Assembly: GCF_004135205.1 (NCBI RefSeq)
Contig: NZ_CP035490.1
Location: 6,727,001 to 6,791,000, forward strand
DNA length: 64,000 bases
Direction of reading: 5' to 3'
Source of the DNA: Hahella sp. KA22
GTDB lineage: Bacteria; Pseudomonadota; Gammaproteobacteria; Pseudomonadales; Oleiphilaceae
Shown: one piece after another, positions 1 through 64,000 of the stretch
Layout of the letters: every line of letters begins with the position of its first letter
How positions within the stretch are numbered: position 1 is the first letter of the stretch
Position numbers and translations under genes: made by a program
Notes under the pieces: model-generated
The model's database searches: none
Told to the model about the DNA's origin: nothing
What the model saw: the letters and a program-made list of their open reading frames with translations, nothing else

Positions 1-1
1 T

Positions 2-1621
2 GAGCGGCACAACTGGAAAGACATGTTGCAGCACGAAACCGTCGAGCAGGCCACCGCCCGGCGTATGGTGTTGTTGGTGGAGAAGCCCAGCAAAACCGCC
101 GCCGACTTCCAGGAACTGGACCGCCTTAGCAACCTGCTGGATAAGCTGGCCGGCATTGATTTAAAGAAAGCCAAAACCGCGAGGGAGAAAGCGCAGGCGG
201 AACACGGCGACGCCAGCGGCAACCGTAAGAAGAAAAAGCGCGGCGTTAAAAATGACGTCAGCGCGATTACCCCGGAGCGTCTGGAGACGATCCGCAAGGA
301 ACTGTTTTACGACTACCAGCACCGCTGGCACGACAACAAAAACCAGCGCACACGCTTTATTCTGAAGTCGCGCCAGATCGGCGCCACCTATTACTTTGCC
401 TGGGAGGCCTTCCAGGACGCCATCACGTCCGGCGATAACCAGATCTTTCTATCCGCCAGCCGTTCCCAGGCGGACATATTTAAAGCCTACATCCTCAAGT
501 TCGCGCGGGAGTATTTCGACACGGAATTGAAAGGCGTGGACGTGATCCCGCTCAGCAACGGCGCGGAGTTGCGCTTCGTGTCCACCAATGGCCGCACCGC
601 CCAGGGTTACCACGGTCATTTATACATTGATGAAGTGTTCTGGATTCCCGACTTTGACCGGCTCAACAAGTTGGCCAGCGGCATGGCGGCGCATAAGAAA
701 TGGCGCAAAACGTACTTTTCCACGCCATCGGTGAAAAGCCACGGCGCGTACACCTTGTGGAGCGGCGAGCGCTACAACGAGAGCCGCCGGCATAAGGTCG
801 AGTTTGATCTGTCGCGGGTGGCGTTACGGGAGGGCCAGCTGGGACCGGATAAGGTCTGGCGGAATGTGGTGACGGTAGAGGATGCGGCGGATCAGGGCTG
901 CGACCTGTTCGACATCGACGAGCTGAAACAGGAATACACGGAGGCGGAATTCAACAACCTGTTTATGTGCGCGTTCATGGAAGCGGGCTTGTCCGTGTTC
1001 AAGCTGGACGACTTGCTAAGCTGCGCCGTATGCAGCGGCGAGGTCTGGTCCGACTTCAAGCCCAGGCAGCCGCGCCCGTTTGCAAACTATCCCGTGTGGT
1101 TGGGCTACGATCCGGCGCGCACGGGGGATCGCTCCACCGTGGTGGTGGTGGCGCCGCCGATGCATCCCGCTGGTAAGTTCCGCGTGCTGGAAAAGATCCA
1201 GTTAAAAGGCGCGTTCAGCTATCAGGCGAACCGCATCAAGGATCTGTTAGGACGCTACAACGTGCAGTTTGTCGGCATCGACTGCACCGGCCCGGGCCTC
1301 GGCGTATTCGAACAGGTGAAATCCTTTTACCCTCGCGCCACGCCCATTCACTACAGCCTGAACGCCAAAACCGCCCTGGTGTTGAAAGCCATGGACGTGA
1401 TCGAAAACGCCCGCATTGAGTGGGACGCGGAGCACACGGACATTCCCCAGGCGTTCCTGCAGGTGAAGCAGACCACCACCGGCAACGACCTGGTCACCTA
1501 TGTGGCCGACCGCAGCAGCAAAACCGGCCACGCCGACGTGGCCTGGTCAATCATGCATGCACTTAGCAATGAACCCTTGGACCGTAAGCAGCGCCGTGGC
1601 TCCATCGCCATGGCCGGATAG
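2..1621 (+). CDS. Phage terminase large subunit (P2 gpP-like), 5' end outside window
   Basis: ATPase and nuclease that cuts and pumps phage DNA into proheads. The frame is open from base 2, upstream of the first ATG at 23, so the true start lies off the window. Numbering from that ATG, LKSRQIGATY near residues 114-123 is the P-loop-like motif of P2 gpP proteins and LYIDEVFWIP near 201-210 is the Walker B motif. The C-terminal RNase H-like nuclease half shows GYDPARTGD (about 362), GIDCTGPG (about 418) and GHADVAW (about 502), supplying the acidic residues. The portal gene follows after 14 bp on the same strand, consistent with a packaging operon. Family assignment is firm; only the N-terminus is missing. 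Confidence 0.93.
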   Translation, partial: ERHNWKDMLQHETVEQATARRMVLLVEKPSKTAADFQELDRLSNLLDKLAGIDLKKAKTAREKAQAEHGDASGNRKKKKRGVKNDVSAITPERLETIRKELFYDYQHRWHDNKNQRTRFILKSRQIGATYYFAWEAFQDAITSGDNQIFLSASRSQADIFKAYILKFAREYFDTELKGVDVIPLSNGAELRFVSTNGRTAQGYHGHLYIDEVFWIPDFDRLNKLASGMAAHKKWRKTYFSTPSVKSHGAYTLWSGERYNESRRHKVEFDLSRVALREGQLGPDKVWRNVVTVEDAADQGCDLFDIDELKQEYTEAEFNNLFMCAFMEAGLSVFKLDDLLSCAVCSGEVWSDFKPRQPRPFANYPVWLGYDPARTGDRSTVVVVAPPMHPAGKFRVLEKIQLKGAFSYQANRIKDLLGRYNVQFVGIDCTGPGLGVFEQVKSFYPRATPIHYSLNAKTALVLKAMDVIENARIEWDAEHTDIPQAFLQVKQTTTGNDLVTYVADRSSKTGHADVAWSIMHALSNEPLDRKQRRGSIAMAG

Positions 1622-1635
1622 AAGAGCATCCCCCT

Positions 1636-2622
1636 ATGAGCAAGCAAACTTCCCCGACAGCATTTAGCTTTGGCGCGCCCGAGGCCGTGTTAGACACGAC
1701 GCTGACCTCTTACCTGGGCGTGTTTCTGAATCCCCATGGCGACTATTACGCGCCGCCGGTCAGTCTCACCGGGCTGGCCAAACTGCTACGCGCCAACGCC
1801 CATCACGGGACTATTCCCTACTTTAAGCGCAACATGCTGCGCAAGTTTTACGTGCCGTCGCCCGTGCTCAGCGCCACCGATCTGGAGAGCGCCGGCTTCG
1901 ATTACCTGGTGTTTGGCATGTGCTACTTTCAGAAGCTCTTTAACCGCCTGGGTCAGATCGTCCGCCTGCAACACATTCCCGCGTTGAACATGCGGCGCAT
2001 GAAAGCGCCGGATCAGTTCTGTTTGCTTCAGCCTAACCTGATGGACCCGTTAGCATTTCGTCCAGGGGAAATCATTCAGTTAAAAGAGTACGACGTGAAT
2101 CAGCAGATCTATGGCGTCCCGCAATACCTGGGCGGCCTGCAATCCGTCTTGCTGAACGAAAGCGCAACGCTATTTAGGCGCAAGTACTACAACAACGGCG
2201 CGCACATGGGCTTTATCTTCTACACCGCCGATGCCCAGCTGGACCCCGAAGACGAACAATCTCTGAAGGAACAAATCCGCGCCAGCAAGGGCGTGGGCAA
2301 TTTTAGAAGCCTTTACATCAACATACCCGGCGGCAAACCCGACTCGGTGAAAATCATTCCCGTGGGCGACATCACCACCAAGGACGAATTCGAGCGGGTC
2401 AAGAATCTAAGCCGTAACGATGTATTAAGCATGTGGCGCATTCAGCCGGCGCTGGCCGGCATCATGCCGGAAAACACAGGAGGTTTTGGGGATATCGAAA
2501 AGATCAGCCGCGTTTACTACGAAAACGAAGTGGTCCCCATGCAGCATGTGTTTTTAAAATTGAATGACGAGCTACCTGGTCAAAAACAGATTCGCTTTAC
2601 GGAGCTGCCTAGCCAACCATAG
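1636..2622 (+). CDS. Phage portal protein (P2 gpQ/PBSX family)
   Basis: Forms the dodecameric ring at the capsid vertex through which DNA enters and exits. The 328-residue length and the pattern FGAPEAVL at the start, PVSLTGLAKLLRANAHHG, the long conserved centre (YGVPQYLGGLQSVLLNESATLFRRKYY is the family signature stretch, seen at about residues 156-182) and GGFGDIEK near the end are typical of gpQ-type portals. It follows the terminase directly on the same strand. In P2 itself the two genes diverge, so here the packaging genes are arranged differently. The gene looks intact. Confidence 0.93.
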   Translation: MSKQTSPTAFSFGAPEAVLDTTLTSYLGVFLNPHGDYYAPPVSLTGLAKLLRANAHHGTIPYFKRNMLRKFYVPSPVLSATDLESAGFDYLVFGMCYFQKLFNRLGQIVRLQHIPALNMRRMKAPDQFCLLQPNLMDPLAFRPGEIIQLKEYDVNQQIYGVPQYLGGLQSVLLNESATLFRRKYYNNGAHMGFIFYTADAQLDPEDEQSLKEQIRASKGVGNFRSLYINIPGGKPDSVKIIPVGDITTKDEFERVKNLSRNDVLSMWRIQPALAGIMPENTGGFGDIEKISRVYYENEVVPMQHVFLKLNDELPGQKQIRFTELPSQP

Positions 2623-2628
2623 CCAAGA

Positions 2629-2655
2629 GGTAATATCTACAATAAAAAGGGTAAT
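2629..2655. repeat. Two GGTAATAT motifs in front of the ogr-like gene
   Basis: GGTAATAT occurs at 2629-2636 and again at 2650-2657, exactly 21 bp (two helical turns) apart, between the portal stop and the zinc-finger gene. The same GGTAAG/T word is massed at 8636-8967 and is present in the cox/repressor control region at 11992. This suggests a site bound by a phage protein, possibly the repressor, Cox or the primase; the binder is not known. Confidence 0.4.
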
Positions 2656-2694
2656 ATGTTAGAATTCTGGCTTACAACGAAGGAATGAAAACTG

Positions 2695-2949
2695 ATGCAA
2701 GTTAACTGTAGCGAGTGCGGAAACAAAGCCATTATTACCAGTCGCCAAGTCTTGGACCCTAAGCTGGCGAATCTATATTGCGTCTGCAAAAACGCAGAGT
2801 GTGGACACAGCTTTGTCATGAATCTGGCGTTTAGCCATACGCTCAGCCCGTCGTCGTTTCAGGCTAAAAAAATGATGGTGGAAATGTTAAGGGGAATGGG
2901 TCAGGCCGAGCAGTTAGAACTGCTGGCCCAGGCTCGAAGCAACGCATGA
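2695..2949 (+). CDS. ogr: Ogr/Delta-family zinc-finger late-gene activator
   Basis: Small phage transcription activator that recruits RNA polymerase to late promoters in P2-like phages. The 84-residue protein begins MQVNCSECGNKA and has CxxC at residues 5-8 followed by C-x4-C (CKNAECGHSF, about residues 31-36), the four-cysteine zinc site of Ogr/Delta proteins. Length matches the 72-81 residue family closely. A Shine-Dalgarno sequence (AAGGAA) lies 8 bp before the ATG. It sits after the portal gene and before the accessory block. Confidence 0.9.
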   Translation: MQVNCSECGNKAIITSRQVLDPKLANLYCVCKNAECGHSFVMNLAFSHTLSPSSFQAKKMMVEMLRGMGQAEQLELLAQARSNA

Positions 2950-2951
2950 TA

Positions 2952-3155
2952 TTATTTCAAATCCTTATTAATAATCCCCTGCGCCTCCTCTATTCTTTCT
3001 CTCACGTGCTCAATCACTAGGCTGTAACCCTGCTGACATTGCTGGCTCATTTCAGGCCATGATCTATCTGTCATTGAAAATTGCACGAATTCTAAAATCT
3101 GCTGGCTCTCCGCCAGTCGCTCCAAAGCGTCAATTTTTTTCATCCTGGACGTCAA
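2952..3155 (-). CDS. Small helical protein, candidate SOS-controlled phage gene
   Basis: A 67-residue, charged, mostly helical protein with no family I recognise. A TTG at 3155 has a GGAG sequence 8 bp upstream and is the likely start; an ATG at 3143 is the alternative. It converges on the ogr-like gene. Its upstream region carries a perfect LexA-type box at 3274-3289, about 120 bp before the start. In phage 186 the LexA-controlled tum antirepressor frees the prophage from repression, so a comparable induction role is an inference from context only; no sequence similarity to Tum is claimed. Confidence 0.55.
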   Translation of the reverse strand: MTSRMKKIDALERLAESQQILEFVQFSMTDRSWPEMSQQCQQGYSLVIEHVRERIEEAQGIINKDLK

Positions 3156-3273
3156 TACTTAAACTCCGATTTACTTCCTACGCTGCGTCTACAGTCCAGC
3201 ATCTCCGCCCTTACAATACCCCGACAACTTTGGGGGCTTATAAATCAGATCTCACCTTAGCTTTCACGGATAA

Positions 3274-3289
3274 CTGTATGTAAATACAG
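3274..3289. promoter_or_regulatory. Perfect LexA (SOS) box
   Basis: CTGTATGTAAATACAG fits the gammaproteobacterial consensus CTGT-N8-ACAG exactly, with a fully symmetric 6-bp dyad around GTAA and an AT-rich centre. It lies between the leftward gene ending at 2952 and the rightward gene starting at 3588, so it could control either. The leftward start is nearer (about 120 bp) and a TTATAA -10-like element lies between. Confidence 0.65.
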
Positions 3290-3587
3290 AGTGTATATAT
3301 GACACTTTTTTGACGATAAAGTGTGTAACAAAAGTATAGTTTTTTTTGTATTTTTGTGAACCCTGCCACATAAATCCAGTAAAGACCGTACTTGCAGGAG
3401 GGTAGCTCTTTATTGGTTATTAATGTGATGTTTGCCAATTATGCGCAGCGCGCTCTATCTGTGATATTAAAAGTTACGTTAAGCATGAAGGGCATTATGC
3501 GTTAATGTCGCTTATATCCCTGCATGTATACTAATTTTATTCTTGCATTTTAATTAATGAAAAGAAGGAAAGCAGAGGAAGCGAATA
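3290..3587. other. AT-rich leader region before the 3588 gene
   Basis: No supported gene. It contains a 7-bp inverted repeat (ACACTTT/AAAGTGT, 3302-3324) just after the LexA box, a run of T residues near 3340, and a purine-rich ribosome binding site (AGAGGAAG) ahead of the ATG at 3588. Base composition is clearly more AT-rich than the packaging genes, marking the left border of the accessory block. Confidence 0.5.
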
Positions 3588-4364
3588 ATGATACCAGAAC
3601 CAAATACTATAAGTTCAGCAATAGTTAACTCTACTCCTGTCGGCGTAAACCCAAATCTTGGCGAGATTGCAGCTACTATAGTGCAAGATCTATATGTCTG
3701 CACCAGCCCTGTTAATTCTACTTTGTCCAATACTTCGGCAAAGATAAATGATCTTGCAAAGAAATTTCAAGATACATTAATGACATATCAATCAGAAGAC
3801 ATTGGAATGGATTTTGATGTAGCCATAGCGTTACTACGAACATGGGTTTTTGTAGCGGAAAACTCTTGTAAAAATACATTCCCTAAATCTGGCATAACTC
3901 TTCGATTTGATGTTAACCCTAAGAGAAATAGATATGGTAATCGTGAGAGAATTCTACCTGTTAATGGAGTGGGCTATTACGAATATCAAGAACAAGGGGT
4001 AAGTGCATTCACTAAAAGAATGTTCATTTGTCCAAATAACCGCAACGATATCTGGATTACCGACCACGGAACTCATAATGGTGGATATACTGGACCCCAA
4101 ACTACTCGTTTTATGAGAGGAGAGATTCCGAGCGTAGATGGAAGATATAGAGCAGTATGGTATAAGTGGAATCAAGGGGAGTGGTATAAATGGAGATTAA
4201 CTCCCGGTGTTATACAACCAGGGAGCTTGGGAGACAAGGCAGCCTATGATCGTATGGATATTTTAGGAAGAAATTGTGATCTTGGGAGAAAGATTGTACA
4301 AATAGCATTGGCAAATCCGAATGAGCCATCGAAAAATATAATTAATTGGGCTCGACAATTGTAA
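3588..4364 (+). CDS. Unrecognised accessory protein, prophage cargo
   Basis: A 258-residue soluble-looking protein with no signal peptide or membrane segment and no family I recognise. The first ~70 residues are low-complexity and Asn/Ser/Thr-rich. The C-terminal two thirds hold dense aromatic and basic patches, such as FDVNPKRNRYGNRE (about 110-123), ITDHGTHNGGYTGP (about 158-171) and WYKWNQGEWYKWRL (about 192-205). The AT-rich codon use differs sharply from the GC-rich terminase and portal genes, indicating separate acquisition. It stands alone between the LexA-box region and a downstream hairpin. Its position, between portal/ogr and replication genes of a P2-like phage, is a known site for host-benefit or anti-phage genes; function is otherwise unknown. 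Confidence 0.75.
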   Translation: MIPEPNTISSAIVNSTPVGVNPNLGEIAATIVQDLYVCTSPVNSTLSNTSAKINDLAKKFQDTLMTYQSEDIGMDFDVAIALLRTWVFVAENSCKNTFPKSGITLRFDVNPKRNRYGNRERILPVNGVGYYEYQEQGVSAFTKRMFICPNNRNDIWITDHGTHNGGYTGPQTTRFMRGEIPSVDGRYRAVWYKWNQGEWYKWRLTPGVIQPGSLGDKAAYDRMDILGRNCDLGRKIVQIALANPNEPSKNIINWARQL

Positions 4365-4430
4365 TCTACGGAAGCCAATACATTTTGAAAACTTCCCTTT
4401 TCTCAGAAAGCTGAAATATGAATTCCATTA

Positions 4431-4470
4431 AGTAGAGAGCCTGCAATTCTAATATTTCAGGCTCTCTACT
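4431..4470 (+). terminator. Perfect 13-bp stem hairpin after the 3588 gene
   Basis: AGTAGAGAGCCTG at 4431-4443 is perfectly complementary to 4458-4470, with a 14-nt AT-rich loop. No T run follows on either side, so it may terminate weakly or act as an mRNA 3' end or attenuator. The rest of 4365-4799 contains no supported gene; it holds one copy of the 38-bp imperfect direct repeat at 4643-4680. Confidence 0.5.
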
Positions 4471-4642
4471 AGTTAGCTAAAGTAAGGTTAAGTATAACTG
4501 CCAGTATTAGGATACCTTGTTTCTTATCAATCCTTATTAGTCGCTCTCCCCTATCTCTAAAGCATTACGTCGTCCCGCCCTCCACCTAATTACTTCAGCT
4601 AAGTGATTGCATAACCATCATGTAGGAAAATAAGTTGCTAAT

Positions 4643-4680
4643 GCTTTCTTCTTTACCTTCCACCAGGTAGAATCACACTT
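4643..4680. repeat. Imperfect 38-bp direct repeat, copy 1
   Basis: Matches 7851-7888 in the same orientation at 31 of 38 positions, including an exact shared 13-mer GTAGAATCACACT at 4667-4679. The two copies bracket a 3.2-kb stretch containing the unrecognised membrane genes and the exonuclease gene. Confidence 0.6.
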
Positions 4681-4799
4681 TGGCCACCATATAAGTGAGC
4701 AATATTAAAACCTCATTTATTTAGTCTAGCCGTGGGAAGCCTTTCCTCTGAACTAGATATTAGCCGAAAGTCCACATCAACAAACATCTACTTTATGTA

Positions 4800-5669
4800 T
4801 TGAGAAAAATGGAAAAAATTTATTTAATTGCCTCCATAGCCCTTGTGATGATTGTAAGTTATAAAACAAAAAACACTCACGCTCGGCTTGTAGTCGGAGC
4901 ATTAATGGCAACTTATTACTTATCGTTTTTTCCATATATAGATATCTATGCGTCGTTAGCCGAGGAGTCTACTGCGTTTATTCAGGCTGTATTTTTTGTT
5001 CCATTTATTATTATCTGCCTGATATGTTTAACAAAGCGGGTCACAAATGCCAACTTCATACTGAGTGGTATTTGTATTCCAGTTTTCGTTTTATCTTACG
5101 CAATAACATCAGAGTTTGATGTTAAAATAAAAAACATGATTGCAATACAATCAGGCCTGTTCGATAAAGCACTGCCATTTCCCAAAAGCATAGAACAAGA
5201 AGGTGATAAAAAAGAGTTTTATTTCCCTGAAATGGGGGTGTCTTTAGTGGCTAGCATAAAATGGAACAAACAATATTTACAGTCACCATATTTCCCGTAT
5301 ATTAGCTATTCAGAAAATGAGAATGAAATTGCTGAGATAAGACCAAAGTGTTTCAGCCCACCTACCATTTCCATACCAGAATCAATAATAGACTTATCGC
5401 AAAGAAAAGAGATTATAGATATTGAGTGCTATACCAACAATGAAATTTATTCATGCCTGATACTGGAAAATAAAAGTTCACAGTATTTCCAAAAATGGCA
5501 TTGGATAGCTATCAGCAAGTCTAACTCACGGTCAGCTCAAATTGATATTATACAGTATGAGGACGGTGCGTTTATTGAAAGGGAAATTAAAAGCTTGCTC
5601 TCATCTATAAAACTGGGGCAGCCGAATAGTGAAAGCTGCCCACTGATAGTTCCATCTGAATGGCTATAA
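4800..5669 (+). CDS. Unrecognised membrane protein, prophage cargo
   Basis: A 289-residue protein (TTG at 4800, or ATG at 4809) with four hydrophobic segments in the first ~110 residues: about 8-22, 31-50, 65-82 and 90-105. A roughly 170-residue polar domain rich in Lys, Glu, Ile and Tyr follows. No catalytic motif is apparent. The AT-rich coding and isolated position between convergent neighbours suggest an accessory (moron) gene. A membrane anchor with a large extramembrane domain would suit superinfection exclusion or surface modification, but this is only a guess from topology. It converges on the 5674 gene with a 4-bp gap. Confidence 0.75.
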   Translation: MRKMEKIYLIASIALVMIVSYKTKNTHARLVVGALMATYYLSFFPYIDIYASLAEESTAFIQAVFFVPFIIICLICLTKRVTNANFILSGICIPVFVLSYAITSEFDVKIKNMIAIQSGLFDKALPFPKSIEQEGDKKEFYFPEMGVSLVASIKWNKQYLQSPYFPYISYSENENEIAEIRPKCFSPPTISIPESIIDLSQRKEIIDIECYTNNEIYSCLILENKSSQYFQKWHWIAISKSNSRSAQIDIIQYEDGAFIEREIKSLLSSIKLGQPNSESCPLIVPSEWL

Positions 5670-5673
5670 AATA

Positions 5674-6030
5674 TTACTCTGAAGAAGGCTCAATCAGGCT
5701 GCGCATTTCTTCACAACTCCAGCTTTCATAGCCAGTGCTATCCGCTGCCATTTTAAAGAGCATGTACCTTTGTCCTTCAACCGCTGAAGAAGTAGCCATC
5801 CATGCTTCATATGCATTATCGTCAGCAGTTAGCTTCTGATCCAGTTTCTTAGTGATATACGCCACTCTTTCCTCGTGGGATAAAGCATCCACGTCACCTT
5901 CTTTAGACAGCTCTTTAAATGATGAGCAAACTATATCAAAGTCATTTTCATCCACCTTTGAAAGAAAGGTGAATGCGGTTGCTGAGACCACGAAAAAAAC
6001 AACAATCAACCCAATAAATTTAGCTTTCAT
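5674..6030 (-). CDS. Small membrane-anchored or exported protein
   Basis: A 118-residue protein starting MKAKFIGLIVVFFVVSATAF, an N-terminal hydrophobic segment that could be an uncleaved anchor or a signal peptide without an obvious lipobox. The remaining ~95 residues are acidic and helical, with two Cys (about 35 and 107). It belongs to a leftward cluster with the 6059 and 6648 genes, separated by 28 and 16 bp, which look co-transcribed. No family recognised. Confidence 0.65.
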   Translation of the reverse strand: MKAKFIGLIVVFFVVSATAFTFLSKVDENDFDIVCSSFKELSKEGDVDALSHEERVAYITKKLDQKLTADDNAYEAWMATSSAVEGQRYMLFKMAADSTGYESWSCEEMRSLIEPSSE

Positions 6031-6058
6031 TATTTAGCCTACAATCCCTATATAGTTA

Positions 6059-6631
6059 CTAAAATTTTCGTACGGTGATATTCGATATAGCTAATCGTCC
6101 ATTCGAATCCATTCTAAATGGATGCGCAGGACGTATAATTTGAACGGCTACTTTCGGTTTATAGTCATGAACAGGATTGTTATTTTTATCCACTATATAA
6201 ACCCATAAACCATTAGGATGTTGCCAGCTAGTACCACCTAAGCTTGCGATAGTCATTGCGTTAATAAATGGGGGTTTTGATGCGTAGTGATAACAAATTT
6301 TTATCCCTTCGTTGTAAGGGGCTCCTTCAGCAGCTTTTACAGCTCTAAGCTTGATGTTCATGTCATCATCAACAACTGATTTAAAGATGCCAACTACTGT
6401 AGAAGCTACCGCCGCAGCCCCCCCGAAAAGACCCGTTGCGTATATCCCTAAGTCTCCCTTGTCTGGCATATTCTTATTTACAGCATAGTCTGTGGCCCAT
6501 ACTGCTGGAGTAATAAATTTGCCTATTGTGCTGTAACCACTTTTTTCTAAGCCCATAGACGCGATGGTTCCGCCTACGGATTTTATAGTTGAGTTGTGGT
6601 CAATAACTGCTTGCTGTACGCCGCTCATCAT
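6059..6631 (-). CDS. Unrecognised protein with glycine-rich membrane segment
   Basis: A 190-residue protein. Residues about 60-95 contain a small-residue-rich hydrophobic stretch (YATGLFGGAAAVASTVVGIF) of the kind that inserts in membranes or packs as a glycine zipper. The C-terminal ~90 residues look like a compact beta domain (GLWVYIVDKNNNPVHDYKP). The arrangement resembles pore-forming or exclusion proteins in general layout only; no homology is asserted. It lies in the middle of the leftward three-gene cluster, with a Shine-Dalgarno sequence (GAGG) just upstream of the ATG pair. Confidence 0.65.
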   Translation of the reverse strand: MMSGVQQAVIDHNSTIKSVGGTIASMGLEKSGYSTIGKFITPAVWATDYAVNKNMPDKGDLGIYATGLFGGAAAVASTVVGIFKSVVDDDMNIKLRAVKAAEGAPYNEGIKICYHYASKPPFINAMTIASLGGTSWQHPNGLWVYIVDKNNNPVHDYKPKVAVQIIRPAHPFRMDSNGRLAISNITVRKF

Positions 6632-6647
6632 ATCCTCTCAATTTGGT

Positions 6648-6890
6648 TTAAATAAGAATTTTGGTCTTAATAAACTCAACAAGAATGGCTACAACCTTCG
6701 CTATGTTTTCAGTTAGTTTTTTCTTTATCTCATGTAAGGCTAAAAAGCGAAACATTGTTACTTCTAAGCAAAGAAATAAGCCAAAGAAAAATGAAACCTG
6801 AAGATAGAAGTTGAGTTTCTTTTGAGGTGAAAAATCCCTATTTATAGATGTTGCTTCGAATGAAGATGTGGATAAATTGTAATCAACCAC
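6648..6890 (-). CDS. Small membrane protein
   Basis: An 80-residue protein with a central hydrophobic segment (LQVSFFFGLFLCLEVTMFRFLAL, about residues 31-53) and a second amphipathic/hydrophobic segment at the C-terminus (VVAILVEFIKTKILI). First gene of the leftward cluster 6890-5674. AT-rich, no family recognised. It might form a membrane complex with the two downstream gene products. Confidence 0.5.
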   Translation of the reverse strand: MVDYNLSTSSFEATSINRDFSPQKKLNFYLQVSFFFGLFLCLEVTMFRFLALHEIKKKLTENIAKVVAILVEFIKTKILI

Positions 6891-7010
6891 GAGAAAGAAA
6901 TAAATCGGCCATATGGTATACGGAGCTTGTGCGTAGATAGTATGTATGCATTAGAAACACTTCCTTAAACTTTTATATTGCCGTAAAGCAATGCGGCCTT
7001 CACCGTAACC

Positions 7011-7032
7011 CCTGGCTACTGAGGTAGCCAGG
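7011..7032. terminator. Hairpin downstream of the exonuclease gene
   Basis: CCTGGCTAC (7011-7019) pairs perfectly with GTAGCCAGG (7024-7032) around a TGAG tetraloop, 10 bp beyond the stop of the leftward exonuclease gene. There is no T run, so it may be a weak intrinsic terminator. Confidence 0.45.
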
Positions 7033-7041
7033 AATCTGTAT

Positions 7042-7611
7042 TCACGATAATTTTGCTAATAATTTCGAATATACGCTTCCAATCACTTCAACGGTAGTAA
7101 AGCAGTCCGCCACTGCCCGGTGGGCTCCATACACTTCTATGCCCATTTGCTTGGCAGCCTTGGCTAAGCTCTGCCTTCTATAGCCGCCTCGTTTTGCGTC
7201 GGGCTCTTTCCGATACCTTGAGTATGCATCCATGGCGCATTGCCAGTCTGCTTCTATCATCGGTAATCCGTATGCGGCGCAGGTCTGCATTAATAGCCGA
7301 TTGTCAAAGCTCGCATTGTAGGCCACCACGGTTTTTCCGCTGATCACTCGCCTAAGCGCAAGGTATACATCGGGAAAGTTTGGCTTGCTCGCCAAGCTAT
7401 CATTGGTTATGCCGTGAATGTCTGTGGCTTCGTCCGGCACCGGATTAAGCGGGCGCACCAGCTGATCAAACAGCACTTTCCCGCGCATATCCATGACGCT
7501 GATTTCTATCACTTCCGCCTGGTCGTCCAGGCCTGTGGTTTCCGTATCCAGCACCACCACTTGGGGGCTGTATATCCATCCTTTTAAGAGTTCCAATAAT
7601 TCGTCATTCAC
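7042..7611 (-). CDS. DnaQ-like 3'-5' exonuclease (DEDDh)
   Basis: A 189-residue exonuclease of the DNA polymerase III epsilon superfamily. It has Exo I DTETTG (D22, E24), Exo II YNASFDN (D103) and Exo III with H164 and D169 in GAHRAVADC, so all DEDDh residues are present. It likely hydrolyses single-stranded DNA or RNA 3' ends. Similar stand-alone exonucleases accompany phage and plasmid replication genes. It is AT-balanced and closer in composition to the phage early genes than to the cargo cluster on its left, suggesting it belongs to the leftward early region. Confidence 0.9.
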   Translation of the reverse strand: MNDELLELLKGWIYSPQVVVLDTETTGLDDQAEVIEISVMDMRGKVLFDQLVRPLNPVPDEATDIHGITNDSLASKPNFPDVYLALRRVISGKTVVAYNASFDNRLLMQTCAAYGLPMIEADWQCAMDAYSRYRKEPDAKRGGYRRQSLAKAAKQMGIEVYGAHRAVADCFTTVEVIGSVYSKLLAKLS

Positions 7612-7630
7612 TTTTACTTTGTCCTAATTA

Positions 7631-7659
7631 GCAGAGGGCGAACGGTTGCGGCCCTCTGC
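7631..7659 (-). terminator. Hairpin between small phage gene and exonuclease gene
   Basis: GCAGAGGGC (7631-7639) pairs perfectly with GCCCTCTGC (7651-7659) over an 11-nt loop. It lies 17 bp past the stop of the leftward 7676 gene and upstream of the exonuclease start, so it may reduce read-through. Confidence 0.5.
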
Positions 7660-7675
7660 TTGTGCTTCCATTTAG

Positions 7676-7843
7676 TTAATTCATATCGTCAATATTAACT
7701 GGCGTAACGTCGTTGCTTTCACTTGTCGTCTGCGTTGCTCTTTTGTTCCTGTCTCTTAACCTGCGGTGGTACTCGCCGCCTTTCACTAGATGCTTTAGCC
7801 AGGCGATGACGTGGCCGTTGTGTTTCGGGTGTTTGCGTTCCAT
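7676..7843 (-). CDS. Small basic phage protein
   Basis: A 55-residue protein if begun at the ATG at 7843 (GTG at 7864 is possible, giving 62). It starts MERKHPKHNGHVIAWLKHL, is strongly basic with many His and Arg, and ends in a polar acidic tail. No family recognised. It is part of the leftward early operon of the prophage, just after the 45-residue ORF, and the second 38-bp direct repeat copy overlaps its upstream end. Confidence 0.45.
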   Translation of the reverse strand: MERKHPKHNGHVIAWLKHLVKGGEYHRRLRDRNKRATQTTSESNDVTPVNIDDMN

Positions 7844-7850
7844 TGCCGGC

Positions 7851-7888
7851 GCTTTCCTCTGCACGTTTCACCACGTAGAATCACACTC
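7851..7888. repeat. Imperfect 38-bp direct repeat, copy 2
   Basis: Second copy of the repeat at 4643-4680 (31 of 38 identical, exact 13-mer at 7875-7887). It overlaps the 3' end of the short ORF at 7881-8018 and the alternative start of the 7676 gene. Confidence 0.6.
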
Positions 7889-8018
7889 GGGCTAACGTAT
7901 GAGCGCCTAGCAGAGCCGATTTATCGGCCTTGTGTGGATTTGCTTCCAGGTAAATGCTTGTGCGGCTGACAGCGTCCCGGTCAAGTTCTGCTGTCAGTGC
8001 TCCTTTAAAGTCGTTCAT
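7881..8018 (-). CDS. 45-residue ORF translationally coupled to upstream gene
   Basis: The ATG at 8018 overlaps the TGA of the preceding leftward gene as ATGA, the usual coupling arrangement. The peptide begins MNDFKGALTAELDRD and is a mixed-charge helical sequence with no recognised family. The AAAGGAG ahead of its codon 7 is inside the gene and is not its ribosome site. Coupling and continuous spacing in the operon support it; its small size keeps confidence moderate. Confidence 0.5.
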   Translation of the reverse strand: MNDFKGALTAELDRDAVSRTSIYLEANPHKADKSALLGAHTLARV

Positions 8019-8569
8019 ATCAGCAACCCCTCTATAACCGACTCGTAATAGCTATCCAGTACGCCCCCGGCCAGATCACTTTGACTACATACGCCATGGC
8101 TGGCGACAAGTAATGTTCCCCACACAGGCTTTAACAGGCTGGCCATGGTCGCCAGTAAAATCTGGTCGCGGCGCTTGGCGTTAATCAAAGCTGCATTCAA
8201 CGCCGCCGGGGATCTCAAACCGATTTGATCCAGACGCCTAACGCCCTTGTGGCCTTCTTTCACGGCTTGGATAGCGAAAGCATGCTCTCCCAGCATTTCG
8301 ACGGCTTGGCTCCAGTAGAAGAAAAAAGCCGGGGTCGCCTGGGGGAGTTCGAACGGCGCTCTGTAGTGACGCTTGCCCAGCGTTTCGAGCACGGCGAGCC
8401 GGCCTTTTGTTTTCGCTTCATGCACCCAACAGCGCAGCGCCTGCCGCGAATTAAGGGTTTTCGACATGCCCGGCGCAATCGCCAGGCCGTTGCAGATCCC
8501 CGCCGCCCAGGTTTCCATTGGGCATAAGGGGGCCTCTAAAGTGGGCGCAATCGCCCCTTTATTCATCAT
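8015..8569 (-). CDS. Unrecognised phage early protein
   Basis: A 184-residue protein. The start at 8569 (MMNKGAIAP) is chosen because AAAGGAG lies 9 bp upstream; the longer frame extends into the inverted-repeat region and is not needed. The protein is soluble, Ala- and Leu-rich, with a basic centre (LGKRHYRAPFELP) and aromatic FFFYWSQ. No conserved catalytic motif stands out. It is the first gene of the small leftward operon that continues through the 45-residue ORF and the 7676 gene, and it lies just across the repeat region from the primase gene. Confidence 0.65.
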   Translation of the reverse strand: MMNKGAIAPTLEAPLCPMETWAAGICNGLAIAPGMSKTLNSRQALRCWVHEAKTKGRLAVLETLGKRHYRAPFELPQATPAFFFYWSQAVEMLGEHAFAIQAVKEGHKGVRRLDQIGLRSPAALNAALINAKRRDQILLATMASLLKPVWGTLLVASHGVCSQSDLAGGVLDSYYESVIEGLLI

Positions 8570-8635
8570 GGTGTTATCTCCTTTACATTGATTCCGGGTC
8601 AGCCCCGGGCCTGAATCTCCCCCCGATAATTGGGT

Positions 8636-8967
8636 GGGGGGTGTCGGGATTTGGTAATTTAGGTAAGACGATCCCGAAAAAAGCACTTATCTTTATGTTT
8701 TTAAATGGTTTTTTAGTCGCTCCAAAAAAGTAAGAAAAAGGTAATATCAAGGTAAGACAAAAAGTAAGACCCTTGATTTATAACGTTTTTTCCATTTTTA
8801 AAAAGGTAATGGGGAAGTAATTTTTTAGAGTTTCAAAAGGTAAGAAACTTACCTCAAAATTACCTAAATATTACCTTTTTAGTAAGTTTGTAAGACATTG
8901 ATTTAAAATAGAAAAAACTCGATTTTTAAACCCGTCTTACCAAAATTACCAAATCCCGACACCCCCC
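8636..8967. repeat. 35-bp inverted repeat enclosing a GGTAAG/T array; candidate phage origin
   Basis: The arms 8636-8670 and 8933-8967 are complementary at 34 of 35 positions. Inside and within the arms GGTAA(G/T) occurs six times on the plus strand (8653, 8662, 8740, 8751, 8805, 8839) and five times on the minus strand (8848, 8859, 8870, 8936, 8945). Close pairs are 9 or 11 bp apart, so the sites are roughly in phase with the helix. Further AGTAAG near-copies lie between. The interior is AT-rich. The region sits between the 8015 gene and the 3' end of the primase-helicase gene. P4-type phages carry iteron regions (ori, crr) recognised by the primase protein, so a replication origin is the leading idea; a repressor operator array is the alternative. 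Confidence 0.7.
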
Positions 8968-9026
8968 TGAAAAAACGGGCTTCCTCTGCCTAACGCGCAC
9001 ATAGGCGCACGTATTTACACGTTTAC

Positions 9027-11681
9027 TTAGCGCTTAAATATCCAGCAATGAATCGTTTTATTGAGACTCCTGGAATAAACCTTCCCGGTTTCAATGAACT
9101 TGTAGCGCTGGCTGTTGGGCAGCAGTTTCTTTAAGGCCTTGAGGTCCAGTGACTTCTGGCCGTGAGTGCGACACACCTCGTCAAAATGGTTCAGGTTAAC
9201 GGCGATGTTTCCTGTCCCTACGGCGTGGTTTAGAACTTCCACCAGGGCGCTGGATGCAAACGCGTTAGGGTCCGGCTGCGCGTTCAGATACTCAAAAGAC
9301 TCCCAGAACTCCGCCACCGCCGGATGGTCGTCCGCCAAGCGCTCTTGGCGGCTGAGAGCACGTCCATACAGATAATCGCTTAAGCCACTGAAAGCGCTTT
9401 CATTAAGGGTTGGGAAGATATGCCGCAACGCTTTTGCAGCCGCCATTACCTGGGCATGGTTTTTCACCAAACGCAGCAGGCTGGTTTTAATTTCCCCGCG
9501 GCTGGTGAAGGCTTCCTCATAGCGATTAAACTCGTTGAAGAACGTGTTTAAGATCTGCGTTTCATTCTCCAGCGCCTTACGCAGAAAACCCGCCATCTGG
9601 TCGACGCTTTGTCGTTCAAACCACTGCGCCAGTTTTCGCGTGCCTGGCGAGTGGTGTTCGGTCGTACAGTGACAATGGACAATCCGTTGTAGCAGGGCTT
9701 CCGATCCGTCCACCTCGGCATTTTGCGCAAACACCAGGGAACCCAAAAAGAGCGGTTCTTCCGTGTCGTTGCCGCGCTTGGCGACGCCCAACGTCCCGAC
9801 CGCGCGCCCGTTAAAGAAGGGTTTAAACTCGTCGAAATCAAACTGCTTCTTTTTCACGTCCGGCTCGTCGCCCCGGTCGGATTCGATCAACACCAGCGGC
9901 ATATTAGAGCTTTGCGTGAATGCGCGCCGGCGTCCGGCGGCCGTCGCCTTCATGGCGTCGAATCCTTCGTAGTCGTCGCGCCCCATGAGCTTCCACAGAA
10001 ACTCAATCAGCGTGGATTTACCGGCGCCAGGATCGCCCGTCAGTTCAAGAAAGGGGAAGCTCTTGTGCTTCGCCCGGATCTGCTGAACGAACAACGAGCC
10101 CAGCCAGAAGGCCAGCGCCGTTAAACCTTGCCAGGAAAAGGTCGTTATAAAGTTATCGATCCACTCCGGGTTAAACTCCCCAGGCTGAATCCGAAAGCCT
10201 TTAAAGCTGGTTTTGATGCCGCCCCGGTCCAGTTCAAAATACCCCTCCGCATTTAGTTCCAGTTCTTTGCCTTTGCAGAAAGCAAAGGTCTGGTAGACGT
10301 ATGCCTGGCTGTCGGCGTGGTAACCCACATAAGGAATGGATTGAATCTCTTTGACCTTACGGTTTAACCACAGCTCATGCAGCATGGCCATGTCTTTAGA
10401 GCTACCGGAAAACGCGCCATAACCCTTGGTGATCATCGCCTTATGAAAGCTCGATGGCGTGTCGATGTTGCTCCCGTCAAATGGGATTAACGCATCCGCG
10501 TTATTGCTGCTGTACTGCACCCGAAACACATAAAACTTTTCGTCCAGGATGTCGTCCCGCTCCGCATAAAGCAGTTCCGGCACAAAGTTACTGATCGGGA
10601 ACGCCGTACAGTGCTGGCTAAAGGAGTCATAGCCTTTACCTAGCGTCAATGCTGCGCCTTCCAGTGCTTCGGACAGCTTATGTAAGTCCACTGAAACCGA
10701 ATACAGCCGGTTATCAAAGTCGATAACGAAGTGAGAATGGCTCTTCCACAAATAGTACGCGTACGCCTTCCACATCACGCTTTGCGCCGTGAACATTTTC
10801 CCCCGGTATTGCGCTTCCTGCAGGAACGTATCGTTGATCCTATCCAGGCGGTAAAGGTCGTCCCAGTCCTTGCTGGTCCCGGTTAGAGATATCTCGACTT
10901 TTTCACCCGCCATCTGGAGCTTGGTGTAATGAGACTTCATGCTCTTGCGGCCCGCTGCGTCGTCATCCAGCGCCAGCACCCAAGTGATTTTTTTCCCTAA
11001 GTAGGGTTTTATCGCCTCGCTTGGGTAATAGCCGGCGGCCAGGATCGCCACCGCCTTACGCTCAGAGAAGTGCAGCGCCAGGGCGTGAAAGATCCCCTCC
11101 ACGATATAAACGCGATCACCTTGTTTAAGCTCCTGGGTCGGCGGCATCCACCATTTGCCCTTGACCGGGTCAACTAACACCCATCGCCCATTGACGTTAT
11201 GGCGTTTGCCGCTGAAGTTGATGCGTTGTCCGTCGTCTTTCTGTTTGTCGATCAGCCGTTCCCAATAAAGGGTCCGGTCGCTGTTCAGATAGAAGCGGAC
11301 GGTGTTGCACCACTCCTGAGACTTGGGCAGCTTATAGCTGCCTTGCTCATACCAGCCCACCATTTCACTAAGGGGGAAACGGCGATTGTGCGCCAGGTAG
11401 GCGTCCGCCGTGGCGTTCGGGTTTTCCTCCGTAGTGGGGAAGCGTTCGGAGTAGTTATTGAAAAGTTCCGGGTATATCTCCCGGGTTGTCTCGCTGTAAC
11501 CGCAATGCTTCAAGCGGTTACAGCTGACGCGCCAGGGCTCTTTCATACTGACGAAAAGCTCTTTCTTTCCGCAGTTCGGGCATTTGCCCTGCTGTAGGTA
11601 TTCCCCTACGCGCTTGAAAGCGAACTGGCCATCGCTGGCCAGCGCCTCCGCTATTTCTTTTCTGTTATCGAAATGTAGCAT
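9027..11681 (-). CDS. Phage primase-helicase (zinc-Toprim-AAA+, P4 alpha-like layout)
   Basis: About 884 residues from the ATG at 11681, which lies 12 bp after the cox stop (a longer frame to 11723 overlaps cox). A zinc site (CPNC at about 34-37, then two Cys in CNRLKHCGY near 54-60) is followed by a Toprim-type domain (VYIVEG near 190, VLALDDDAAGRKS near 235). A helicase domain follows with Walker A GDPGAGKST (about 548-556) and downstream FNGRAVGTLG and LVFAQNAEVDGSEAL elements. The combination primes and unwinds phage DNA for replication. It replaces the rolling-circle protein A of classical P2, so this phage probably replicates by a theta-type, P4-like mode. Confidence 0.9.
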   Translation of the reverse strand: MLHFDNRKEIAEALASDGQFAFKRVGEYLQQGKCPNCGKKELFVSMKEPWRVSCNRLKHCGYSETTREIYPELFNNYSERFPTTEENPNATADAYLAHNRRFPLSEMVGWYEQGSYKLPKSQEWCNTVRFYLNSDRTLYWERLIDKQKDDGQRINFSGKRHNVNGRWVLVDPVKGKWWMPPTQELKQGDRVYIVEGIFHALALHFSERKAVAILAAGYYPSEAIKPYLGKKITWVLALDDDAAGRKSMKSHYTKLQMAGEKVEISLTGTSKDWDDLYRLDRINDTFLQEAQYRGKMFTAQSVMWKAYAYYLWKSHSHFVIDFDNRLYSVSVDLHKLSEALEGAALTLGKGYDSFSQHCTAFPISNFVPELLYAERDDILDEKFYVFRVQYSSNNADALIPFDGSNIDTPSSFHKAMITKGYGAFSGSSKDMAMLHELWLNRKVKEIQSIPYVGYHADSQAYVYQTFAFCKGKELELNAEGYFELDRGGIKTSFKGFRIQPGEFNPEWIDNFITTFSWQGLTALAFWLGSLFVQQIRAKHKSFPFLELTGDPGAGKSTLIEFLWKLMGRDDYEGFDAMKATAAGRRRAFTQSSNMPLVLIESDRGDEPDVKKKQFDFDEFKPFFNGRAVGTLGVAKRGNDTEEPLFLGSLVFAQNAEVDGSEALLQRIVHCHCTTEHHSPGTRKLAQWFERQSVDQMAGFLRKALENETQILNTFFNEFNRYEEAFTSRGEIKTSLLRLVKNHAQVMAAAKALRHIFPTLNESAFSGLSDYLYGRALSRQERLADDHPAVAEFWESFEYLNAQPDPNAFASSALVEVLNHAVGTGNIAVNLNHFDEVCRTHGQKSLDLKALKKLLPNSQRYKFIETGKVYSRSLNKTIHCWIFKR

Positions 11682-11692
11682 TACTTCGACTC

Positions 11693-11890
11693 TTACCTGC
11701 GCTTTCCATCTTCTTCCATGCACTCCAGCATAAGGAGCGCGACGTTAACCAATACCAAGCGGCCAATATATTTAACGGGTATATAACCACGTTCAATTTG
11801 GCCTCTTACTTGGTCCTCCCGAAGCCCTGAGCATTCCGCGAAGGCTTTTTTAGTCATTACAGGCGAGGTGATAGTTAGATTTTTTTCCAT
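11693..11890 (-). CDS. Cox-like DNA-binding protein (excisionase/early repressor)
   Basis: A 65-residue protein from the ATG at 11890, preceded by AGGAT at 8 bp; longer frames to 11974 run into the promoter. It carries a helix-turn-helix (MTKKAFAECSGLREDQVRGQIERG) followed by IPVKYIGRLVLVNVALL, the wing/beta pattern of P2 Cox and AlpA-type excisionases. In P2-like phages Cox directs excision and shuts off the repressor promoter. It is first in the leftward early operon, divergent from the repressor gene, exactly as in P2-like genomes. Confidence 0.85.
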   Translation of the reverse strand: MEKNLTITSPVMTKKAFAECSGLREDQVRGQIERGYIPVKYIGRLVLVNVALLMLECMEEDGKRR

Positions 11891-11943
11891 GAAATTACAT
11901 CCTATGTGTTTGTATAAGCCACTATGTGACCATTCAGGGTCAT

Positions 11944-11971
11944 TATTTACCCCTAAACGAATGCATGTCAA
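11944..11971 (-). promoter_or_regulatory. Candidate early promoter for cox-primase operon
   Basis: Read on the minus strand, TTGACA (11971-11966) is followed after 16 bp by TAAATA (11949-11944), ending about 55 bp before the cox ATG. The -35 is consensus and the -10 weak. It faces the repressor promoter across the operator-like dyad at 11992. Confidence 0.5.
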
Positions 11972-11991
11972 CAATTTTTTGACCTGTTATA

Positions 11992-12004
11992 GGTAATTGT
12001 TACC
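11992..12004. promoter_or_regulatory. Operator-like dyad between cox and repressor
   Basis: GGTAATTGTTACC is an inverted repeat of GGTAA around a 3-bp centre, placed in the divergent control region. Its half-site is the GGTAA word found in the 8636-8967 array, suggesting the same protein could bind both. It overlaps a plausible -35 (TTGTTA) for the rightward repressor promoter, whose -10 would be near 12020. Confidence 0.5.
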
Positions 12005-12149
12005 CATTAAATATTTTTATATGACTTAGATTCAGACCTGCATGAGCGCCAGTTAATTTTCATTTACCTTTTCTGTTGCTTTTTTTACCCCTGAAAGTGT
12101 AAAAATGTGCCGGTGTGTGCGTACAAAATTGTCGTTAAAGGAAATTAGG

Positions 12150-12470
12150 ATGAGACTTAAAGCAGGTGAGAGGCTTAAAGGGCTTCGTGAGTTGGCTGGC
12201 TTCACTCGACAAGAGTTTTCAAATATCACAAACATTGAACTTACGCGGCTAACGAACTTGGAAAAACTAAAGGCTCGCGTAGCAGAAGATGAATACGAGA
12301 AGCTCGGGCTTCTTTTCCCCGACATTATTCAATGGCTAGCGTTTGAGGGTGACATATCGCTAGAAGCCCTAAGAGTAAGTGAGAATAAGCTTTGCCGACT
12401 TCTCGCGGCCCGGTTTGAAGCGGGTCAGATTCCTGAAGGGTACTACTTCGAAGAAGTAATAAAACAGTGA
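12150..12470 (+). CDS. Phage C-type repressor
   Basis: A 106-residue protein from the ATG at 12150, preceded by AAAGGAAA; a longer frame to 12105 is unlikely. An N-terminal helix-turn-helix (MRLKAGERLKGLRELAGFTRQEFSNITNI) is followed by LTRLTNLEKLKARVAEDEYEKLGLLFP, the dimerisation pattern of small P2 C-like immunity repressors. It is divergent from cox and 39 bp upstream of the integrase gene, the standard P2 lysogeny operon layout. It would hold the early promoter silent in the lysogen. Confidence 0.8.
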   Translation: MRLKAGERLKGLRELAGFTRQEFSNITNIELTRLTNLEKLKARVAEDEYEKLGLLFPDIIQWLAFEGDISLEALRVSENKLCRLLAARFEAGQIPEGYYFEEVIKQ

Positions 12471-12509
12471 AAGACTATAAATCGATCAGCTTTATAAAGG
12501 AATAGCACA

Positions 12510-13562
12510 ATGGCAATTAAGAAGATTGCTTCAGGATGGCAAGTTGATATCCAACCAGAAGGTCGAGGCGGTAGAAGAATTAGAAAAACCTTTCCCACAA
12601 AGCGACAAGCCGAGCAATTCGATACAGAGCAAAAAGCAAAGGCAAATGCTGGCGAGTGGACTCCGCCTCTGAAGGATAAAAGGCGATTGGCCGATCTCAT
12701 AAATACCTGGTACGAGCTTCACGGATACACATTGAAGGATTGCGATAATCGTTTGCGTGTACTGAACGGCCTGTGTTCTAGATTGGGCAATCCTATTGCC
12801 AAAAACTTTACTTCCGAAGATTGGTTAAAATACCGGAAGGAACGCCTCACGCAAAAGCTAGAGAGACGGGAAAAGTTAGTTGAGCCAAATACAATTAACC
12901 ATGAACAAGCTTATCTATCAGCAGTGTTTGGACGCCTAATAAAACTCAAAAATTGGCCTTTTGATAACCCACTTAAAGGCGTATCAAAGCTCATCATTGA
13001 TGAACCAGATTTAGTTTATCTAGAAAAAGACCAGATCAAATCCCTACTGGCTGCGTTGAGCGAATCTAAAAATACTGATGTCTTAGTAATCAGCAAAATA
13101 TGTCTTTCTACAGGAGCACGCTGGGGAGAGGCAGAATCCCTAAGAGGAGAGCAAGTAAAGCAAGGCAAAATCCACTTTACAAAAACCAAGAATAGTAAGG
13201 TGCGAGCCGTTCCAATATCTGCTGAATTGGAAAGAGAGGTTTTGACAGGTCGCCCACGATTTGGCCGACTTTTTACAGGCTCATCACACCAAGCGTTCCA
13301 GCGTGCAATAGAGCGGGCTAGGATACAGCTCCCAGATGGACAAATGACGCATGTGCTGCGGCATACATTTGCAAGTCATTACATGATAAATGACGGAAAT
13401 ATTCTGAAGCTCAAAGACATCCTTGGGCATCAGACGTTAACGATGACACTGCGGTACGCAAAGCTTGCGCCGAGGCACTTGGCTGATGCTGTACATAAAA
13501 ACCCACTAGCAACGCTATACTGTCAACAAAGTGTCAACCGAGACGTGGAAAATCACGTTTGA
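12510..13562 (+). CDS. int: Tyrosine integrase (P2 Int family)
   Basis: A 350-residue site-specific recombinase. The N-terminal arm-binding domain has the SGWQVDIQPEGRGGRRIRKTF pattern of P2-like integrases. The catalytic domain carries Arg in STGARWGE (about 206), Lys in TKTKNSKVRAVP (about 229), HVLRH (about 281-285), His in LGHQT and the nucleophile Tyr in LRYAK (about 316). Preceded by AAAGGAA. It lies directly downstream of the repressor and next to the prophage end, as expected for attP placement downstream of int. Its start, length and active-site residues all look intact. Confidence 0.95.
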   Translation: MAIKKIASGWQVDIQPEGRGGRRIRKTFPTKRQAEQFDTEQKAKANAGEWTPPLKDKRRLADLINTWYELHGYTLKDCDNRLRVLNGLCSRLGNPIAKNFTSEDWLKYRKERLTQKLERREKLVEPNTINHEQAYLSAVFGRLIKLKNWPFDNPLKGVSKLIIDEPDLVYLEKDQIKSLLAALSESKNTDVLVISKICLSTGARWGEAESLRGEQVKQGKIHFTKTKNSKVRAVPISAELEREVLTGRPRFGRLFTGSSHQAFQRAIERARIQLPDGQMTHVLRHTFASHYMINDGNILKLKDILGHQTLTMTLRYAKLAPRHLADAVHKNPLATLYCQQSVNRDVENHV

Positions 13563-13631
13563 ATGTGGAATCCTCACATACAAATCAATAGCTTATGGAA
13601 AAACGAGTAACAACAAGGACCATCAAGACGG

Positions 13632-13641
13632 TCTCATAATC
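13632..13641. other. Possible attachment-core copy at prophage end
   Basis: TCTCATAATC here shares CTCATAATC with the anticodon loop of the tRNA at 13702-13710 and with the tRNA fragment at 34430-34438. It lies 70 bp past the P2-like int stop, where an attachment site is expected. The flanking bases do not look like a tRNA half, so whether it is a real core is uncertain. Confidence 0.3.
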
Positions 13642-13669
13642 AATAGGCCAGGGTGAAAAAAGTTTAAAT

Positions 13670-13746
13670 GGGCCTGTAGCTCAGTTGGTTAGAGCACCCG
13701 ACTCATAATCGGTAGGTCCTCGGTTCAAGTCCGAGCAGGCCCACCA
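13670..13746 (+). tRNA. tRNA with CAU anticodon (Ile2 or elongator Met)
   Basis: A complete 77-nt cloverleaf with encoded CCA. The acceptor stem GGGCCTG pairs fully with CAGGCCC, the T stem CTCGG/CCGAG is perfect and the anticodon CAT is at 13704-13706 in loop CTCATAA. The G-rich acceptor and the CGACTCATAATCGG anticodon arm favour the lysidine-modified tRNA-Ile2 over elongator tRNA-Met, but sequence alone cannot settle this. The outer anticodon-stem pair (27-43) is a C-U mismatch, as if 5' and 3' halves came from different copies. It is the left boundary of the second integrated element. Confidence 0.93.
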
Positions 13747-13866
13747 TTTAAACCTTTAAAATCAGTATGTTAGCGAAACATCCCGGTTTCTTCTGGGGTT
13801 CAAACAGACGTAACCCCGAGCCATTCCCACCGCACTACGCCCACCAAAGTACCGAACGCTAATTTT

Positions 13867-13891
13867 TCCGGGGTTACACTGGGGTTACATC
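13867..13891. repeat. 25-bp terminal direct repeat, left copy
   Basis: Identical over 25 bp, and in the same orientation, to 34289-34313. Each copy itself holds two GGGGTTACA words 11 bp apart. The copies lie 157 bp (left) and 117 bp (right) inside the tRNA-derived junctions. This is the expected layout for integrase arm-binding sites of an element that excises by tyrosine recombination. Confidence 0.75.
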
Positions 13892-14011
13892 CTCACATAC
13901 CAGCCCTACGCACACCCCTTGCAGAACGATAGTCTTTACAGCCTCTACCTACCCGACAGGGTTTGCTGACAAAGCATGCCAAACCCATCCATTGAATCAG
14001 AAATAATACGC

Positions 14012-14040
14012 TTGACGATATATAAGCTGTGGAGTATATT
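14012..14040 (+). promoter_or_regulatory. Sigma-70 promoter of the higBA-like operon
   Basis: TTGACG (14012-14017) and TATATT (14035-14040) are separated by exactly 17 bp, ending 22 bp before the toxin ATG. This is the best-matching promoter in the element. Confidence 0.7.
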
Positions 14041-14062
14041 TTTAAGAAAGTAAGGACAGCAC

Positions 14063-14422
14063 ATGACGTGGGAAATATTAGTCACAGATGAATATGAGGG
14101 CTGGTTTCTAAATCTAACTGACGCTGAACAAATTGACGTTCAAGCAATGGTTGACGTTCTGGAAATCAAAGGCCCTAACCTTGGCCGCCCTCAGGCAGAT
14201 ACGATAAAAGGCACAAAGAAGGTTAAAAACCTTAAGGAGCTGGTCATTCAGCACGCAGGAAAACCATATAGAGTTTTCTATGCCTTTGACCCCAAACGAC
14301 GCGCTGTTCTTCTATGCGGTGGTCGAAAAGATGGATCGAAAGATAAACAGTTTTACAAACAGATGGTTCCGCTAGCTGAAGCAGAGTTTGCGGATCACTT
14401 AAAAAGCGAAGGCCTCAAGTAG
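14063..14422 (+). CDS. higB: HigB/RelE-family toxin
   Basis: A 119-residue RelE-superfamily protein of the phage-derived Gp49/HigB type, predicted to cleave mRNA on the ribosome. Recognisable elements are WEILVTDEYEGWFLNL at the start, GPNLGRPQADTIKG (about 40-53), NLKELVIQHAGKPYRVFYAFDPKRRAVLLCGG (about 59-90) and a basic C-terminal helix. The toxin precedes the antitoxin, the usual higBA order, with 16 bp between them. A TTGACG/TATATT promoter lies just upstream. It probably stabilises the integrated element. Confidence 0.9.
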   Translation: MTWEILVTDEYEGWFLNLTDAEQIDVQAMVDVLEIKGPNLGRPQADTIKGTKKVKNLKELVIQHAGKPYRVFYAFDPKRRAVLLCGGRKDGSKDKQFYKQMVPLAEAEFADHLKSEGLK

Positions 14423-14438
14423 GTCTGGGAGAAATGAA

Positions 14439-14750
14439 ATGGCAAAGCCTTTAAGCGAACTGCGCAAGCAAATGAGCCCTGAAGTACAAGCAGCCGCACG
14501 AGCAAAAGCAGTTGGCATAGTTGCAGAAATGTCACTGGCAGAAACTCGTAAGCTGCGTGGTCGCAGTCAAGCAGTGGTGGCTCGCGCCTTGGGTATAGCC
14601 CAACCTAATGTTTCTCAAATTGAAAAACGCCCTGACACAATGATCAGCACACTGGCGTCTTATGTTGAAGCCTTAGGTGGAAAACTCGAAATCCATGCAA
14701 AATTTCCAGATGGGCAAGACGTGGAGATCACACAATTCAAACAAGCTTGA
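14439..14750 (+). CDS. higA: HigA-family antitoxin (XRE helix-turn-helix)
   Basis: A 103-residue antitoxin with an XRE-type DNA-binding domain: ETRKLRGRSQAVVARALGIAQPNVSQIEKRPDTMISTLASYVEALGGKLEI, about residues 32-85. An N-terminal helix (MAKPLSELRKQMSPEVQAAARAKA) is typical of antitoxins paired with Gp49-type toxins. It would neutralise the product of the preceding gene and repress their shared promoter. The helicase gene begins 26 bp after its stop. Confidence 0.9.
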   Translation: MAKPLSELRKQMSPEVQAAARAKAVGIVAEMSLAETRKLRGRSQAVVARALGIAQPNVSQIEKRPDTMISTLASYVEALGGKLEIHAKFPDGQDVEITQFKQA

Positions 14751-14775
14751 TGACCAATTTCTACAGGGGGCTTCT

Positions 14776-16563
14776 GTGACATTTATCGAACCGTTCGACA
14801 TAGAAAATAATCAAAACCTGAGAGCGCCTCAAAGAGAGGGCTGGCTCGCAATTCGCGATCACTATAACAATAACATTGGTGCCGAACGGTTTGTGGGAAT
14901 TGTTCTCCCAGTAGGTTGTGGAAAATCAGGACTTATTTCTGTAACGCCTTATGCACTACAAGCTCAAAGAGTATTGGTCATTGCTCCAGGCACTCGAATC
15001 CGAGACCAGCTAGGCGCAGACATGAAGTCAAGTAGCGCTACGAACTTTTATGAAAGATGCTCGGTATTGCCTGGGAATGCCAATTACCCAGAAACAGTTG
15101 TCGTCGCAAGCGGAACAGTAAACCATGATGACATAGAGAACGCAGACATCGTGGTATCCAATATCCAGCAAATCGCTGGGGAAGAGAATCGGTGGCTTGA
15201 TGAATATGAAAACGATTTTTTCGATCTAATTCTAGTCGATGAAGGTCATCACAATGCAGCGGCCTCATGGCAACAGGTTTTCAATCGCTTTCCTAATGCG
15301 CGTGTAATTAATTTCAGCGCAACTCCAACGAGATCAGACGGGCAACTAATGGAAGGCCACGTCATATATTCGTTTCCGGTAATCCGGGCTATACAGGCCG
15401 GGTATGTAAAGCGACTTTCCGCAAAGATGCTTCGTCCCTCAGAATTGACTTATATTGATCGTAGCAATGGCGAAGAGCGTACCATAGGACTGCAAGAAGT
15501 AATTGACCTTGGCCAGCAGGATGCCGAATTCCGGCGCGGTATAGTAATGTCAGAGCATACCTTGGCTTCGATAGTAGACTGCTCTATTGGTGAGTTAAGG
15601 CGACTAAGAGAGGAGACTGGTGAGCAACGCCTGAAAATTATTGCTTCAGCTCTAAATATAGACCACTGCATACAGATCACAGAATCCTTTAGAGCAAGAG
15701 GGTTAAGGGCGGGCTATGTACACTCACGAGAGGGAACAGATGCGAACCAAAGAGTTTTTCAGCAGTTAGAAAACCATGAACTTGATGTGATCGTCCAAGC
15801 CAGAATGCTAGGTGAAGGATTTGATCATAGATTTTTAGCTGTAGCGATGGTCGGCAGTATATTCGCCAATCTTTCTCCTTTTGTTCAATTTGTAGGGCGA
15901 ATAATGCGAGTCGTTGAGCAAAACGACCCAGATAATCCGGTAAACCGTGGCGTAGTGGTATTCCATGCTGGAGCAAATGTGGCTCAACGCTGGAACGACT
16001 TCAGAGATTTTAGCTCGGCAGACCAAGCTTATTTTGCTGACCTCTTGCCAGAAGCTGACAACGTAGATTTCGATCCAAGTGGAACCGCGACAAGAGAGCC
16101 AACAGGGACAGGCGGCTTATCTCCAGTTGATATCGTATCTGAATCTGGAGTATCCGCAGCAGAAATGGATCCGATTGGAGATCCTGAGGTCGCAGCCCTT
16201 CTTCAACAACTTGTAGATAGAGGTATTACTCCAGACCAAGCTGCAGCAGGAATCCGGAGAATTCGTCCTACCAGACAAGATCAGCGTATCGCACGCCGTA
16301 GTGCCTTAAACGAAAGAATTCAAAATGAGACTGGTGGGCTACTAGGGAGATGTGGTGTGAATCCCGGCGGACGCAACCTAGACCCCCGACATCAAAGCAC
16401 AAATTTTCAATGGGCTGTAACCGAGCTTAATCGCAGAGTTAATGCCAGCGTGGATCAAGCTGGCTCAAACCGTGAGAACTTTACTCTCACCCAGTTGGAA
16501 GCCGCTCATGAAGCCCTGAATGGACATGTAGCCTCTCTCGAAGAGGAACTACGCAATGGGTAG
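14776..16563 (+). CDS. DEAD/DEAH-box superfamily 2 helicase, candidate defence gene
   Basis: About 595 residues from the GTG at 14776, chosen because AGGGGG lies 5 bp upstream; an ATG at 14677 would overlap higA. Motif I is LPVGCGKSG (about 45-53), motif II VDEGHH (about 154-159), motif III SATPTR (about 181-186) and motif VI QFVGRIMRV (about 372-380), so both RecA folds are complete. Residues from about 420 form a separate acidic and helical extension without recognised motifs. The type resembles helicase subunits of restriction and defence systems rather than housekeeping helicases. Its stop overlaps the next gene by 8 bp, implying a two-gene unit. Confidence 0.85.
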   Translation: MTFIEPFDIENNQNLRAPQREGWLAIRDHYNNNIGAERFVGIVLPVGCGKSGLISVTPYALQAQRVLVIAPGTRIRDQLGADMKSSSATNFYERCSVLPGNANYPETVVVASGTVNHDDIENADIVVSNIQQIAGEENRWLDEYENDFFDLILVDEGHHNAAASWQQVFNRFPNARVINFSATPTRSDGQLMEGHVIYSFPVIRAIQAGYVKRLSAKMLRPSELTYIDRSNGEERTIGLQEVIDLGQQDAEFRRGIVMSEHTLASIVDCSIGELRRLREETGEQRLKIIASALNIDHCIQITESFRARGLRAGYVHSREGTDANQRVFQQLENHELDVIVQARMLGEGFDHRFLAVAMVGSIFANLSPFVQFVGRIMRVVEQNDPDNPVNRGVVVFHAGANVAQRWNDFRDFSSADQAYFADLLPEADNVDFDPSGTATREPTGTGGLSPVDIVSESGVSAAEMDPIGDPEVAALLQQLVDRGITPDQAAAGIRRIRPTRQDQRIARRSALNERIQNETGGLLGRCGVNPGGRNLDPRHQSTNFQWAVTELNRRVNASVDQAGSNRENFTLTQLEAAHEALNGHVASLEEELRNG

Positions 16564-16780
16564 ACCAAAATCACTTGTTAAAAATATTTATATTTCCGAA
16601 GCAAAGCGAGCCCACTCTTGTAAATCCAATGCAAAGCATAAGATACAAAAGGGAGACCAGAGACTTACGGTCAAAGAAGGGCAAAGCGAGCGGAATTACT
16701 GTATGGAATGCGGTAAACGGTTTATAGATTTAGCTATCGATGAACTAAGCAAGATTCGATCAGACAACTGGCAGGATTGA
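16556..16780 (+). CDS. Small cysteine-containing protein coupled to the helicase
   Basis: A 74-residue basic protein whose ATG lies inside the last codons of the helicase gene. It has one Cys in HSCKSNAKHKIQKGD and a CxxC pair in NYCMECGKRF with a nearby His, a spacing that could bind one zinc. Lys/Arg-rich N-terminus suggests nucleic-acid contact. It is probably a partner or nucleic-acid adaptor of the helicase. No named family is claimed. Confidence 0.7.
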   Translation: MGRPKSLVKNIYISEAKRAHSCKSNAKHKIQKGDQRLTVKEGQSERNYCMECGKRFIDLAIDELSKIRSDNWQD

Positions 16781-16814
16781 CGCCATCAAACCAATATATA
16801 TACCCCATTTTCTG

Positions 16815-16985
16815 GTGACCCAAGAAGAATATGACTCAGCCTCTGCTGAAGAGCGAAACCGTTACAACTATGTCGTGGTGCCAGATGAGCCAATCTCATT
16901 GCCTAACATCTGCTGCGCCATGAAAACTGAGCGGGAACATGCCGAAAACCGCACGAAAACCCGCCCACTTAATGAAAGGGAATGA
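16815..16985 (+). CDS. Possible 56-residue acidic ORF
   Basis: GTG-started frame immediately downstream of the helicase partner gene, beginning MTQEEYDSASAEERNRYNYVV. The composition looks protein-like (acidic, regular hydrophobics), and the open frame continues upstream to about 16750, but there is no good ribosome site. It may be a real small gene or a decayed fragment. Confidence 0.3.
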   Translation: MTQEEYDSASAEERNRYNYVVVPDEPISLPNICCAMKTEREHAENRTKTRPLNERE

Positions 16986-17007
16986 CGAAAACTGCATAAG
17001 TGCGGTT

Positions 17008-17253
17008 TCAGTCTTCAAAAATACGGGACAAATCCTCCAATTCATCTATTTTAGAGCTGAAAAACGCCTTGCTGCGGTTTTCGGCAATTTCTACCTGCCG
17101 CCTCTCTTGGTTCCGCTCTTCCGCCTGGCGCATTACCTGCCTCAGTTTGAAGCGCTCCAAGCCGTTGGCCAGGCACTCATTGTGAATTGTCTGAGGGCTG
17201 TGCAATGCAGACCTCAACGTGTCCAGGATCGTTCCATCTTGGTTAGACACCAT
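17008..17253 (-). CDS. Small helical protein in mobilisation operon
   Basis: An 81-residue charged, coiled-coil-like protein (NGLERFKLRQVMRQAEERNQERRQVEIAENR). The start at 17253 is set by a consensus AGGAGGT 6 bp upstream, inside the end of the preceding gene, so the two overlap by 11 bp and are coupled. Last gene of the leftward relaxase operon. Unknown role, possibly an accessory mobilisation factor. Confidence 0.6.
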   Translation of the reverse strand: MVSNQDGTILDTLRSALHSPQTIHNECLANGLERFKLRQVMRQAEERNQERRQVEIAENRSKAFFSSKIDELEDLSRIFED

Positions 17254-17722
17254 CAGCCACCTCCTCACCTAGGTATTCTTGCTTAATAAGCGCCAATTGC
17301 TGGTCATTAAGCTTTCCTGCCTCACAGGCGGAGTTAACCAGGCTTTCAAGCTCATCAACGGTCAACATGCTGGTCACTACGCTGGCCAGGGCTGCCGGGG
17401 CGAGCGCACGACTGCTGAACACTTCGGCTTCGCCCTTATCCTCGCCGTTTTCAAAATAGGCCGTTTCACACATAAGAGCATAGGGGATCTCTCCCAGCCC
17501 TTCAGCAACAACACGCACAGAAAATATCTCTCCCTGGGTGTCTCCCCATTCATCGCTATCAGACTTAAACGTAACCATCGACATACGACAATCTCTAGCA
17601 GCCTGATTGAAGTCATCATCGTTTAATCCACTGTTATAGATCGTTACCTGAAGTTTGCAATTTAGCCGACTCTGGAGAGAGGCAACTTGATCCTTTACCA
17701 GTTCAATTTTTGATTTACTCAT
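17243..17722 (-). CDS. Unrecognised protein downstream of relaxase
   Basis: A 159-residue acidic protein. The start at 17722 is chosen from AGGAG 8 bp upstream; the much longer open frame extends antisense-phase into the relaxase gene and is rejected. It begins with an amphipathic helix (IELVKDQVASLQSRLNCKLQV) and ends in acidic helices (LTVDELESLVNSACEAGKL). It is 19 bp from the relaxase stop, so co-transcribed. No family recognised. Confidence 0.65.
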   Translation of the reverse strand: MSKSKIELVKDQVASLQSRLNCKLQVTIYNSGLNDDDFNQAARDCRMSMVTFKSDSDEWGDTQGEIFSVRVVAEGLGEIPYALMCETAYFENGEDKGEAEVFSSRALAPAALASVVTSMLTVDELESLVNSACEAGKLNDQQLALIKQEYLGEEVADGV

Positions 17723-17741
17723 TAGGTTTTCTCCTGATTTA

Positions 17742-19181
17742 TTACATTTTCGGGCTACGTGAGGAGCTGGAGTTTGTGTTGTCCGTTGTATTGGCTGCGC
17801 CGTTGTTTTTCTCGAACTTGTTCTGATATTTTTGATCTTGCTGGAAGCGGTTTTGAGCGGCTTCTGCCGCTGATTTTTGATCCGCCGCCAACCCTTGGGC
17901 AGGCGCTTGGCCATATTTCGCCAGCTCTTCTTTCGTAGGCTTATAGCCCTCGACCTGAATTCCCATTGTCTGCCCCTGAATCCACACGGCACGGCGGTAT
18001 TCTTCGGAGCCGAATGCACGAATTTCCTTCCACTCTCTGTCCTGTACTTTCTGCTGAGCCAGTTCCAACTCGGCCGCCAGAGCCCATGAATTTATAGTCT
18101 GGCTGTGAATCGCCTTTCCAGAGTCACGGAAAGCCTCCGCGCCCTCATTTTTCCCTTTCGTCCAGCGGTATACGCCTTGAGTATCAGCCTGAAACATGCT
18201 GATCACGCTGCCCCGGTTAGGGTCGATCTGCGCAGGTTTCCAACGCTCCTCATTAGCCTGTTCTGCGATTTGTTTTTGCTGTGTATCCATACGCTTTTTA
18301 GCCTGCTGGTAAGCTTCGTCCGCTGCCTCCTGTGTAGCGGCAAGGCCGCCAAAACCGGCTGCTGGATTTTGAGATGCCTGAGCATCGTTTTTTTCAATGG
18401 TTTGTTGTTGGTTTTGCATACGTGCAATCCTCGCGGTTTGAATATCAATAATGTTGTTTTGAGCCTTGATTGCTTCATTTAGCTTCCAGCGAGAGGCTCG
18501 CTCGTGGTAGCCCATCCTGGCCAGTTGCATGTTCAACGGGCCAACGTGGATTTCAGGAATTTTGTCTGTGATTCCCTGCTCCTGTAGGGATAGGTGAGAG
18601 ATGCGCTCTTCGAGACCGGCAGCCTCTAATTCGGAGTTCACAATGGAACTCCACTTTTCCCTGATCGCATCTATTTGTTGTCGCCCTGTTGGTAATCCAT
18701 TTTTTCGGAGTTTGGCGTCGCTCCATTCCAGGAAAGTTTTCAGCTTTCCCAGTTCTCCAGCCGCGTCCATTGGACGAGTAGTCATCAGTAAATGGGCGTG
18801 CAAATTTCGGTTATCTCCACCTCGACCTGGCGCATGCACGCAAACGTCAATAGCGACCTGGTATTGAGCAATAAGCGCTTGAGAAAATTGCTCAATAATT
18901 CGGTGATGCGCATCTCTTCGAAGCTCATGCGGAAGGGCGAGAATCCACTCTCTGGCTACCCTGGAATCTGAGCGTTTCTCTGACATTTCTGCCAGATTCC
19001 ATAATTCTGTTCGGGATAGTCCCGCACTGTTAAAAACGAACTTATCCAGCACACCCTTTTTGCGTTCGTAGTCATTAATAATTCCGGTTCTTTCATCCAT
19101 GATTTTTTCCGCTGCCGCAGCCGTTGCGCTTCGCCCTTTTGAACGAGCAATGAGCGATGTTTGGCAATAAAAAATGGCCAT
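17742..19181 (-). CDS. mobA: MobA/MobL relaxase (MOBQ)
   Basis: About 479 residues from the ATG at 19181 (MAIFYCQTSLIARSKGR), preceded by GAGG. It nicks oriT and pilots the strand into the recipient. The N-terminal relaxase domain has the family opening with candidate nucleophile Tyr in IFYC, LPHELRRDAHHRIIEQFSQ (about 81-100) and the metal-binding histidine motif NLHAHLLMTTR (about 123-133). The C-terminal half is Gln/Ala-rich and helical, with no primase domain, unlike RSF1010 MobA-RepB. The oriT lies 45-75 bp upstream of the start. A frame upstream of 19181 runs across oriT and is not used. Confidence 0.9.
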   Translation of the reverse strand: MAIFYCQTSLIARSKGRSATAAAAEKIMDERTGIINDYERKKGVLDKFVFNSAGLSRTELWNLAEMSEKRSDSRVAREWILALPHELRRDAHHRIIEQFSQALIAQYQVAIDVCVHAPGRGGDNRNLHAHLLMTTRPMDAAGELGKLKTFLEWSDAKLRKNGLPTGRQQIDAIREKWSSIVNSELEAAGLEERISHLSLQEQGITDKIPEIHVGPLNMQLARMGYHERASRWKLNEAIKAQNNIIDIQTARIARMQNQQQTIEKNDAQASQNPAAGFGGLAATQEAADEAYQQAKKRMDTQQKQIAEQANEERWKPAQIDPNRGSVISMFQADTQGVYRWTKGKNEGAEAFRDSGKAIHSQTINSWALAAELELAQQKVQDREWKEIRAFGSEEYRRAVWIQGQTMGIQVEGYKPTKEELAKYGQAPAQGLAADQKSAAEAAQNRFQQDQKYQNKFEKNNGAANTTDNTNSSSSRSPKM

Positions 19182-19226
19182 GAAAAGAACCTCGGTTTTC
19201 TCTTTTTCGCGCAGCGAAAAACGCAT

Positions 19227-19254
19227 GACTTGGAACAAGTCGTATATGCGCCCT
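19227..19254. other. oriT of R1162/RSF1010 type with nic site
   Basis: An inverted repeat GACTTG-GAA-CAAGTC (19227-19241) with a GAA loop is followed by GTATATGCGCCCT (19242-19254). IncQ oriTs have the same plan: a short hairpin with GAA loop and then TAARTGCGCCCT, cut between G and CCCT. By analogy nic is between 19250 and 19251. A second perfect 8-bp inverted repeat (TTTTTCGC/GCGAAAAA, 19203-19221) lies between oriT and the relaxase start. Confidence 0.8.
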
Positions 19255-19283
19255 TCATCGCCAGGGGGGCTTGCTCAGTGCCA

Positions 19284-19296
19284 ACTTTAAAGTCCG
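19284..19296. repeat. Shared 12-bp motif CTTTAAAGTCCG, copy 1
   Basis: CTTTAAAGTCCG occurs at 19285-19296 and again at 23419-23430, in each case upstream of a rightward gene of the element (19441 and 23456). Copy 1 is part of the palindrome ACTTTAAAGT. This could be an operator for a shared regulator. Confidence 0.4.
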
Positions 19297-19440
19297 TGCA
19301 ATGCTCGCTCCCGCTCGCCCAACGCGCCGTTAAACTGCACGTATAACTTATTGATTTTTAAGTACTTTTTTGTTTACCAGAAAACTATCAAGCATTAATC
19401 TGAATGGGAAGAAAATTTGTTCATTTAGTGGAGGTTGTAA

Positions 19441-19797
19441 ATGTCTTTGAAACCCAAACAGCGGCGCCTTTTGGAAGAGGAAGCCCAACGTAACCCTGGA
19501 GGGCCAGCAGCCCAGATTCTCAAGAACCTTGCTCAGGAAGAAGCGAAGGCAATTGACCTAATGCGACAAGCCAGCGAACAAGCAAAAAAAGATATGACCC
19601 GACAGAAAATTCTGATCGGTGTAGCCGTTCTCTCAGAGTGCGAGAAAAACCCCACGTTTAGAGAACGTTTTGAAAAAGTTTTATCCAGGCATTTAACCGC
19701 GACACGAGACAAAGAAATCATGAGCCGATTTGGCTGGGAGATGGAAAATGAAAACACTGAAAATAATATTGATTCTGCTCCCGCTACTGCTGAGTAG
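19441..19797 (+). CDS. Mobilisation accessory protein (MobC/TraD-like small protein)
   Basis: A 118-residue helical protein, GGAGG 6 bp upstream of the ATG. It is divergent from the relaxase across oriT, the usual place for relaxosome accessory genes. It starts MSLKPKQRRLLEEEAQRNPGGP and has a long amphipathic Ala/Glu/Lys helix, then QKILIGVAVLSECEKNPTFRERFEKVLSRHL, reminiscent of small mobilisation proteins found with MOBQ relaxases. Its end overlaps the next gene by 50 bp in another frame. Function is inferred mainly from position. Confidence 0.65.
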   Translation: MSLKPKQRRLLEEEAQRNPGGPAAQILKNLAQEEAKAIDLMRQASEQAKKDMTRQKILIGVAVLSECEKNPTFRERFEKVLSRHLTATRDKEIMSRFGWEMENENTENNIDSAPATAE

Positions 19798-22063
19798 TTC
19801 GGGGGCTTTTGCGTCAATTACGGACGTTGATCCTGCTGATAAAAGTCTTGAGTATTTGAGGTACATTTTTGGTTCAACTGTTGATGTCATAACAGGTGGA
19901 ACCGGGCCAGCCAATCCTGATTCTGTTCTGGGTGCGATGTCACAAATTCTCAACACGGGAATGCTCGTTTTTACCGGCCTTATTATCGGCTATGTGTTTC
20001 TGACTGGAGTGCTGAATTCGGCTCACGAAGGCAATCCATTAGGCAGAATGTATTCAACCATGTGGGTGCCTTTGAGAATGGTTGTAGCACTGGCTTTAGT
20101 TTTGCCATTTAGTGGTGGTTATTCGACTATGCAGATCGGTGTTATGTGGTTAGCGGGGCATGGTATCGGGCTCGTCAATTCAACCTGGAATGCAGCGCTG
20201 GATCACATCACAAGCACCGGTACTCTATACCCACCACAGATCACCGTCGATTATGAAAATACCGCTATGAGAATTCTCGAATCGAGGGTGTGCATGCACG
20301 GTATTAACACGGCGGACAGACACATAAACGTGGAAGAAAAACCGGTCGAAATTGTTGATGATGATCAGGTGGTATCAATCCGCTCCTCCGGGACAACAGA
20401 AGCCCCGCTTGTGCCTGTTCAGCATCGAGTAATGCAGCGCTATGATTCGGTGTATGGATTGGCCGGAGCGGGTATTGCTTACGGCGCTGCCTGGCTTAGC
20501 GGTTTCCCAAATGGCATTCCCAGATCTTACGGCTCAAACCCGTGTGGATCGATCACCTTAGAGTTTGCAGAAATAGACGAAGGCACGGCGATAGATATAC
20601 CCGTTCGGAGTTACCAAAATAAGGTGATTGCGGCACATGCACAGCTTGATGAGGATCTTGATTCTCTGGCTCGTGAAATTGTTCTGAGTACTGTGGATGA
20701 AACCGCCCCCGCACCGGATCAAGCAGCCTACAATCTGGCCGTTAATAATTTTAAAACGGAATACCAAAAGGCCATCTCAGATGCTTTGAGTGAGATTGCC
20801 AGCGCTCGCGTTAGCAAGTGGGCAGGAGGCAACCCGGACGCTGCTGGGATGACGGTAGGGGCTCGTGATGCCGGATGGATCTCAGTGGGTGCCTGGTACT
20901 GGGATTTGCAGCGAGTTAATGCAGAAACCCAGAAAATGGTTTCAGTTAAAGCTGAACTCGTGGGGCCGACAGAGGCAGCGCTGGAACATGACGACTACCA
21001 GTCGTTCATGGACGGCCTTGCAGCATATTCCCAGAATATGCTGGTCACAGATCCAGCCACAGGCACACCGGTAAATGCGATGGAACGCAGCACCTATGCT
21101 GACGACAACGCCACTTTAGGTTTTGTAATGGGTCGCGTTGAATCCGTTATCAATTTTGCGTTATCCGAACCTGATCCGGTAGCGGGGCTGGCCAACGTAG
21201 GGCATGTGATCATTGGGACGTTTGAAACTGCACTAACCGCTGCATTCGTCTCGGATCTGGCGGCCTGCGTTGCTGACGACACCAGTGAGGCGGTAGGCGG
21301 TCTGATTGGTGGTGCAGCCCGGCCCGTCACCAGTACGCTATGCCGGATGACAAACAAAGCTTTGTGGTCATTAGTTGGCGCTGGCCTGCTGCTGATCCCT
21401 ATTGCGTTAATGCTTGCCTTTTATCTGCCTGCCACACCTATGATTCTTTGGATTATGGGAGTAGCCGGTTGGTTCGTGATGCTCATCGAGGCCGTGATAG
21501 CAGCTCCTATATGGGCTGTAAGCCATGCCATGCCGGAAGGTTCCGGGTTCATCGGGGAGCGGGCGAAAGCCGGTTACATGGTCGCGCTGAGTGTGTTCCT
21601 TCGACCGGCGCTGGCCATATTCGGCTTTTTCGCATCGATGCTCCTGGTTATCGTCATGCTGAAAGTGGTCATGCTCATATTTTTGCCTGCCATGAGTGGC
21701 ATGATCGGCGACTCAATCAGCGGCGTGGTAACAGCAGTCGCAATGCTGGGTATTTTCACCGTACTGATAATCCAAATCGCTCATCGAGCGTTTGGATTGA
21801 TACATGAAGTGCCGGACAAGGTGCTGCGCTACATCGGCGGGGGATCTGAAAACCTCGGGGAAGCGAGCCAGGAGCAGCAGAGCCGCTCCGTATTCGTTGG
21901 CGGCGCTGCTAAGGTTGTTGGTGGAGCTGGTCATACTATGCGGGATAAAACGCGCGGAGGCGCTCAGAGTATGGCTGACGCGGCAGGCAGTGGGCTAAAA
22001 AATGCTGCCGGTGCAGCCAAAACAGGCATGAGTAAAATCTCCAAAATGCTCAGCCCAAAATAG
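19748..22063 (+). CDS. DotA/TraY-like inner-membrane conjugation protein
   Basis: About 771 residues from the ATG at 19748 (MKTLKIILILLPLLLSSSGAFA), a signal-peptide-like start. Features typical of DotA/TraY proteins of type IVB (IncI-type) secretion are: YLRYIFG after the signal, TM segments around 70-90 and 105-125 (MWVPLRMVVALALVLPFSGGYS), a ~400-residue periplasmic region, and four or more TMs at about 535-680. It ends in a Gly/Ala-rich cytoplasmic tail. No other type IV secretion genes are present. In IncI plasmids TraY is the target of entry exclusion, so a solitary copy may modify a helper machine. Confidence 0.85.
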   Translation: MKTLKIILILLPLLLSSSGAFASITDVDPADKSLEYLRYIFGSTVDVITGGTGPANPDSVLGAMSQILNTGMLVFTGLIIGYVFLTGVLNSAHEGNPLGRMYSTMWVPLRMVVALALVLPFSGGYSTMQIGVMWLAGHGIGLVNSTWNAALDHITSTGTLYPPQITVDYENTAMRILESRVCMHGINTADRHINVEEKPVEIVDDDQVVSIRSSGTTEAPLVPVQHRVMQRYDSVYGLAGAGIAYGAAWLSGFPNGIPRSYGSNPCGSITLEFAEIDEGTAIDIPVRSYQNKVIAAHAQLDEDLDSLAREIVLSTVDETAPAPDQAAYNLAVNNFKTEYQKAISDALSEIASARVSKWAGGNPDAAGMTVGARDAGWISVGAWYWDLQRVNAETQKMVSVKAELVGPTEAALEHDDYQSFMDGLAAYSQNMLVTDPATGTPVNAMERSTYADDNATLGFVMGRVESVINFALSEPDPVAGLANVGHVIIGTFETALTAAFVSDLAACVADDTSEAVGGLIGGAARPVTSTLCRMTNKALWSLVGAGLLLIPIALMLAFYLPATPMILWIMGVAGWFVMLIEAVIAAPIWAVSHAMPEGSGFIGERAKAGYMVALSVFLRPALAIFGFFASMLLVIVMLKVVMLIFLPAMSGMIGDSISGVVTAVAMLGIFTVLIIQIAHRAFGLIHEVPDKVLRYIGGGSENLGEASQEQQSRSVFVGGAAKVVGGAGHTMRDKTRGGAQSMADAAGSGLKNAAGAAKTGMSKISKMLSPK

Positions 22064-22065
22064 GA

Positions 22066-22452
22066 CTACAGCCTAAACCAGCCAGCAAAAGCCAGGAAGT
22101 CCAGTGCTTCCGCCAGTGGTTCCAGCACGGATGCCGGAACCATTGTATTGATCCAGTAAGCAACAACTCCACTGCTGAAAATCGCTGGATGCCCCATGAT
22201 TCCCACCAGGTTAGTAATGATCAGAACTGCGATAGCAATATTCCAGGGCAGGTATATCCCTGTCCATGAGTGAATCCTGCGACGAATCGGTGGAACAAGG
22301 CAGCCGACTAAAACCACAATACACAACAGCCACAATACACCACAGCTTACCCCGAGTGCGATTGACTCCCAGGTCTGTCTGCCCCAATCATCGGCGGCCA
22401 GACGCTCAGTCCATTTAGCCAGCTCCCGCTGGCTCATCAAAAAGTCACTCAT
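22066..22452 (-). CDS. Small multi-pass membrane protein
   Basis: A 128-residue protein with hydrophobic segments at about 33-52 (SCGVLWLLCIVVLVGCLV) and 69-87, and a weaker one near 95-112. It ends 2 bp from the traY-like gene, convergently. No family recognised. Location next to a TraY-like gene makes an exclusion-type role conceivable, but sequence does not show it. Confidence 0.6.
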   Translation of the reverse strand: MSDFLMSQRELAKWTERLAADDWGRQTWESIALGVSCGVLWLLCIVVLVGCLVPPIRRRIHSWTGIYLPWNIAIAVLIITNLVGIMGHPAIFSSGVVAYWINTMVPASVLEPLAEALDFLAFAGWFRL

Positions 22453-22559
22453 GAGGCGACATTCCTCTCTATATTTTTATGGCAGTTTGCTTCAACGTAC
22501 CGCTATATAGATACCTGTCAAATCAACTGGAAACCCAGCTTGCACCGGGTAATAAAAAC

Positions 22560-22787
22560 TCACTTTTCGTCTATGAAAGAGGCCGCAGAGTTGGCCAGGC
22601 GATCCTGCCCTCGCAACACGCGAACAGTTACCCAGGCAACCGTGGCACAGTAAAAAACGGCTGCTCCGGTTAGCGCTTCACTTGAAACACTTCCTGCCAG
22701 GGCATTCATAACCCCAAGGCAAATAGCCATTGCAACTGCCACACCTGCGCAGTGGATTAGAATCGCTAAAATTTTTCCTTTAGTCAT
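22560..22787 (-). CDS. Small membrane protein
   Basis: A 75-residue protein with two membrane segments (about 6-25 and 40-60). Its ATG overlaps the stop of the preceding 22784 gene by 4 bp, so it belongs to a coupled leftward operon with the 23064 and 22784 genes. No family recognised. Confidence 0.6.
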   Translation of the reverse strand: MTKGKILAILIHCAGVAVAMAICLGVMNALAGSVSSEALTGAAVFYCATVAWVTVRVLRGQDRLANSAASFIDEK

Positions 22788-23062
22788 TGCAAGGTCACCT
22801 CATGATTGTATTGATTAATGACCTTAAAATAGTGATCAGCCTGGATATATTCGGCAAGCGTTAACCGTACATTTCCACAAAAACCTTCTGAATCTACAAC
22901 CAGCTCTCCGCCTTCATATTTACCAATTTCTACATAGCGCAATGTCACCGCATTAAGTGGGACTGAAAATGAGGTCAAACCATATATTCGGAGCATACCT
23001 TCGCCAACATCAAGGACGATTTGTTCATCTGGATTGCAACGCTGGATAGAGAAAACGGCCAT
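22784..23062 (-). CDS. Unrecognised small soluble protein
   Basis: A 92-residue, beta-rich, acidic protein (CNPDEQIVLDVGEGMLRIYG). It starts 1 bp after the 23064 gene's stop and overlaps the next gene by 4 bp, clear operon signs. No motif or family is recognised. Confidence 0.6.
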   Translation of the reverse strand: MAVFSIQRCNPDEQIVLDVGEGMLRIYGLTSFSVPLNAVTLRYVEIGKYEGGELVVDSEGFCGNVRLTLAEYIQADHYFKVINQYNHEVTLQ

Positions 23063-23063
23063 G

Positions 23064-23336
23064 TCATACCTCCTGACTGCTGGACTGGTGGCGAACGATT
23101 ATTCCCCAATTTTTGACGGTAAGGCAGCCATCGTTGCGTGATCGCTCTATGACAACCTGATAGTTACTCTGCAATTGTTTAAAACGGGATTCAAGCTCCC
23201 TCTCTGTAAGACCGGTACTTGATGCCAACCCCACGACAGTAGGACGCTCAATGCGCTCCAACGCGACAATGACAGGCAAAACCCGCTTGAACTCTCGTGA
23301 GTGAATATCTCTTACTGTAAAATCGGCATCAGCCAT
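23064..23336 (-). CDS. Small winged-helix-like protein
   Basis: A 90-residue protein whose middle (RPTVVGLASSTGLTERELESRFKQLQSNYQVVIERS) reads as a helix-turn-helix with a following wing, resembling small MarR/PadR-like regulators. First gene of the leftward operon 23336-22560, with GGAGGTG upstream of its ATG. It may regulate the divergent 23456 gene across the 119-bp intergenic space. Confidence 0.55.
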   Translation of the reverse strand: MADADFTVRDIHSREFKRVLPVIVALERIERPTVVGLASSTGLTERELESRFKQLQSNYQVVIERSRNDGCLTVKNWGIIVRHQSSSQEV

Positions 23337-23418
23337 GAATCACCTCCTGGTTAGGTGGTTGCAGTTGATCTTTATTAACCCTGCTGGCAAGCGTAGTGAC
23401 TTAAACACTTACCACTAC

Positions 23419-23430
23419 CTTTAAAGTCCG
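23419..23430. repeat. Shared 12-bp motif CTTTAAAGTCCG, copy 2
   Basis: Second copy of the 12-bp word found upstream of the 19441 gene, here 26 bp upstream of the 23456 start and between it and the divergent helix-turn-helix gene. Confidence 0.4.
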
Positions 23431-23455
23431 GCATTGTTAAGAAAGGATCACTCCT

Positions 23456-24598
23456 ATGAGTATTGATCTCTCAAAACTGTGTGCAGATTTCCTGCGCCAA
23501 AATCATACGTCTCGTTCTACTGAAAAGCTGAAAGCGTCCCATGCCAGAGAGCTGGTGGCGGCATTTTTTGGGTATAAGAGCCATGCGGCACTTATGGCCG
23601 AGAAGGGCTATCCACTGGATCGGCTCGAAGAGGCATATATTTTCATTCCCGATATACCGCTCATGAATGACAGACGTGCGAAGCTAGGTGGCCTGCCAGA
23701 TGATCTTATCCCGTCAATCGACATCGCCAAGCTCCTATCAGGCATGCTTTCCGATGAGGGGTTATGCGGTGGAAATATCTGGCTCTATGACTCACTGGAA
23801 ACCTACATTGCCGAGGTCTTACTTCCCGATTGTCAAACGCTGATAGATGATCAACTGTCAGGCACGATGGCAGAAACAAACGCGGGATTTTTCGATTCAC
23901 CATATTATGACGATGTGCAGATCGAAGATCGTGGTGATGAGCTGGTAGCAATCGCCAAAACCCAGTACAAGGGCGAGCCACTGGATGACAAGCCCTTCTG
24001 TGGGGACACCATTGATATGGTTGTACAGGTGACATTACCCCGTATGGCTGGTAAACGCGGTTTCTACGATTTCGAGCTGGAAGTTGGTGGCAGCGTCAAT
24101 GACGACTGGGTTGATCCTGAGCTGCGATACGGCAAACGCCCTCGGAGCAATTTAGCAGCAGAGCTTGGCATTACGGACGATGATCTGGAATTGCTGGAAT
24201 GGGAAACACTGGAAAACAGCAGTGATGATGGTCTGCCCTATGATTATGTGCTGACCTTTGATGAAAGCTGTCCACTTGAGATATTGGAAAAGATCAACGG
24301 TCTGGATGACGATCGAACCATCCGTGTGAGCGTCAATGCTTTTGATAATCCCTATCCAGATGAGCCGGATGAGCACATGCATTACGAGGTGCCAAATATC
24401 CGCCCCAAGGATCAGTGGCTTGAAATGACTGGCGGATTTCGGTTCGGTGAAACCCCTGAGCAGTTTCAACACAGGCAGGCTGAAATCCATGCTTTGCGTA
24501 ACCGTATTGCTCAGGGGCAAGCTACGCCAAACGATGTTGGTCGTTTATCGCACCTGTTGGGCACCGATCAGGACGATGAGTTCGGTGATATATTCTAA
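23456..24598 (+). CDS. Unrecognised 380-residue plasmid-type protein
   Basis: Begins MSIDLSKLCADFLRQNHTSRSTEKLKASHARELVAAFFGYKSHAALMAEKG; the segment ARELVAAFFGYKSHAAL (about 31-47) resembles an N-terminal helical module seen in many uncharacterised plasmid and element proteins. The rest is very acidic with repeated Asp/Glu clusters and ends DQDDEFGDIF. GAAAGGA precedes the ATG. It stands alone between the regulator operon and the replication region. Function unknown. Confidence 0.7.
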   Translation: MSIDLSKLCADFLRQNHTSRSTEKLKASHARELVAAFFGYKSHAALMAEKGYPLDRLEEAYIFIPDIPLMNDRRAKLGGLPDDLIPSIDIAKLLSGMLSDEGLCGGNIWLYDSLETYIAEVLLPDCQTLIDDQLSGTMAETNAGFFDSPYYDDVQIEDRGDELVAIAKTQYKGEPLDDKPFCGDTIDMVVQVTLPRMAGKRGFYDFELEVGGSVNDDWVDPELRYGKRPRSNLAAELGITDDDLELLEWETLENSSDDGLPYDYVLTFDESCPLEILEKINGLDDDRTIRVSVNAFDNPYPDEPDEHMHYEVPNIRPKDQWLEMTGGFRFGETPEQFQHRQAEIHALRNRIAQGQATPNDVGRLSHLLGTDQDDEFGDIF

Positions 24599-24609
24599 CG
24601 GCTGATAAC

Positions 24610-24860
24610 GCATGCCGGATCAAACACGGCTGTTTGCGGGGATTTTTGAAAGGGCAACGCTCCTTCCACTAAATGATTTTTCTTCCAAACTTTTCTTCTT
24701 GTTTTTATAGAAGCTTAAGGCCAGTCGCCGCATCCAGCGGCGGCTGCGCCGAATCTGAATATCCTGAACATCCTGCTAACTTCGGGCGGGTGTGCGACGT
24801 TTCGGGCGGATGTGCGACACTGCCGGGCGGCTGTGCGACGCTATCGGGCGGCTGTGCGAC
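24610..24860. other. Candidate oriV: AT-rich block, GC-rich block and iterons
   Basis: From left to right: an AT/pyrimidine-rich stretch (about 24673-24715), a GC-rich stretch with short inverted repeats (about 24720-24760), then four near-identical iterons of the form CGGGCGGNTGTGCGAC at 24783, 24803, 24824 and 24845 (periods 20, 21, 21 bp). The order AT-rich, GC-rich, iterons beside repC matches the plan of IncQ-type vegetative origins. The last iteron overlaps the 3' end of the repC-like gene. Confidence 0.7.
24783..24860. repeat. Four tandem 16-bp iterons
   Basis: Each copy is CGGGCGG-N-TGTGCGAC with N = G, A, C, C and spacers of 4, 5 and 5 bp, placing all on the same helix face. They are the probable binding sites of the RepC-like initiator encoded next to them. 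Confidence 0.8.
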
Positions 24861-25635
24861 GGCCTGGCGCAGTTAAACTCACTCTTCGAACCCTGTTTCC
24901 ATCGATGACAAGGCCAATTTGTTCGAGCTGCTCGGCATCCTCCCTAAGCCGAAAACGAGCATCTCTCAGCGCTTTTCCTGTGGCCTGTCGAGCTACCGCC
25001 AAGATGACAGTATCCAGATGCCAGCCGCCGGCCGGCTCATTTTTATGACTCAGGATGTGCCTGGCAACGGCTTGACCAATACCATGCCGTAGACGGGCAA
25101 TAGGGGCCGGGTTGTAGTAAAGGGCCAAATCACGCTCCAGGAGCATTACCAGAGCTATCCCCAAGCGCACGCGCCACATGCTCCGCTCACCACCTGTAAG
25201 CGGGTCTGGGCGCATCATAGGGGATGGAATAACATGGTCTATCAAACCACCAATAATCCGGTCACCAGTTCTTGCCAAATCTGGCGTTTCGATTTCAATG
25301 GTTGATGCGCGCAGCTCAGAAAGAAGCTTTTGAATTTGAGCCAGACTGTATCGGCTATCGGAAAGCGTTTTTCGTATCCGAGCAGGGTCTACCAGCAGCT
25401 CAACACCACCATCTGACACGTCTCGCCTTTTCTCTGCGCAGTAAAGAATCGCCTCAACAACATCAGCGTGGCGCTGACCTAACCTGCCAGCTACGCGGCA
25501 ACGACCAAAAGAGGTTTCCTGCCAGTCGCCCTCTCGGTGTCGTGGGCGCTGACTCGGCTGGTACAACATCACCCGAGCCTGAGCGATTGTGCTGGTTGGA
25601 CTGACGGCGTTACCAGCGCTCTTCATCAACTTCAC
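24841..25635 (-). CDS. repC: RepC-like replication initiator (IncQ type)
   Basis: About 264 residues (GTG at 25635; ATG at 25626 is an alternative). The size is close to RSF1010 RepC (283). It contains two winged-helix-like regions: RIRKTLSDSRYSLAQIQKLLSELRASTIEIE (about 85-115) and LARQATGKALRDARFRLREDAEQLEQIGLVI near the C-terminus. It would bind iterons and open oriV. The gene overlaps the repA-like gene by 26 bp and its 3' end overlaps the fourth iteron. Assignment rests on size, fold pattern, partner RepA and iterons, rather than on strong sequence similarity I can verify. Confidence 0.7.
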   Translation of the reverse strand: MKLMKSAGNAVSPTSTIAQARVMLYQPSQRPRHREGDWQETSFGRCRVAGRLGQRHADVVEAILYCAEKRRDVSDGGVELLVDPARIRKTLSDSRYSLAQIQKLLSELRASTIEIETPDLARTGDRIIGGLIDHVIPSPMMRPDPLTGGERSMWRVRLGIALVMLLERDLALYYNPAPIARLRHGIGQAVARHILSHKNEPAGGWHLDTVILAVARQATGKALRDARFRLREDAEQLEQIGLVIDGNRVRRVSLTAPGRRTAAR

Positions 25636-26506
25636 CCACTCTAAAAGGAGTGGTCTTTTTGCTGTTGTTGTCGTTATTCCTGGAAGCAGATAAATCTACG
25701 GGCAACAATACACCACCATCCCCACGCTCATACCACTTGTCAGCCTCAACCAGGGCATAGTTCTGTTTGCTAACACCATACCGAACAAAAAAACCTCTTC
25801 GGTCATTGCCTACAGGCTGTCTGTCATAGGGGCGATCACTTAACTTTTTGGCTTCTGACTCTGACATTTTTGCAACAAACCCACACCAGCGAACATTATC
25901 CACCAGAGCCGAAGCCCCTCGGGCAGCCTGCTGCTGATCCGCCTGCCCTTCTCTGGCGGAGCCTTTATTAACATGATGCAGATAAAGGATTGCAGCCCCT
26001 GTTTCCACAGCAATATGCTCAAGCGTTGAAACAAGGCGAGACATATCTCCGTTGCTGTTTTCATCAAGGCAATGTGTGCGGCTTAGTGTATCCAGTACGA
26101 TCAGCCTTGCCCCCGCGCCCAGCTGAATCAACCAATTAAGATCCGGCTGTGCCATAACGTTTAAACGCCTGCCCATAATTGGTTCAAGAGAAAGATTGCT
26201 CGCTATCTCTTGCCGTGCCTGTTGGTTAAAGTGCTGACCAATGGCGTGAACACGACCAATTAAAACACTCTCCGGATCTTCTCCTGCCAGGTAGACTACG
26301 CGACCGGTTTGGGCGGGGCCAAGCTTTAATAAATCTCCGCATGTAACACTACATGCAATTGACATAACGGCCTCCAAAGCCCAATAACTTTTTCCTGTAG
26401 CTCCCGGTGCGACCAATGCACCCACCGTTCCAGCCAAAAAACCTGGCCATATAAAATCCAGATGTGGAGGCTCATTTTCGAATGCTGCAAGAATATCAAT
26501 AGCCAC
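25610..26506 (-). CDS. repA: RepA-like hexameric replicative helicase (IncQ type)
   Basis: A 298-residue RecA-fold ATPase, comparable to RSF1010 RepA (279). Walker A is APGATGKSYWALE (about 33-45); GRVVYLAGEDP (about 68-78) follows; Walker B is ARLIVLDTLSR (about 132-142); a sensor-type LYLHHVNKG lies near 174-182 and RGASALVDNVRW near 198-209, all typical of the RepA/AAA_25 group. The GTG start at 26506 is set by GGGGAG 7-8 bp upstream, which overlaps the stop of the regulator gene, so translation is coupled. It unwinds the element's origin. Confidence 0.88.
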   Translation of the reverse strand: MAIDILAAFENEPPHLDFIWPGFLAGTVGALVAPGATGKSYWALEAVMSIACSVTCGDLLKLGPAQTGRVVYLAGEDPESVLIGRVHAIGQHFNQQARQEIASNLSLEPIMGRRLNVMAQPDLNWLIQLGAGARLIVLDTLSRTHCLDENSNGDMSRLVSTLEHIAVETGAAILYLHHVNKGSAREGQADQQQAARGASALVDNVRWCGFVAKMSESEAKKLSDRPYDRQPVGNDRRGFFVRYGVSKQNYALVEADKWYERGDGGVLLPVDLSASRNNDNNSKKTTPFRVGEVDEERW

Positions 26507-26510
26507 TTAA

Positions 26511-26714
26511 TTACTCCCCTTGAGCTAATAGCCCACCTTGCTCGGCCAGCCACTTATGCAGCTCAGACTCGGGAAATAATCGACGGCGCCCTATCTTGAC
26601 TGAGGGGGGCATTGGCTCCCCTCTACACATCCTATTTCTAAGCCCACCTGTAGACATACAGAGCAAAGCTGCTGCTTGCTCGTAAGTGAGATATCGTTCA
26701 GCGCTAACCTGCAT
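26511..26714 (-). CDS. AlpA-like helix-turn-helix regulator
   Basis: A 67-residue MerR/AlpA-type DNA-binding protein: YLTYEQAAALLCMSTGGLRNRMCRG (helix-turn-helix) then PMPPSVKIGRRRLFPESELHKWL (wing). The start at 26714 is fixed by consensus GGAGGT 5 bp upstream. It is first in the alpA-repA-repC operon and could act as excisionase/directionality factor, replication regulator, or both, linking excision with replication. Confidence 0.85.
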   Translation of the reverse strand: MQVSAERYLTYEQAAALLCMSTGGLRNRMCRGEPMPPSVKIGRRRLFPESELHKWLAEQGGLLAQGE

Positions 26715-27189
26715 TTTTACCTCCACGCACTGCCATTGGATCGACAATATTCATAATCACTCTCCAACCAGTAATCTTTACTTTGCGCTCATGTGACGAT
26801 GTGTTTCGCTACATGGCGAGGGATTATGATGCGTGAGCGTCAACACTTTATTCACTAAAAAAGTGAAGAAAAGTGGAGTTTTCTTGGAGAATTTTTACCA
26901 ATGCGCAACCAGATAGCACGTTGAAGAAAAATATATAAATCAGAGGGAATAAAAAGCTTCCGAAAAGGATTTTAACGATAGAAAAAAGAAAAAGGGACCA
27001 AAGGCCCCTCAACACGTTAACCTATTACAGAATTGATTTGCTGCTCTCAAATCACGAGGTTATTTGCTCTTATCGCTGGCCACCTCATGCGCTTCGCAGA
27101 CCCCATTACATGTTTTCAGACAGGAGGGGTTCATACCCGGTCACAGAGATTCTATTGCCAATCAGAAACTTGGTCAATTTTACAAGCAG
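26715..27189. other. Intergenic region upstream of rep operon
   Basis: 475 bp with no supported gene. The right part holds the terminator of the exonuclease operon (26982-27009) and the 3' flank of that gene; the AT-rich left part (26800-26980) should carry the promoter of the leftward rep operon. Confidence 0.5.
26982..27009 (-). terminator. Rho-independent terminator for exonuclease operon
   Basis: On the minus strand AGGGGCC-TTT-GGTCCCT (one mismatch) is followed by TTTTTCTTTTTT. It lies 180 bp past the stop of the leftward 27190 gene and before the rep operon promoter. Confidence 0.65.
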
Positions 27190-27810
27190 TTATACTCTTT
27201 GCAGTATAGCCTCCCTCAACACTCCATCAACTTCGAGAAGCTGAGCAATATTTCTAGCATCATCAAGCCCCGAGTGATGCCGCCCCTGGAAGACGAGCCC
27301 TGACAACCGAATCGCTCTTGCTAGACCAACCCTATGCCCACGCTTTCTGGCGTATAATTGTTTAATATTGACATGTGGCAGAGCGACCAAGGGATTGGTT
27401 ATATTTTTTGATAGAGACTCCTTCTCGAACTGCCTCAAATCAAAATTTCCCCAACTTCCCCATACTCGAGGCGAATTGCTCGATATTCTACCTGCAAACC
27501 TTTTTAACCCCTCGCTAAGCGGTGAGGCCGTATCAACGACATCTTGCGTGATGCCGGTTAGCGAGATGCAAAACTGTGTCAATTTCGCGTGAATTACGGG
27601 ACGAACGTAGATTTGGACTTCGTCCACAAGCACAAAAGAAACGTCGGTAAGCTTTCCAAAAACTGCCCCGATCTCAATAATCTCCATTTCCGATCTTGGT
27701 AAATTTTTAGCGTCATCGCAGGTACATTCGATATCAATAATAACGATATCGACGCCGCTATCGGGATTGATAATCTCGGATTCTTTAGCCATTGCTTTTC
27801 TCGACGTCAA
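27190..27810 (-). CDS. ERI-1/KapD-type 3'-5' exonuclease
   Basis: A DEDDh exonuclease of the RNA-processing ERI type. It has Exo I IIDIECTCDD (D and E about 26 and 28), Exo II WGSWGNFDLRQFE (about 117-129) and Exo III HHSGLDDARN (about 178-187), with the long insert between motifs typical of ERI proteins. A TTG at 27810 overlaps the preceding stop as TTGA; ATG at 27792 is an alternative. It forms a two-gene operon with the 27807 gene. Such exonucleases act on small or structured RNA; a role in defence or RNA turnover is inference. Confidence 0.85.
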   Translation of the reverse strand: MTSRKAMAKESEIINPDSGVDIVIIDIECTCDDAKNLPRSEMEIIEIGAVFGKLTDVSFVLVDEVQIYVRPVIHAKLTQFCISLTGITQDVVDTASPLSEGLKRFAGRISSNSPRVWGSWGNFDLRQFEKESLSKNITNPLVALPHVNIKQLYARKRGHRVGLARAIRLSGLVFQGRHHSGLDDARNIAQLLEVDGVLREAILQRV

Positions 27811-28262
27811 TGGGATTGGCTTGAATAAAGCTGAATAGATATGACACGCCGCTCTATATCAGATCGCGAAAGCTTGAATCGCCGATCAAACTGATCTGTG
27901 AGAACCCTGCCATCCATTAGCAAATACTGAAACCCTATGAGAGCCTTGTTTTCTTTATGGTATCGCTCAAAAATAGTAATCTGTTGAAGCGGGCTTAACT
28001 CCCAACCTCCAGTCATATTCAACTGCGGAGGAGTAACAATGTTTACCTCTGATATTTTTACCCTGGGACTACGAGTGACTTCTTCAAGCACTTCAGGCAT
28101 TCCAGTAAATAAAACTTTTTCTAACCGCGTGCTCAAATTAATACAATGGATATGAAACCAACATGTCATCAGTGTTTGAGATATTGTATGCCACTGCTGA
28201 TGATCGCCATCTCCCAACGATTCCGGGAGACTGATTTCCGAACTTCTTGAGGTTTGAAACAT
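27807..28262 (-). CDS. Unrecognised partner of the ERI-type exonuclease
   Basis: A 151-residue protein starting at 28262, preceded by GGAG at about 10 bp and an in-frame stop just upstream. It has a Trp/His/Cys-rich N-terminal third (WHTISQTLMTCWFHIHC) and a basic C-terminus (FDRRFKLSRSDIERRV). Its stop overlaps the exonuclease TTG start. The IS3 element lies 100 bp upstream and may have displaced its native promoter. No family recognised. Confidence 0.6.
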   Translation of the reverse strand: MFQTSRSSEISLPESLGDGDHQQWHTISQTLMTCWFHIHCINLSTRLEKVLFTGMPEVLEEVTRSPRVKISEVNIVTPPQLNMTGGWELSPLQQITIFERYHKENKALIGFQYLLMDGRVLTDQFDRRFKLSRSDIERRVISIQLYSSQSH

Positions 28263-28429
28263 TTATCATTACTCCATGAATGTGCAAAGAACCGGAAAAT
28301 GTAAATATTTGAGCGCCCCGTTGTCATCACGGAATTGAAGAAATATGCACTTTCAGGAAAGCTGTAGTGGTCTAATAGTCCCGGACACATTAATAAGAGA
28401 CAATACCCGTCAACGATTAAGGTGTCAGC

Positions 28430-28720
28430 ATGAGTCAGAAAAGGTCGTATAAACAGTATACAAAAGAGTTTAAAGAAGAGGCCGTTTCCTTGGTGCGCGA
28501 CCAAGGTTATTCCGTCCCAGAAGCGGCTAAATCCCTCGGCATTAGCGCCAATATGCTCTACAAGTGGAAGGAAAAAATTGAAGCTCAGCTTGAAAACCAG
28601 GTTCTGGCTGAAGACGAGCGCGCCGAGTTAAAACGGCTTCGCAAAGAAAACAAAGAGCTGCGCATGGAAAAGGAAATTCTAAAAAAGGCTTCGGCCTTCT
28701 TCGCGAAAGAAATGAAATAA
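28430..28720 (+). CDS. IS3-family transposase OrfA
   Basis: A 96-residue helix-turn-helix protein (YKQYTKEFKEEAVSLVRDQGYSVPEAAKSLGISANMLYKWKEK) followed by a leucine-zipper-like coiled coil (LKRLRKENKELRMEKEILKKA). It binds the IS ends and regulates transposition. The slippery sequence AAAAAAG at 28681-28687 is in the phase A AAA AAG near its 3' end, allowing about one ribosome fraction to continue in the -1 frame and make OrfAB. Confidence 0.95.
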   Translation: MSQKRSYKQYTKEFKEEAVSLVRDQGYSVPEAAKSLGISANMLYKWKEKIEAQLENQVLAEDERAELKRLRKENKELRMEKEILKKASAFFAKEMK

Positions 28721-28758
28721 AGTTCGCCTTCATTCAGGCAGAGTCGAATCGCTTCCCT

Positions 28759-29589
28759 GTGAAAGCGCTTTGCCGGGCTCTGCGTGCAAGTCGATCAGCA
28801 TTTTATGCCTGGCGACGGCGCTCCGCGCCGGTGATCCATTTTGATGAGCTTCACCTGCATCGGCGAATGAAGCGACTGTTTAACGCTTCTCGATGCAGTC
28901 TGGGCAGTCGAGAGATGATGAAGAAGCTACGTGAAGAAGGCTTTCAGGTGGGACGCTACCGGGTTCGCAAGCTCATGAGTCGGCTTGGTCTTCAGGTCAC
29001 GCAACGCGTTGCTTACAAACCCACTACAAGGCGCAAGCACCATCATGCGGTGGCGGATAACCTGTTGAATCAGAATTTTAATCCTACTGCGCCCAATCAG
29101 GTTTGGGCTGGCGACGTGACCTATCTGAAAACAGGAGAAGGCTGGATGTATCTGGCCATTGTCATGGATTTATATTCCCGAAGAATCGTCGGGTGGCGCA
29201 TCGATAAGCGCATGACAACGAGCCTGGTCAGCCAGGCGCTGATCAAGGCTTACAATTTGCGGAAGCCGCCCAAGGGCCTGGTATTCCATAGTGACCGGGG
29301 CTCTCAGTACACCAGCGGACATTATCGAAAACTGCTGGAAAAGTATGAAATCAGGGCAAGTATGGGCGATGTAGGAGCCTGTTGGGACAATGCGGTGGTT
29401 GAACGCTTTTTTGGGAGTCTTAAGCATGACTGGATATTCAAAATCCCCCAGCCCACCCGGGAACACATGAAGCAGGATGTCGCAGCCTACATGAGATATT
29501 ACAACCTCGAAAGACTGCATACGGCGAACAATGATATGTCGCCGGTTAATTATGAAAATTCTCTAAAGAAAGTGTCCGGTGGGATTTGA
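28759..29589 (+). CDS. IS3-family transposase OrfB (DDE, rve domain)
   Basis: Catalytic half of the transposase. HTH_21-like N-terminus (MKALCRALRASRSAFYAWRRR) leads into an integrase core with QVWAGDVTYL (first Asp), VFHSDRGSQYTS (second Asp) and WDNAVVERFFGSLK (Glu). The frame is open upstream to the slippery site at 28681, where codons reading KFAFIQAESNRFPVKALCR join OrfA, so the functional product is an OrfAB fusion beginning at 28430; the ATG-less 5' part is translated only by frameshift. Confidence 0.95.
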   Translation: MKALCRALRASRSAFYAWRRRSAPVIHFDELHLHRRMKRLFNASRCSLGSREMMKKLREEGFQVGRYRVRKLMSRLGLQVTQRVAYKPTTRRKHHHAVADNLLNQNFNPTAPNQVWAGDVTYLKTGEGWMYLAIVMDLYSRRIVGWRIDKRMTTSLVSQALIKAYNLRKPPKGLVFHSDRGSQYTSGHYRKLLEKYEIRASMGDVGACWDNAVVERFFGSLKHDWIFKIPQPTREHMKQDVAAYMRYYNLERLHTANNDMSPVNYENSLKKVSGGI

Positions 29590-29720
29590 CCAGAACAAGC
29601 GACACCAACAAGGGCAACGCGGACGACCTGGAAAGCTATTTTGGTGTCGAAAACCGTGATTAAGTATGCTCAGCCTGAAACCCGCCTGTGTTTGGTGCGG
29701 TTTCCGGTATTTATTTAACC

Positions 29721-30608
29721 TCAACTACCCAGTATCTTCCCTTTGTTTCGCCCATTTAACGTTATATGAGTTGTGTGGTTAGGCTGACGAATTATGGCTC
29801 TCAGCTCGCGTTTTACCCTGCTAAACGGTTTATCGTTGGCACCAGGATTCTTTAAATAATCTAAATGCTCAAGGGAACAAACCCGCCGAATAGTGCTTAT
29901 ATACCCTGCCTTCTCAACAAGATCCAAACCATCCAAGGAAATCCACTTGATCATATCCGAGATATCATCGCATGTAGATTGCAGTTTATTGATCGCATCA
30001 ATCACTCCAGCCGGACGTCCAATATTCCAGATGGGCTCATGGTGAAAAGCCTTGTTCCTGAAAGTCTTGATGGCCAACAACTTGCCTTGCATCGTAGCCC
30101 GATCTCTATGCCCCTGAGGTGCATTTGGAAATACTGGCCGCAATAGGTTTGGCCAGAGAGCTCTGGGGTTTCGATTTACATCAAAGGCGGCACTGAAAAG
30201 GTTTGTCCAAAAACCAAACGTTACCTTGGCAATTATCCGATCCTCATTAACTGTTGCAGTACGCGGCATATTCAAATCTCGCCTTATCTCCGTTCTTGCA
30301 TTTCGAATCGAGTCTGCAAGATGCTGTACATGGCGATGCTGGCTAGCACTCAACCTTCTTTGGGGCCTTGTTGCGACATTGTCAAACCAGTACGGCCCTA
30401 AAGCGTTCCTGGCTTCTTTATGGATAGCGTTCCTTAACGTTATTTCCAACACCTGGAGAAGCGGGAAAAAGGCCGCGGCAACCTCTTTGCTCCACAGGTA
30501 ACATCCGAATAGCTCTATTTGGTCAGCAGGGGCAAAAAAGTTACTGTATGTATTCAAACGGGCGGACGATATGTAAGGCTCCAGCCTTGTATGGTTTATT
30601 GTTCTCAA
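29721..30608 (-). CDS. Abi-like protein (Abi_2/HEPN-type)
   Basis: A 295-residue protein of the abortive-infection Abi_2-like group. Recognisable features are ARLNTYSNFFAPADQIELFGCYLWSKEVAAAFFPLLQVLEITLRNAIH (about 17-64), FGFWTNLFSAAF (about 130-141) and IKTFRNKAFHHEPIWN (about 180-195). The last holds an R-x4-H pair (RNKAFH) like the HEPN RNase motif. Such proteins are proposed to cleave RNA and arrest growth on phage infection. It stands alone and is leftward, just right of the IS element. Confidence 0.8.
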   Translation of the reverse strand: MRTINHTRLEPYISSARLNTYSNFFAPADQIELFGCYLWSKEVAAAFFPLLQVLEITLRNAIHKEARNALGPYWFDNVATRPQRRLSASQHRHVQHLADSIRNARTEIRRDLNMPRTATVNEDRIIAKVTFGFWTNLFSAAFDVNRNPRALWPNLLRPVFPNAPQGHRDRATMQGKLLAIKTFRNKAFHHEPIWNIGRPAGVIDAINKLQSTCDDISDMIKWISLDGLDLVEKAGYISTIRRVCSLEHLDYLKNPGANDKPFSRVKRELRAIIRQPNHTTHITLNGRNKGKILGS

Positions 30609-30718
30609 CTTGACAGTTCCTGCTTGTTATCGTATGTTTGCCCCATAGCCAGTGGGGATTCCTCTCCCGCCAGCCGTAAGGTTGAGTGGTGATGCCCCCA
30701 CAAATTGGCGACTGATTT

Positions 30719-30748
30719 GAGGCCCCGGTGCGAAAGTGTCGGGGCTTC
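30719..30748. terminator. Hairpin downstream of DUF3892-like gene
   Basis: GAGGCCCCG (30719-30727) pairs with CGGGGCTTC (30740-30748) at 8 of 9 positions over a 12-nt loop, beyond the stop of the leftward 30776 gene. The T run is weak. Confidence 0.45.
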
Positions 30749-30775
30749 TTACTTTCCAGCCATTACCGCCCGCCA

Positions 30776-30988
30776 TCAATCTAAGTTATTGTTTTTACTC
30801 GAATCTGGATTAGATACTGGTGTCTCCACTCCGTTGATATTCCGGACATGATATTGAGAATAGCTCCCATTCTTGATTTGTTTGACAAATTGGGCTCTGG
30901 TCATATCCTCATTTGTGTAGTTGTCATGGAACTTCTGATTACGCCCCGATTTCGACTCTGTAGTCACTGAAACCCGCTTTCTAGCCAT
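30776..30988 (-). CDS. DUF3892-like small protein
   Basis: A 70-residue protein (start at 30988 chosen because AAAGG is 7 bp upstream; an ATG at 30994 is too close to it). The pattern VTTESKSGRNQKFHDNYTNEDMTRAQFV and HVRNINGVETPVSNPDSSKNNNLD matches the DUF3892 family of short proteins of unknown function, common in mobile-element and defence neighbourhoods. Confidence 0.75.
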   Translation of the reverse strand: MARKRVSVTTESKSGRNQKFHDNYTNEDMTRAQFVKQIKNGSYSQYHVRNINGVETPVSNPDSSKNNNLD

Positions 30989-31098
30989 TGCCATACCCTT
31001 TCTTTACCAAGCTACCGGCTGAGAATAGCATAACAACTTGCAAAACTAAATTTTCAGGGCAATAATTCCGCTTAACTAAATGCAGGAATCCGCTACCC

Positions 31099-31764
31099 AT
31101 GACAGAAATCTTGAAATCTCGCCTGGTGCGCTATATCACCTCCAATGTAGATAGGAGCCTATTCCTTTCTATGGATGACTCTATACGCGCAGCTTATGCC
31201 AAAGCAAACGCCAGAGCCCTGGAAGATTTCAAGAACACCAACCCTGCACGCCCCCGAGCCCAAATGAGACGCTATATGATAGATGATGCTCTCGCGGGGG
31301 CCTTAGCCGAGGGGAGTCCGTCTGTGTTACAGACCATTCCTAAAGGTGAACAGTATGTGGTGGTGTGCTCTGGCAACGTCACCTTAAGCCACATTGAGCT
31401 ACATGAAAACGCGTGGGCAAGACCCGCTAAGCACAGAAGCTTTCTTGCCCAGAAAAACGCGATATTGGAGCCAGTGACACTCGATCTGTTTGAAACGGCT
31501 CCTCCTAAGCTTGATGACGCACTACATGTGGTAGCTGTTGTATTACATCCTCGCCCACAAGCTCAGAATCAATCCGAGCCGAGCGAGATATTCATTTCGG
31601 TACCTTATACAGATTGGGCCGGTTATCATTTGGAAATTCCTATTCGAGAACTTCTCCAAGAGTATGAGGTAGAACGTGATTCAAGCCTCATTGATGAGGC
31701 TTGGCCGACATTAAGAGACGATCTACAAAAAGAAGAACATACGTCCGAGAAAAAGTCAGGGTAA
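31099..31764 (+). CDS. Unrecognised partner of the XRE-ImmA/IrrE protein
   Basis: A 221-residue protein starting MTEILKSRLVRYITSNVDRSLFLSMDD. The N-terminal ~80 residues are helical and basic (ARPRAQMRRYMIDDALAGAL), the middle is beta-rich (GEQYVVVCSGNVTLSHIEL), and the C-terminus is charged. It ends 4 bp before the XRE-ImmA gene, so the two are co-transcribed. The arrangement matches two-gene immunity or toxin-antitoxin modules where the peptidase regulates a partner. Function unknown. Confidence 0.65.
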   Translation: MTEILKSRLVRYITSNVDRSLFLSMDDSIRAAYAKANARALEDFKNTNPARPRAQMRRYMIDDALAGALAEGSPSVLQTIPKGEQYVVVCSGNVTLSHIELHENAWARPAKHRSFLAQKNAILEPVTLDLFETAPPKLDDALHVVAVVLHPRPQAQNQSEPSEIFISVPYTDWAGYHLEIPIRELLQEYEVERDSSLIDEAWPTLRDDLQKEEHTSEKKSG

Positions 31765-31768
31765 AGCT

Positions 31769-32980
31769 ATGAGAACTGGAGTCAGTGGATTCCAGCCTGC
31801 GAGATTAATCCAGGCTAGAGAATCATTAGGCATAACAAGGGTCGCATTAGCGACCCTTGTTGGTGTTTCACCAGCAACCATCTCAAATTGGGAGAAAGGT
31901 AGTCAGTCCCCAGAGGAAGACAAACTTCGCGCGCTGGGCGAAGCCGTAAAGTTCCCTATGAATTGGTTTTTGAAAAACTCACCAGAGCATGGTAACGAAC
32001 CCTATTTTTTCAGATCACTCGCATCATCAACCAAGACTGCAAGAGAGATGGCGAGAGTTCGATTAAATTGGGTGGCGGAGATGGCAAACACTTTGGGCCA
32101 ATGGGTAAACTGGCCTAAAGTTAATGTTCCCTCTATACCAGAAAAAGTATTTCTCAAAATCACAGATGGTGAAATTGAAACTTTGGCTGCCGAGTGTAGA
32201 AAGGTTTGGAAGTTGGGCATGGGGCCAATTTCTGATGTTGTTCTTACGCTGGAAAATGCCGGCGTAATATTCGTACGCGATGAAATCGGCTATTTAAAAA
32301 TGGACGGTGTTTCTCATTGGAGCCAGTTAGACAGTAGACCTTATGTTTTTGTCACGGCTGATAAAGCAAATGGAATTCGGAATAGATTTGACGCAGCCCA
32401 TGAACTAGGCCACTTGGTACTTCACAGAAATGTCGATGAACCGACTTTTAAGCAACACTATAAGGAAATCGAGCGACAGGCAGACCTTTTTGCAGGATGT
32501 TTTTTATTGCCTGCTGAATCATTTTCTGCGGAAGTTAGTTGGCCAACGCTAGAGACATTATTATCGTTAAAACCACGCTGGAAAACCTCTGTGGCAGCAA
32601 TGATCATGAGATGCTACCAGCTTGACATCATAGATGACGACCAGAAACTGAGATTATTCAAAGGACGTTCCGCAAGAGGCTGGACAAAAGGCGAACCGTA
32701 TGACAATCAGTTTCCATTTGAAGAACCTAGATTGCTAAACAGAGCCGTCAGGATGCTTGTTGATCAAAACGTTCTCAGTCGAACTGAACTCTCTCACAGG
32801 CTTGGTCTTTCAGAGTATTTAGTAGAGTCTTTGTGCGGATTACCTAAGGGTTTTTTCTCACCCAAATCAACCGAAAGTAATTTAGTGGAGCTGAAAGCAT
32901 TATTGAAAGAAAATGCCAGCAAGCCTAAAAACAATAACGGGGGAAATGTTCTCGACTTTCCCGGAAATAGAACGAAATAA
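31769..32980 (+). CDS. XRE regulator fused to ImmA/IrrE metallopeptidase
   Basis: A 403-residue fusion. Residues about 10-65 are an XRE helix-turn-helix (LIQARESLGITRVALATLVGVSPATISNWEKG). Residues about 145-270 are an ImmA/IrrE zinc peptidase with HELGH (H211, H215) and the downstream ERQADLFAGCFLLP that supplies the third ligand. The family cleaves or senses regulators under DNA damage or infection. A C-terminal ~100-residue part contains a second LSHRLGLSEYLVESL helix-turn-helix-like stretch. It is the second gene of the 31099-32980 unit. Confidence 0.88.
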   Translation: MRTGVSGFQPARLIQARESLGITRVALATLVGVSPATISNWEKGSQSPEEDKLRALGEAVKFPMNWFLKNSPEHGNEPYFFRSLASSTKTAREMARVRLNWVAEMANTLGQWVNWPKVNVPSIPEKVFLKITDGEIETLAAECRKVWKLGMGPISDVVLTLENAGVIFVRDEIGYLKMDGVSHWSQLDSRPYVFVTADKANGIRNRFDAAHELGHLVLHRNVDEPTFKQHYKEIERQADLFAGCFLLPAESFSAEVSWPTLETLLSLKPRWKTSVAAMIMRCYQLDIIDDDQKLRLFKGRSARGWTKGEPYDNQFPFEEPRLLNRAVRMLVDQNVLSRTELSHRLGLSEYLVESLCGLPKGFFSPKSTESNLVELKALLKENASKPKNNNGGNVLDFPGNRTK

Positions 32981-33001
32981 ACCTCAACCCTTTTTGATAC
33001 C

Positions 33002-33034
33002 GGTGAGTGCCGACAAAAAAATACGGCATTCACC
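33002..33034. terminator. Hairpin between convergent XRE-ImmA and integrase genes
   Basis: GGTGAGTGCCG (33002-33012) pairs with CGGCATTCACC (33024-33034) at 10 of 11 positions, with an A-rich loop. It lies 22 bp past the rightward stop and 24 bp from the integrase stop, so it can serve either direction. Confidence 0.55.
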
Positions 33035-33058
33035 TTCTCCCCGATAATTTTTTCACGC

Positions 33059-34282
33059 TCAGATTACTTTCGTAAACGCTACGACATTTGTGCTATCCAT
33101 TCGCTTAACAAAATAGTTCTGGATCTTCTCCGCAGACTGCCGCAGGGTCTCCGCCGTTAGAATGATATACCCGGCTGTCACGTCATCCCGCCCAGTGGAG
33201 TGATTCATCAGGCGCTTTAGTTTATAGCTACCTACGTCCAGATGCTCTGCCGTGGTGGCAAATGTCCGCCTCAGGTCGTGGAAGTCGCAATGGGTGTCCG
33301 ATAGCTTCTTTACCTTGGCTACCACCTTCTTTGGCTCCCGCACCTGACCATACTCATTCTCGGCAGAAAATACGAACTCGGAGGGAATACGGCCCTTCTG
33401 TTTCCGGAACAGCTCGTCGATATGCTTGGTGATTGGCAGCTCCAACGGCAGCCCGTTCTTGGTGTCATAGACGGTAAAGATAGCCGCCCGCAGATTCACG
33501 TCGTTCCACTTCAGGCTGAAGATTTCACCACGCCTTAGCCCCGTCAGCAGGGCAAACAGCATTGCATCACAGATGGATTGACCGGTAGGCGTTTCCTGTT
33601 GCCTAACCTCCTGCAGGGCGTTATAGAAAACTGACAGCTCACCAGGTCGGAGATGGGTCTGCCTGCGTCGAACATTGTTCCACTGCTTACGATGAGACAG
33701 GATCTCAACCGGGTTTTCAGGAAAGATCGAGGAGCCGTCCTGTCGGCAGTATTCATACTTGGCAAAGTTGAATATTGCCCTCAGCACTCGCATGGTCAGG
33801 TCTGCTTGGGCCTTGGAGGCGATGCCCGCATGAATGTCGACAATCACCCGGCGATCAATGTCCTTGAGAGGCTTATCCACGAGCTTCTTAAGGTGGTTGC
33901 TTACCACGCCTTCATACCCCCTCAATGTGGACACCTTGAGCTTACGGGCGCGCTTGTAGCGTTCAAAAGTTTCGCCCAGCGTCACAGCCGACATAGCCTC
34001 AACACGTCGCTGCTCATTCGGATTCACCCCGTCACTCAGGTCAGCCAGGTGTTTCAGGGCCAGCGTTCGAGCCCTGACCGGTGATAGGCCCGGATACTTG
34101 CCAAGAGTGATCCGCACCGGGCTGCCACCCGATACACGCTTGAACACAGAGAAACTTTTTACTCCGGTTGAAGTAACCCGCAGGCGCAGTTCAGGAATCT
34201 TTTCATCCCGGTACTCAATCCGGGTATCAGGCAGAGGTAGGTCTTCTATGGCCTGCTTGGTGAAGTTGAATTGTCGTTCCAC
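33059..34282 (-). CDS. int: Tyrosine integrase of the second element (P4/CP4 type)
   Basis: A 407-residue integrase with N-terminal DUF4102-like arm domain (LPDTRIEYRDEKIPELRLRVTSTGVKSFSVFKRVSG ... LGKYPGLSPVRAR). It has a core-binding helical domain and a catalytic domain with Arg in TGLRRGE (about 247), Lys in TKNGLPLELP, HDLRR (about 335-339), His in LMNHS (about 358) and Tyr in AGYI (about 367). Its start is 7 bp from the right 25-bp terminal repeat and 146 bp from the tRNA-derived junction. It is therefore the recombinase of the 13.7-34.4 kb element. The gene looks complete. Confidence 0.95.
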   Translation of the reverse strand: MERQFNFTKQAIEDLPLPDTRIEYRDEKIPELRLRVTSTGVKSFSVFKRVSGGSPVRITLGKYPGLSPVRARTLALKHLADLSDGVNPNEQRRVEAMSAVTLGETFERYKRARKLKVSTLRGYEGVVSNHLKKLVDKPLKDIDRRVIVDIHAGIASKAQADLTMRVLRAIFNFAKYEYCRQDGSSIFPENPVEILSHRKQWNNVRRRQTHLRPGELSVFYNALQEVRQQETPTGQSICDAMLFALLTGLRRGEIFSLKWNDVNLRAAIFTVYDTKNGLPLELPITKHIDELFRKQKGRIPSEFVFSAENEYGQVREPKKVVAKVKKLSDTHCDFHDLRRTFATTAEHLDVGSYKLKRLMNHSTGRDDVTAGYIILTAETLRQSAEKIQNYFVKRMDSTNVVAFTKVI

Positions 34283-34288
34283 GTTTTC

Positions 34289-34313
34289 TCCGGGGTTACA
34301 CTGGGGTTACATC
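34289..34313. repeat. 25-bp terminal direct repeat, right copy
   Basis: Exact copy of 13867-13891, placed between the integrase start and the right junction. Both contain two GGGGTTACA words 11 bp apart. Confidence 0.75.
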
Positions 34314-34427
34314 ACAATAAGATTTCATATTACATAGCGTGACCTACGTGTATATAAAATTCTTTAGAAACAACAACTTAGTTATACATTGTGATTTAGT
34401 GTTATACCGGATCATAATGTTTGCGTA

Positions 34428-34474
34428 GACTCATAATCCGTTGGTCCCAGGTTCAAGTCCTGGTGGGCCCACCA
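34428..34474 (+). repeat. Right attachment junction: tRNA 3'-half remnant
   Basis: 47 bp corresponding to a CAU tRNA from the anticodon loop to the encoded CCA: GACTCATAATC, then an intact T arm CCAGG-TTCAAGT-CCTGG and the acceptor strand TGGGCCC-ACCA. The 5' half is missing; upstream is element DNA. It shares GACTCATAATC and GGTTCAAGTCC with the complete tRNA at 13670, but stems differ, so it is a diverged half from the original target or another element, not a duplicated end. Confidence 0.8.
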
Positions 34475-34627
34475 ATTTTTCCCATTGAATTCAGTAAATT
34501 ACACTCTTAAATCTGGAGCATACATCCTAGATCTAAGGCTGAGTGTCGACATAGTGTCCACACAGATTGAGAAAGAGGACACCCCGGCTACGAAGACTGG
34601 CCGCGACTTCACTTATTTATCACCACC

Positions 34628-34942
34628 CTACTGCCCATTCTCTATAGCCTTTTTAACAATAGGGGCTACAGTAAGGGCAGTGATACCACGCTCTATGCAA
34701 TACTGAGTCTCCAGCCAATCAGACACACTTTTTTGCCCTTTGCTTGCGTTACATCCACGACAACAGCGGGCGATATTTTCCCTAGTGACTATTTCTGCAT
34801 CATTGATAATGTGCTCCCAGCTGGCGGAGGCTTTAGCAGATATCTTTGGCGAGACGAACTCATTACCGCAATAAACACATGCCTTATCCCTTTCCCGAAC
34901 TTCCCGTTCTAGCCAAGCTGGAATACCCCACTTATTCGCCAT
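34628..34942 (-). CDS. HNH endonuclease-like protein
   Basis: A 104-residue protein (ATG at 34942, preceded by AGGTGAG). It has the HNH architecture: CVYCGNEF (first CxxC), then ASWEHIINDAEIVTRENIARCC, where the His of the WEHI segment starts the beta-beta-alpha metal site, and CRGCNASKG as second CxxC. It is probably a small DNA nuclease. It is the first gene right of the element junction and may itself be part of an older mobile region. Confidence 0.8.
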   Translation of the reverse strand: MANKWGIPAWLEREVRERDKACVYCGNEFVSPKISAKASASWEHIINDAEIVTRENIARCCRGCNASKGQKSVSDWLETQYCIERGITALTVAPIVKKAIENGQ

Positions 34943-35078
34943 CTCCACTCACCTATCTCTCACGCAGGTGCAGAAGCTTTGGTGCCTGATCACCGATAGG
35001 AAGGTCCGCCCTGTGTCCTAGCCCGCCATCAGGGCGAAGCTCAATGCGATTTATCTCAGCCCCAACACCCACTAGCAC

Positions 35079-35744
35079 TTAAAGTGCTATTACTGGCAAC
35101 TTGGCTCCCAGAACAGGAATCAAGCCAGGCTCTGCTTTTTGCATAGCTCGCCGGTATGCTGGCCGTGCGCCGATACGATGCAGGTAAGCCAAGATATTTG
35201 GGTATTGTGAGAGGTCGTAGGGTTTAAACAGTCTCATCGTGGTGAGTGAGAAGATGATCATGATATCTGCTGCGGTCAGTGTGTCTCCGGCGAGATAGTC
35301 TGATTCTCCCAGTTTCTTTTCCATCATGGATAGCATCAGTTGGAAACGCTCTTTCGCCATTGTCAGGGGGGCGTTGTTGTCCGAGGCGTCTACGCGTTCT
35401 AGCGATAGCATTCTTAGTATCAGCGCCTGAAACGTGCCATTGGCGAAGTGAAGCCAATACAGGTAGTCGGTGTAACCGGATGCTCCTGGCTTGATCGTCA
35501 TACGGCCACTGCCGTACACCGCAACCAGATATTCTATGATGGCCCCGGATTCGCCGAGCACGAGGTCGCCATCAGTAATGATCGGCGCGGCGCCGAGGGG
35601 GTGCAGGGTTTTATACTCCGGCGGCGCCATTTTATTGTCCGCCCTGCGCTCATAGCATTTGAGTGCATAGTCGATTCCAAGTTCTTCGCAAAGCCAGACG
35701 ATTCTCTCCGACTGAGAGCGCCCCAAGTGATGAACGGTCAGCAT
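35079..35744 (-). CDS. Glutathione S-transferase family protein
   Basis: About 221 residues from the ATG at 35744 (AGGAG 6 bp upstream). A thioredoxin-like N-terminal domain (MLTVHHLGRSQSERIVWLCEELGIDY) carries the glutathione-binding GESGAIIEYL (about 64-73), and a helical C-terminal domain contains YLAGDTLTAADIMIIFSL. Ser10-11 are candidates for thiol activation, as in bacterial beta/theta-like GSTs. The gene diverges from an AraC-type regulator 165 bp away, which may control it. Confidence 0.9.
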   Translation of the reverse strand: MLTVHHLGRSQSERIVWLCEELGIDYALKCYERRADNKMAPPEYKTLHPLGAAPIITDGDLVLGESGAIIEYLVAVYGSGRMTIKPGASGYTDYLYWLHFANGTFQALILRMLSLERVDASDNNAPLTMAKERFQLMLSMMEKKLGESDYLAGDTLTAADIMIIFSLTTMRLFKPYDLSQYPNILAYLHRIGARPAYRRAMQKAEPGLIPVLGAKLPVIAL

Positions 35745-35909
35745 AATGACTCCTGCGTTTCCCTTTCTGTCTGTTGAGATAAACCTAATCCAATGATACA
35801 TAAGAGTATTTACACAACCTGCGCCGAGACGTTCATAAGCTGTGCTGATGCGATCAATGCGTCTTAACGCTTGGGCGCAGATTTATAAAGACTCACCCTG
35901 AAACGACGA

Positions 35910-36755
35910 ATGAACTCAGAGACTTCTATCAAACGGACAGTTATCTCCAGAGAAGGCGTAGGAGCCACCGCGTCTATACTGACGCGCAATGATTTGTTCA
36001 TAGGCAAATTCGTCACCGATTACCCAACGCTTATCTTGGTTAAACGCGGGAAAAAGACTTTGCTCATGGATGAGCGGCGCGTCGTTCTGCTTCCCGGCGA
36101 CGCTGTCGCCATCGGGGCGGGCGCGGCCTGCGATGTAGAGAATGAAACCGATGACGGTCAGTTTGAGGCTGACTGGATAGTTTGCCCTCGGGCGCTCATT
36201 CACAAAGTGGAACCCGATTTTCCAAAGCTCAAAGGCGTGCAAGGCATCGTTTCCATGCAAGGGCTGGGAGGAGAGTTCACCCTCACCTTCGAACGCGGCC
36301 TTCAGGCCATCAGGGAGCCGAAGACAGTCCCGGACCTGATCGCAGTACATCGTGTCTGCGAACTTCTACACTGGTTAGCGAGCTCAGGATATGTATTCAG
36401 ATCTGATGAGCGGGCGAATATTCAGCGAAAAGTGCGTTTACTAATTGGCGCGGAGCCGGACAGGAAGTGGTCCTCGCAAGACATCGCCGAATCGCTGGCC
36501 ATGAGCGAGGCGACGCTTAGACGCAAGCTAGCCAAAGAGGGGCAAACCTTCGGTGAAATTCTTGTGGATGTTCGAATGCCGTTAGCCTTGTCATTGCTAC
36601 AGTCAACGGACGCCGCCATCGGCTGTGTCGCCTATCTGGTCGGATACGAATCAGCTTCGCGTTTCTCAGTGAGATTCAAGCAGCGCTTCGGCTTTTCGCC
36701 CACGGCTATCCGGGGTGCGGCGGGACAACGACCAGACAGGGAAGTCATTAAATAA
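35910..36755 (+). CDS. AraC-family transcription regulator
   Basis: A 281-residue regulator with an N-terminal cupin-like sensing domain (about 1-150) and the C-terminal double helix-turn-helix: WSSQDIAESLAMSEATLRRKLAKEGQTFGEILVDVRMPLALSLLQSTDAAIGCVAYLVGYESASRFSVRFKQRFGFSP (about 192-269). Divergent from the GST gene, with which it shares a promoter region. The ribosome site is weak. Ligand unknown. Confidence 0.9.
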   Translation: MNSETSIKRTVISREGVGATASILTRNDLFIGKFVTDYPTLILVKRGKKTLLMDERRVVLLPGDAVAIGAGAACDVENETDDGQFEADWIVCPRALIHKVEPDFPKLKGVQGIVSMQGLGGEFTLTFERGLQAIREPKTVPDLIAVHRVCELLHWLASSGYVFRSDERANIQRKVRLLIGAEPDRKWSSQDIAESLAMSEATLRRKLAKEGQTFGEILVDVRMPLALSLLQSTDAAIGCVAYLVGYESASRFSVRFKQRFGFSPTAIRGAAGQRPDREVIK

Positions 36756-36775
36756 CTCCCCTGCCTCAAGCCTTA

Positions 36776-38215
36776 TCACCAATCAGGTCCGATCTGGTCA
36801 GTATTTTTGATGTAAGCGCCGATATTTCCGTCGGGATGCAAAGCCGGTGACTCTGATTTGAGCCGATAGTCGTGGTCGCCTGCATTCTGGAATTTCGGGT
36901 CGCTGGTGGTCGCGCTGTTGATATCCGGAGTGCCGTTGGGAACGTTCAGGGAAAATTTGTCGAAAGTCGCTCCCGCCACTTGCCATTCTCCCAGCGAAGC
37001 ATAATTGATCGTTTCCGAGCTATAGCGTCCCAACGTGGCGGTAAAGTCCTCCGAATACAGGTTGTAATCGACGGCTTTCAGACCGGGAGGAAACTTCTGA
37101 TCATCGGTGAAAACATCTTCCTGATAGGTCGTAGTGATGTTGGCTCCGCCGAACAGAATGTTGTGATGGAACTCAAATTCAGTGAAGCCGCGAACATTCA
37201 GATTGGCGCCGATAATCGTATTGTTATACAACTTCAGCCCTTTATTCTGAGTGTTGGCGCCAAACGTCCAGTCGTAAATAAAGGTCTCGACGCCATACAC
37301 CACATTCTGCCGAATTTCCGTATTCACATGAGCCCCAGGGGCGGGCACGCCAATATTAGTGTTGAAATAGAACGCCTTGGAAACGTCATGAATCAGATTA
37401 TTTCTGAATATGCCGCCTTTACGCCCTTCATAGTCCGGGGCTTTATGAAAAATGCCTGAGTGGGCGTCGTAGAGCTCATTGTTATTGATGGTGGTTTCAT
37501 ACATGCGGTAACTCAGCACGCCGGCGGCGTTGCCGTTATCCACGCCATCGACGCGTATATGGTGAATGCGGTTATTGGCGATGACGCCGTAGCCGACAGT
37601 GTCCATACGCACGCCCGCCACATTGGTTCCTGCGCCGCCGTCAATATGATGAATATAGTTATTCGCAATGGTGAGATAGAGATTATCCCGTCCGCTGCCG
37701 CTCATGACCCAAACGCCAGCTCCGCGGCACTCACGCATCTCAAAGCCTTTGATGACGACATGCTGACGGCCATACAGAGTAAAGCAGGGCGCTTCATAAT
37801 CCATATCCACTATTGGCATAGCGTCGTCTTTCGGATAACCGGCGAAAACAATCGGTTTGCCCTCCTCGCCATCGTTCTGCGCCCGTACGCCCCAGAGTTT
37901 CTCGCTGCCTGGAATCGGACCCGGTTCTTTGTATTCGCCAGCGCGAACGTAGACGGTCTCTCCCGCTACCGCGGTGGCGGCCGCTTTCTGCAGCGTTTTC
38001 CAAGGGCCGGTTCCCCCCTCTGACGTTAGGTGACCATCATTGCCGTCATCGCCATCCGGGCTGACATACAAAGCCCCAGCGACAATCTCCACCTCGCTCT
38101 CACCGGAGTTGCTCCCCCCGTTCGAGGCGTCGCCTGTCGTATCATTTCCCCCGCCACAGCCGCTCAATGTGAGGCATGCCAGAGCCGTTATGCATAGCGT
38201 TTTATTCTTCATCAT
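36776..38215 (-). CDS. Beta-helix surface lipoprotein (polysaccharide lyase-like)
   Basis: About 479 residues from the ATG at 38215. The signal peptide MMKNKTLCITALACLTLSGC ends in a lipobox (LSGC), so it is a lipoprotein. After a Gly/Asn/Ser linker comes the DUF1565-type start (ALYVSPDGDDGNDG ... GPWKTLQKAA) and many repeated NNxI/NNYIHH rungs (IANNYIHHIDGG, IANNRIHHIRVDG, INNNELYDAHSG, FRNNLIHDV), a right-handed parallel beta-helix. Such proteins bind or cleave polysaccharides such as alginate or pectin; catalytic residues cannot be assigned. A 21-bp gap separates it from the convergent araC gene. Confidence 0.85.
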   Translation of the reverse strand: MMKNKTLCITALACLTLSGCGGGNDTTGDASNGGSNSGESEVEIVAGALYVSPDGDDGNDGHLTSEGGTGPWKTLQKAAATAVAGETVYVRAGEYKEPGPIPGSEKLWGVRAQNDGEEGKPIVFAGYPKDDAMPIVDMDYEAPCFTLYGRQHVVIKGFEMRECRGAGVWVMSGSGRDNLYLTIANNYIHHIDGGAGTNVAGVRMDTVGYGVIANNRIHHIRVDGVDNGNAAGVLSYRMYETTINNNELYDAHSGIFHKAPDYEGRKGGIFRNNLIHDVSKAFYFNTNIGVPAPGAHVNTEIRQNVVYGVETFIYDWTFGANTQNKGLKLYNNTIIGANLNVRGFTEFEFHHNILFGGANITTTYQEDVFTDDQKFPPGLKAVDYNLYSEDFTATLGRYSSETINYASLGEWQVAGATFDKFSLNVPNGTPDINSATTSDPKFQNAGDHDYRLKSESPALHPDGNIGAYIKNTDQIGPDW

Positions 38216-38422
38216 ACTTGCCCATCCGTACTCCATTAGAGGGTCAGTCTACTGAATCCCCCATGCCCTTCGAATAGTAGATAGGATCTAGGCTGATCGT
38301 CTGGTCAGTCTCATGGCGTAAATTGAATTCTCATCCATAGACTTCTACAGTGGGGGTAAGGGGTATGCCGGAGGCAAGGTTAAACAGGCGCGAACCTGAA
38401 TCATAGAATGGGAGGAGGAGCT

Positions 38423-39697
38423 ATGATGGAAAATGTCAGCGGTCGCTATTTCAAAGACGCCGAGTACCAGCGTCGACGCGCGCAGGTGAGAACCAGCATG
38501 TCATCGCGGGGGTTGGATGCTTGCCTGATCGCCAGCCCAGAGAATATCTACTATCTAACCGGCCTGGACCATCAAGGGTATTTCGCCAGCCAACTGTTGA
38601 TTTTACCCGCCAGCGGTCAGCCAATTCTCATCACCCGCGCCATGGAAAAGGCCACGGTGCGGGATCAGGCGCCGGATGTCCTTCATATCGGATACAGCGA
38701 TGGCAGCGAGCCGCTTCCTGGAGAAGACGATGTCGCCATTTCCGAAGACGCCTGGTCGATGACCATGGGAGCCCCCACGCGCGACGCCACTCGCAAACGC
38801 CCCAACCTCACTCCCAGCGCGGCAGTGCGCGAAACCGTGAAAGCCTTACATGACACTGGTTTGGGGCAAGGCGTAATTGGCATCGACATGAACAGTACGT
38901 TTTTGCCCTACTCCGTCGCAGAAGGCGTCATGAATGGCGCTCCAGATGCGGAATGGCGCCAGCTCGACAACTTGGTGGACGACGTACGCATCGTTCAATC
39001 CCCCGCAGAGCTGGAGCTGACGAGGGAAGCCGCCGCCATCTCCGATTCCATGATGCTCTCCGCCATCGCCGCCGCAGGCCCTGGCGTAAACGCCCGGGAA
39101 ATCATGGCCGCTATTTACGACGCCATGTTCCGACGCGGCGGCACCTACCCCGGTTTCGTACCTTTGGTGCGATCCACCCGCACCCTCGCTCACGAACACG
39201 GCACCTGGGAAGATATGGCGCTGGAGCGAGGCGACCTGTTGTTTCTGGAAATGGCGGGTTGCGTGCGCCGCTATCATGCGCCTATCGGCCGTTTTGTCTT
39301 TGTTGGCGAAGCGCCCTCGGAAGCGCAACGGGTCAACACGATATGCAGGGAAGCCATGCTGGCCGCCGCCGACGCCATCAAGCCCGGCGTAAGGGCGGGC
39401 GATGTGTACGAGACATGGCAGGCTGTACTGGACCGCAATAATCTGGCTCACTATTCCCGTCACCATTGCGGCTACTCCATCGGTATTGGCTATCCGCCCA
39501 GCTGGTCCGGCAGCGGCGTTCCCGTGGGACTGCGCCGTAATTCTGATTTGCAGTTACGCGAGGGGATGACGTTTCACTTGATGAGCTGGCTGCTCAATTC
39601 CGGCATAGGCGACGCCTTTTTATCCGATACCGTGGAAGTCACCGCCAATAGCTGCGAGTTTTTAACCACGGTAAACCGGGAAGTCTTGTATCGTTAG
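38423..39697 (+). CDS. M24 metallohydrolase, ectoine hydrolase (DoeA/EutD)-like
   Basis: About 424 residues; ATG at 38423 follows GGAGGAGG. The protein has the creatinase/prolidase N-domain (LDACLIASPENIYYLTGLDHQGYF) and a pita-bread C-domain with LFLEMAGCVRRYHAPIGRFVFVGE, SRHHCGYSIGIGYPPSW and LREGMTFHLMSWL. The EMAGCxRRYHxP signature resembles ectoine hydrolase DoeA rather than Xaa-Pro aminopeptidases. It is followed by aldehyde dehydrogenase and M20 amidohydrolase genes, and a BCCT transporter, fitting catabolism of an osmolyte-like amide. Substrate is inferred, not shown; the classical doeB and doeD partners are absent. Confidence 0.75.
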   Translation: MMENVSGRYFKDAEYQRRRAQVRTSMSSRGLDACLIASPENIYYLTGLDHQGYFASQLLILPASGQPILITRAMEKATVRDQAPDVLHIGYSDGSEPLPGEDDVAISEDAWSMTMGAPTRDATRKRPNLTPSAAVRETVKALHDTGLGQGVIGIDMNSTFLPYSVAEGVMNGAPDAEWRQLDNLVDDVRIVQSPAELELTREAAAISDSMMLSAIAAAGPGVNAREIMAAIYDAMFRRGGTYPGFVPLVRSTRTLAHEHGTWEDMALERGDLLFLEMAGCVRRYHAPIGRFVFVGEAPSEAQRVNTICREAMLAAADAIKPGVRAGDVYETWQAVLDRNNLAHYSRHHCGYSIGIGYPPSWSGSGVPVGLRRNSDLQLREGMTFHLMSWLLNSGIGDAFLSDTVEVTANSCEFLTTVNREVLYR

Positions 39698-39882
39698 CCT
39701 GAATACACGGAGCTTCGTAGCGTTCGCCAACACAGACGCCGCGACCGGCGTCTCATAAAAGATCTTTTTCTAGCATTCCAAACCTGTCAGGAGCTTAGCG
39801 CACTCTCTTTCAAACTCACCCACACAGCTATCCGACGCGTCATCGAAGACAGCGGTCGACCCACACAGCAGGAGGCCTCACT

Positions 39883-41310
39883 ATGAGTCAAATCGACGTC
39901 TACAATCCTTTCACCCGTGAGCTGGAGTTCTCCCAGCCCTCGCAGACATTCGAGTCCGTCAACTTACGAATCAATGACGCCCAGGACGCCTCCTATTACT
40001 GGCGCAGATTGAAGCCCGAAGAGCGCGCCGAGCACGTCATGAAAGCTCTGGATTATTTCCGCCATCATCGCCCGGATATCGCGCAGGGCGTTACCCGGGA
40101 GGTCGGCAAACCTCTGAAGGCGGCGGGAGAAGAGCTGGATTTCATGCTTGAGCGTGCGGAGTATCTGTGTCGCTTCGCCAAAGACGGCGCCCTGCGCCCA
40201 AGTCGTCACCCCGAGTATGACGATCCCAGTTTTGAGGGCCGCATTGAATGCCGAGCCAAGGGCGTCGTCTATATCATTACCCCTTGGAATTATCCCCTGT
40301 TCTGCGCCATCAACGGCACGGTCTGCGCGTTGTTGAGCGGCAGCGCCGTTGTGCTCAAACACACCACGACGCCTTCCGTCGGCGCGCACTTCGAAAACGC
40401 CTTCGGCGTCATGGCCGGCATTGAGAATCTGCTCATCAATGTGACCGTGGACTTCGATGTTTCCGCGCGCATCATTGAAGAGGCCGACATCAATCATGTG
40501 GTGTTCACCGGGTCTGTGAAAGGCGGCCGGGCCGTTCAACAGAGCGTGGCCAAACGCGCGTTCAACGATGTAGCAGACCCATTTATCGCCAGTTCTCTGG
40601 AGTTGGGCGGCAGCGACGCCGCCTATATCGCCGAAGACGCGGATCTTGAGGACGCCGCGTTCTGGGCGGTGAGAATCGGGCGACTGCACAATTCAGGACA
40701 GTCCTGTTGCGCCGTTAAACGCATCTATGCCCACGCCAGCATCTACGACGCCTTTCTGGATAAAGCACAGGCCATTATGGAAGAACAGAAAAACGGCGAC
40801 CCCATGGAGGAATCAACGAGCCTGGGACCGCTACATGGCGGCGAGGCGACGCTGAACAACCTGCTGGCGATGACGCAGGAGGCGCAGCAGGACGGAGCCC
40901 GTCTGTTATGCGGCGGAACCACCGAGCGCATCGGCGTGGTCGACTTCCTCAAACCCACTTTGCTGGCCGACGCGAAGCCGAACATGCGCGTCTTGCAGGA
41001 GGAAACCTTCGGCCCTGTTTTACCGGTGATGTCCGTCAGCAACGATGATGAAGCCATTGAACAAGCACTGAATAGCGCCTATGGTCTGACCTCTTCTATC
41101 TTTACCGCTTCCCGACAGCGCGCCGAGCAGTATATCGCCGCCATGGAAACCGGTACGGTTTTCGTCAATCGCTGTAATTTCGTGGACGCGCGACTGGGTT
41201 GGATTGGTCAGCGTAGTTCCGGTAACGGCTCTCTGGCGCTGGCCCCGGAAGGATTGCAGGCTTTTAGCGCGCGCAAATCGGTTAACCTGGACCCCAGTAA
41301 GTTGCGCTGA
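39883..41310 (+). CDS. NAD(P)-dependent aldehyde dehydrogenase
   Basis: A 475-residue ALDH. It contains the cofactor-binding IITPWNYPLF (about 130-139), FTGSVKGG (about 207-214), the general-base Glu in SLELGGSDAAYI (about 241-252) and the catalytic Cys in NSGQSCCAVKRIY (about 274-286), plus EETFGPVLPV. AGGAGG precedes the ATG. It lies 185 bp after the M24 gene and 35 bp before the M20 gene. It resembles succinate-semialdehyde-type enzymes of short-chain acid-aldehyde catabolism; exact substrate unknown. Confidence 0.9.
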   Translation: MSQIDVYNPFTRELEFSQPSQTFESVNLRINDAQDASYYWRRLKPEERAEHVMKALDYFRHHRPDIAQGVTREVGKPLKAAGEELDFMLERAEYLCRFAKDGALRPSRHPEYDDPSFEGRIECRAKGVVYIITPWNYPLFCAINGTVCALLSGSAVVLKHTTTPSVGAHFENAFGVMAGIENLLINVTVDFDVSARIIEEADINHVVFTGSVKGGRAVQQSVAKRAFNDVADPFIASSLELGGSDAAYIAEDADLEDAAFWAVRIGRLHNSGQSCCAVKRIYAHASIYDAFLDKAQAIMEEQKNGDPMEESTSLGPLHGGEATLNNLLAMTQEAQQDGARLLCGGTTERIGVVDFLKPTLLADAKPNMRVLQEETFGPVLPVMSVSNDDEAIEQALNSAYGLTSSIFTASRQRAEQYIAAMETGTVFVNRCNFVDARLGWIGQRSSGNGSLALAPEGLQAFSARKSVNLDPSKLR

Positions 41311-41345
41311 CGTCACCGACTTTATCTATTGCTAATGAGGACCCT

Positions 41346-42647
41346 ATGAGCGGCTTCCCCGATTTTCCCGATGCAGCGCAGCAGTCAACGTTAAGCGCCA
41401 TACGACAGAGTTTTCATCGCGAACCTGAGTTGTCCTGGACTGAGTTTCGCACCAGCGCGCGACTGTGCGCCGAGCTGTCTGAGCTTGGCTTCGACGTGCT
41501 TTACGGCAAGGCGCTATATGGCGAACGCAAGCCATCCAATCCTCCTGAAGCGGAGGTCACCCGGCAGGCTTACGCCCGTGCGGAAGCCGCTCTGGGCAGG
41601 AACGATTCGCACCTCGCCGCAATGGCCGGCAATCTCACCGGTCTTTGCGCGACACTGGACAGTGGACGCCCGGGCCCAGTGTGGGGATTCCGTTTTGATA
41701 TCGACGCCCTACCCATTGAGGAAAGCCGCGATTCTTCGCATCCTCCCGCCGCAAAGGGGTTCGCCTCAGACAACCCTGGCGTCATGCACGCCTGCGGTCA
41801 TGACGGGCATCTCACCATCGGACTGGGACTCGCGCAGCGCCTCGCCGCCACGCGTGAGCAATGGCGCGGGCGCGTTCATTTGTTTTTCCAGCCCGCAGAG
41901 GAAGTCGGCGGAGGCGGAGTCGTCTTTGCGGACCTGCCGCAGTTGCGTGAAGTCGAACGCTTCATGACCTTGCATCTGGGCATTGTTGACGCCTACCAGA
42001 TCATCTGCGACGCCACCTGGATCTGCGCCAAAATCTACGACGTCCAATTCCGGGGGCGCGCCAGTCATGCTGGCAACGCGCCGCAGGATGGACGTAACGC
42101 CTTATTGGCCGCCTGTCAGGCGGTGCAGGGACTGTACGCCCTGCCCCGACACAGCGGAGGCTTATCACGCATCAACGTCGGACGTTTTCATTCCGCCAAC
42201 GCCCACAATGTCATCGCTGACGATGTGCGCTTCCGATATGAAGTGCGCGGCGCCAACAACGATGTGGCTGATTACATGGCGCAGCAGGCGGAACAAGTGT
42301 TAGGCGGCGCGGCGATGATGAATGGCGTGGAATATGAAAAAACCACCTTCGCCGAATTTTCGGGGTGGCCTAATAGTCCGGAACTGGCGGCGAAGGCGGA
42401 GACAATCGCCCGCGAATTGGGGCTGCCTGAGGAGTTGCTGCAACGGCCTTATCTGGTTCCGGCCAGTGAAGACGCCGGCTATATGGTGCGGCAAGTGCGG
42501 GATCAGGGGGGACTGGCCACCCACCTGATATTGGGATGTCCAGTCGGAGACGGCCACCACAGCGGCGCTTTCGATTTTGACGAGCGCTTATTGCCCTGGG
42601 GTGTGGAGATATTCTATCGCATGGTGGCCGACGGCGAAGTGAAGTAA
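41346..42647 (+). CDS. M20-family amidohydrolase (AbgB/HipO-like)
   Basis: A 433-residue zinc amidohydrolase. Visible elements are FHREPELSWTEFRT (about 19-32), the metal-site GFRFDIDALPI (about 115-125), GVMHACGHDGHLTIGLGLA (about 143-161), FFQPAEEVGGGG (about 180-191), the dimerisation-domain RGRASHAGNAPQDGRNAL (about 235-252) and the late ligand region DGHHSGAFDFDE. It removes acyl groups from amino-acid-like amides. Third gene of the putative operon starting at 38423. Its stop is 26 bp from the convergent BCCT gene. Confidence 0.9.
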   Translation: MSGFPDFPDAAQQSTLSAIRQSFHREPELSWTEFRTSARLCAELSELGFDVLYGKALYGERKPSNPPEAEVTRQAYARAEAALGRNDSHLAAMAGNLTGLCATLDSGRPGPVWGFRFDIDALPIEESRDSSHPPAAKGFASDNPGVMHACGHDGHLTIGLGLAQRLAATREQWRGRVHLFFQPAEEVGGGGVVFADLPQLREVERFMTLHLGIVDAYQIICDATWICAKIYDVQFRGRASHAGNAPQDGRNALLAACQAVQGLYALPRHSGGLSRINVGRFHSANAHNVIADDVRFRYEVRGANNDVADYMAQQAEQVLGGAAMMNGVEYEKTTFAEFSGWPNSPELAAKAETIARELGLPEELLQRPYLVPASEDAGYMVRQVRDQGGLATHLILGCPVGDGHHSGAFDFDERLLPWGVEIFYRMVADGEVK

Positions 42648-42673
42648 CCTCGCCGTCGGCGCAGAGGCGGCGA

Positions 42674-44647
42674 TTAGCGCAGCAAATGCAGGAAGTGCAT
42701 GTGCTTGTGGTACTGGTCGATGATGTCGTTGATCACCGCGACTTTGCTCCAGCCCATCACATCATAGTCCTGCCCGCCTTCGCGCAAATGCACTTCAGCG
42801 CGGTAGTAGCGCTCCTCTTCCGGGGCCTCTTCAATGGACTCCTCCGGGTGGATGAAATTCGGCTTCACATGAGAACGACTGCGCACCTCGTAAACGAAGT
42901 CCACCTCATTGCCCAACATCACCGTCAGTCGCACCCGATGACGCTCTCGGTCCTCTTCCACATGCGCATCCAGCTCATGTTCCCGCAGCTCTTTGCACAC
43001 CGACTCGCAAGCGGGTTTGGCGATAGTTCCCAGAAAACGGCTGACGTTATCTTTGTCCGGATAATCGACAATGTTGGATAAGCGATCGCGCCAGTTTTCG
43101 TCATGCACCATAGGCGCAGCCGGCTGCACATTGAGCTGTAGACTGTCCCGTTTGAATGCGTCGATGCGCAGGGCTTTGATCAAGCCATAGGTAGCGATCA
43201 GCAAAACGACGGCGAATGGCAGCGCACTGGCGATAGTCATGGTCTGCAGCGCACCGAGGCCGCCGGCGGCCAGCAATACGGCGGCGACAACGCCTTCGCC
43301 GCCAGCCCAGTATACCCGCTGCCACATGGGAGTATCGTCGCGACCGTTGGAGCAGAGCATGTCCACTACCATGGAGCCGGAGTCAGAAGAAGTCACAAAG
43401 AACACGATCACCATCACCGTCGCCAGCAGCGACAGCACGCCGGAGAACGGGAATTGCTCCAGGAAGGCGAACAAGGCAATGGTGACGTCGCTGGATACGG
43501 TATCTCCCAACGAAGTCAGGCCCTCATTCAGGATCATGTTAATCGCAGTGTTGCCGAAAAAGGTCATCCACATCAGGGTAAAGCCAGTCGGCACGAACAA
43601 CACGCCCATGGCGAATTCGCGAATGGTGCGTCCACGGGATACCCGCGCGATAAACAGACCCACGAACGGCGCCCAGGACATCCACCACCCCCAGTACAGA
43701 ATGGTCCAGCCGCCGATCCAATCGGTTTTCTCATAGGCGAACAAATTAAAAGTGTTGCGAACGATATCGGAAGCATAAGAGCCCAGGTTCTGCACAAACG
43801 CCTGCAACAGGAACACAGTCGGGCCCGCCAGCAACACGAAGACCAGCAGAAGCACCGCCAGCGCCATGTTCAATTCGGACAGGCGTCGAATGCCTTTATC
43901 AAGACCTGTGGTGACGGACAGTATCGCCAGAAACGTTACGAAAACGATCAAGATAACCTGGGTCGTCAGACCGACAGGTATGTCAAAGAGGTGATTCAAG
44001 CCGGAGTTCACCTGCAGCACGCCGTACCCCAGGGAGGTGGCGACGCCGAACAGGGTGCCGATGACAGCGAAAATATCCACCGCATGACCGATAGGGCCGT
44101 AAATCCTCTCGCCGATCAATGGATACAGCGCGGAACGCAACGTCAGTGGCAAACCGTGACGATAACTGAAAAACGCCAGGATCAGCGCCACGATGGCGTA
44201 GATCGCCCAGGCGTGCAGGCCCCAGTGGAAAAAGGTGATTTTCATGGCCTCACGCGCCGCCTGTACGGTACCGCCATCGCCAACCGGCGGCGACAGGAAG
44301 TGCATCACCGGCTCCGCCACGCCGAAGAACATCAGGCCAATGCCCATACCGGCGGAAAACAACATGGCGAACCAGGTGATGTAGGAATAATCCGGCGTGG
44401 AATGATCCGGGCCCAGTTTGATCTCGCCATAACGAGACAACCCGAGAAAGCAGACAGTGATCAAAATGATCGCCACTGTCAGCACGTAAAACCAACTGGC
44501 GTTGGCGACAATGGTCGCCTGCAGCTCAGTGAACAACTCGCTGGCTTTCTCAGGAAAGAGCGCCGCAAAGGCCACCAACAATACAATCAGTCCAGAGGAG
44601 GTAAAAAAGACAGGGGGATTTAAACGCGCTTTCGGGCTCCCATTCAT
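42674..44647 (-). CDS. BCCT transporter, BetT-like (choline/betaine)
   Basis: A 657-residue sodium- or proton-coupled importer with twelve membrane segments. The BCCT hallmarks are GMGIGLMFFGVAEPVMHF (about 99-116), FFHWGLHAWAIYAIVAL (about 138-154) and the Trp-rich TM8 signature GWTILYWGWWMSWAPFVGLFIARVSRGRTIREF (about 312-344). After TM12 a cytosolic ~140-residue C-terminal domain is present, as in BetT-type choline transporters where it responds to osmotic stress. Convergent with the M20 gene; likely brings in the osmolyte used by the neighbouring hydrolases, but that link is inference. Confidence 0.9.
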   Translation of the reverse strand: MNGSPKARLNPPVFFTSSGLIVLLVAFAALFPEKASELFTELQATIVANASWFYVLTVAIILITVCFLGLSRYGEIKLGPDHSTPDYSYITWFAMLFSAGMGIGLMFFGVAEPVMHFLSPPVGDGGTVQAAREAMKITFFHWGLHAWAIYAIVALILAFFSYRHGLPLTLRSALYPLIGERIYGPIGHAVDIFAVIGTLFGVATSLGYGVLQVNSGLNHLFDIPVGLTTQVILIVFVTFLAILSVTTGLDKGIRRLSELNMALAVLLLVFVLLAGPTVFLLQAFVQNLGSYASDIVRNTFNLFAYEKTDWIGGWTILYWGWWMSWAPFVGLFIARVSRGRTIREFAMGVLFVPTGFTLMWMTFFGNTAINMILNEGLTSLGDTVSSDVTIALFAFLEQFPFSGVLSLLATVMVIVFFVTSSDSGSMVVDMLCSNGRDDTPMWQRVYWAGGEGVVAAVLLAAGGLGALQTMTIASALPFAVVLLIATYGLIKALRIDAFKRDSLQLNVQPAAPMVHDENWRDRLSNIVDYPDKDNVSRFLGTIAKPACESVCKELREHELDAHVEEDRERHRVRLTVMLGNEVDFVYEVRSRSHVKPNFIHPEESIEEAPEEERYYRAEVHLREGGQDYDVMGWSKVAVINDIIDQYHKHMHFLHLLR

Positions 44648-44855
44648 AATGTGTCCTTAAGTCGTCGTGCATTTGATTCGATAAGGTCGCAGGATGCGCA
44701 TCCGGCGCGCCTTAGAGTTACCTAGCAATCGCAGTGCGTCAGAGTAATCTCCAACGACCCCCGCGATCATTTAGACAGGTTGTTCAACAACCAATTACGC
44801 GTGCCTAAACAGGCGCTTTAGCCTGCCTAGTATACCTCATCGGGCGCGCCGATGC

Positions 44856-45755
44856 TCAGACGCAGACCATCTTGACCAGTTCGCCCACCCAATCAATGAA
44901 GACGCGCACCCGCCGGGACAGTTGCCGTCGATGAGGATACATCGCGTAAATCTGCATGGCTTCCGCTCTGGCCTGCGGCAGCACTTCCACCAGTTCCCCG
45001 GAGGCTAACAGGTGTCTCACGTCATATGCCGGGGCCTGCAACAGCCCCATTCCCGCCAGGGCGCAGGCCACATAAGTCTCCGCATTGTTCACCGTCACCC
45101 AGCTGCGCATTTCCACATAATGCAGCTCACCATCCTGCATATATTCCCAGGGCTCAGCACGTCCGGTATTGGGTGAGGCGAACCTGACCGCCCGGTGCGC
45201 GCGCAAATCATCCGGGGTCTGCGGCGCGCCGTAACGCGCTATATAGGCAGGGCTGGCGCAGTTTACGAATTCCATTTTTCCAAACGGTTTGGCCACCAGA
45301 CTGGCGGAGCCGGGATCGCCCACTCGCACCACGCAGTCGACGCCTTCCTGAATCAGGTCGATAGTGCGATCCGTCGCTCCCAGCTCCAGCTCAATATCCG
45401 GATAGCGCTCAAAGAAGTCCGGCAACGCCGGCGCAATCACCCGGGAACCAAAACGACTGGGAACATCCACTTTCAGTTTCCCGCTCACCTTCGCCCCGGG
45501 CTCGCGGAACATGCTTTCAATCTCTTCGATTTCCGTCAGCAAATGACAGCAGCGCTCCAACAGCGCCGCGCCATCATGCGTCAGGCTGACGCGACGAGTA
45601 GTGCGATGCAGCAGACGGGCGCCGAGGCTGGCCTCCAGCTTCTGCACCACGGAAGAGACCGTGGAGCGAGGCAGCTCACACAAGTCCGCCGCCCGGGTAA
45701 AGCTGCCGGTTTCCGCCACCCGGGCGAACACCTGCAATGCGTCGATTCTATCCAT
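44856..45755 (-). CDS. LysR-family regulator
   Basis: A 299-residue regulator with the N-terminal winged helix-turn-helix (MDRIDALQVFARVAETGSFTRAADLCELPRSTVSSVVQKLEASLGARLLHRTTRRVSLT) and a periplasmic-binding-like effector domain. It belongs to the group typified by CrgA/DsdC-like LysR proteins. It diverges from the SDR gene with 133 bp between, the usual arrangement for a regulator and its target. Effector unknown. Confidence 0.92.
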   Translation of the reverse strand: MDRIDALQVFARVAETGSFTRAADLCELPRSTVSSVVQKLEASLGARLLHRTTRRVSLTHDGAALLERCCHLLTEIEEIESMFREPGAKVSGKLKVDVPSRFGSRVIAPALPDFFERYPDIELELGATDRTIDLIQEGVDCVVRVGDPGSASLVAKPFGKMEFVNCASPAYIARYGAPQTPDDLRAHRAVRFASPNTGRAEPWEYMQDGELHYVEMRSWVTVNNAETYVACALAGMGLLQAPAYDVRHLLASGELVEVLPQARAEAMQIYAMYPHRRQLSRRVRVFIDWVGELVKMVCV

Positions 45756-45888
45756 ATTCGCCCCTCTATTATTCGCAATTCATGGACAGATTATGCAGCA
45801 GCGCAGCCATTATGCGAAACAACCGCACAGATAGAATGCAATCAGGTCAGGCGTTCGTCTGATCCACTCACTTACAGAGGAGCATGAC

Positions 45889-46677
45889 ATGAGCACGCAA
45901 TCCCTTACCTCGCACACTCTCAAAGATAAAGTCGTCCTCGTCGGCGGCGGCGCCAAAAACCTAGGCGGTTTGTTGTCTCGCCACTTTGCTGAGGCTGGCG
46001 CCAGCGCTGTTGTGATTCACTACAACAGCGACGCCACCCGCCAGGCGGCGGAAGAAACGCTCGCGGCAGTCAAGGCCGCTGGCGCTCAGGCGCTGATGAT
46101 TCAGGGAGATCTGACACAGGTATCTGAAGTAGCCCGCCTGTTCGACGCCGCCGTAGAAGCCTTTGGCCACATCGACGTGGCGGTGAACACCACTGGCATG
46201 GTCATCAAGAAGCCGTTACCGGAAATCAGCGAGTCTGACTATGACAAGATCTTCGCCATCAATGCCAAAGCCGCATTTTTCTTCATGCAGGAAGCTGGGA
46301 AAAAGCTTAGTGACGACGGCAAGTTGTGCACAATCGTGACGTCTCTGCTGGGCGCATTTACAGGCTACTACTCTATTTACGCCGGCAGTAAGGCGCCCGT
46401 GGAGCACTTCACTCGCGCAGCAGCCAAAGAGCTGGGCGAGCGCGGCATTTCCGTCACAGCGGTAGCGCCGGGTCCAATGGAAACGCCTTTCTTTTATGGC
46501 CAGGAGACGCAGGAGTCTGCTCACTATAACCAGACGGCGGCCGCCTTGAGCCCCTTCACCCGCACTGGTCTGACCGATCCCCAGGACATTGTCACACTGG
46601 TGCGCTATCTGGTGACGGAAGGTTGGTGGATCACCGGGCAAACCATTCTGGCCAATGGCGGTTACACCACGAAGTAG
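45889..46677 (+). CDS. Short-chain dehydrogenase/reductase
   Basis: A 262-residue SDR. Cofactor motif VLVGGGAKNLGG (about 16-27, a variant of TGxxxGxG), NTTGM in place of NNAG (about 100-104), catalytic Ser in TSLLG and Tyr-x3-Lys in YAGSK (about 164-168), and C-terminal ITGQTILANGGYTTK. All catalytic residues are present; the Thr in NTTG differs from the classical Ala. Reduces or oxidises a carbonyl substrate with NAD(P); divergent from the LysR gene, which probably controls it. Confidence 0.9.
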   Translation: MSTQSLTSHTLKDKVVLVGGGAKNLGGLLSRHFAEAGASAVVIHYNSDATRQAAEETLAAVKAAGAQALMIQGDLTQVSEVARLFDAAVEAFGHIDVAVNTTGMVIKKPLPEISESDYDKIFAINAKAAFFFMQEAGKKLSDDGKLCTIVTSLLGAFTGYYSIYAGSKAPVEHFTRAAAKELGERGISVTAVAPGPMETPFFYGQETQESAHYNQTAAALSPFTRTGLTDPQDIVTLVRYLVTEGWWITGQTILANGGYTTK

Positions 46678-46692
46678 CCCGCCTTTCTGCAG

Positions 46693-46725
46693 GCCCCGGC
46701 GGCGGCGCGATTCCGCCACCGGGGC
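46693..46725 (+). terminator. GC-rich hairpin after SDR gene
   Basis: GCCCCGGCGGCGG (46693-46705) pairs with CCGCCACCGGGGC (46713-46725) at 12 of 13 positions over a 7-nt loop, 16 bp after the SDR stop. No T run follows, so termination may need Rho. Confidence 0.5.
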
Positions 46726-46775
46726 TGGAGCCGTCCTGATTGCCTTCTTAATCAACTAATAGCGGAACCATAACC

Positions 46776-47033
46776 ATGCACACACTTCTTGTGATCTTCG
46801 GCGGACTCTCCCTGTTGGCGATCTGTCTGATACTTGGACGCTATTTCGGCGCATTGGCCTTGGCGGCGCTGATCTTCATCCCTGTCTGGGCAGTCGCGGC
46901 CGCCATCAATATGTGGATTGGCGTTTCCCACGCCGGCTATTCCATTATGGAAGAAGCCCCGATATTCCTGCTCATCTTCGCCATTCCCTCCGCTGTCGCT
47001 CTGTTTTGTTGGTGGAGATTTTCCCGTGGCTAA
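46776..47033 (+). CDS. Small integral membrane protein
   Basis: An 85-residue protein with three hydrophobic segments (about 3-20, 24-47 and 61-78) and almost no soluble part. It ends inside the start of the DUF924 gene (8-bp overlap), so the two are co-expressed. No family name can be given with confidence. Confidence 0.65.
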   Translation: MHTLLVIFGGLSLLAICLILGRYFGALALAALIFIPVWAVAAAINMWIGVSHAGYSIMEEAPIFLLIFAIPSAVALFCWWRFSRG

Positions 47034-47595
47034 CCTGAATGCGCCGACAACATATTCTGCGCAGACAATCGCCGAAGTTATCACTTTTTGGTCAGACGCC
47101 GGCCCGCAACGCTGGTTCGCGAAAGACCCCGCCTTTGACGACATCTTTCGCGACCGGTTTCTTAAATTGCATATGCGGGCCGCCAAAAGAGAGCTGGACC
47201 ACTGGGCGCAATCGCCGGATGGCGCGCTGGCGTTGTTGATACTGTTGGACCAGTTCCCACGTAACGCCTTCCGCGGCAGCGCGCACATGTACGCCACCGA
47301 TGCGCTGGCGCTGCTGTTCGCAAAGACAGCGCTAACGCAGGGTTTCGACAAACAGATCGATCCTGCGTTGCGGTTGTTCTTTTATCTTCCCTTCGCACAC
47401 TCCGAGCATGAAGAAGATCAGCATCTGTCAGGGCGTCTTAATGCGCAATTAGGCGCTGACTACACCGCGCACGCCCGCAGCCACCGCAACATCATCCAGC
47501 GCTTCGGCCGCTTTCCTCATCGCAACGCCATGCTGGGACGCGTCACCACCCAAACAGAGCAATTTTTTCTCGACGCCGGTGGATTCGCCGGATGA
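47026..47595 (+). CDS. DUF924-family protein
   Basis: A 189-residue protein from the GTG at 47026 (GGAG about 10 bp upstream). The family pattern is clear: VITFWSDAGPQRWFAKDPAFDDIFRDRFL, LALLILLDQFPRNAFRGSAHMYATD, LRLFFYLPFAHSEHEEDQ and FGRFPHRNAMLGR. It is an all-helical TPR-like cytoplasmic protein of unknown biochemical role, widespread in proteobacteria. Overlaps the upstream membrane gene. Confidence 0.9.
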   Translation: MANLNAPTTYSAQTIAEVITFWSDAGPQRWFAKDPAFDDIFRDRFLKLHMRAAKRELDHWAQSPDGALALLILLDQFPRNAFRGSAHMYATDALALLFAKTALTQGFDKQIDPALRLFFYLPFAHSEHEEDQHLSGRLNAQLGADYTAHARSHRNIIQRFGRFPHRNAMLGRVTTQTEQFFLDAGGFAG

Positions 47596-47715
47596 CCGCC
47601 CCCCTTCGCAGGTTGCAAACCGTTACCGTCCGCTAAGAAAGAACAACTGAAATTGACCGAAGCATTAATTAGCATCACGGATTATCGCCACAACACTGCA
47701 GAGGGTCGGTACACA

Positions 47716-48186
47716 ATGCGTCTTTCCCCCGCCAAGCTGTTGCTCGTCATTCAGTGCTCCACCGTTTTTTTATCCGCTTTGATCATGATCGAAGGCAGCC
47801 ATGTCATGCACAACGATCTGGTGAAAGGCGGACTGATGATCGCCATCTGCCCCCTTCTGTTGATGTTCCTGGGCCATCGTCTGGGTCGCGAATGGGTGAT
47901 TGAATCATTGAGCGCACTGGACGACGAAGTCAGTCCGCAAGAGAGTGAGCGCAACGCTGAAGCTTCCTTGTTACGACTGAGCACCATCTGCGTCAGTCGC
48001 ACCCTGCTTAAGCTGGTGGGCATTCTATTGGCGGTGATCGTCACTCCCGCCCTGTTGCTGCCGGAAATCCTGCAGACGCCGGACCTGTGGCAACAAGCCC
48101 TCACAGGCACTATCGCAGTCATTCTGCTGCTGACCGCCGCCCAAGTTACTCACAACAGCCTGGCTTCACGCCCCTCCATGAAGTAG
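47716..48186 (+). CDS. Inner-membrane protein of unknown function
   Basis: 156 residues from the ATG at 47716 (GAGGG upstream); a TTG at 47653 would add 21 residues. Hydrophobic segments at about 8-24, 34-52, 101-121 and 131-148 suggest four TMs with a charged cytoplasmic stretch (ALDDEVSPQESERNAEASLL) between TM2 and TM3. No family recognised. Confidence 0.65.
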   Translation: MRLSPAKLLLVIQCSTVFLSALIMIEGSHVMHNDLVKGGLMIAICPLLLMFLGHRLGREWVIESLSALDDEVSPQESERNAEASLLRLSTICVSRTLLKLVGILLAVIVTPALLLPEILQTPDLWQQALTGTIAVILLLTAAQVTHNSLASRPSMK

Positions 48187-48513
48187 GCGCGTCGCCGTTG
48201 CGTAACCGCCACCGCGATTAGCAATGAAGGCGCCGCGGAGAGTCCGTACTTTCCGCAGTGCCAGATGGACAATATCCATAGGCCCTCCGGTCAACTAGAC
48301 TAACCAGCACAGTCGTGTATGGAAATGCTGTAGCGAATCAAGCGTCAGGCTCATTCGCCCATTGGGGCGTTAGACGCTTGCAGCTGATCGCCAGCGTCGA
48401 CGGGGGCCGAGCGCAGGACAGCCTTTGCTATAATTAGGTCTGTCAGCTTTTCGGCGTCGCCACTGCTGCGCCAGAACTGGCGTGGCGAAAAACCACAACC
48501 GCGCGTGTGAGTA
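48187..48513. other. Intergenic region with sensor-kinase promoter
   Basis: No gene supported. It holds an 8-bp inverted repeat (CAAGCGTC near 48339 and GACGCTTG near 48372) and the extended -10 promoter at 48426-48434. Confidence 0.5.
48426..48434 (+). promoter_or_regulatory. Extended -10 promoter of the hybrid kinase gene
   Basis: TGCTATAAT contains a consensus -10 TATAAT with the TGn extension; no clear -35 is visible. It lies 80 bp before the GTG start at 48514. Confidence 0.6.
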
Positions 48514-51186
48514 GTGAAAAGGAAAGCCGAGTTACCGTCCGCACAGAAATCGACCCAGGTGCGCAATGGTTATGTGTTGCGCGTTATCGCCTGCATGATC
48601 GTTTTGTGCCTGCACATCGCGATATTCAAATTCTCCGGCCACCCGCTGATGTGGGGGCTGATTGTCCTGCACACGCTGATCTACCCCCATCTGGCGTATT
48701 TTTTTTCCGAGTCCAAGAAGCAAGAACTGGATAACATCCTGGTCGACTCCTTCGCCTATGGGGCCTGTGTTGCGCTGTGGGGATTCAATCCCCTGATCAC
48801 ACTGGCTTTTATCTGCGGAGCCTGGATGACCAATCTGGCCGCCGACGGCGCTATATTCTTTTTTAAAGGCATTGTCGCCAATGTCACCGGCGCGCTGCTG
48901 ACAGGGTTGATCACTGATTTTTATTTCCGTCCCAGCCTGGAGTTGACGCCCACCCTGATCGCCTCCGCCGGCCTGTTCGGCTACACCATGAGCCTGGGCA
49001 TGCTGCTGCATCGCATCAACCTCAAACTGAATCAAACCAAGCTGCGCCTGCTGGAGCAGAAAGAGTCGCTGATCGACATCAGCTCTCTGGCCCACGCGGT
49101 CAACACCCACCTCGAACTGGACCTGATCATGGGCAGGGTCATGCAGGCTTTACGCCGTATCCAGCCGTTCGAACAGGTTTACATCACGCTGTTCGAAGAC
49201 AATCTGGAGCGTCTGGTGCTGGTGAAAAGCTATGGCGATGCGCTGACGGCGCAAGAGGTCAAGCAGTCGGAGGGGTTCACTTTTTTCCTGCCGGAAGATG
49301 AGAACAGCATCTTTGTCCGCCCTTTGGTGCAAGACGAGCCGCTATTTATTCCCCGGGTGCCTCCCCCTGACGCTACAACCTCAAAAGTGGACAAACGTCT
49401 CTACGATTTTCGCGCACCTATTTCCATCGCCTATTTCCCTCTGCATGTAGATAACAAAGTCATTGGCGGCTTCGGCTTCGTCAATTACGTCCAACCTCTG
49501 GATCTGGACGCCGCCGCCATCGAATCCATCGCCGAATATCTGGTGCAGGTCGGCACCGCGGTGCGCAACGCCCAGCTTTTCGAGCAGGCCCGGCAGGCCA
49601 AAGAACAGGCGCTCAACGCCCAACGCGCGGCGGAGGTGTCGGAAGCCGCCAAAAGTCGTTTCCTCGCCAATATGAGTCACGAGATACGCACGCCTATGAC
49701 AGCGATTCTCGGCTACTCGGAGTCGCTGCGGGAGAGCAACCTGAGCCGCGAGGAGCGTAACCAGTTTATCGATATCATCGTGCGCAGCGGCCGCCATTTG
49801 CTCACCATCATCAATGACATTCTCGACTTGTCGAAAATCGAGGCGGAAAAGATTGAAATCGAGCATATGCAGATCTCGTTGCCGAACCTGATTGAAGATC
49901 TGCGCTCTCACATCGGCATGCGCGCGCACGAAAAAGGCCTGACCCTGGACATCACGCCGAAATTGCCGCTACCCGCTCACTTCGAATCGGACCCCACACG
50001 CCTCAAACAGATCTTGTTCAACCTGGGCGCCAACGCCACCAAGTTCACTCACAAGGGGAGCATTCACTTCGGCGTCAGTTATGAAAAGAACGCCAACCTG
50101 CTGCGCTTCACCGTCACTGACACCGGTATCGGACTGGGTCCGGGCGAACTTAAGAAAATCTTCGAACCCTTCGTGCAGGCGGACAGCTCCACCACTCGCC
50201 AGTACGGCGGCACCGGACTGGGACTCTATATTTCCAGACAATTAGCCCACATGCTCGGCGGCGAATTGACGGTGGACAGCTCCCAAGGCGAAGGCAGTCG
50301 CTTCAGCGTCACCATCAACGCCGGCGACCTGAGCCAGACGCCATGGATAAACAGCCTGGAGGAGTTCGAGAAAGCCCGGCAGCGCCTGGAGCTGAACGGC
50401 GCCGCCTGGAGCGCTCCCCGTTTGCGCGGCAAAGTGCTGCTGGCGGAAGACAACCTCGACAACCAGACGCTGTTTCATCGCTTCTTAGTGGAAGCCGGCC
50501 TCAGCGTCACACTGGCGAGCAACGGCAAACAAGCGGTGGAAGCGGCGTCCGCGTCTCGTTTCGATCTGATTCTATTGGATATCCAAATGCCGGAGATGGG
50601 TGGCGATGAAGCCATTCAACATTTACGGGAACTCAGCCAGACGCCGCCAGTGATCGCACTGACCGCCAACGTCATGCGTCATCAATTGGATGAATACCGG
50701 CAGTTGGGTTTTATCGACTTCATCGCTAAACCAGTCGACCGCCTGCATTTCTATCAAAAACTGCGGCTTTACCTGCCAACCGTGCCGGAAGACCTTACCG
50801 GACGTATCCTTGTAGCGGAGGACAATGACGTCAACCGCTTGCTGTTCAAACGTCAGATCGAGCGCATTGGTCCCGCTTTGACCGTGGTGACCGTCGAGAA
50901 CGGCCAGGAAGCGCTGGAGGCGGCGCTGGCGGAAAGTTTCGACCTGATCCTGATGGACATCCAAATGCCGGTCATGGATGGTCTGGAGGCGCTACGCGCC
51001 TTGCGCGCCCAGGGATACACGCAACCGGTTTATATCATTTCCGGCAACACTGAGCCTGCCGATATCGCCACTTACATGGAGTCCGGCGCGCAAGGCTATC
51101 TCGGCAAACCTCTGGACCGAAATCAGCTCGATCAGCTCCTGCAGGAGCTACTCGGACATTGTACAGTCACTGCTCCCCAGGCCTGA
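48514..51186 (+). CDS. Hybrid sensor histidine kinase (MASE2-GAF-HisKA-HATPase-REC-REC)
   Basis: An 890-residue signalling protein. An N-terminal MASE2-like membrane domain ([26 protein letters not shown], residues about 20-190, five or six TMs) leads into a GAF domain (about 195-355). The HisKA domain has its phospho-acceptor H389 in MSHEIRTP. The ATPase domain has DTGIGLG and [14 protein letters not shown]. Two receiver domains carry phospho-acceptors D689 ([13 protein letters not shown]) and D815 ([13 protein letters not shown]). There is no Hpt or output domain, so it must pass phosphate to a separate partner. The next gene is a chemoreceptor; a functional link is possible but not shown. 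Confidence 0.92.
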
Positions 51187-51348
51187 CGCCAGCTCAAAAT
51201 TCATTCGCTCTCCCGCCAACGTCCAGCGTTTTGTCATAAAACTGCAACAAACGTGCGACATCCCGCCGTAAATAGCAAAAATCCTCTTATATGCTATTAC
51301 TTTATAGATACATACCACTCTTCGTTCCGATCCGTTCCGGAGTCAATC

Positions 51349-52974
51349 ATGCAATGGTTATCCCGAAGTTTGTTTAATCAGCTGTTAGCCGTCGTCGTGT
51401 TAAGCGGACTGCTGACGCTGGCCGCAGGTATTTTCAGCGCCGTATCCAATGAGCGCCGCATCAGCGAACTGGAAATGTCCCTGGCCAGAAATGGAGATCT
51501 TCTGCAGGAAGCGAATGAGTCCGTAGCGCTGTTTAAAATTCAAGTGCAGGAATGGAAGAACGTGTTGCTGCGCGGCGGTAATCCGGACAATCTGAAAAAG
51601 TACTGGGACCGCTTCGTAGAGACGGAAGCCAAAGTGCAGGAAAAGGTCGCCGCCATCCGCCCGCTGCTGCCGGAAGAAACCATGAAGTCGACGCTGGACC
51701 AGTTTATCAATCGCCATAAGATTATGGGACAGGCCTATCGCGAGGGTCTGGCGGAGTTCAAAAAGGCGAACTTCGATCCACAGGCTGGCGACAATGCGGT
51801 CTCCGGCATCGACAGAGAGCCCACCAAACTATTGCAGGACCTGGCGGACAGTCTCAAGGCGCACGTCACCGAGTCTTACACCCGCGCCCACCACGAATTC
51901 AGCAGCAGCTTCACTTTCTGGAGCATCGTTCTGGCCGCCGTCACCCTGGCGTCGGCCATCATTGTGCTATCCCTGATTAACGTGCGTATCGTGCGCCCTA
52001 CCCGCAACATCATTGATAAGATCAGCAAGCTCAGCCACGGCGAGATGGGCCATGACTTCTCTTCCGACCGCCAGGATGAACTGGGGCGACTGTCGAATTC
52101 CGCCTCCGAACTACAGAAGTTTCTCGACGATTTCGCCACCGCCATGGACAAAACAGCGGAAGACCTCGGCGAAAACATCACTATCATTACCCGCGCTGCT
52201 GACGATATCGTTAACTGTTCACAGGACTCCAACGGCCGCACTATTCATGTCGCCACCGCCATGCAGGAGATGACCGCCGCCTCTCAGCAAGTCGCCCAGA
52301 ACGCCAGTAACGCAGCGGAAGTGGCCCATGAGACTGATATCGCAGCCAAAGACGGTATGGAGGCGATGAAGCGCGCCAACGACGCCATCAAACGCCTGTC
52401 ACAGCAGGTGTCGAGCAGCTCGGATACCGTGAAGAAGCTGGCTGAAGACACCAAAAATGTGGGCACAGTGTTAAATGTGATTCGCGGCATCGCCGAACAA
52501 ACCAATCTGCTCGCATTGAACGCCGCCATTGAAGCGGCCCGGGCGGGTGAGCAAGGCCGCGGCTTCGCGGTAGTGGCGGACGAAGTGCGCTCCCTGGCGC
52601 AGAAAACCCAGAACTCCACGGCGGAAATCGAGTCCATCATCGACAGCGTGCAAAACGGCGCCAAAAACACAGTGTCTGTGATGGAGGCCAGTAATCGCAT
52701 CACTGACGAATGCAGTGGCTATTTCGCCAGCGCATCAGAAAAGCTCTCTTCCATCAGCGAAGCCATCGCCAAAGTGAACGCTTTGAATACGGAAGTGGCT
52801 ACCGCGTCTGACGAGCAGTTGTCAGTCTCTGAGGATATCGCCAAGAATCTGGAGGAAGTGTCGGAATTGACTGACGAATCCGCACGTAATGCGACATCCG
52901 CCAAAGATAAAATCGGTCGACTGAGCCATCTCGCCGATCGCGCGTCAGAGCTTTCGTCTCGCCTGCGCCGCTAG
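51349..52974 (+). CDS. Methyl-accepting chemotaxis protein
   Basis: 541 residues from the ATG at 51349 (GGAG upstream; a longer frame to 51253 is unlikely). TM1 about 9-30, a helical periplasmic ligand domain to about 185, TM2 about 188-210, then HAMP. The conserved cytoplasmic hairpin tip [43 protein letters not shown] (about 380-422) couples to CheA/CheW. Gln/Glu pairs for methylation flank it. No C-terminal NWETF pentapeptide is present. Ligand unknown. Confidence 0.93.
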
Positions 52975-53037
52975 TCTGGTCTCACGTGAATTGAATACAT
53001 AAACCAGGGAAGGTTTGCCGCGTACTTTCTTCAGGGC

Positions 53038-53070
53038 AAAAAAAACCCTCTTAACATAACGCTAAGAGGG
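53038..53070 (-). terminator. Intrinsic terminator of the PEP-CTERM mini-gene
   Basis: On the minus strand CCCTCTTA (53070-53063) pairs perfectly with TAAGAGGG (53053-53046) and is followed by eight T residues (53045-53038). It begins 19 bp after the stop of the 35-residue ORF, and shows the region is transcribed leftward. Confidence 0.8.
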
Positions 53071-53089
53071 GTATTCACCGCCAATGAAT

Positions 53090-53197
53090 TTAACCGTGTT
53101 TCTTGGATTTCATGCCTCTGTAGAGGATGATCGCCAAGAGCGCTATACCATAAAGAGCCAACGTCGCGGGCTCGGGAACAGTTACTATCGGAGGCAT
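53090..53197 (-). CDS. 35-residue PEP-CTERM mini-protein
   Basis: The ORF reads MPPIVT, then VPEPATLALYGIALLA, a further hydrophobic IILY and the basic end RGMKSKKHG. This is a complete PEP-CTERM sorting signal (VPEP box, membrane helix, Arg/Lys tail) with only six residues before it. GGGAG lies 8 bp before the ATG and a strong terminator 19 bp after the stop, so it looks like a genuine transcript. It could be the surviving 3' end of a longer exported protein, but no in-frame coding continues upstream of the ATG with the ribosome site in place. Full PEP-CTERM proteins are sorted by exosortase. Confidence 0.65.
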   Translation of the reverse strand: MPPIVTVPEPATLALYGIALLAIILYRGMKSKKHG

Positions 53198-53615
53198 ACT
53201 TCATTCTCCCAACTGTCTGTATAACACTATTGCCCCTTATATTGCACACCTGAGGCCACAAAATAAAAAAACATTAAATATCAATTAGTTGAATACAGTA
53301 AAAAGAAAGTTGAACTACGTCACATGAGAATTTCGAGAAAAAAAGTCGCGGATGAGCCATTAACTGTAAAAATTGCTGACTAGAGGTAGCCGATTGGTCA
53401 GCTTTAAATCACTTTTTCACTTGAATTTGTCTTCTCCCCCTCCGCTGCGCCAGACAACAGCGTAAGCCTATCGGCCTAGCCCCATAGACAAAGCCAGCTT
53501 GTTGACAGCCTTTTGTCCTATGCCCGAAATACGCGTAAAAAAAATGGACGCTTGGCGTCCACTCTCAGGTTGTATCAATATTGAGGCGTCATTTATCTCG
53601 ACAGGGATTAGGCCT
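53198..53615. other. Intergenic region
   Basis: An AT-rich stretch that should carry the promoter for the leftward PEP-CTERM mini-gene, then the 3' flank of the leftward M23 peptidase gene. Short ORFs here on both strands are out-of-frame extensions and are not supported. Confidence 0.4.
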
Positions 53616-54509
53616 CTACCAGCCAACCATACGAGTCCTCTCCCTAATGGGATAGTCATTTCCCGCAGAGTCCTGCATGTGAAAGCGTAGCGACTGCAAA
53701 TCCAGTCCGACATTTCTACGCACGACAAAATGCAAATGCGGCCCGGTAGAGAAGCCGGTGCTGCCGGAGCGCGCCAGCGCCTGACCGCGCTCCACCCGGT
53801 CACCGGGACGCACCTGTAGACTCCCCTGTAAAATATGCGCATACATGCCTGTAGTGCCGTCGTCATGCAGAATCATGACGAAGTTGGCTTTATCCAGAAA
53901 ATAGGCGAAAGCGGCGCTGCCGATGCTGTAATTCTCCTCCACCGCCATCACCACCCCGCCCCGGGCGGCGTGAATGTAGCTGCCGACTGGCATGGCGATA
54001 TCCACGGCATAGGTGTTGGGTTCTTCCGTATGCGAAAACTGACCGTTGAAGCCCTGGGAAATCACATAGGATTCGCCACCGGCGAACGGAGGAGAGTATA
54101 TGGCGTTGTAATCGGGTTTGGCCTCGGGATCGCCGGGGATATAGTAATACTGGTAATCCACCTGGCCCTGAATCTTGAAATAGCGGGTAGCCTCAGCCTC
54201 CACCAAAATACTGTCCCGCTTATACTCGCCCTTGTCCCGCACCTGCAACAGGAACTGCACGGGACCACGCCACGGATTCGTGGCTGTCAGAATCGTGACG
54301 TTATCTTCCACTCTGGAAGTAATAACAGGCTTGTCCTGGGAGTCGCGGGAAGAGGTCAGTTTCACCTGTTCATGCTTACCCTGTTGCGGCGCCTTATCGG
54401 TGAAATGCCAACGGCCGCTGGCGTCCTGATACTTATAGACGGTCTGCGCCGCACTGGAAAAAGCGCACAGACAGGCTGCCGCCAGGGAAAAGTAACGAAG
54501 GAATTTCAA
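53616..54509 (-). CDS. M23 (LytM-type) peptidase with DUF4124 domain
   Basis: A 297-residue exported protein. Signal peptide MKFLRYFSLAAACLCAFSSAAQ, then a DUF4124 domain (VYKYQDASGRWHFTDKAP), a beta domain, and a C-terminal peptidase_M23 domain. Metal-site elements are HTEEPNTYAVDIAMP (H and D about 161-172), YAHI (about 225) and the HLHFVV motif (about 256). It probably cleaves peptidoglycan cross-bridges in the periplasm, or activates amidases; zinc ligands appear complete. Confidence 0.9.
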   Translation of the reverse strand: MKFLRYFSLAAACLCAFSSAAQTVYKYQDASGRWHFTDKAPQQGKHEQVKLTSSRDSQDKPVITSRVEDNVTILTATNPWRGPVQFLLQVRDKGEYKRDSILVEAEATRYFKIQGQVDYQYYYIPGDPEAKPDYNAIYSPPFAGGESYVISQGFNGQFSHTEEPNTYAVDIAMPVGSYIHAARGGVVMAVEENYSIGSAAFAYFLDKANFVMILHDDGTTGMYAHILQGSLQVRPGDRVERGQALARSGSTGFSTGPHLHFVVRRNVGLDLQSLRFHMQDSAGNDYPIRERTRMVGW

Positions 54510-54712
54510 AGGTGCGGGACTCCGGGTAGATAACTGCTTCTGAACACATGACAGCTTGTGCTGAACATCCTCAGGAAATATACCAATCCTGGGCTTTTCC
54601 GTCCTCTACCTTGTTCACTTTCGTGCTAAGCTCATTGAAGACGGCGCCGCTTCGCGCCCGTTATTCAGCGGGAGTTCGGGAACCGTCATTTTTTGTTAAA
54701 TCAGGACCTTCG

Positions 54713-55504
54713 ATGTTTCAGGATATCAGTTCATTGCTTATCCGGGCGCTTTATATCGGCGACCAGATAGATGTTCGTCAATTGGAAAAAGTAAAAGCCT
54801 GCGCGCGTAATCCACTTACACTGATGGTGGAGCAGGAAGCCGCCTACGTGACTATCTTCCGCTACGGCGTAGTGGTGATGTTCAACGTCAAACCTCAGGA
54901 CGAGGCGGCGCTGATGCGGGAAATCATGCTGCATACCAAACGCCCGCTGGACAAGCCTGTAGTGGAAGAATCAGAGCTTTCCATTACCACCACGCCGTCC
55001 GACACCGTCGCCGACAACATCATCAGCGTGTTCGCACCCACTGTGGAGAAGCTACAGATCATCGCCGATGCGATGGCGAAATCCGTGATCCTGGAATTCT
55101 ATGAGCTAGAGGAGAGCCGTAACCTGGAGCGCATCAGTCCCCTTGCGGAATTCCTGCACTCTCAGGGCCGCACCGGCGCCAAGACGCAGGAGCTGCTAAA
55201 GCAAATCGGTAAGGTGCTGCTGAATCAACAAATCATGGTGGGCCGCGTCGAAGTGGGCGAAAAGCCGGACCTGTTGTGGGACTTCCCAGAGCTGGAGCGC
55301 TTCTACCTGCGCCTGTCCGATGAGTTCGAAATACGGGAGCGGGACAAAGCGCTGGAGCGCAAGATGGAAATCATTTCCCGCACCTCGCAAACCGTACTCG
55401 ACATCATTACCGCCAAACGCAGTCTGCGGGTGGAGTGGTACATCGTCATCCTGATCGTGTTTGAGATACTGCTGACGCTCTACGAGCTGTTCTTCACTCA
55501 CTGA
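54713..55504 (+). CDS. RMD1/DUF155-family membrane protein
   Basis: 263 residues from the ATG at 54713 (AGGA about 8 bp upstream; the longer frame to 54548 runs across the divergent promoter region). Features of the RMND1/Sif2-Sif3 (DUF155) family are YVTIFRYGVVVMFNV (about 38-52), the central LEFYELEESRNLERISPLAEFLHSQGR and WDFPELERFYLRLSDEFEIRERDKALERKMEII, ending in one C-terminal TM helix (WYIVILIVFEILLTLYELFF). In mitochondria the family supports translation; the bacterial role is not known. Confidence 0.85.
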   Translation: MFQDISSLLIRALYIGDQIDVRQLEKVKACARNPLTLMVEQEAAYVTIFRYGVVVMFNVKPQDEAALMREIMLHTKRPLDKPVVEESELSITTTPSDTVADNIISVFAPTVEKLQIIADAMAKSVILEFYELEESRNLERISPLAEFLHSQGRTGAKTQELLKQIGKVLLNQQIMVGRVEVGEKPDLLWDFPELERFYLRLSDEFEIRERDKALERKMEIISRTSQTVLDIITAKRSLRVEWYIVILIVFEILLTLYELFFTH

Positions 55505-55516
55505 TTCCGGCGAATG

Positions 55517-55539
55517 CGGGGCCTCTTGGCCCCGTTTTT
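55517..55539 (+). terminator. Rho-independent terminator after DUF155 gene
   Basis: CGGGGCC-TCTT-GGCCCCG followed by TTTTT: a perfect 7-bp GC stem with a tetraloop and T run, 13 bp after the stop. It also touches the 3' end of the convergent egtD gene. Confidence 0.9.
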
Positions 55540-56519
55540 CAGTCCGTCATTCTGACGCCGCCTTCATACTGCAGCAGATGCATGCTGTACATGTCATCCT
55601 CCGCCAGCCATACCCGACGCGACTGCCAGCCCGCCGACGTCGCCAGATCCTGGAAACGCTCCACGGTGTATTTGTGAGAATTTTCCGTATGGATGGTTTC
55701 GTCTTTCGACAGATGGAAGTACTTGCCGCCCACAGCGATAAACTGGTCGCACAGACTGCGCAAGTGCATCTCTATGCGACTCTTCGCTTCATTGAAGCGG
55801 GCTTCATGGGCAAACTGCTCCAGCGTCAGCTCTGCGCCCAGTTCCTGCTGCATGCGGCGCAACAGATTGAGATTGAACTCTCGCGTCACGCCTTTGGCGT
55901 CATCGTAAGCGCGCAGTAGAATACGGCGATCTTTCAGGGTGTCCACGCCAACCAGCAGATACCCGCCTTCCCCTAGCGTACGCCCAACCCGGTAAAGAAA
56001 ACGTCGCGCGTCCCTGGCCTGCAGATTGCCGATAGTCGAGCCGGGAAAAAAGCCCATGCGAGGTCCTGTGGTGTCCGGCAGTGGTTGCGCCTCCATAAAG
56101 TCGCCCACTACCGGCGTCACCGTTAAAGCAGGATAACGCTGGCTCAGGTTTTTAACGCTCTCCAGCAGAAAGGTTTCAGACACGTCGATGGCGACGAATC
56201 CATCAACCCTGGGATGGGCATCCAGCAGTCGCTGCACCTTTTCGCAGTTTCCACAACCAAACTCCACGATCTGTCCGATATGCGGGAGTCTCTGCGCCAT
56301 TTCCCGGGCCACGTAATCGATCATGCCCATTTCCGTACGAGTCAGATAATACTCGTCCACGTCACATATCTGCTCGAACAGCTCCGAACCGCGCTGGTCG
56401 TAAAAGTATTTACACGGCAGCGTTTTCGGCCAGCCGGACAGGCCCTGCACCACGTCCGCTAAAAACGCCTTATCAATAACTTCGTGTTCACATAGTTCCT
56501 TAATAACTGGTTCAATCAT
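55539..56519 (-). CDS. egtD: L-histidine N-alpha-methyltransferase EgtD
   Basis: A 326-residue SAM-dependent enzyme that trimethylates histidine to hercynine, first step of ergothioneine synthesis. Family features are KYFYDQRGSELFEQICDVDEYYLTRTE (about 37-63), the SAM motif VEFGCGNCEKVQRLLDA (about 83-99) and FFPGSTIGNLQARDARRFL (about 165-183). The C-terminal SHKYTVERFQDLATSAGW is as in EgtD. It overlaps the 3' end of egtB by 8 bp, so they form a coupled operon. Complete gene. Confidence 0.95.
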   Translation of the reverse strand: MIEPVIKELCEHEVIDKAFLADVVQGLSGWPKTLPCKYFYDQRGSELFEQICDVDEYYLTRTEMGMIDYVAREMAQRLPHIGQIVEFGCGNCEKVQRLLDAHPRVDGFVAIDVSETFLLESVKNLSQRYPALTVTPVVGDFMEAQPLPDTTGPRMGFFPGSTIGNLQARDARRFLYRVGRTLGEGGYLLVGVDTLKDRRILLRAYDDAKGVTREFNLNLLRRMQQELGAELTLEQFAHEARFNEAKSRIEMHLRSLCDQFIAVGGKYFHLSKDETIHTENSHKYTVERFQDLATSAGWQSRRVWLAEDDMYSMHLLQYEGGVRMTD

Positions 56520-57807
56520 CTCGCGCCAACCTCACTCCTGTCGCCTGCCAACGTTGATGGGGATAAAAGAAATTACGATAACTGGCCCGCAACAACCGCC
56601 GCGGAGAGGTAAAGGCGCCCCCGCGCAACACAAACTGACCACACATGAACTTGCCGTTATATTCTCCCAGGGCTCCGTCCAAAGGTTTGAAGCCTGGGTA
56701 GGAGGAATAGGCGCTCTGCGTCCATTCCCACACATTGCCGAACATATCCGCCAGCGCCTGCCCCTGCTGAGGCTGACTGACAGAGGGGGTCCAGCGCCCC
56801 TGTTCCATAAAGCGACCCGGCGCCACGCCGCCTGAGTCCCCTTCTTTGGCGATGCCCGCCAAGTAGCTGCGAGCAGCGATTTCCCATTCGGCTTCACTGG
56901 GTAAACGCGCCTGAGCCCAGCGGGCGTAGGCGTCCGCCTCGAAATAGTTCACGTGGCACACGGGCTCATCCGGATTGAGAGGCGTCAGACCATGAGGGGT
57001 GAATCGCAGCCAGCCGCCGTCACGTTTGATCCAGTACAAGGGAGCGCGCCAGTCTTCCCGCCATCGCGCCGCCCAGCCGTCGGAAAGCCAAAGTTGGGGG
57101 TCCTCATAGCCGTCGGCGTCCATGAACGCCAGCCATTCGCCATTGGTCACAGGCCGGGAAGCGAGACGAAAAGGCGCCTGAAACACCTTGTGACGGGGAC
57201 CTTCGCAGTCGTAACTGAAGCCTTTGCTGAGCGCGCCGATTTCAAATAAACCGCCGTCGCTGTCGAACCATTCCAGAGGCGCGGCGGGCTTGGATTCTGT
57301 TTCAGGAGGCAGCGGCGGCTTCCAGGCGGGATAGGCGGGGTTGAAACTGAGAGCATGCAGCATGTCGGTGATCATGAGTTCCTGATGCTGCATTTCATGA
57401 TGCAGGCCCAGTTCCACCCGCTGCAGTATTTGCGGGTCCGGGTCAGGCTTACTCAACAGAGCGAGGATATGGCGATCGACATGCTCACGGTACGCCAGCG
57501 CCTCCTCCAGAGAAGGCCGGCTCAGCATGCCTCGTCGCGCCCGGGGATGCCTCTCCCCCAATGCTTCGTAATAGGAATTGAAGTAATAGCGAAAGCCATC
57601 GTTCATACGCTCATAACCGCTCATGAACGGGGCGAGAATCAATTCTTCGAAAAACCAGCTTGTGTGGGCGAGATGCCACTTGATAGGACTGGCGTCGTTC
57701 ATGGACTGCAGCAGCATGTCCTCAACGCTTAATCCCTGGATCAGCTCATGGGAGGCGCCTCTGACGGCTGAAAAAAATTCGGCCAGAGTCTCCTTCGTCA
57801 CCGCCAT
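56512..57807 (-). CDS. egtB: Ergothioneine biosynthesis sulfoxide synthase EgtB
   Basis: A 431-residue non-haem iron enzyme that joins hercynine to a cysteine-containing thiol. An N-terminal DinB-like four-helix domain (WHLAHTSWFFEELIL, with H45/H48) and the iron motif HHEMQHQE (H137-x3-H141-x-E143) supply the ligands. The C-terminal formylglycine-generating-enzyme-like domain has PVTNGEWLAFMDADGYEDP, ARLPSEAEWEIAAR and FGNVWEWTQSAY near the end. First gene of the egtB-egtD operon. Cysteine or gamma-glutamylcysteine as thiol donor cannot be decided from sequence. Confidence 0.95.
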   Translation of the reverse strand: MAVTKETLAEFFSAVRGASHELIQGLSVEDMLLQSMNDASPIKWHLAHTSWFFEELILAPFMSGYERMNDGFRYYFNSYYEALGERHPRARRGMLSRPSLEEALAYREHVDRHILALLSKPDPDPQILQRVELGLHHEMQHQELMITDMLHALSFNPAYPAWKPPLPPETESKPAAPLEWFDSDGGLFEIGALSKGFSYDCEGPRHKVFQAPFRLASRPVTNGEWLAFMDADGYEDPQLWLSDGWAARWREDWRAPLYWIKRDGGWLRFTPHGLTPLNPDEPVCHVNYFEADAYARWAQARLPSEAEWEIAARSYLAGIAKEGDSGGVAPGRFMEQGRWTPSVSQPQQGQALADMFGNVWEWTQSAYSSYPGFKPLDGALGEYNGKFMCGQFVLRGGAFTSPRRLLRASYRNFFYPHQRWQATGVRLARDD

Positions 57808-58227
57808 AGGTTCTATTCCTTGTTCTTGATGGGGTTTGACGTAGGCTGCCCGAACGGCGGATCAGAAGACGGCTGGCGCCGCCCGGTTCACAGCGGAAGT
57901 TCGGGTACTGCGAGCTCTCACATCACCATAGCAGACAAATTTCACAAATGCCTGATCAATTAATGCTCTCCCGTACGGCGGCTGAAATACCCGCCAAAGC
58001 CCATGGGGCCGGGCTTACAGACTCTGACGCCTTTAAATTTCAATGCGTCCGGAAGGAACCAAAGCGTTCCCTCTATGAACTCTGATCTTGCGTTTATGCC
58101 AGCGCAATCTGAGTGACAGGCTTTTTTATAGCCAATCAGTCTAATAATAGATCAAAAAACGATCTAACCTTAAAATAGGTTCCTGTGGCCATCCCCTCGT
58201 AGTCCAAGCAGTAAGAGGTAGCAGGCT
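57808..58227. other. Divergent promoter region, egtB / DUF6316-like gene
   Basis: 420 bp with no supported gene. Near its right end TAGATC (58148-58153) and GATCTA (58161-58166) form a perfect dyad over a 7-bp A-rich centre, followed by AACCT/AGGTT (58167-58180), plausible operator or promoter structure for the rightward small gene. The left half should carry the egtBD promoter. Confidence 0.5.
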
Positions 58228-58422
58228 ATGAAAGTACGCGCTGGCGAAGCTGATCGTTCCTGGTTCCGTAGTGAGCGATTCATCCACACTTCCGACGGGT
58301 GGTATTTCATGACTAGAGAAAACACCCAGGAAGGCCCATACCGATCCATCACCGAAGCTGAAAACGAGTTAGCCATGTATATCCGCCTGACCAATCAGGT
58401 AGACCAGTTTTCCAACGCCTGA
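58228..58422 (+). CDS. DUF6316-like small protein
   Basis: A 64-residue protein, AAGAGG upstream of the ATG. The pattern GEADRSWFRSERFIHTSDGWYFMTRENTQEGPYRSITEAENELAMYI matches a short conserved gammaproteobacterial family (DUF6316-like) of unknown function with a WFRSxRF...WYF.TRE...GPY signature. Monocistronic, with dyads in its upstream region. Confidence 0.75.
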   Translation: MKVRAGEADRSWFRSERFIHTSDGWYFMTRENTQEGPYRSITEAENELAMYIRLTNQVDQFSNA

Positions 58423-58603
58423 GCCAGCTTCCCGGCGACTCTCCCCCCTATCCTGCTGCGCCAGTGTGACAGAATCATGTCCCTGGCCCGGCCATTACGG
58501 CGCGGGTATCATTTTGTCGCCGGATCGCCAATAATCTGCACCATGTTCATGTCGGCGCGAGGCCGGCGTCCGCGCGAATTGAATACCTACCGGAATTGCC
58601 CCA

Positions 58604-59059
58604 ATGCCTGCTTATTTACAATGGATTCTTATTTTGGTCGGTTTGGCCGTCTGTCTGTTTCTGGGATTTTTTATCCGTCGCCAACTCCGCACTTTGCAAG
58701 AACACCGCCGACTGGAAGCGGAGCAGCAAAGCCGCACAGAGGCGAATCGCGCCCACGCCATCGAAAGCATCACGGTGCTGGCACGCTGTATCCTGTCTGA
58801 TCAGGTGGAATTGTCCGAGGGCAGCATCCGCATCAAAGTGTTGCTCGACGCCGTCGACCCCAGCCTGCATGAGCGGGAGCCCTACGCCATCTTCAGTAAG
58901 ATCTACAAAGAAACTGAGCACATGCCCACTCATGGGGCCCGCAAGGAAGTGGACAAGCGCTTTTTATTTAAGCTGGACAAGCAGCGCTGGGATTTGGAGG
59001 AAAAGTATCGGGAGCAGATTCTTGATGCTTCCAAAGCGATTCTGGAGCATTCATTCTAA
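58604..59059 (+). CDS. DUF2489-family membrane-anchored protein
   Basis: A 151-residue protein with an N-terminal TM helix (YLQWILILVGLAVCLFLGFFI) followed by a coiled-coil linker and the conserved cytoplasmic domain (ESITVLARCILSDQVELSEGSIRIKVLLDAV, YAIFSKIYKETEHMPTHGARKEVDKR). This is the DUF2489 pattern, found in marine and pseudomonad gammaproteobacteria. Biochemical role unknown. Confidence 0.85.
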   Translation: MPAYLQWILILVGLAVCLFLGFFIRRQLRTLQEHRRLEAEQQSRTEANRAHAIESITVLARCILSDQVELSEGSIRIKVLLDAVDPSLHEREPYAIFSKIYKETEHMPTHGARKEVDKRFLFKLDKQRWDLEEKYREQILDASKAILEHSF

Positions 59060-59081
59060 GGACTGACATCCGTTAATAAAG

Positions 59082-59098
59082 GCCCCGCAGAACGGGGC
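59082..59098. terminator. Bidirectional terminator between convergent genes
   Basis: GCCCCG-CAGAA-CGGGGC, flanked by A/T-rich runs on both sides, lies between the DUF2489 stop (59059) and the leftward gene's stop (59134). On the minus strand it is followed by CTTTATT. Confidence 0.7.
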
Positions 59099-59133
59099 AA
59101 AAGGACTAAAGTCTCTGGGGTTTACACAAAAAA

Positions 59134-59385
59134 TCAATTCCAGAGCTTCGGAGGAACCACTCCTCGGGACACTAGTTCTTTGATCAATTCCGGCTCCAGC
59201 TCATGTGCGAACTTCCGGAAATATTTCTGAATGATGATGTCAGACGATTGCGATGACTTAGTAATAAGCTCCATGCGCGAACTTTCTTCGGAAAGCCGGT
59301 AACGTTCGCCGAATCGACGGCGGAACTGATACTCCAACTGCTGCAAGTGATAAATGCTGGCTTGATTGAAAATAAGCGCGCCCAT
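59134..59385 (-). CDS. Unrecognised 83-residue protein
   Basis: A soluble helical protein (MGALIFNQASIYHLQQLEYQFRRRFGERYRLSEESSRMELI) with basic central segment. A consensus AGGAGGG lies 6 bp before the ATG. A perfect CRP-type site and a TATAGT -10 lie about 130-160 bp upstream, and a terminator follows, so it is a stand-alone, probably cAMP-regulated gene. No family recognised. Confidence 0.7.
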   Translation of the reverse strand: MGALIFNQASIYHLQQLEYQFRRRFGERYRLSEESSRMELITKSSQSSDIIIQKYFRKFAHELEPELIKELVSRGVVPPKLWN

Positions 59386-59531
59386 GACAGCCCTCCTGTC
59401 GGTAAAGTTTATTAAGCGCCTTCGGTGGTGTTTATGTCCGTCTGCAGGCCTTATATGGCAGGCGTTGCGAGTGGATCGGTTGGTTGATGGTTCTTAAAGA
59501 GCTTACAACTTAACTATAGACACAGTTTTGA

Positions 59532-59557
59532 AATAATGTGAAACCTGTCACATTATT
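59532..59557. promoter_or_regulatory. Consensus CRP/Vfr binding site
   Basis: TGTGA-AACCTG-TCACA (59537-59552) matches the CRP core TGTGA-N6-TCACA exactly, and the symmetry extends to 10-bp arms AATAATGTGA/TCACATTATT. Reading leftward, TATAGT (59518-59513) is placed so the site centre is near -39 to -41 of the probable start, as in class II activation. The target would be the 59134-59385 gene. The palindrome followed by TTTT could alternatively be a weak terminator. Confidence 0.6.
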
Positions 59558-59615
59558 TTTAAATTCCCACTTACACAAAGTAACCACGAAGGAGGAGATT
59601 AATCCCGGAAACGGA

Positions 59616-61022
59616 TCAGCTGCGTGTGGCGTCCGCCAGATTGTCCGCCAGACTCTTCATATCTTCGGACATACTGAGCAATTCCTGCAGCACTTCCTCG
59701 GCGCGCTCGCGGGTCAGGCCGAGATCGTCCCATATGGACTGAGGCGCAGGTTGCGCCGGGCCTTCGCCGATGCCGTGTTTGCGCAATAGCTGGGTGGCGA
59801 CGAACAGCAAGGCGCTGTATACCCCATAATCGCCGTTGTAGTAGGGGTTTTTCTGATAGCGCAAAGCCACGCAGACTTCTTCCGGCATGTTCCACATTTC
59901 CATCAACTTGCCGCCCATCTGCTCCCGTGTGATGCCTAACAGAAACTGTTCGCAGTTCTCGGAATCCACGTGTCGATTGGCTTCGTTGTAACGACCAATC
60001 AGCGAGAAGTGCGGCGGAAACACATGAGCCAGCACCAGATAGCCGAAGTTGTGCAACAGCCCAACCAGATACGCCAGTCCAAATTCAGGACGACGCTCCT
60101 TCGGTATCGCAGTGGTGAGCGCGCCGCACAGCGTGGCGGTCCACACCGCCTGCTCCCAGTAGGGAGTAAAGCCATCGCCGCGTTCCTCTGGCACTTCCAG
60201 CGTCCTTCCCAGCGCCAACCCCATGGACAGATTCATGACCAGATCAAATCCCAGCACCCGCACGATGGCGTCATGCACGGAGCGGATCTTGCCCGGGGCG
60301 GCGTAAAATGAGGAACTGGCCCAACTGACCACCTGAGCCGACAGGCTGGGGTCGGTTTCTACAATATCCGCCAGTTCGGAAATGCCCGCTTCCGGATCGA
60401 CGCGCAGTTTGATGATGCGCTGGGCGGTCTCCGGCAACGGCGGCATCTCCAGCGTATCTTCCAGGCGGCGCTGAATACGCAAACTGGTGAAACTGGAAAT
60501 CGCCTTGTTGATCTGATCCATGTCTTTCGCCGGCTGATTATGGTTAACGGCGATTTCAGGCAGGCGCACACTGATCTGCATGCTCTTGACCGCCCCCATG
60601 GCGGCTTCGAACAAGCGGCGGCTCATGCACAGATATTTATCTTCTTCCGAGGACGGCAGGAAAATTTCATCCAGTGCGCTCAGGCGGGCGTCAATCACCG
60701 CGTCGCAACCGGTCAGGTCCGGCAGCGCCGGCACTTCATACCATTGCAGGCGCTTGCGCAGTTCATCCAGTTCCGCCAGCGGCAAAGCCCGCAAGTTGCG
60801 GCCCACGCCCTCATTAAGCCGGTCCAGATCAAGGATAGTGCTTTCAGGTATCACCGCCTGCAGAACGCCAGCCTCGTCGTGCAGCATAATAGCCCGCACT
60901 CTCGCTTCCGTCGGCGCGTCTTTGCCCGCTACTTCCCGCACCTTGGCGGCGTCTTCCGCCAAGTCGCTCCTTTGAGTGCTGTAGTCCTCTAGTAAACGCG
61001 CAACGGCTGCTGGAACGGCCAT
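59616..61022 (-). CDS. HDOD protein with aminoacyl-tRNA deacylase (YbaK-like) domain
   Basis: About 468 residues from the ATG at 61022 (an ATG at 61091 is possible). The N-terminal ~150 residues are a YbaK/ProX-like editing domain (MAVPAAVARLLEDYS, VLQAVIPESTILDLDRLNEGVGRNLRALPLAEL, LPDLTGCDAVIDARL). The C-terminal half is an HDOD signalling domain (LPETAQRIIKLRVDPEAGISELADIVETDPSLSAQVVSWASS, YLVGLLHNFGYLVL). This fusion is common next to recG in pseudomonad-type genomes. Role probably in signalling; deacylase activity of this protein is not established. Confidence 0.88.
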   Translation of the reverse strand: MAVPAAVARLLEDYSTQRSDLAEDAAKVREVAGKDAPTEARVRAIMLHDEAGVLQAVIPESTILDLDRLNEGVGRNLRALPLAELDELRKRLQWYEVPALPDLTGCDAVIDARLSALDEIFLPSSEEDKYLCMSRRLFEAAMGAVKSMQISVRLPEIAVNHNQPAKDMDQINKAISSFTSLRIQRRLEDTLEMPPLPETAQRIIKLRVDPEAGISELADIVETDPSLSAQVVSWASSSFYAAPGKIRSVHDAIVRVLGFDLVMNLSMGLALGRTLEVPEERGDGFTPYWEQAVWTATLCGALTTAIPKERRPEFGLAYLVGLLHNFGYLVLAHVFPPHFSLIGRYNEANRHVDSENCEQFLLGITREQMGGKLMEMWNMPEEVCVALRYQKNPYYNGDYGVYSALLFVATQLLRKHGIGEGPAQPAPQSIWDDLGLTRERAEEVLQELLSMSEDMKSLADNLADATRS

Positions 61023-61182
61023 ATCTCTTATCGCCTCGTATGGGAGAAATAAAATAAACCGGCTTCTAATATCAGGGGGATTTTTCATCATTACTTTAAT
61101 TGTAGCTTAGCAGGTTTCGGGGGTTCTGCTGGCTTAGGGTATCTTTTGTAATGATTGGTAAGGGAGTGCTACGCGCGCCCGC

Positions 61183-63249
61183 TCAGACCTTACCGTATAA
61201 CGCGCGGTGGCCGATCCAGCGGCGGATGAGGGCTTCCGTCACGTCCGTCTGATCAATGACGCTCAGAGCCATTTCTTTCACTACCGGCAACCACTGTCGG
61301 TCCCGTTGCAGATCGGCGATGCGAAACTGAATCAAACCGGTTTGGCGGGTGCCGAGCACTTCTCCCGGTCCACGAATCTCCAGGTCCTTTTCTGCGATGA
61401 CAAAGCCGTCGTTGCTGTCCCGCATAACCTGCATGCGCGCTTTGCCGGCCAGAGACAGCGGCGGGTGATACATCAGCACACAGTAACTTTCGTGACTGCC
61501 GCGCCCAACCCGGCCGCGTAACTGATGCAGCTGCGCCAACCCAAGACGCTCAGGGTTTTCGATGATCATCAGACTCGCGTTGGGCACGTCCACGCCGACT
61601 TCGATGACAGTAGTCGCCACTAATAAGTGCAGACGATTGTTCTTAAAGTCATCCATGACGGCGGTTTTCTCGGCCGCCTTCATCCGGCCGTGCACCAAGC
61701 CTACGCGCAAATCCGGCAAGGCTTCCGCCAGATTCGCCGCCGTCGCTTCCGCGGCCTGGCACTGCAACACTTCGGATTCTTCAATCAGGGTGCAGACCCA
61801 ATAAGCCTGACGTCCTTCGAGACAGACTTTGCGCACCCGCTCCACCACATCGTCCCGTTTGATGTCGGGAATGACCGCCGTGACCACGGGCGTGCGTCCC
61901 GGCGGTAATTCGTCGATCACAGAGGTGTCCAGATCCGCGTAGGCGCTCATTGCCAGAGTTCTGGGAATCGGCGTCGCGGTCATGATCAGCTGATGAGGAG
62001 CCTGCCCGGAACGGGCGCCTTTCTCCCGCAGCGATAGTCGCTGATGCACGCCAAAGCGGTGCTGTTCGTCAATAATAGCGAGGCCAAGTCGTGCGAACTC
62101 GACTTGATCCTGAAACAGGGCATGAGTGCCGATAGCCAGTTGCGCTGCGCCAGAAGCAATTGCATCCAGCACTTTTTGCCGCTCACTGGCCTTAAGCTTG
62201 CCGTTAAGCCATACCACGCTGACGCCCAGAGGCTCCAGCCACTGACTGAGCGTCTTGTAGTGCTGTTCTGACAGGATTTCCGTCGGCGCCATCAACGCCG
62301 CCTGATGGCCGGTTTCAATAGCGCACAGGGCTGACGCCGCAGCAACGACCGTTTTGCCGGAGCCGACATCGCCCTGCACCAGACGCAACATCGGGACCAA
62401 GGCGCGCACATCCTGTTCGATCTCCCCGATCACGCGTTTCTGCGCGCCGGTCAAAGCGAAAGGCAACTGCTCGATAAAGCGCTGTTGTAAAGCGCCAGCT
62501 CTCAGCGCCGGGGCCGGTTGCGACTGCACTTCCTGCCGCAACTGCAACAGACTGAGGTGGTGCGCCAGCAGCTCTTCCGCCACCAGACGTTGCTGATTGG
62601 GATGACGACTTTCCGCCAGCGCCGTCACATTGGCGCCCACCGGCGGGTGATGCAGGTAATCCAGCGCCGTATTCAGCTCCGGCATCTGATAATGATTGCG
62701 TAATTCCTGGGGCAGCCAGTCTTTGATGGGGTAACGGCGCATCAGCGTCAGCGCCTGCTGACACAGATCGCGCAACCGTTTTTGCATTAACCCTTCAGTG
62801 GTTGGATAAATAGGCGTAAGACGCTGCTCCATCTCCGCCGGTTTCAACTCATCCACCTGAGTGGTTTCAGGGTGATACATCTCCAACCCGCTACGGCCGA
62901 GGCGCGCCTCGCCGTAGCACAGGAATTTACGGCCCGGGCTGAAGCGATTCTTCTGTTGCGCGGTGAAGTAGTAAAAACGCAGGCCGATCTCACCGCTATC
63001 GTCGCGCACCCGCACCAGCAGACTGCGTTTGCGCCCCAGTTCGACCCGGGAGTCCACCACCGTCGCTTCGACTTGCGCTGGCATCCCCACTCGCACCTGA
63101 GCAACCGGCGTCACTCGGGTGCGGTCCTCATAGCGCAGGGGTAAGTGAAACAGCAGGTCCTGCACCGTATGCAGGCCCAGCTTCGCCAGTTTTTCCGCCA
63201 GGGCCGGCCCGACGCCTTTCAGTTCGGTCAATGGCTGTTCAATAGACAC
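61183..63249 (-). CDS. recG: ATP-dependent DNA helicase RecG
   Basis: A 688-residue monomeric branch-migrating helicase that regresses stalled forks. An N-terminal wedge domain (LTELKGVGPALAEKLAKLGLHTVQDLLFHLPLRYEDRT) precedes the helicase core. The core has LVQGDVGSGKTVVA (motif I), IIDEQHRFGVHQR (DEQH, motif II), LIMTATPIPRTLAM (motif III), and the C-terminal ATTVIEVGVDVPNAS and QLHQLRGRVGRGSHESYC (motif VI and TRG). Starts 27 bp after the oxyR stop, forming an oxyR-recG operon as in pseudomonads. Complete. Confidence 0.97.
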   Translation of the reverse strand: MSIEQPLTELKGVGPALAEKLAKLGLHTVQDLLFHLPLRYEDRTRVTPVAQVRVGMPAQVEATVVDSRVELGRKRSLLVRVRDDSGEIGLRFYYFTAQQKNRFSPGRKFLCYGEARLGRSGLEMYHPETTQVDELKPAEMEQRLTPIYPTTEGLMQKRLRDLCQQALTLMRRYPIKDWLPQELRNHYQMPELNTALDYLHHPPVGANVTALAESRHPNQQRLVAEELLAHHLSLLQLRQEVQSQPAPALRAGALQQRFIEQLPFALTGAQKRVIGEIEQDVRALVPMLRLVQGDVGSGKTVVAAASALCAIETGHQAALMAPTEILSEQHYKTLSQWLEPLGVSVVWLNGKLKASERQKVLDAIASGAAQLAIGTHALFQDQVEFARLGLAIIDEQHRFGVHQRLSLREKGARSGQAPHQLIMTATPIPRTLAMSAYADLDTSVIDELPPGRTPVVTAVIPDIKRDDVVERVRKVCLEGRQAYWVCTLIEESEVLQCQAAEATAANLAEALPDLRVGLVHGRMKAAEKTAVMDDFKNNRLHLLVATTVIEVGVDVPNASLMIIENPERLGLAQLHQLRGRVGRGSHESYCVLMYHPPLSLAGKARMQVMRDSNDGFVIAEKDLEIRGPGEVLGTRQTGLIQFRIADLQRDRQWLPVVKEMALSVIDQTDVTEALIRRWIGHRALYGKV

Positions 63250-63276
63250 GCTAAGGCGATCCTTTTCCGTCTTGCT

Positions 63277-64000
63277 TTAACTGGCGCGCTTCTCAACCAC
63301 CCGGCACTGCCCCGCCGCCAAAGCCACCATGTCGATCGCTTTCGGGCGCGGGAAGGTGACGCGCCAGGCCAGCCCCACCGTTCGATAAGGCGCTGGTGAT
63401 TTGAATGGCCGGGTCGTCAGCAAGCCGCTGGCGTAGCGATCTTCCCGCACGGCGGACAACGGCAGAACGGTGATGCCAAGGCCGGAAGCGACCATGTGGC
63501 GGATGGTTTCCAGCGAGCTGCCTTCTGTGATGATATGCGCCGGCCGCTCACTGCGGGGTGGTTCTTTACCCATACGGTTGAACAATTCCGGGCAGGCGTC
63601 CAGCACCTGATCGCGGAAGCAGTGTCCCGGTCCCAGCAACAGCAGGTCGTGGGCGGGCAGCATTTCGCTGTCGATTTCGTCGTATTGGGACAGCGGATGA
63701 TCTTCCGGCATCAACACAACGAAAGGTTCGTCATACAGCGGCAGAGTCACGACTTCCGGTTCATTAAAGGGCAGCGCCACGATAATGGCGTCCAGCTCAG
63801 AGTGGCGCAGCTTCTCCCGCAATACGGCGGTGTAGTTCTCTTCTATATACAGAGGCATTTGCGGCGCCGCCCGGTGCAACTCAGGCATCAGATGAGGAAA
63901 CAGGTAGGGCCCGATAGTATAAATCGCGCCAACGCGCAGCGGCTGAGACAACTGATCTTTACCCGCCTGGGCGATATCCTTGATGACGCTGACCTGATCC
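63277..64000 (-). CDS. oxyR: OxyR peroxide-sensing LysR regulator, N-terminal part outside window
   Basis: The C-terminal ~240 residues of a LysR effector domain; the frame stays open to 64000, so the DNA-binding domain lies beyond the window (the first ATG in view at 63951 is internal). GPGHCFRDQVLDACP contains two Cys nine residues apart, exactly the spacing of the redox pair Cys199/Cys208 of E. coli OxyR, which form a disulfide on peroxide exposure. Cotranscription with recG is suggested by the 27-bp gap. Confidence 0.93.
   Translation of the reverse strand, partial: DQVSVIKDIAQAGKDQLSQPLRVGAIYTIGPYLFPHLMPELHRAAPQMPLYIEENYTAVLREKLRHSELDAIIVALPFNEPEVVTLPLYDEPFVVLMPEDHPLSQYDEIDSEMLPAHDLLLLGPGHCFRDQVLDACPELFNRMGKEPPRSERPAHIITEGSSLETIRHMVASGLGITVLPLSAVREDRYASGLLTTRPFKSPAPYRTVGLAWRVTFPRPKAIDMVALAAGQCRVVEKRAS

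Follow-up and report, generated by a model that had tools for sequence, protein, structure and literature searches.

P2-like phages are taught as rolling-circle replicators. The Cch protein of SCCmec, which sits in a staphylococcal cassette, has to our knowledge no fused Toprim primase. In the pri-rep-ori modules of PICIs and SaPIs (SaPIbov1 Rep; Escherichia coli PICIs such as EcCICFT073) a primase goes together with an initiator, sometimes in one fused protein, and one account describes PICI origins as always comprising two iteron sets that flank an AT-rich region, with a rep-ori segment that drives plasmid replication (PMC6092414). For P4, another account describes a fusion of primase and initiating helicase, and replication genes that suffice for autonomous replication (PMC7145576). 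Here we analysed a 64,000-nucleotide stretch of the Hahella sp. KA22 genome (hereafter the window; contig NZ_CP035490.1, positions 6,727,001 to 6,791,000), in which a P2-like prophage carries a mirror-symmetric iteron array next to a primase-helicase gene. Judged by comparison with related sequences, this array is very probably a replication origin of the PICI/P4 type, bound by the phage's own primase-helicase in a full-size P2-like phage.

The array occupies positions 8636-8967 (332 bp, no strand assigned), directly 3' of the primase gene. Its two 35-bp arms, at 8636-8670 (+) and 8933-8967 (-), are complementary at 34 of 35 positions across 262 nt, and a word count gave 11 exact copies of GGTAAK. 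Six of these lie on the plus strand: the outer pair in the left arm, 9 bp apart (GGTAAT at 8653-8658 and GGTAAG at 8662-8667), then GGTAAT at 8740-8745, GGTAAG at 8751-8756, GGTAAT at 8805-8810 and GGTAAG at 8839-8844, the last being convergent with the copy at 8848. The five on the minus strand are GGTAAG at 8848-8853, GGTAAT at 8859-8864 and again at 8870-8875, and the outer pair in the right arm, GGTAAG at 8936-8941 and GGTAAT at 8945-8950. Read in reverse, the layout is +0 +9 +75 +86 +97 -107 -141 -195 -206 -284 -293. A box, TCGGGATTT, adjoins the outer iteron at 8644-8652 (+) and has its mirror copy at 8951-8959 (-).

Such a density is not expected by chance: 2000 dinucleotide-preserving shuffles of the 332 bp contained on average 1.83 GGTAA and at most 7, against the 11 observed, and the inverted-repeat score of the array was 32 compared with at most 20 in 100 shuffles. 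The array is 68% AT and the neighbouring primase gene 46%. The arms, the iteron number, their excess and the AT-richness claimed in the original prediction were thus all borne out on recount. The AT-rich DNA is spread over the linkers, and a single central AT-rich block was not seen in arrays read from bacterial genomes. Across the whole window GGTAAK occurs 60 times against a shuffle mean of 41.7, so that single copies elsewhere mean little; those at 2629 and 2650, to which significance had been attached, fall within this background. The GGTAA half-array pattern is found at this one place only in the 6.96-Mb host genome, and no RNA family was detected at 7000-13000 at E values up to 1.

The prophage around the array encodes a large terminase (23-1621; PF03237 and PF17289 by profile match), a portal protein (1636-2622; PF04860, likewise), Ogr (2695-2949), Cox (11693-11974), the repressor C (12105-12470) and an integrase (12510-13562), with tRNA-Met at 13670. 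Having its own large terminase and portal genes, it is not a satellite in the sense of an element without head and tail genes of its own. It aligns, with gaps, to IMG/VR 637000128_000005 over about 29 kb, at 90-94% identity in six stretches longer than 1.9 kb and 80% in one stretch of 194 bp, and Hahella sp. HN01 is 95.7% identical to the window over 8510-11683. All 11 GGTAAK are kept in these two sister prophages, the former with one iteron copy more than the window, and in the arms a single base differs, between two iterons, in 637000128_000005 only. Both sister prophages have the same longer variant of the array as the window.

The adjacent gene (9027-11672, minus strand) encodes an 881-aa primase-helicase, the proposed initiator, identified by a profile match to phrog_1139, by its Toprim domain and by an AlphaFold model; its open frame extends up to 11723, from a GTG. 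The full-length model (pLDDT 88) found its best fold matches in SCCmec Cch (5dgk, E 8e-15) and SaPIbov1 Rep (8tch, E 1e-12) by Foldseek, both loose over the full length (rmsd 7.5-8.4), and further matches included DnaG-type primases. As modelled, the protein would combine a Toprim primase with an initiator half similar to Cch of SCCmec and Rep of SaPIbov1. When the C-terminal 188 residues were modelled alone (pLDDT 94), a helical bundle was followed by elements in winged-helix-like order; on our reading of the model this part reads as a winged helix, and its best matches were again Cch and SaPIbov1 Rep, weakly (E 0.025-0.09), the P4 origin-binding domain not being among the fold matches listed. 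The predicted winged-helix domain spans residues 781-881 (9030-9332, minus strand), with a helix at 844-853 and wing strands at about 858-880, and we propose that it reads the iterons.

Compared with P4, the protein shares with alpha the fused Toprim primase-helicase plan. The likeness in sequence is confined to the Toprim half: alpha matches phrog_1139 only there (alpha residues 31-344), and hhalign aligned the window's primase to alpha over residues of about 157-311 only (E 1e-6). Calling the primase P4-like, as had been done, therefore fits its Toprim half and not its initiator half, which resembles SaPIbov1 Rep and SCCmec Cch. The P4 crr, like the array in the window, lies directly 3' of its gene and has iterons of both orientations, some of them 9 bp apart; P4 differs in having two iteron regions (crr and ori1) and 120-bp direct repeats where there is one array here, and in its GGTGAACA-like iteron. 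The resemblance to PICIs and SaPIs is broader. Their origin is likewise directly 3' of the gene (here the array at 8636-8967 and the minus-strand gene at 9027-11672, an arrangement that does not hold in the cos-linked group described below), their two iteron sets and AT-rich region recall the two mirror half-arrays at 68% AT, and the modelled initiator half has a SaPIbov1 Rep-like AAA+ fold with a predicted C-terminal DNA-binding domain. It differs from them in that the array belongs to full-size P2-like phages and not to satellites, is a single mirror structure of about 270-310 bp with strict spacing, and may sit by cos, far from the gene. Cch of SCCmec is the best fold match of the modelled initiator half (5dgk). 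With P2 and 186 the prophage shares structural genes of the same kind, as a member of the same phage family; the difference lies in gpA, which was absent from the array contigs tested (0/50), while the P2 nick site is inside gene A.

We asked which named phages share the array. A nucleotide search of its surroundings against 50,697 phage records returned only five Pseudomonas phage records, which matched in the iterons, and a search with the primase protein matched 21 records, corresponding to 17 distinct named ones (near copies among them being four citexvirus-type and three phi3-like), all of which were scanned for arrays. A clear array was present in 13 of the 17; the original prediction had it that same-primase relatives lacking the array would speak against an origin, and for the most part they have it. 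Dense mirror GGTAA arrays occur in Dobby, Sirocco, D14A, OQ658368, Smp131 and Halomonas phage 4908. A word-agnostic scan found dense single arrays of other words in the remainder, namely GGAACA in phi3, BIBS67 and phita81A/2, TGGAAG in JFK, CTGACA in PfPro, TGTGA in ESSI2 and GTAAC in 2F_1, and more distant primases are accompanied by the same layout with other words, for example GGAAC, GGAAG, TCACA, TGTCA and GTTAC. The Microcystis phage was borderline (-8.0, with a 42-bp inverted repeat), and no array was found in two fragments of 10-12 kb and in Bacillus phage ZY1, whose record seems to be without the segment on the att side that bears the array in its Halomonas relative.

The best scan scores (log10) ranged from -9.1 to -19.1 for the 13 named phages and reached -10.8 for the window, compared with -7.7 as the best value in 80 Markov simulations of eight genomes. 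In P4, taken as positive control, the annotated crr and ori1 ranked first and second (-8.3 and -7.1). Scores near -8 are by themselves no proof, because among the control phages (P2 -8.4, 186 -7.7, HP1 -5.3) P2 comes close to P4 crr. The position of the array varies. It is directly 3' of the primase gene in the window and the phi3-type phages, abutting the gene in phi3, JFK and BIBS67, and lies kilobases away in six phages (the four citexvirus-type records, Smp131 and Halomonas phage 4908), so the array's place beside the primase gene, correctly noted for the window, is no rule. We rejected adjacency to the gene as proof of an origin, relatives holding the array elsewhere. In Smp131 the primase gene (L011:25406-28091) is annotated in a frame that ends early, and the record seems to hold a frameshift because the protein search matched the primase in two pieces. 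The accessible text of the paper on the Smp131 genome mentions the primase a single time and no array of this kind (PMC3931495).

The geometry of these arrays hardly varies. A GGTAA half-array pattern, consisting of four left-half sites, matched at least 120 viral stretches; among the 120 listed, 115 contained nine or more GGTAA within 330 bp, and 110 had a mirror-bounded array of nine or more sites that spanned 250-300 bp. In bacterial genomes the pattern occurred in at least 117 stretches, largely of Pseudomonas, Stutzerimonas, Stenotrophomonas, Xanthomonas and Dyella. Of the bacterial matches listed, 121 were read, 96 with eight or more sites and 25 with fewer, many of the latter probably being due to chance. 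From the viral and bacterial matches listed we assembled 189 distinct arrays that have nine sites or more and are bounded on the right. In this set the outer sites were 268-272 bp apart in 157 arrays, 1098 of the 1374 neighbour distances up to 25 bp were 9-12 bp, and the most frequent number of sites per half was six (left half 71/189, right half 76/189), the right half giving the fairer count because the search pattern fixes the left. The layout of 2F_1, with its different word, is -0 -9 +62 -76 -86 -140 +149 -165 +172 +183 +194 +259 +268. Outside the outer iterons, a TCGGAAA-like box at positions -9 to -1 carried 0.5-1.6 bits per position in 374 arms of 187 GGTAA arrays among the matches listed. 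It is visible beside other iteron words in ESSI2, L144, L146, L170 and L172, and was not seen in phi3, JFK, PfPro, 2F_1 and L149.

The array also keeps company with one protein family. We searched for three families in 50 array contigs, taken mostly for length from the viral matches listed, and found phrog_1139 in 46 of them (44 with a single near full-length match, one in two pieces and one cut by the contig end). Of the four without it, two are fragments of 15-17 kb; a third has an atypical array, and the array of the fourth, a 30.5-kb contig, is typical. The rolling-circle protein gpA (PF05840) was found in none of the 50 array contigs and in none of 37 primase contigs. Conversely, none of 50 gpA contigs had phrog_1139 or the GGTAA pattern, the only word sought there; these contigs are 97-100% relatives of P2 gpA and carry hardly more weight than a single case. 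Starting from the primase, we scanned 80 loci with at most 10 kb of flank; by our count 24 of them had a 5-mer cluster that scored -8 or better, and in 19 cases it lay no more than about 220 bp from the 3' end of the primase gene. Ten of the other 56 primase contigs were scanned, two of them over the first 40 kb only: four had clear GGTAA arrays elsewhere, two were borderline (about -9) and four had none, so that the array is usual with this primase and may not be universal.

Taken together, the fixed geometry, the co-occurrence with phrog_1139, the absence of gpA from the contigs tested and an iteron word that seems to follow the initiator half argue for the origin reading. The proposal of an origin recognised by the adjacent primase, in the fashion of P4 and with another iteron, thereby gains support from comparison (46 of 50 contigs, the gpA contigs and the other words), adjacency apart. 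Under the origin reading, the P2-like prophage would have replaced the rolling-circle start, in which gpA nicks the DNA, by a primase-helicase that loads itself. Each GGTAAK would be bound by the winged helix at the C-terminus of the primase, and about six sites per half would load one ring, placing two rings head to head on the half-arrays. The AT-rich DNA might then melt, the AAA+ motors move outward in both directions, and the Toprim half prime synthesis by the host polymerase, resulting in theta-type replication. The word-independent CGGAAA-like end boxes could be contacted by a host factor or by some invariant portion of the initiator.

Phages that share their head and tail genes offer a way of asking which protein recognises the word. 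JFK and phi3 are nearly identical in capsid (100%), large terminase (99.4%), portal (98.5%) and small terminase (90%), yet their iteron words differ, which disfavours terminase as the reader. Their early genes have diverged (primase 57%, integrase 60%, Cox 84%, small early genes 56-72% identical); because the contrast is not limited to the primase and extends across the early region as a whole, the word may go with a different early gene. We also compared word similarity with primase similarity over 59 primase-array pairs. After correction for residues 1-700, the partial correlation with the winged-helix region was 0.42, a value that none of 500 permutations attained; for the AAA+ region it was 0.43, again with 0/500 permutations as high, and for residues 1-170 and the Toprim region it was -0.25 and -0.24, respectively. 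Word similarity thus follows the AAA+ region no less closely than the winged helix, and the pairs are not independent. A first run on 61 rows (L261 having been dropped beforehand as partial) gave 0.26 for the winged helix against 0.24 for the rest; Smp131 (frameshift) and L263 (wrong frame) were dropped after that result, which left the 59 rows and 0.42 against 0.10. One of four identity bins (0.5-0.6) was reversed, with winged-helix identity of 0.47 for pairs with the same word and 0.52 for pairs with different words.

The strongest rival holds that the array is a packaging element, namely a terminase-binding region of cos akin to an extended cosB; it draws its strength from six phages in which a cos-like 19-mer stands at a constant distance from the array. 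Of 14 records scanned, these six (Dobby, Sirocco, D14A, OQ658368, Halomonas phage 4908 and Smp131; our loci L007, L010, L011, L016, L017 and L018) have a P2-type cos-like 19-mer at 180-196 bp from the array, and the order of the two with respect to the portal gene is constant; the Microcystis phage has, within 80 bp of its array, two tandem copies of a weaker match (three mismatches to the degenerate consensus). P2 and 186, however, have that cos without a dense array beside it in our scan, and no such 19-mer turned up next to the array in the window, phi3, JFK, BIBS67, ESSI2, PfPro and 2F_1. In phi3, JFK and BIBS67 it is instead the primase gene that borders the array, and in the latter two a candidate cos, itself a deduction from sequence, lies by int about 4.8 kb from the array; the candidate cos of PfPro would be about 0.8 kb from the array if the genome is circular. 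The word differs, moreover, between JFK and phi3 despite 99% and 90% identity of their large and small terminases. We therefore regard a packaging role as improbable, and it may be that origin and packaging start are kept together as a cassette in the six cos-linked phages. Two incidental features belong here. The tandem cos-like copies of the Microcystis phage, 19 bp each, are at L013:12270-12307, and a common GGCGGGAGGGGGATAAG(A/T)G stretch occurs by int or at the record end (L003:2343, L005:11056, L012:32682), which is possibly the cos of phi3-type phages.

It is slightly more improbable still that the array is a regulatory or excision site for Cox, the repressor, an antirepressor or another early protein, which would silence or time the early genes. 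Such a role could draw on the 84% identity of Cox between JFK and phi3, on the existence, in two array phages, of antirepressors fused to a primase-type winged helix, and on a local GGTAA excess between cox and C in the window. There, five GGTAA lie at 11947-12089 between the cox and repressor genes; five copies in this region of 231 bp were reached in 4 of 5000 Markov simulations, and these five in 150 bp are the most copies found outside the main arrays of 13 genomes. No second dense cluster of the word was detected in those 13 genomes, the window's prophage being scanned over 1-13700 only. The excess, on the other hand, is not common to the sister prophages: it was not clearly present in the two sisters or in eight other phages, and the suggestion of one binder common to replication and the cox/repressor region is not upheld. 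Cox phrog_575 was detected in one of the 50 array contigs (the model is small and may be insensitive), and the array sits 3' of the primase gene or by cos, and not at a common promoter. The least probable reading makes the array a site, distinct from the origin, that controls partition, incompatibility or copy number; iteron arrays in plasmids serve these functions too. Among the named records that are annotated (15), a small gene labelled partition protein ATPase occurs in phi3 and BIBS67 and a gene with a ParB domain in D14A, but the other 12 name no partition gene (many of their genes being hypothetical), and no second array was found to act as origin.

If the array is indeed an origin, a large branch of P2-like phages, spanning several genera, appears to begin replication through a PICI/P4-type initiator that acts at a mirror origin of strict spacing, and whole phages of the helper type would have something close to the PICI/P4-type start. 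The PICI/P4 type itself is known; what would be new is its presence in whole P2-like phages, with a frozen geometry and drifting words. In the literature searched, which left most subscription journals and preprints outside and was in part accessible only in excerpts, a mirror array in P2-like phages is not described. Many natural arrays differ in word and agree in geometry, which makes them convenient material for studying the DNA code of the initiator and the loading of double hexamers. It is conceivable, though we would sooner bet against it, that these phages form a large class of temperate phages with a rigid double-hexamer origin of six sites per mirror half and word-independent CGGAAA boxes, in which the iteron letters have repeatedly changed along with the initiator while the protein geometry stayed frozen, and in which some antirepressors have borrowed the winged helix and may control the origin.

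Several observations lie beside these questions. Two array phages encode an extra fusion protein, L273 (G040:C1:28000-29500, match 28730-28987, plus strand) and L272 (G049:C1:2400-3300, match 2740-2994, minus strand), in which an antirepressor-type part (Rha PF09669, E 5e-30, or anti-repressor Ant, phrog_5817) precedes a primase-like C-terminus (phrog_20645, phrog_1139 positions 788-890); such a protein could compete for the iterons and control replication. The host genome contains one full phrog_1139 primase and two partial matches. Outside the window, a 580-aa protein at 6809592-6811334 of the host genome matches the helicase half of phrog_1139 only; no iteron array was present near it within the 40 kb scanned, and our impression is that it sits in an island with apparent type I restriction genes. 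Finally, just past tRNA-Met, two adjacent small genes at 14063-14750, Gp49-like (PF05973) and HTH (PF13744), look like a toxin-antitoxin pair.
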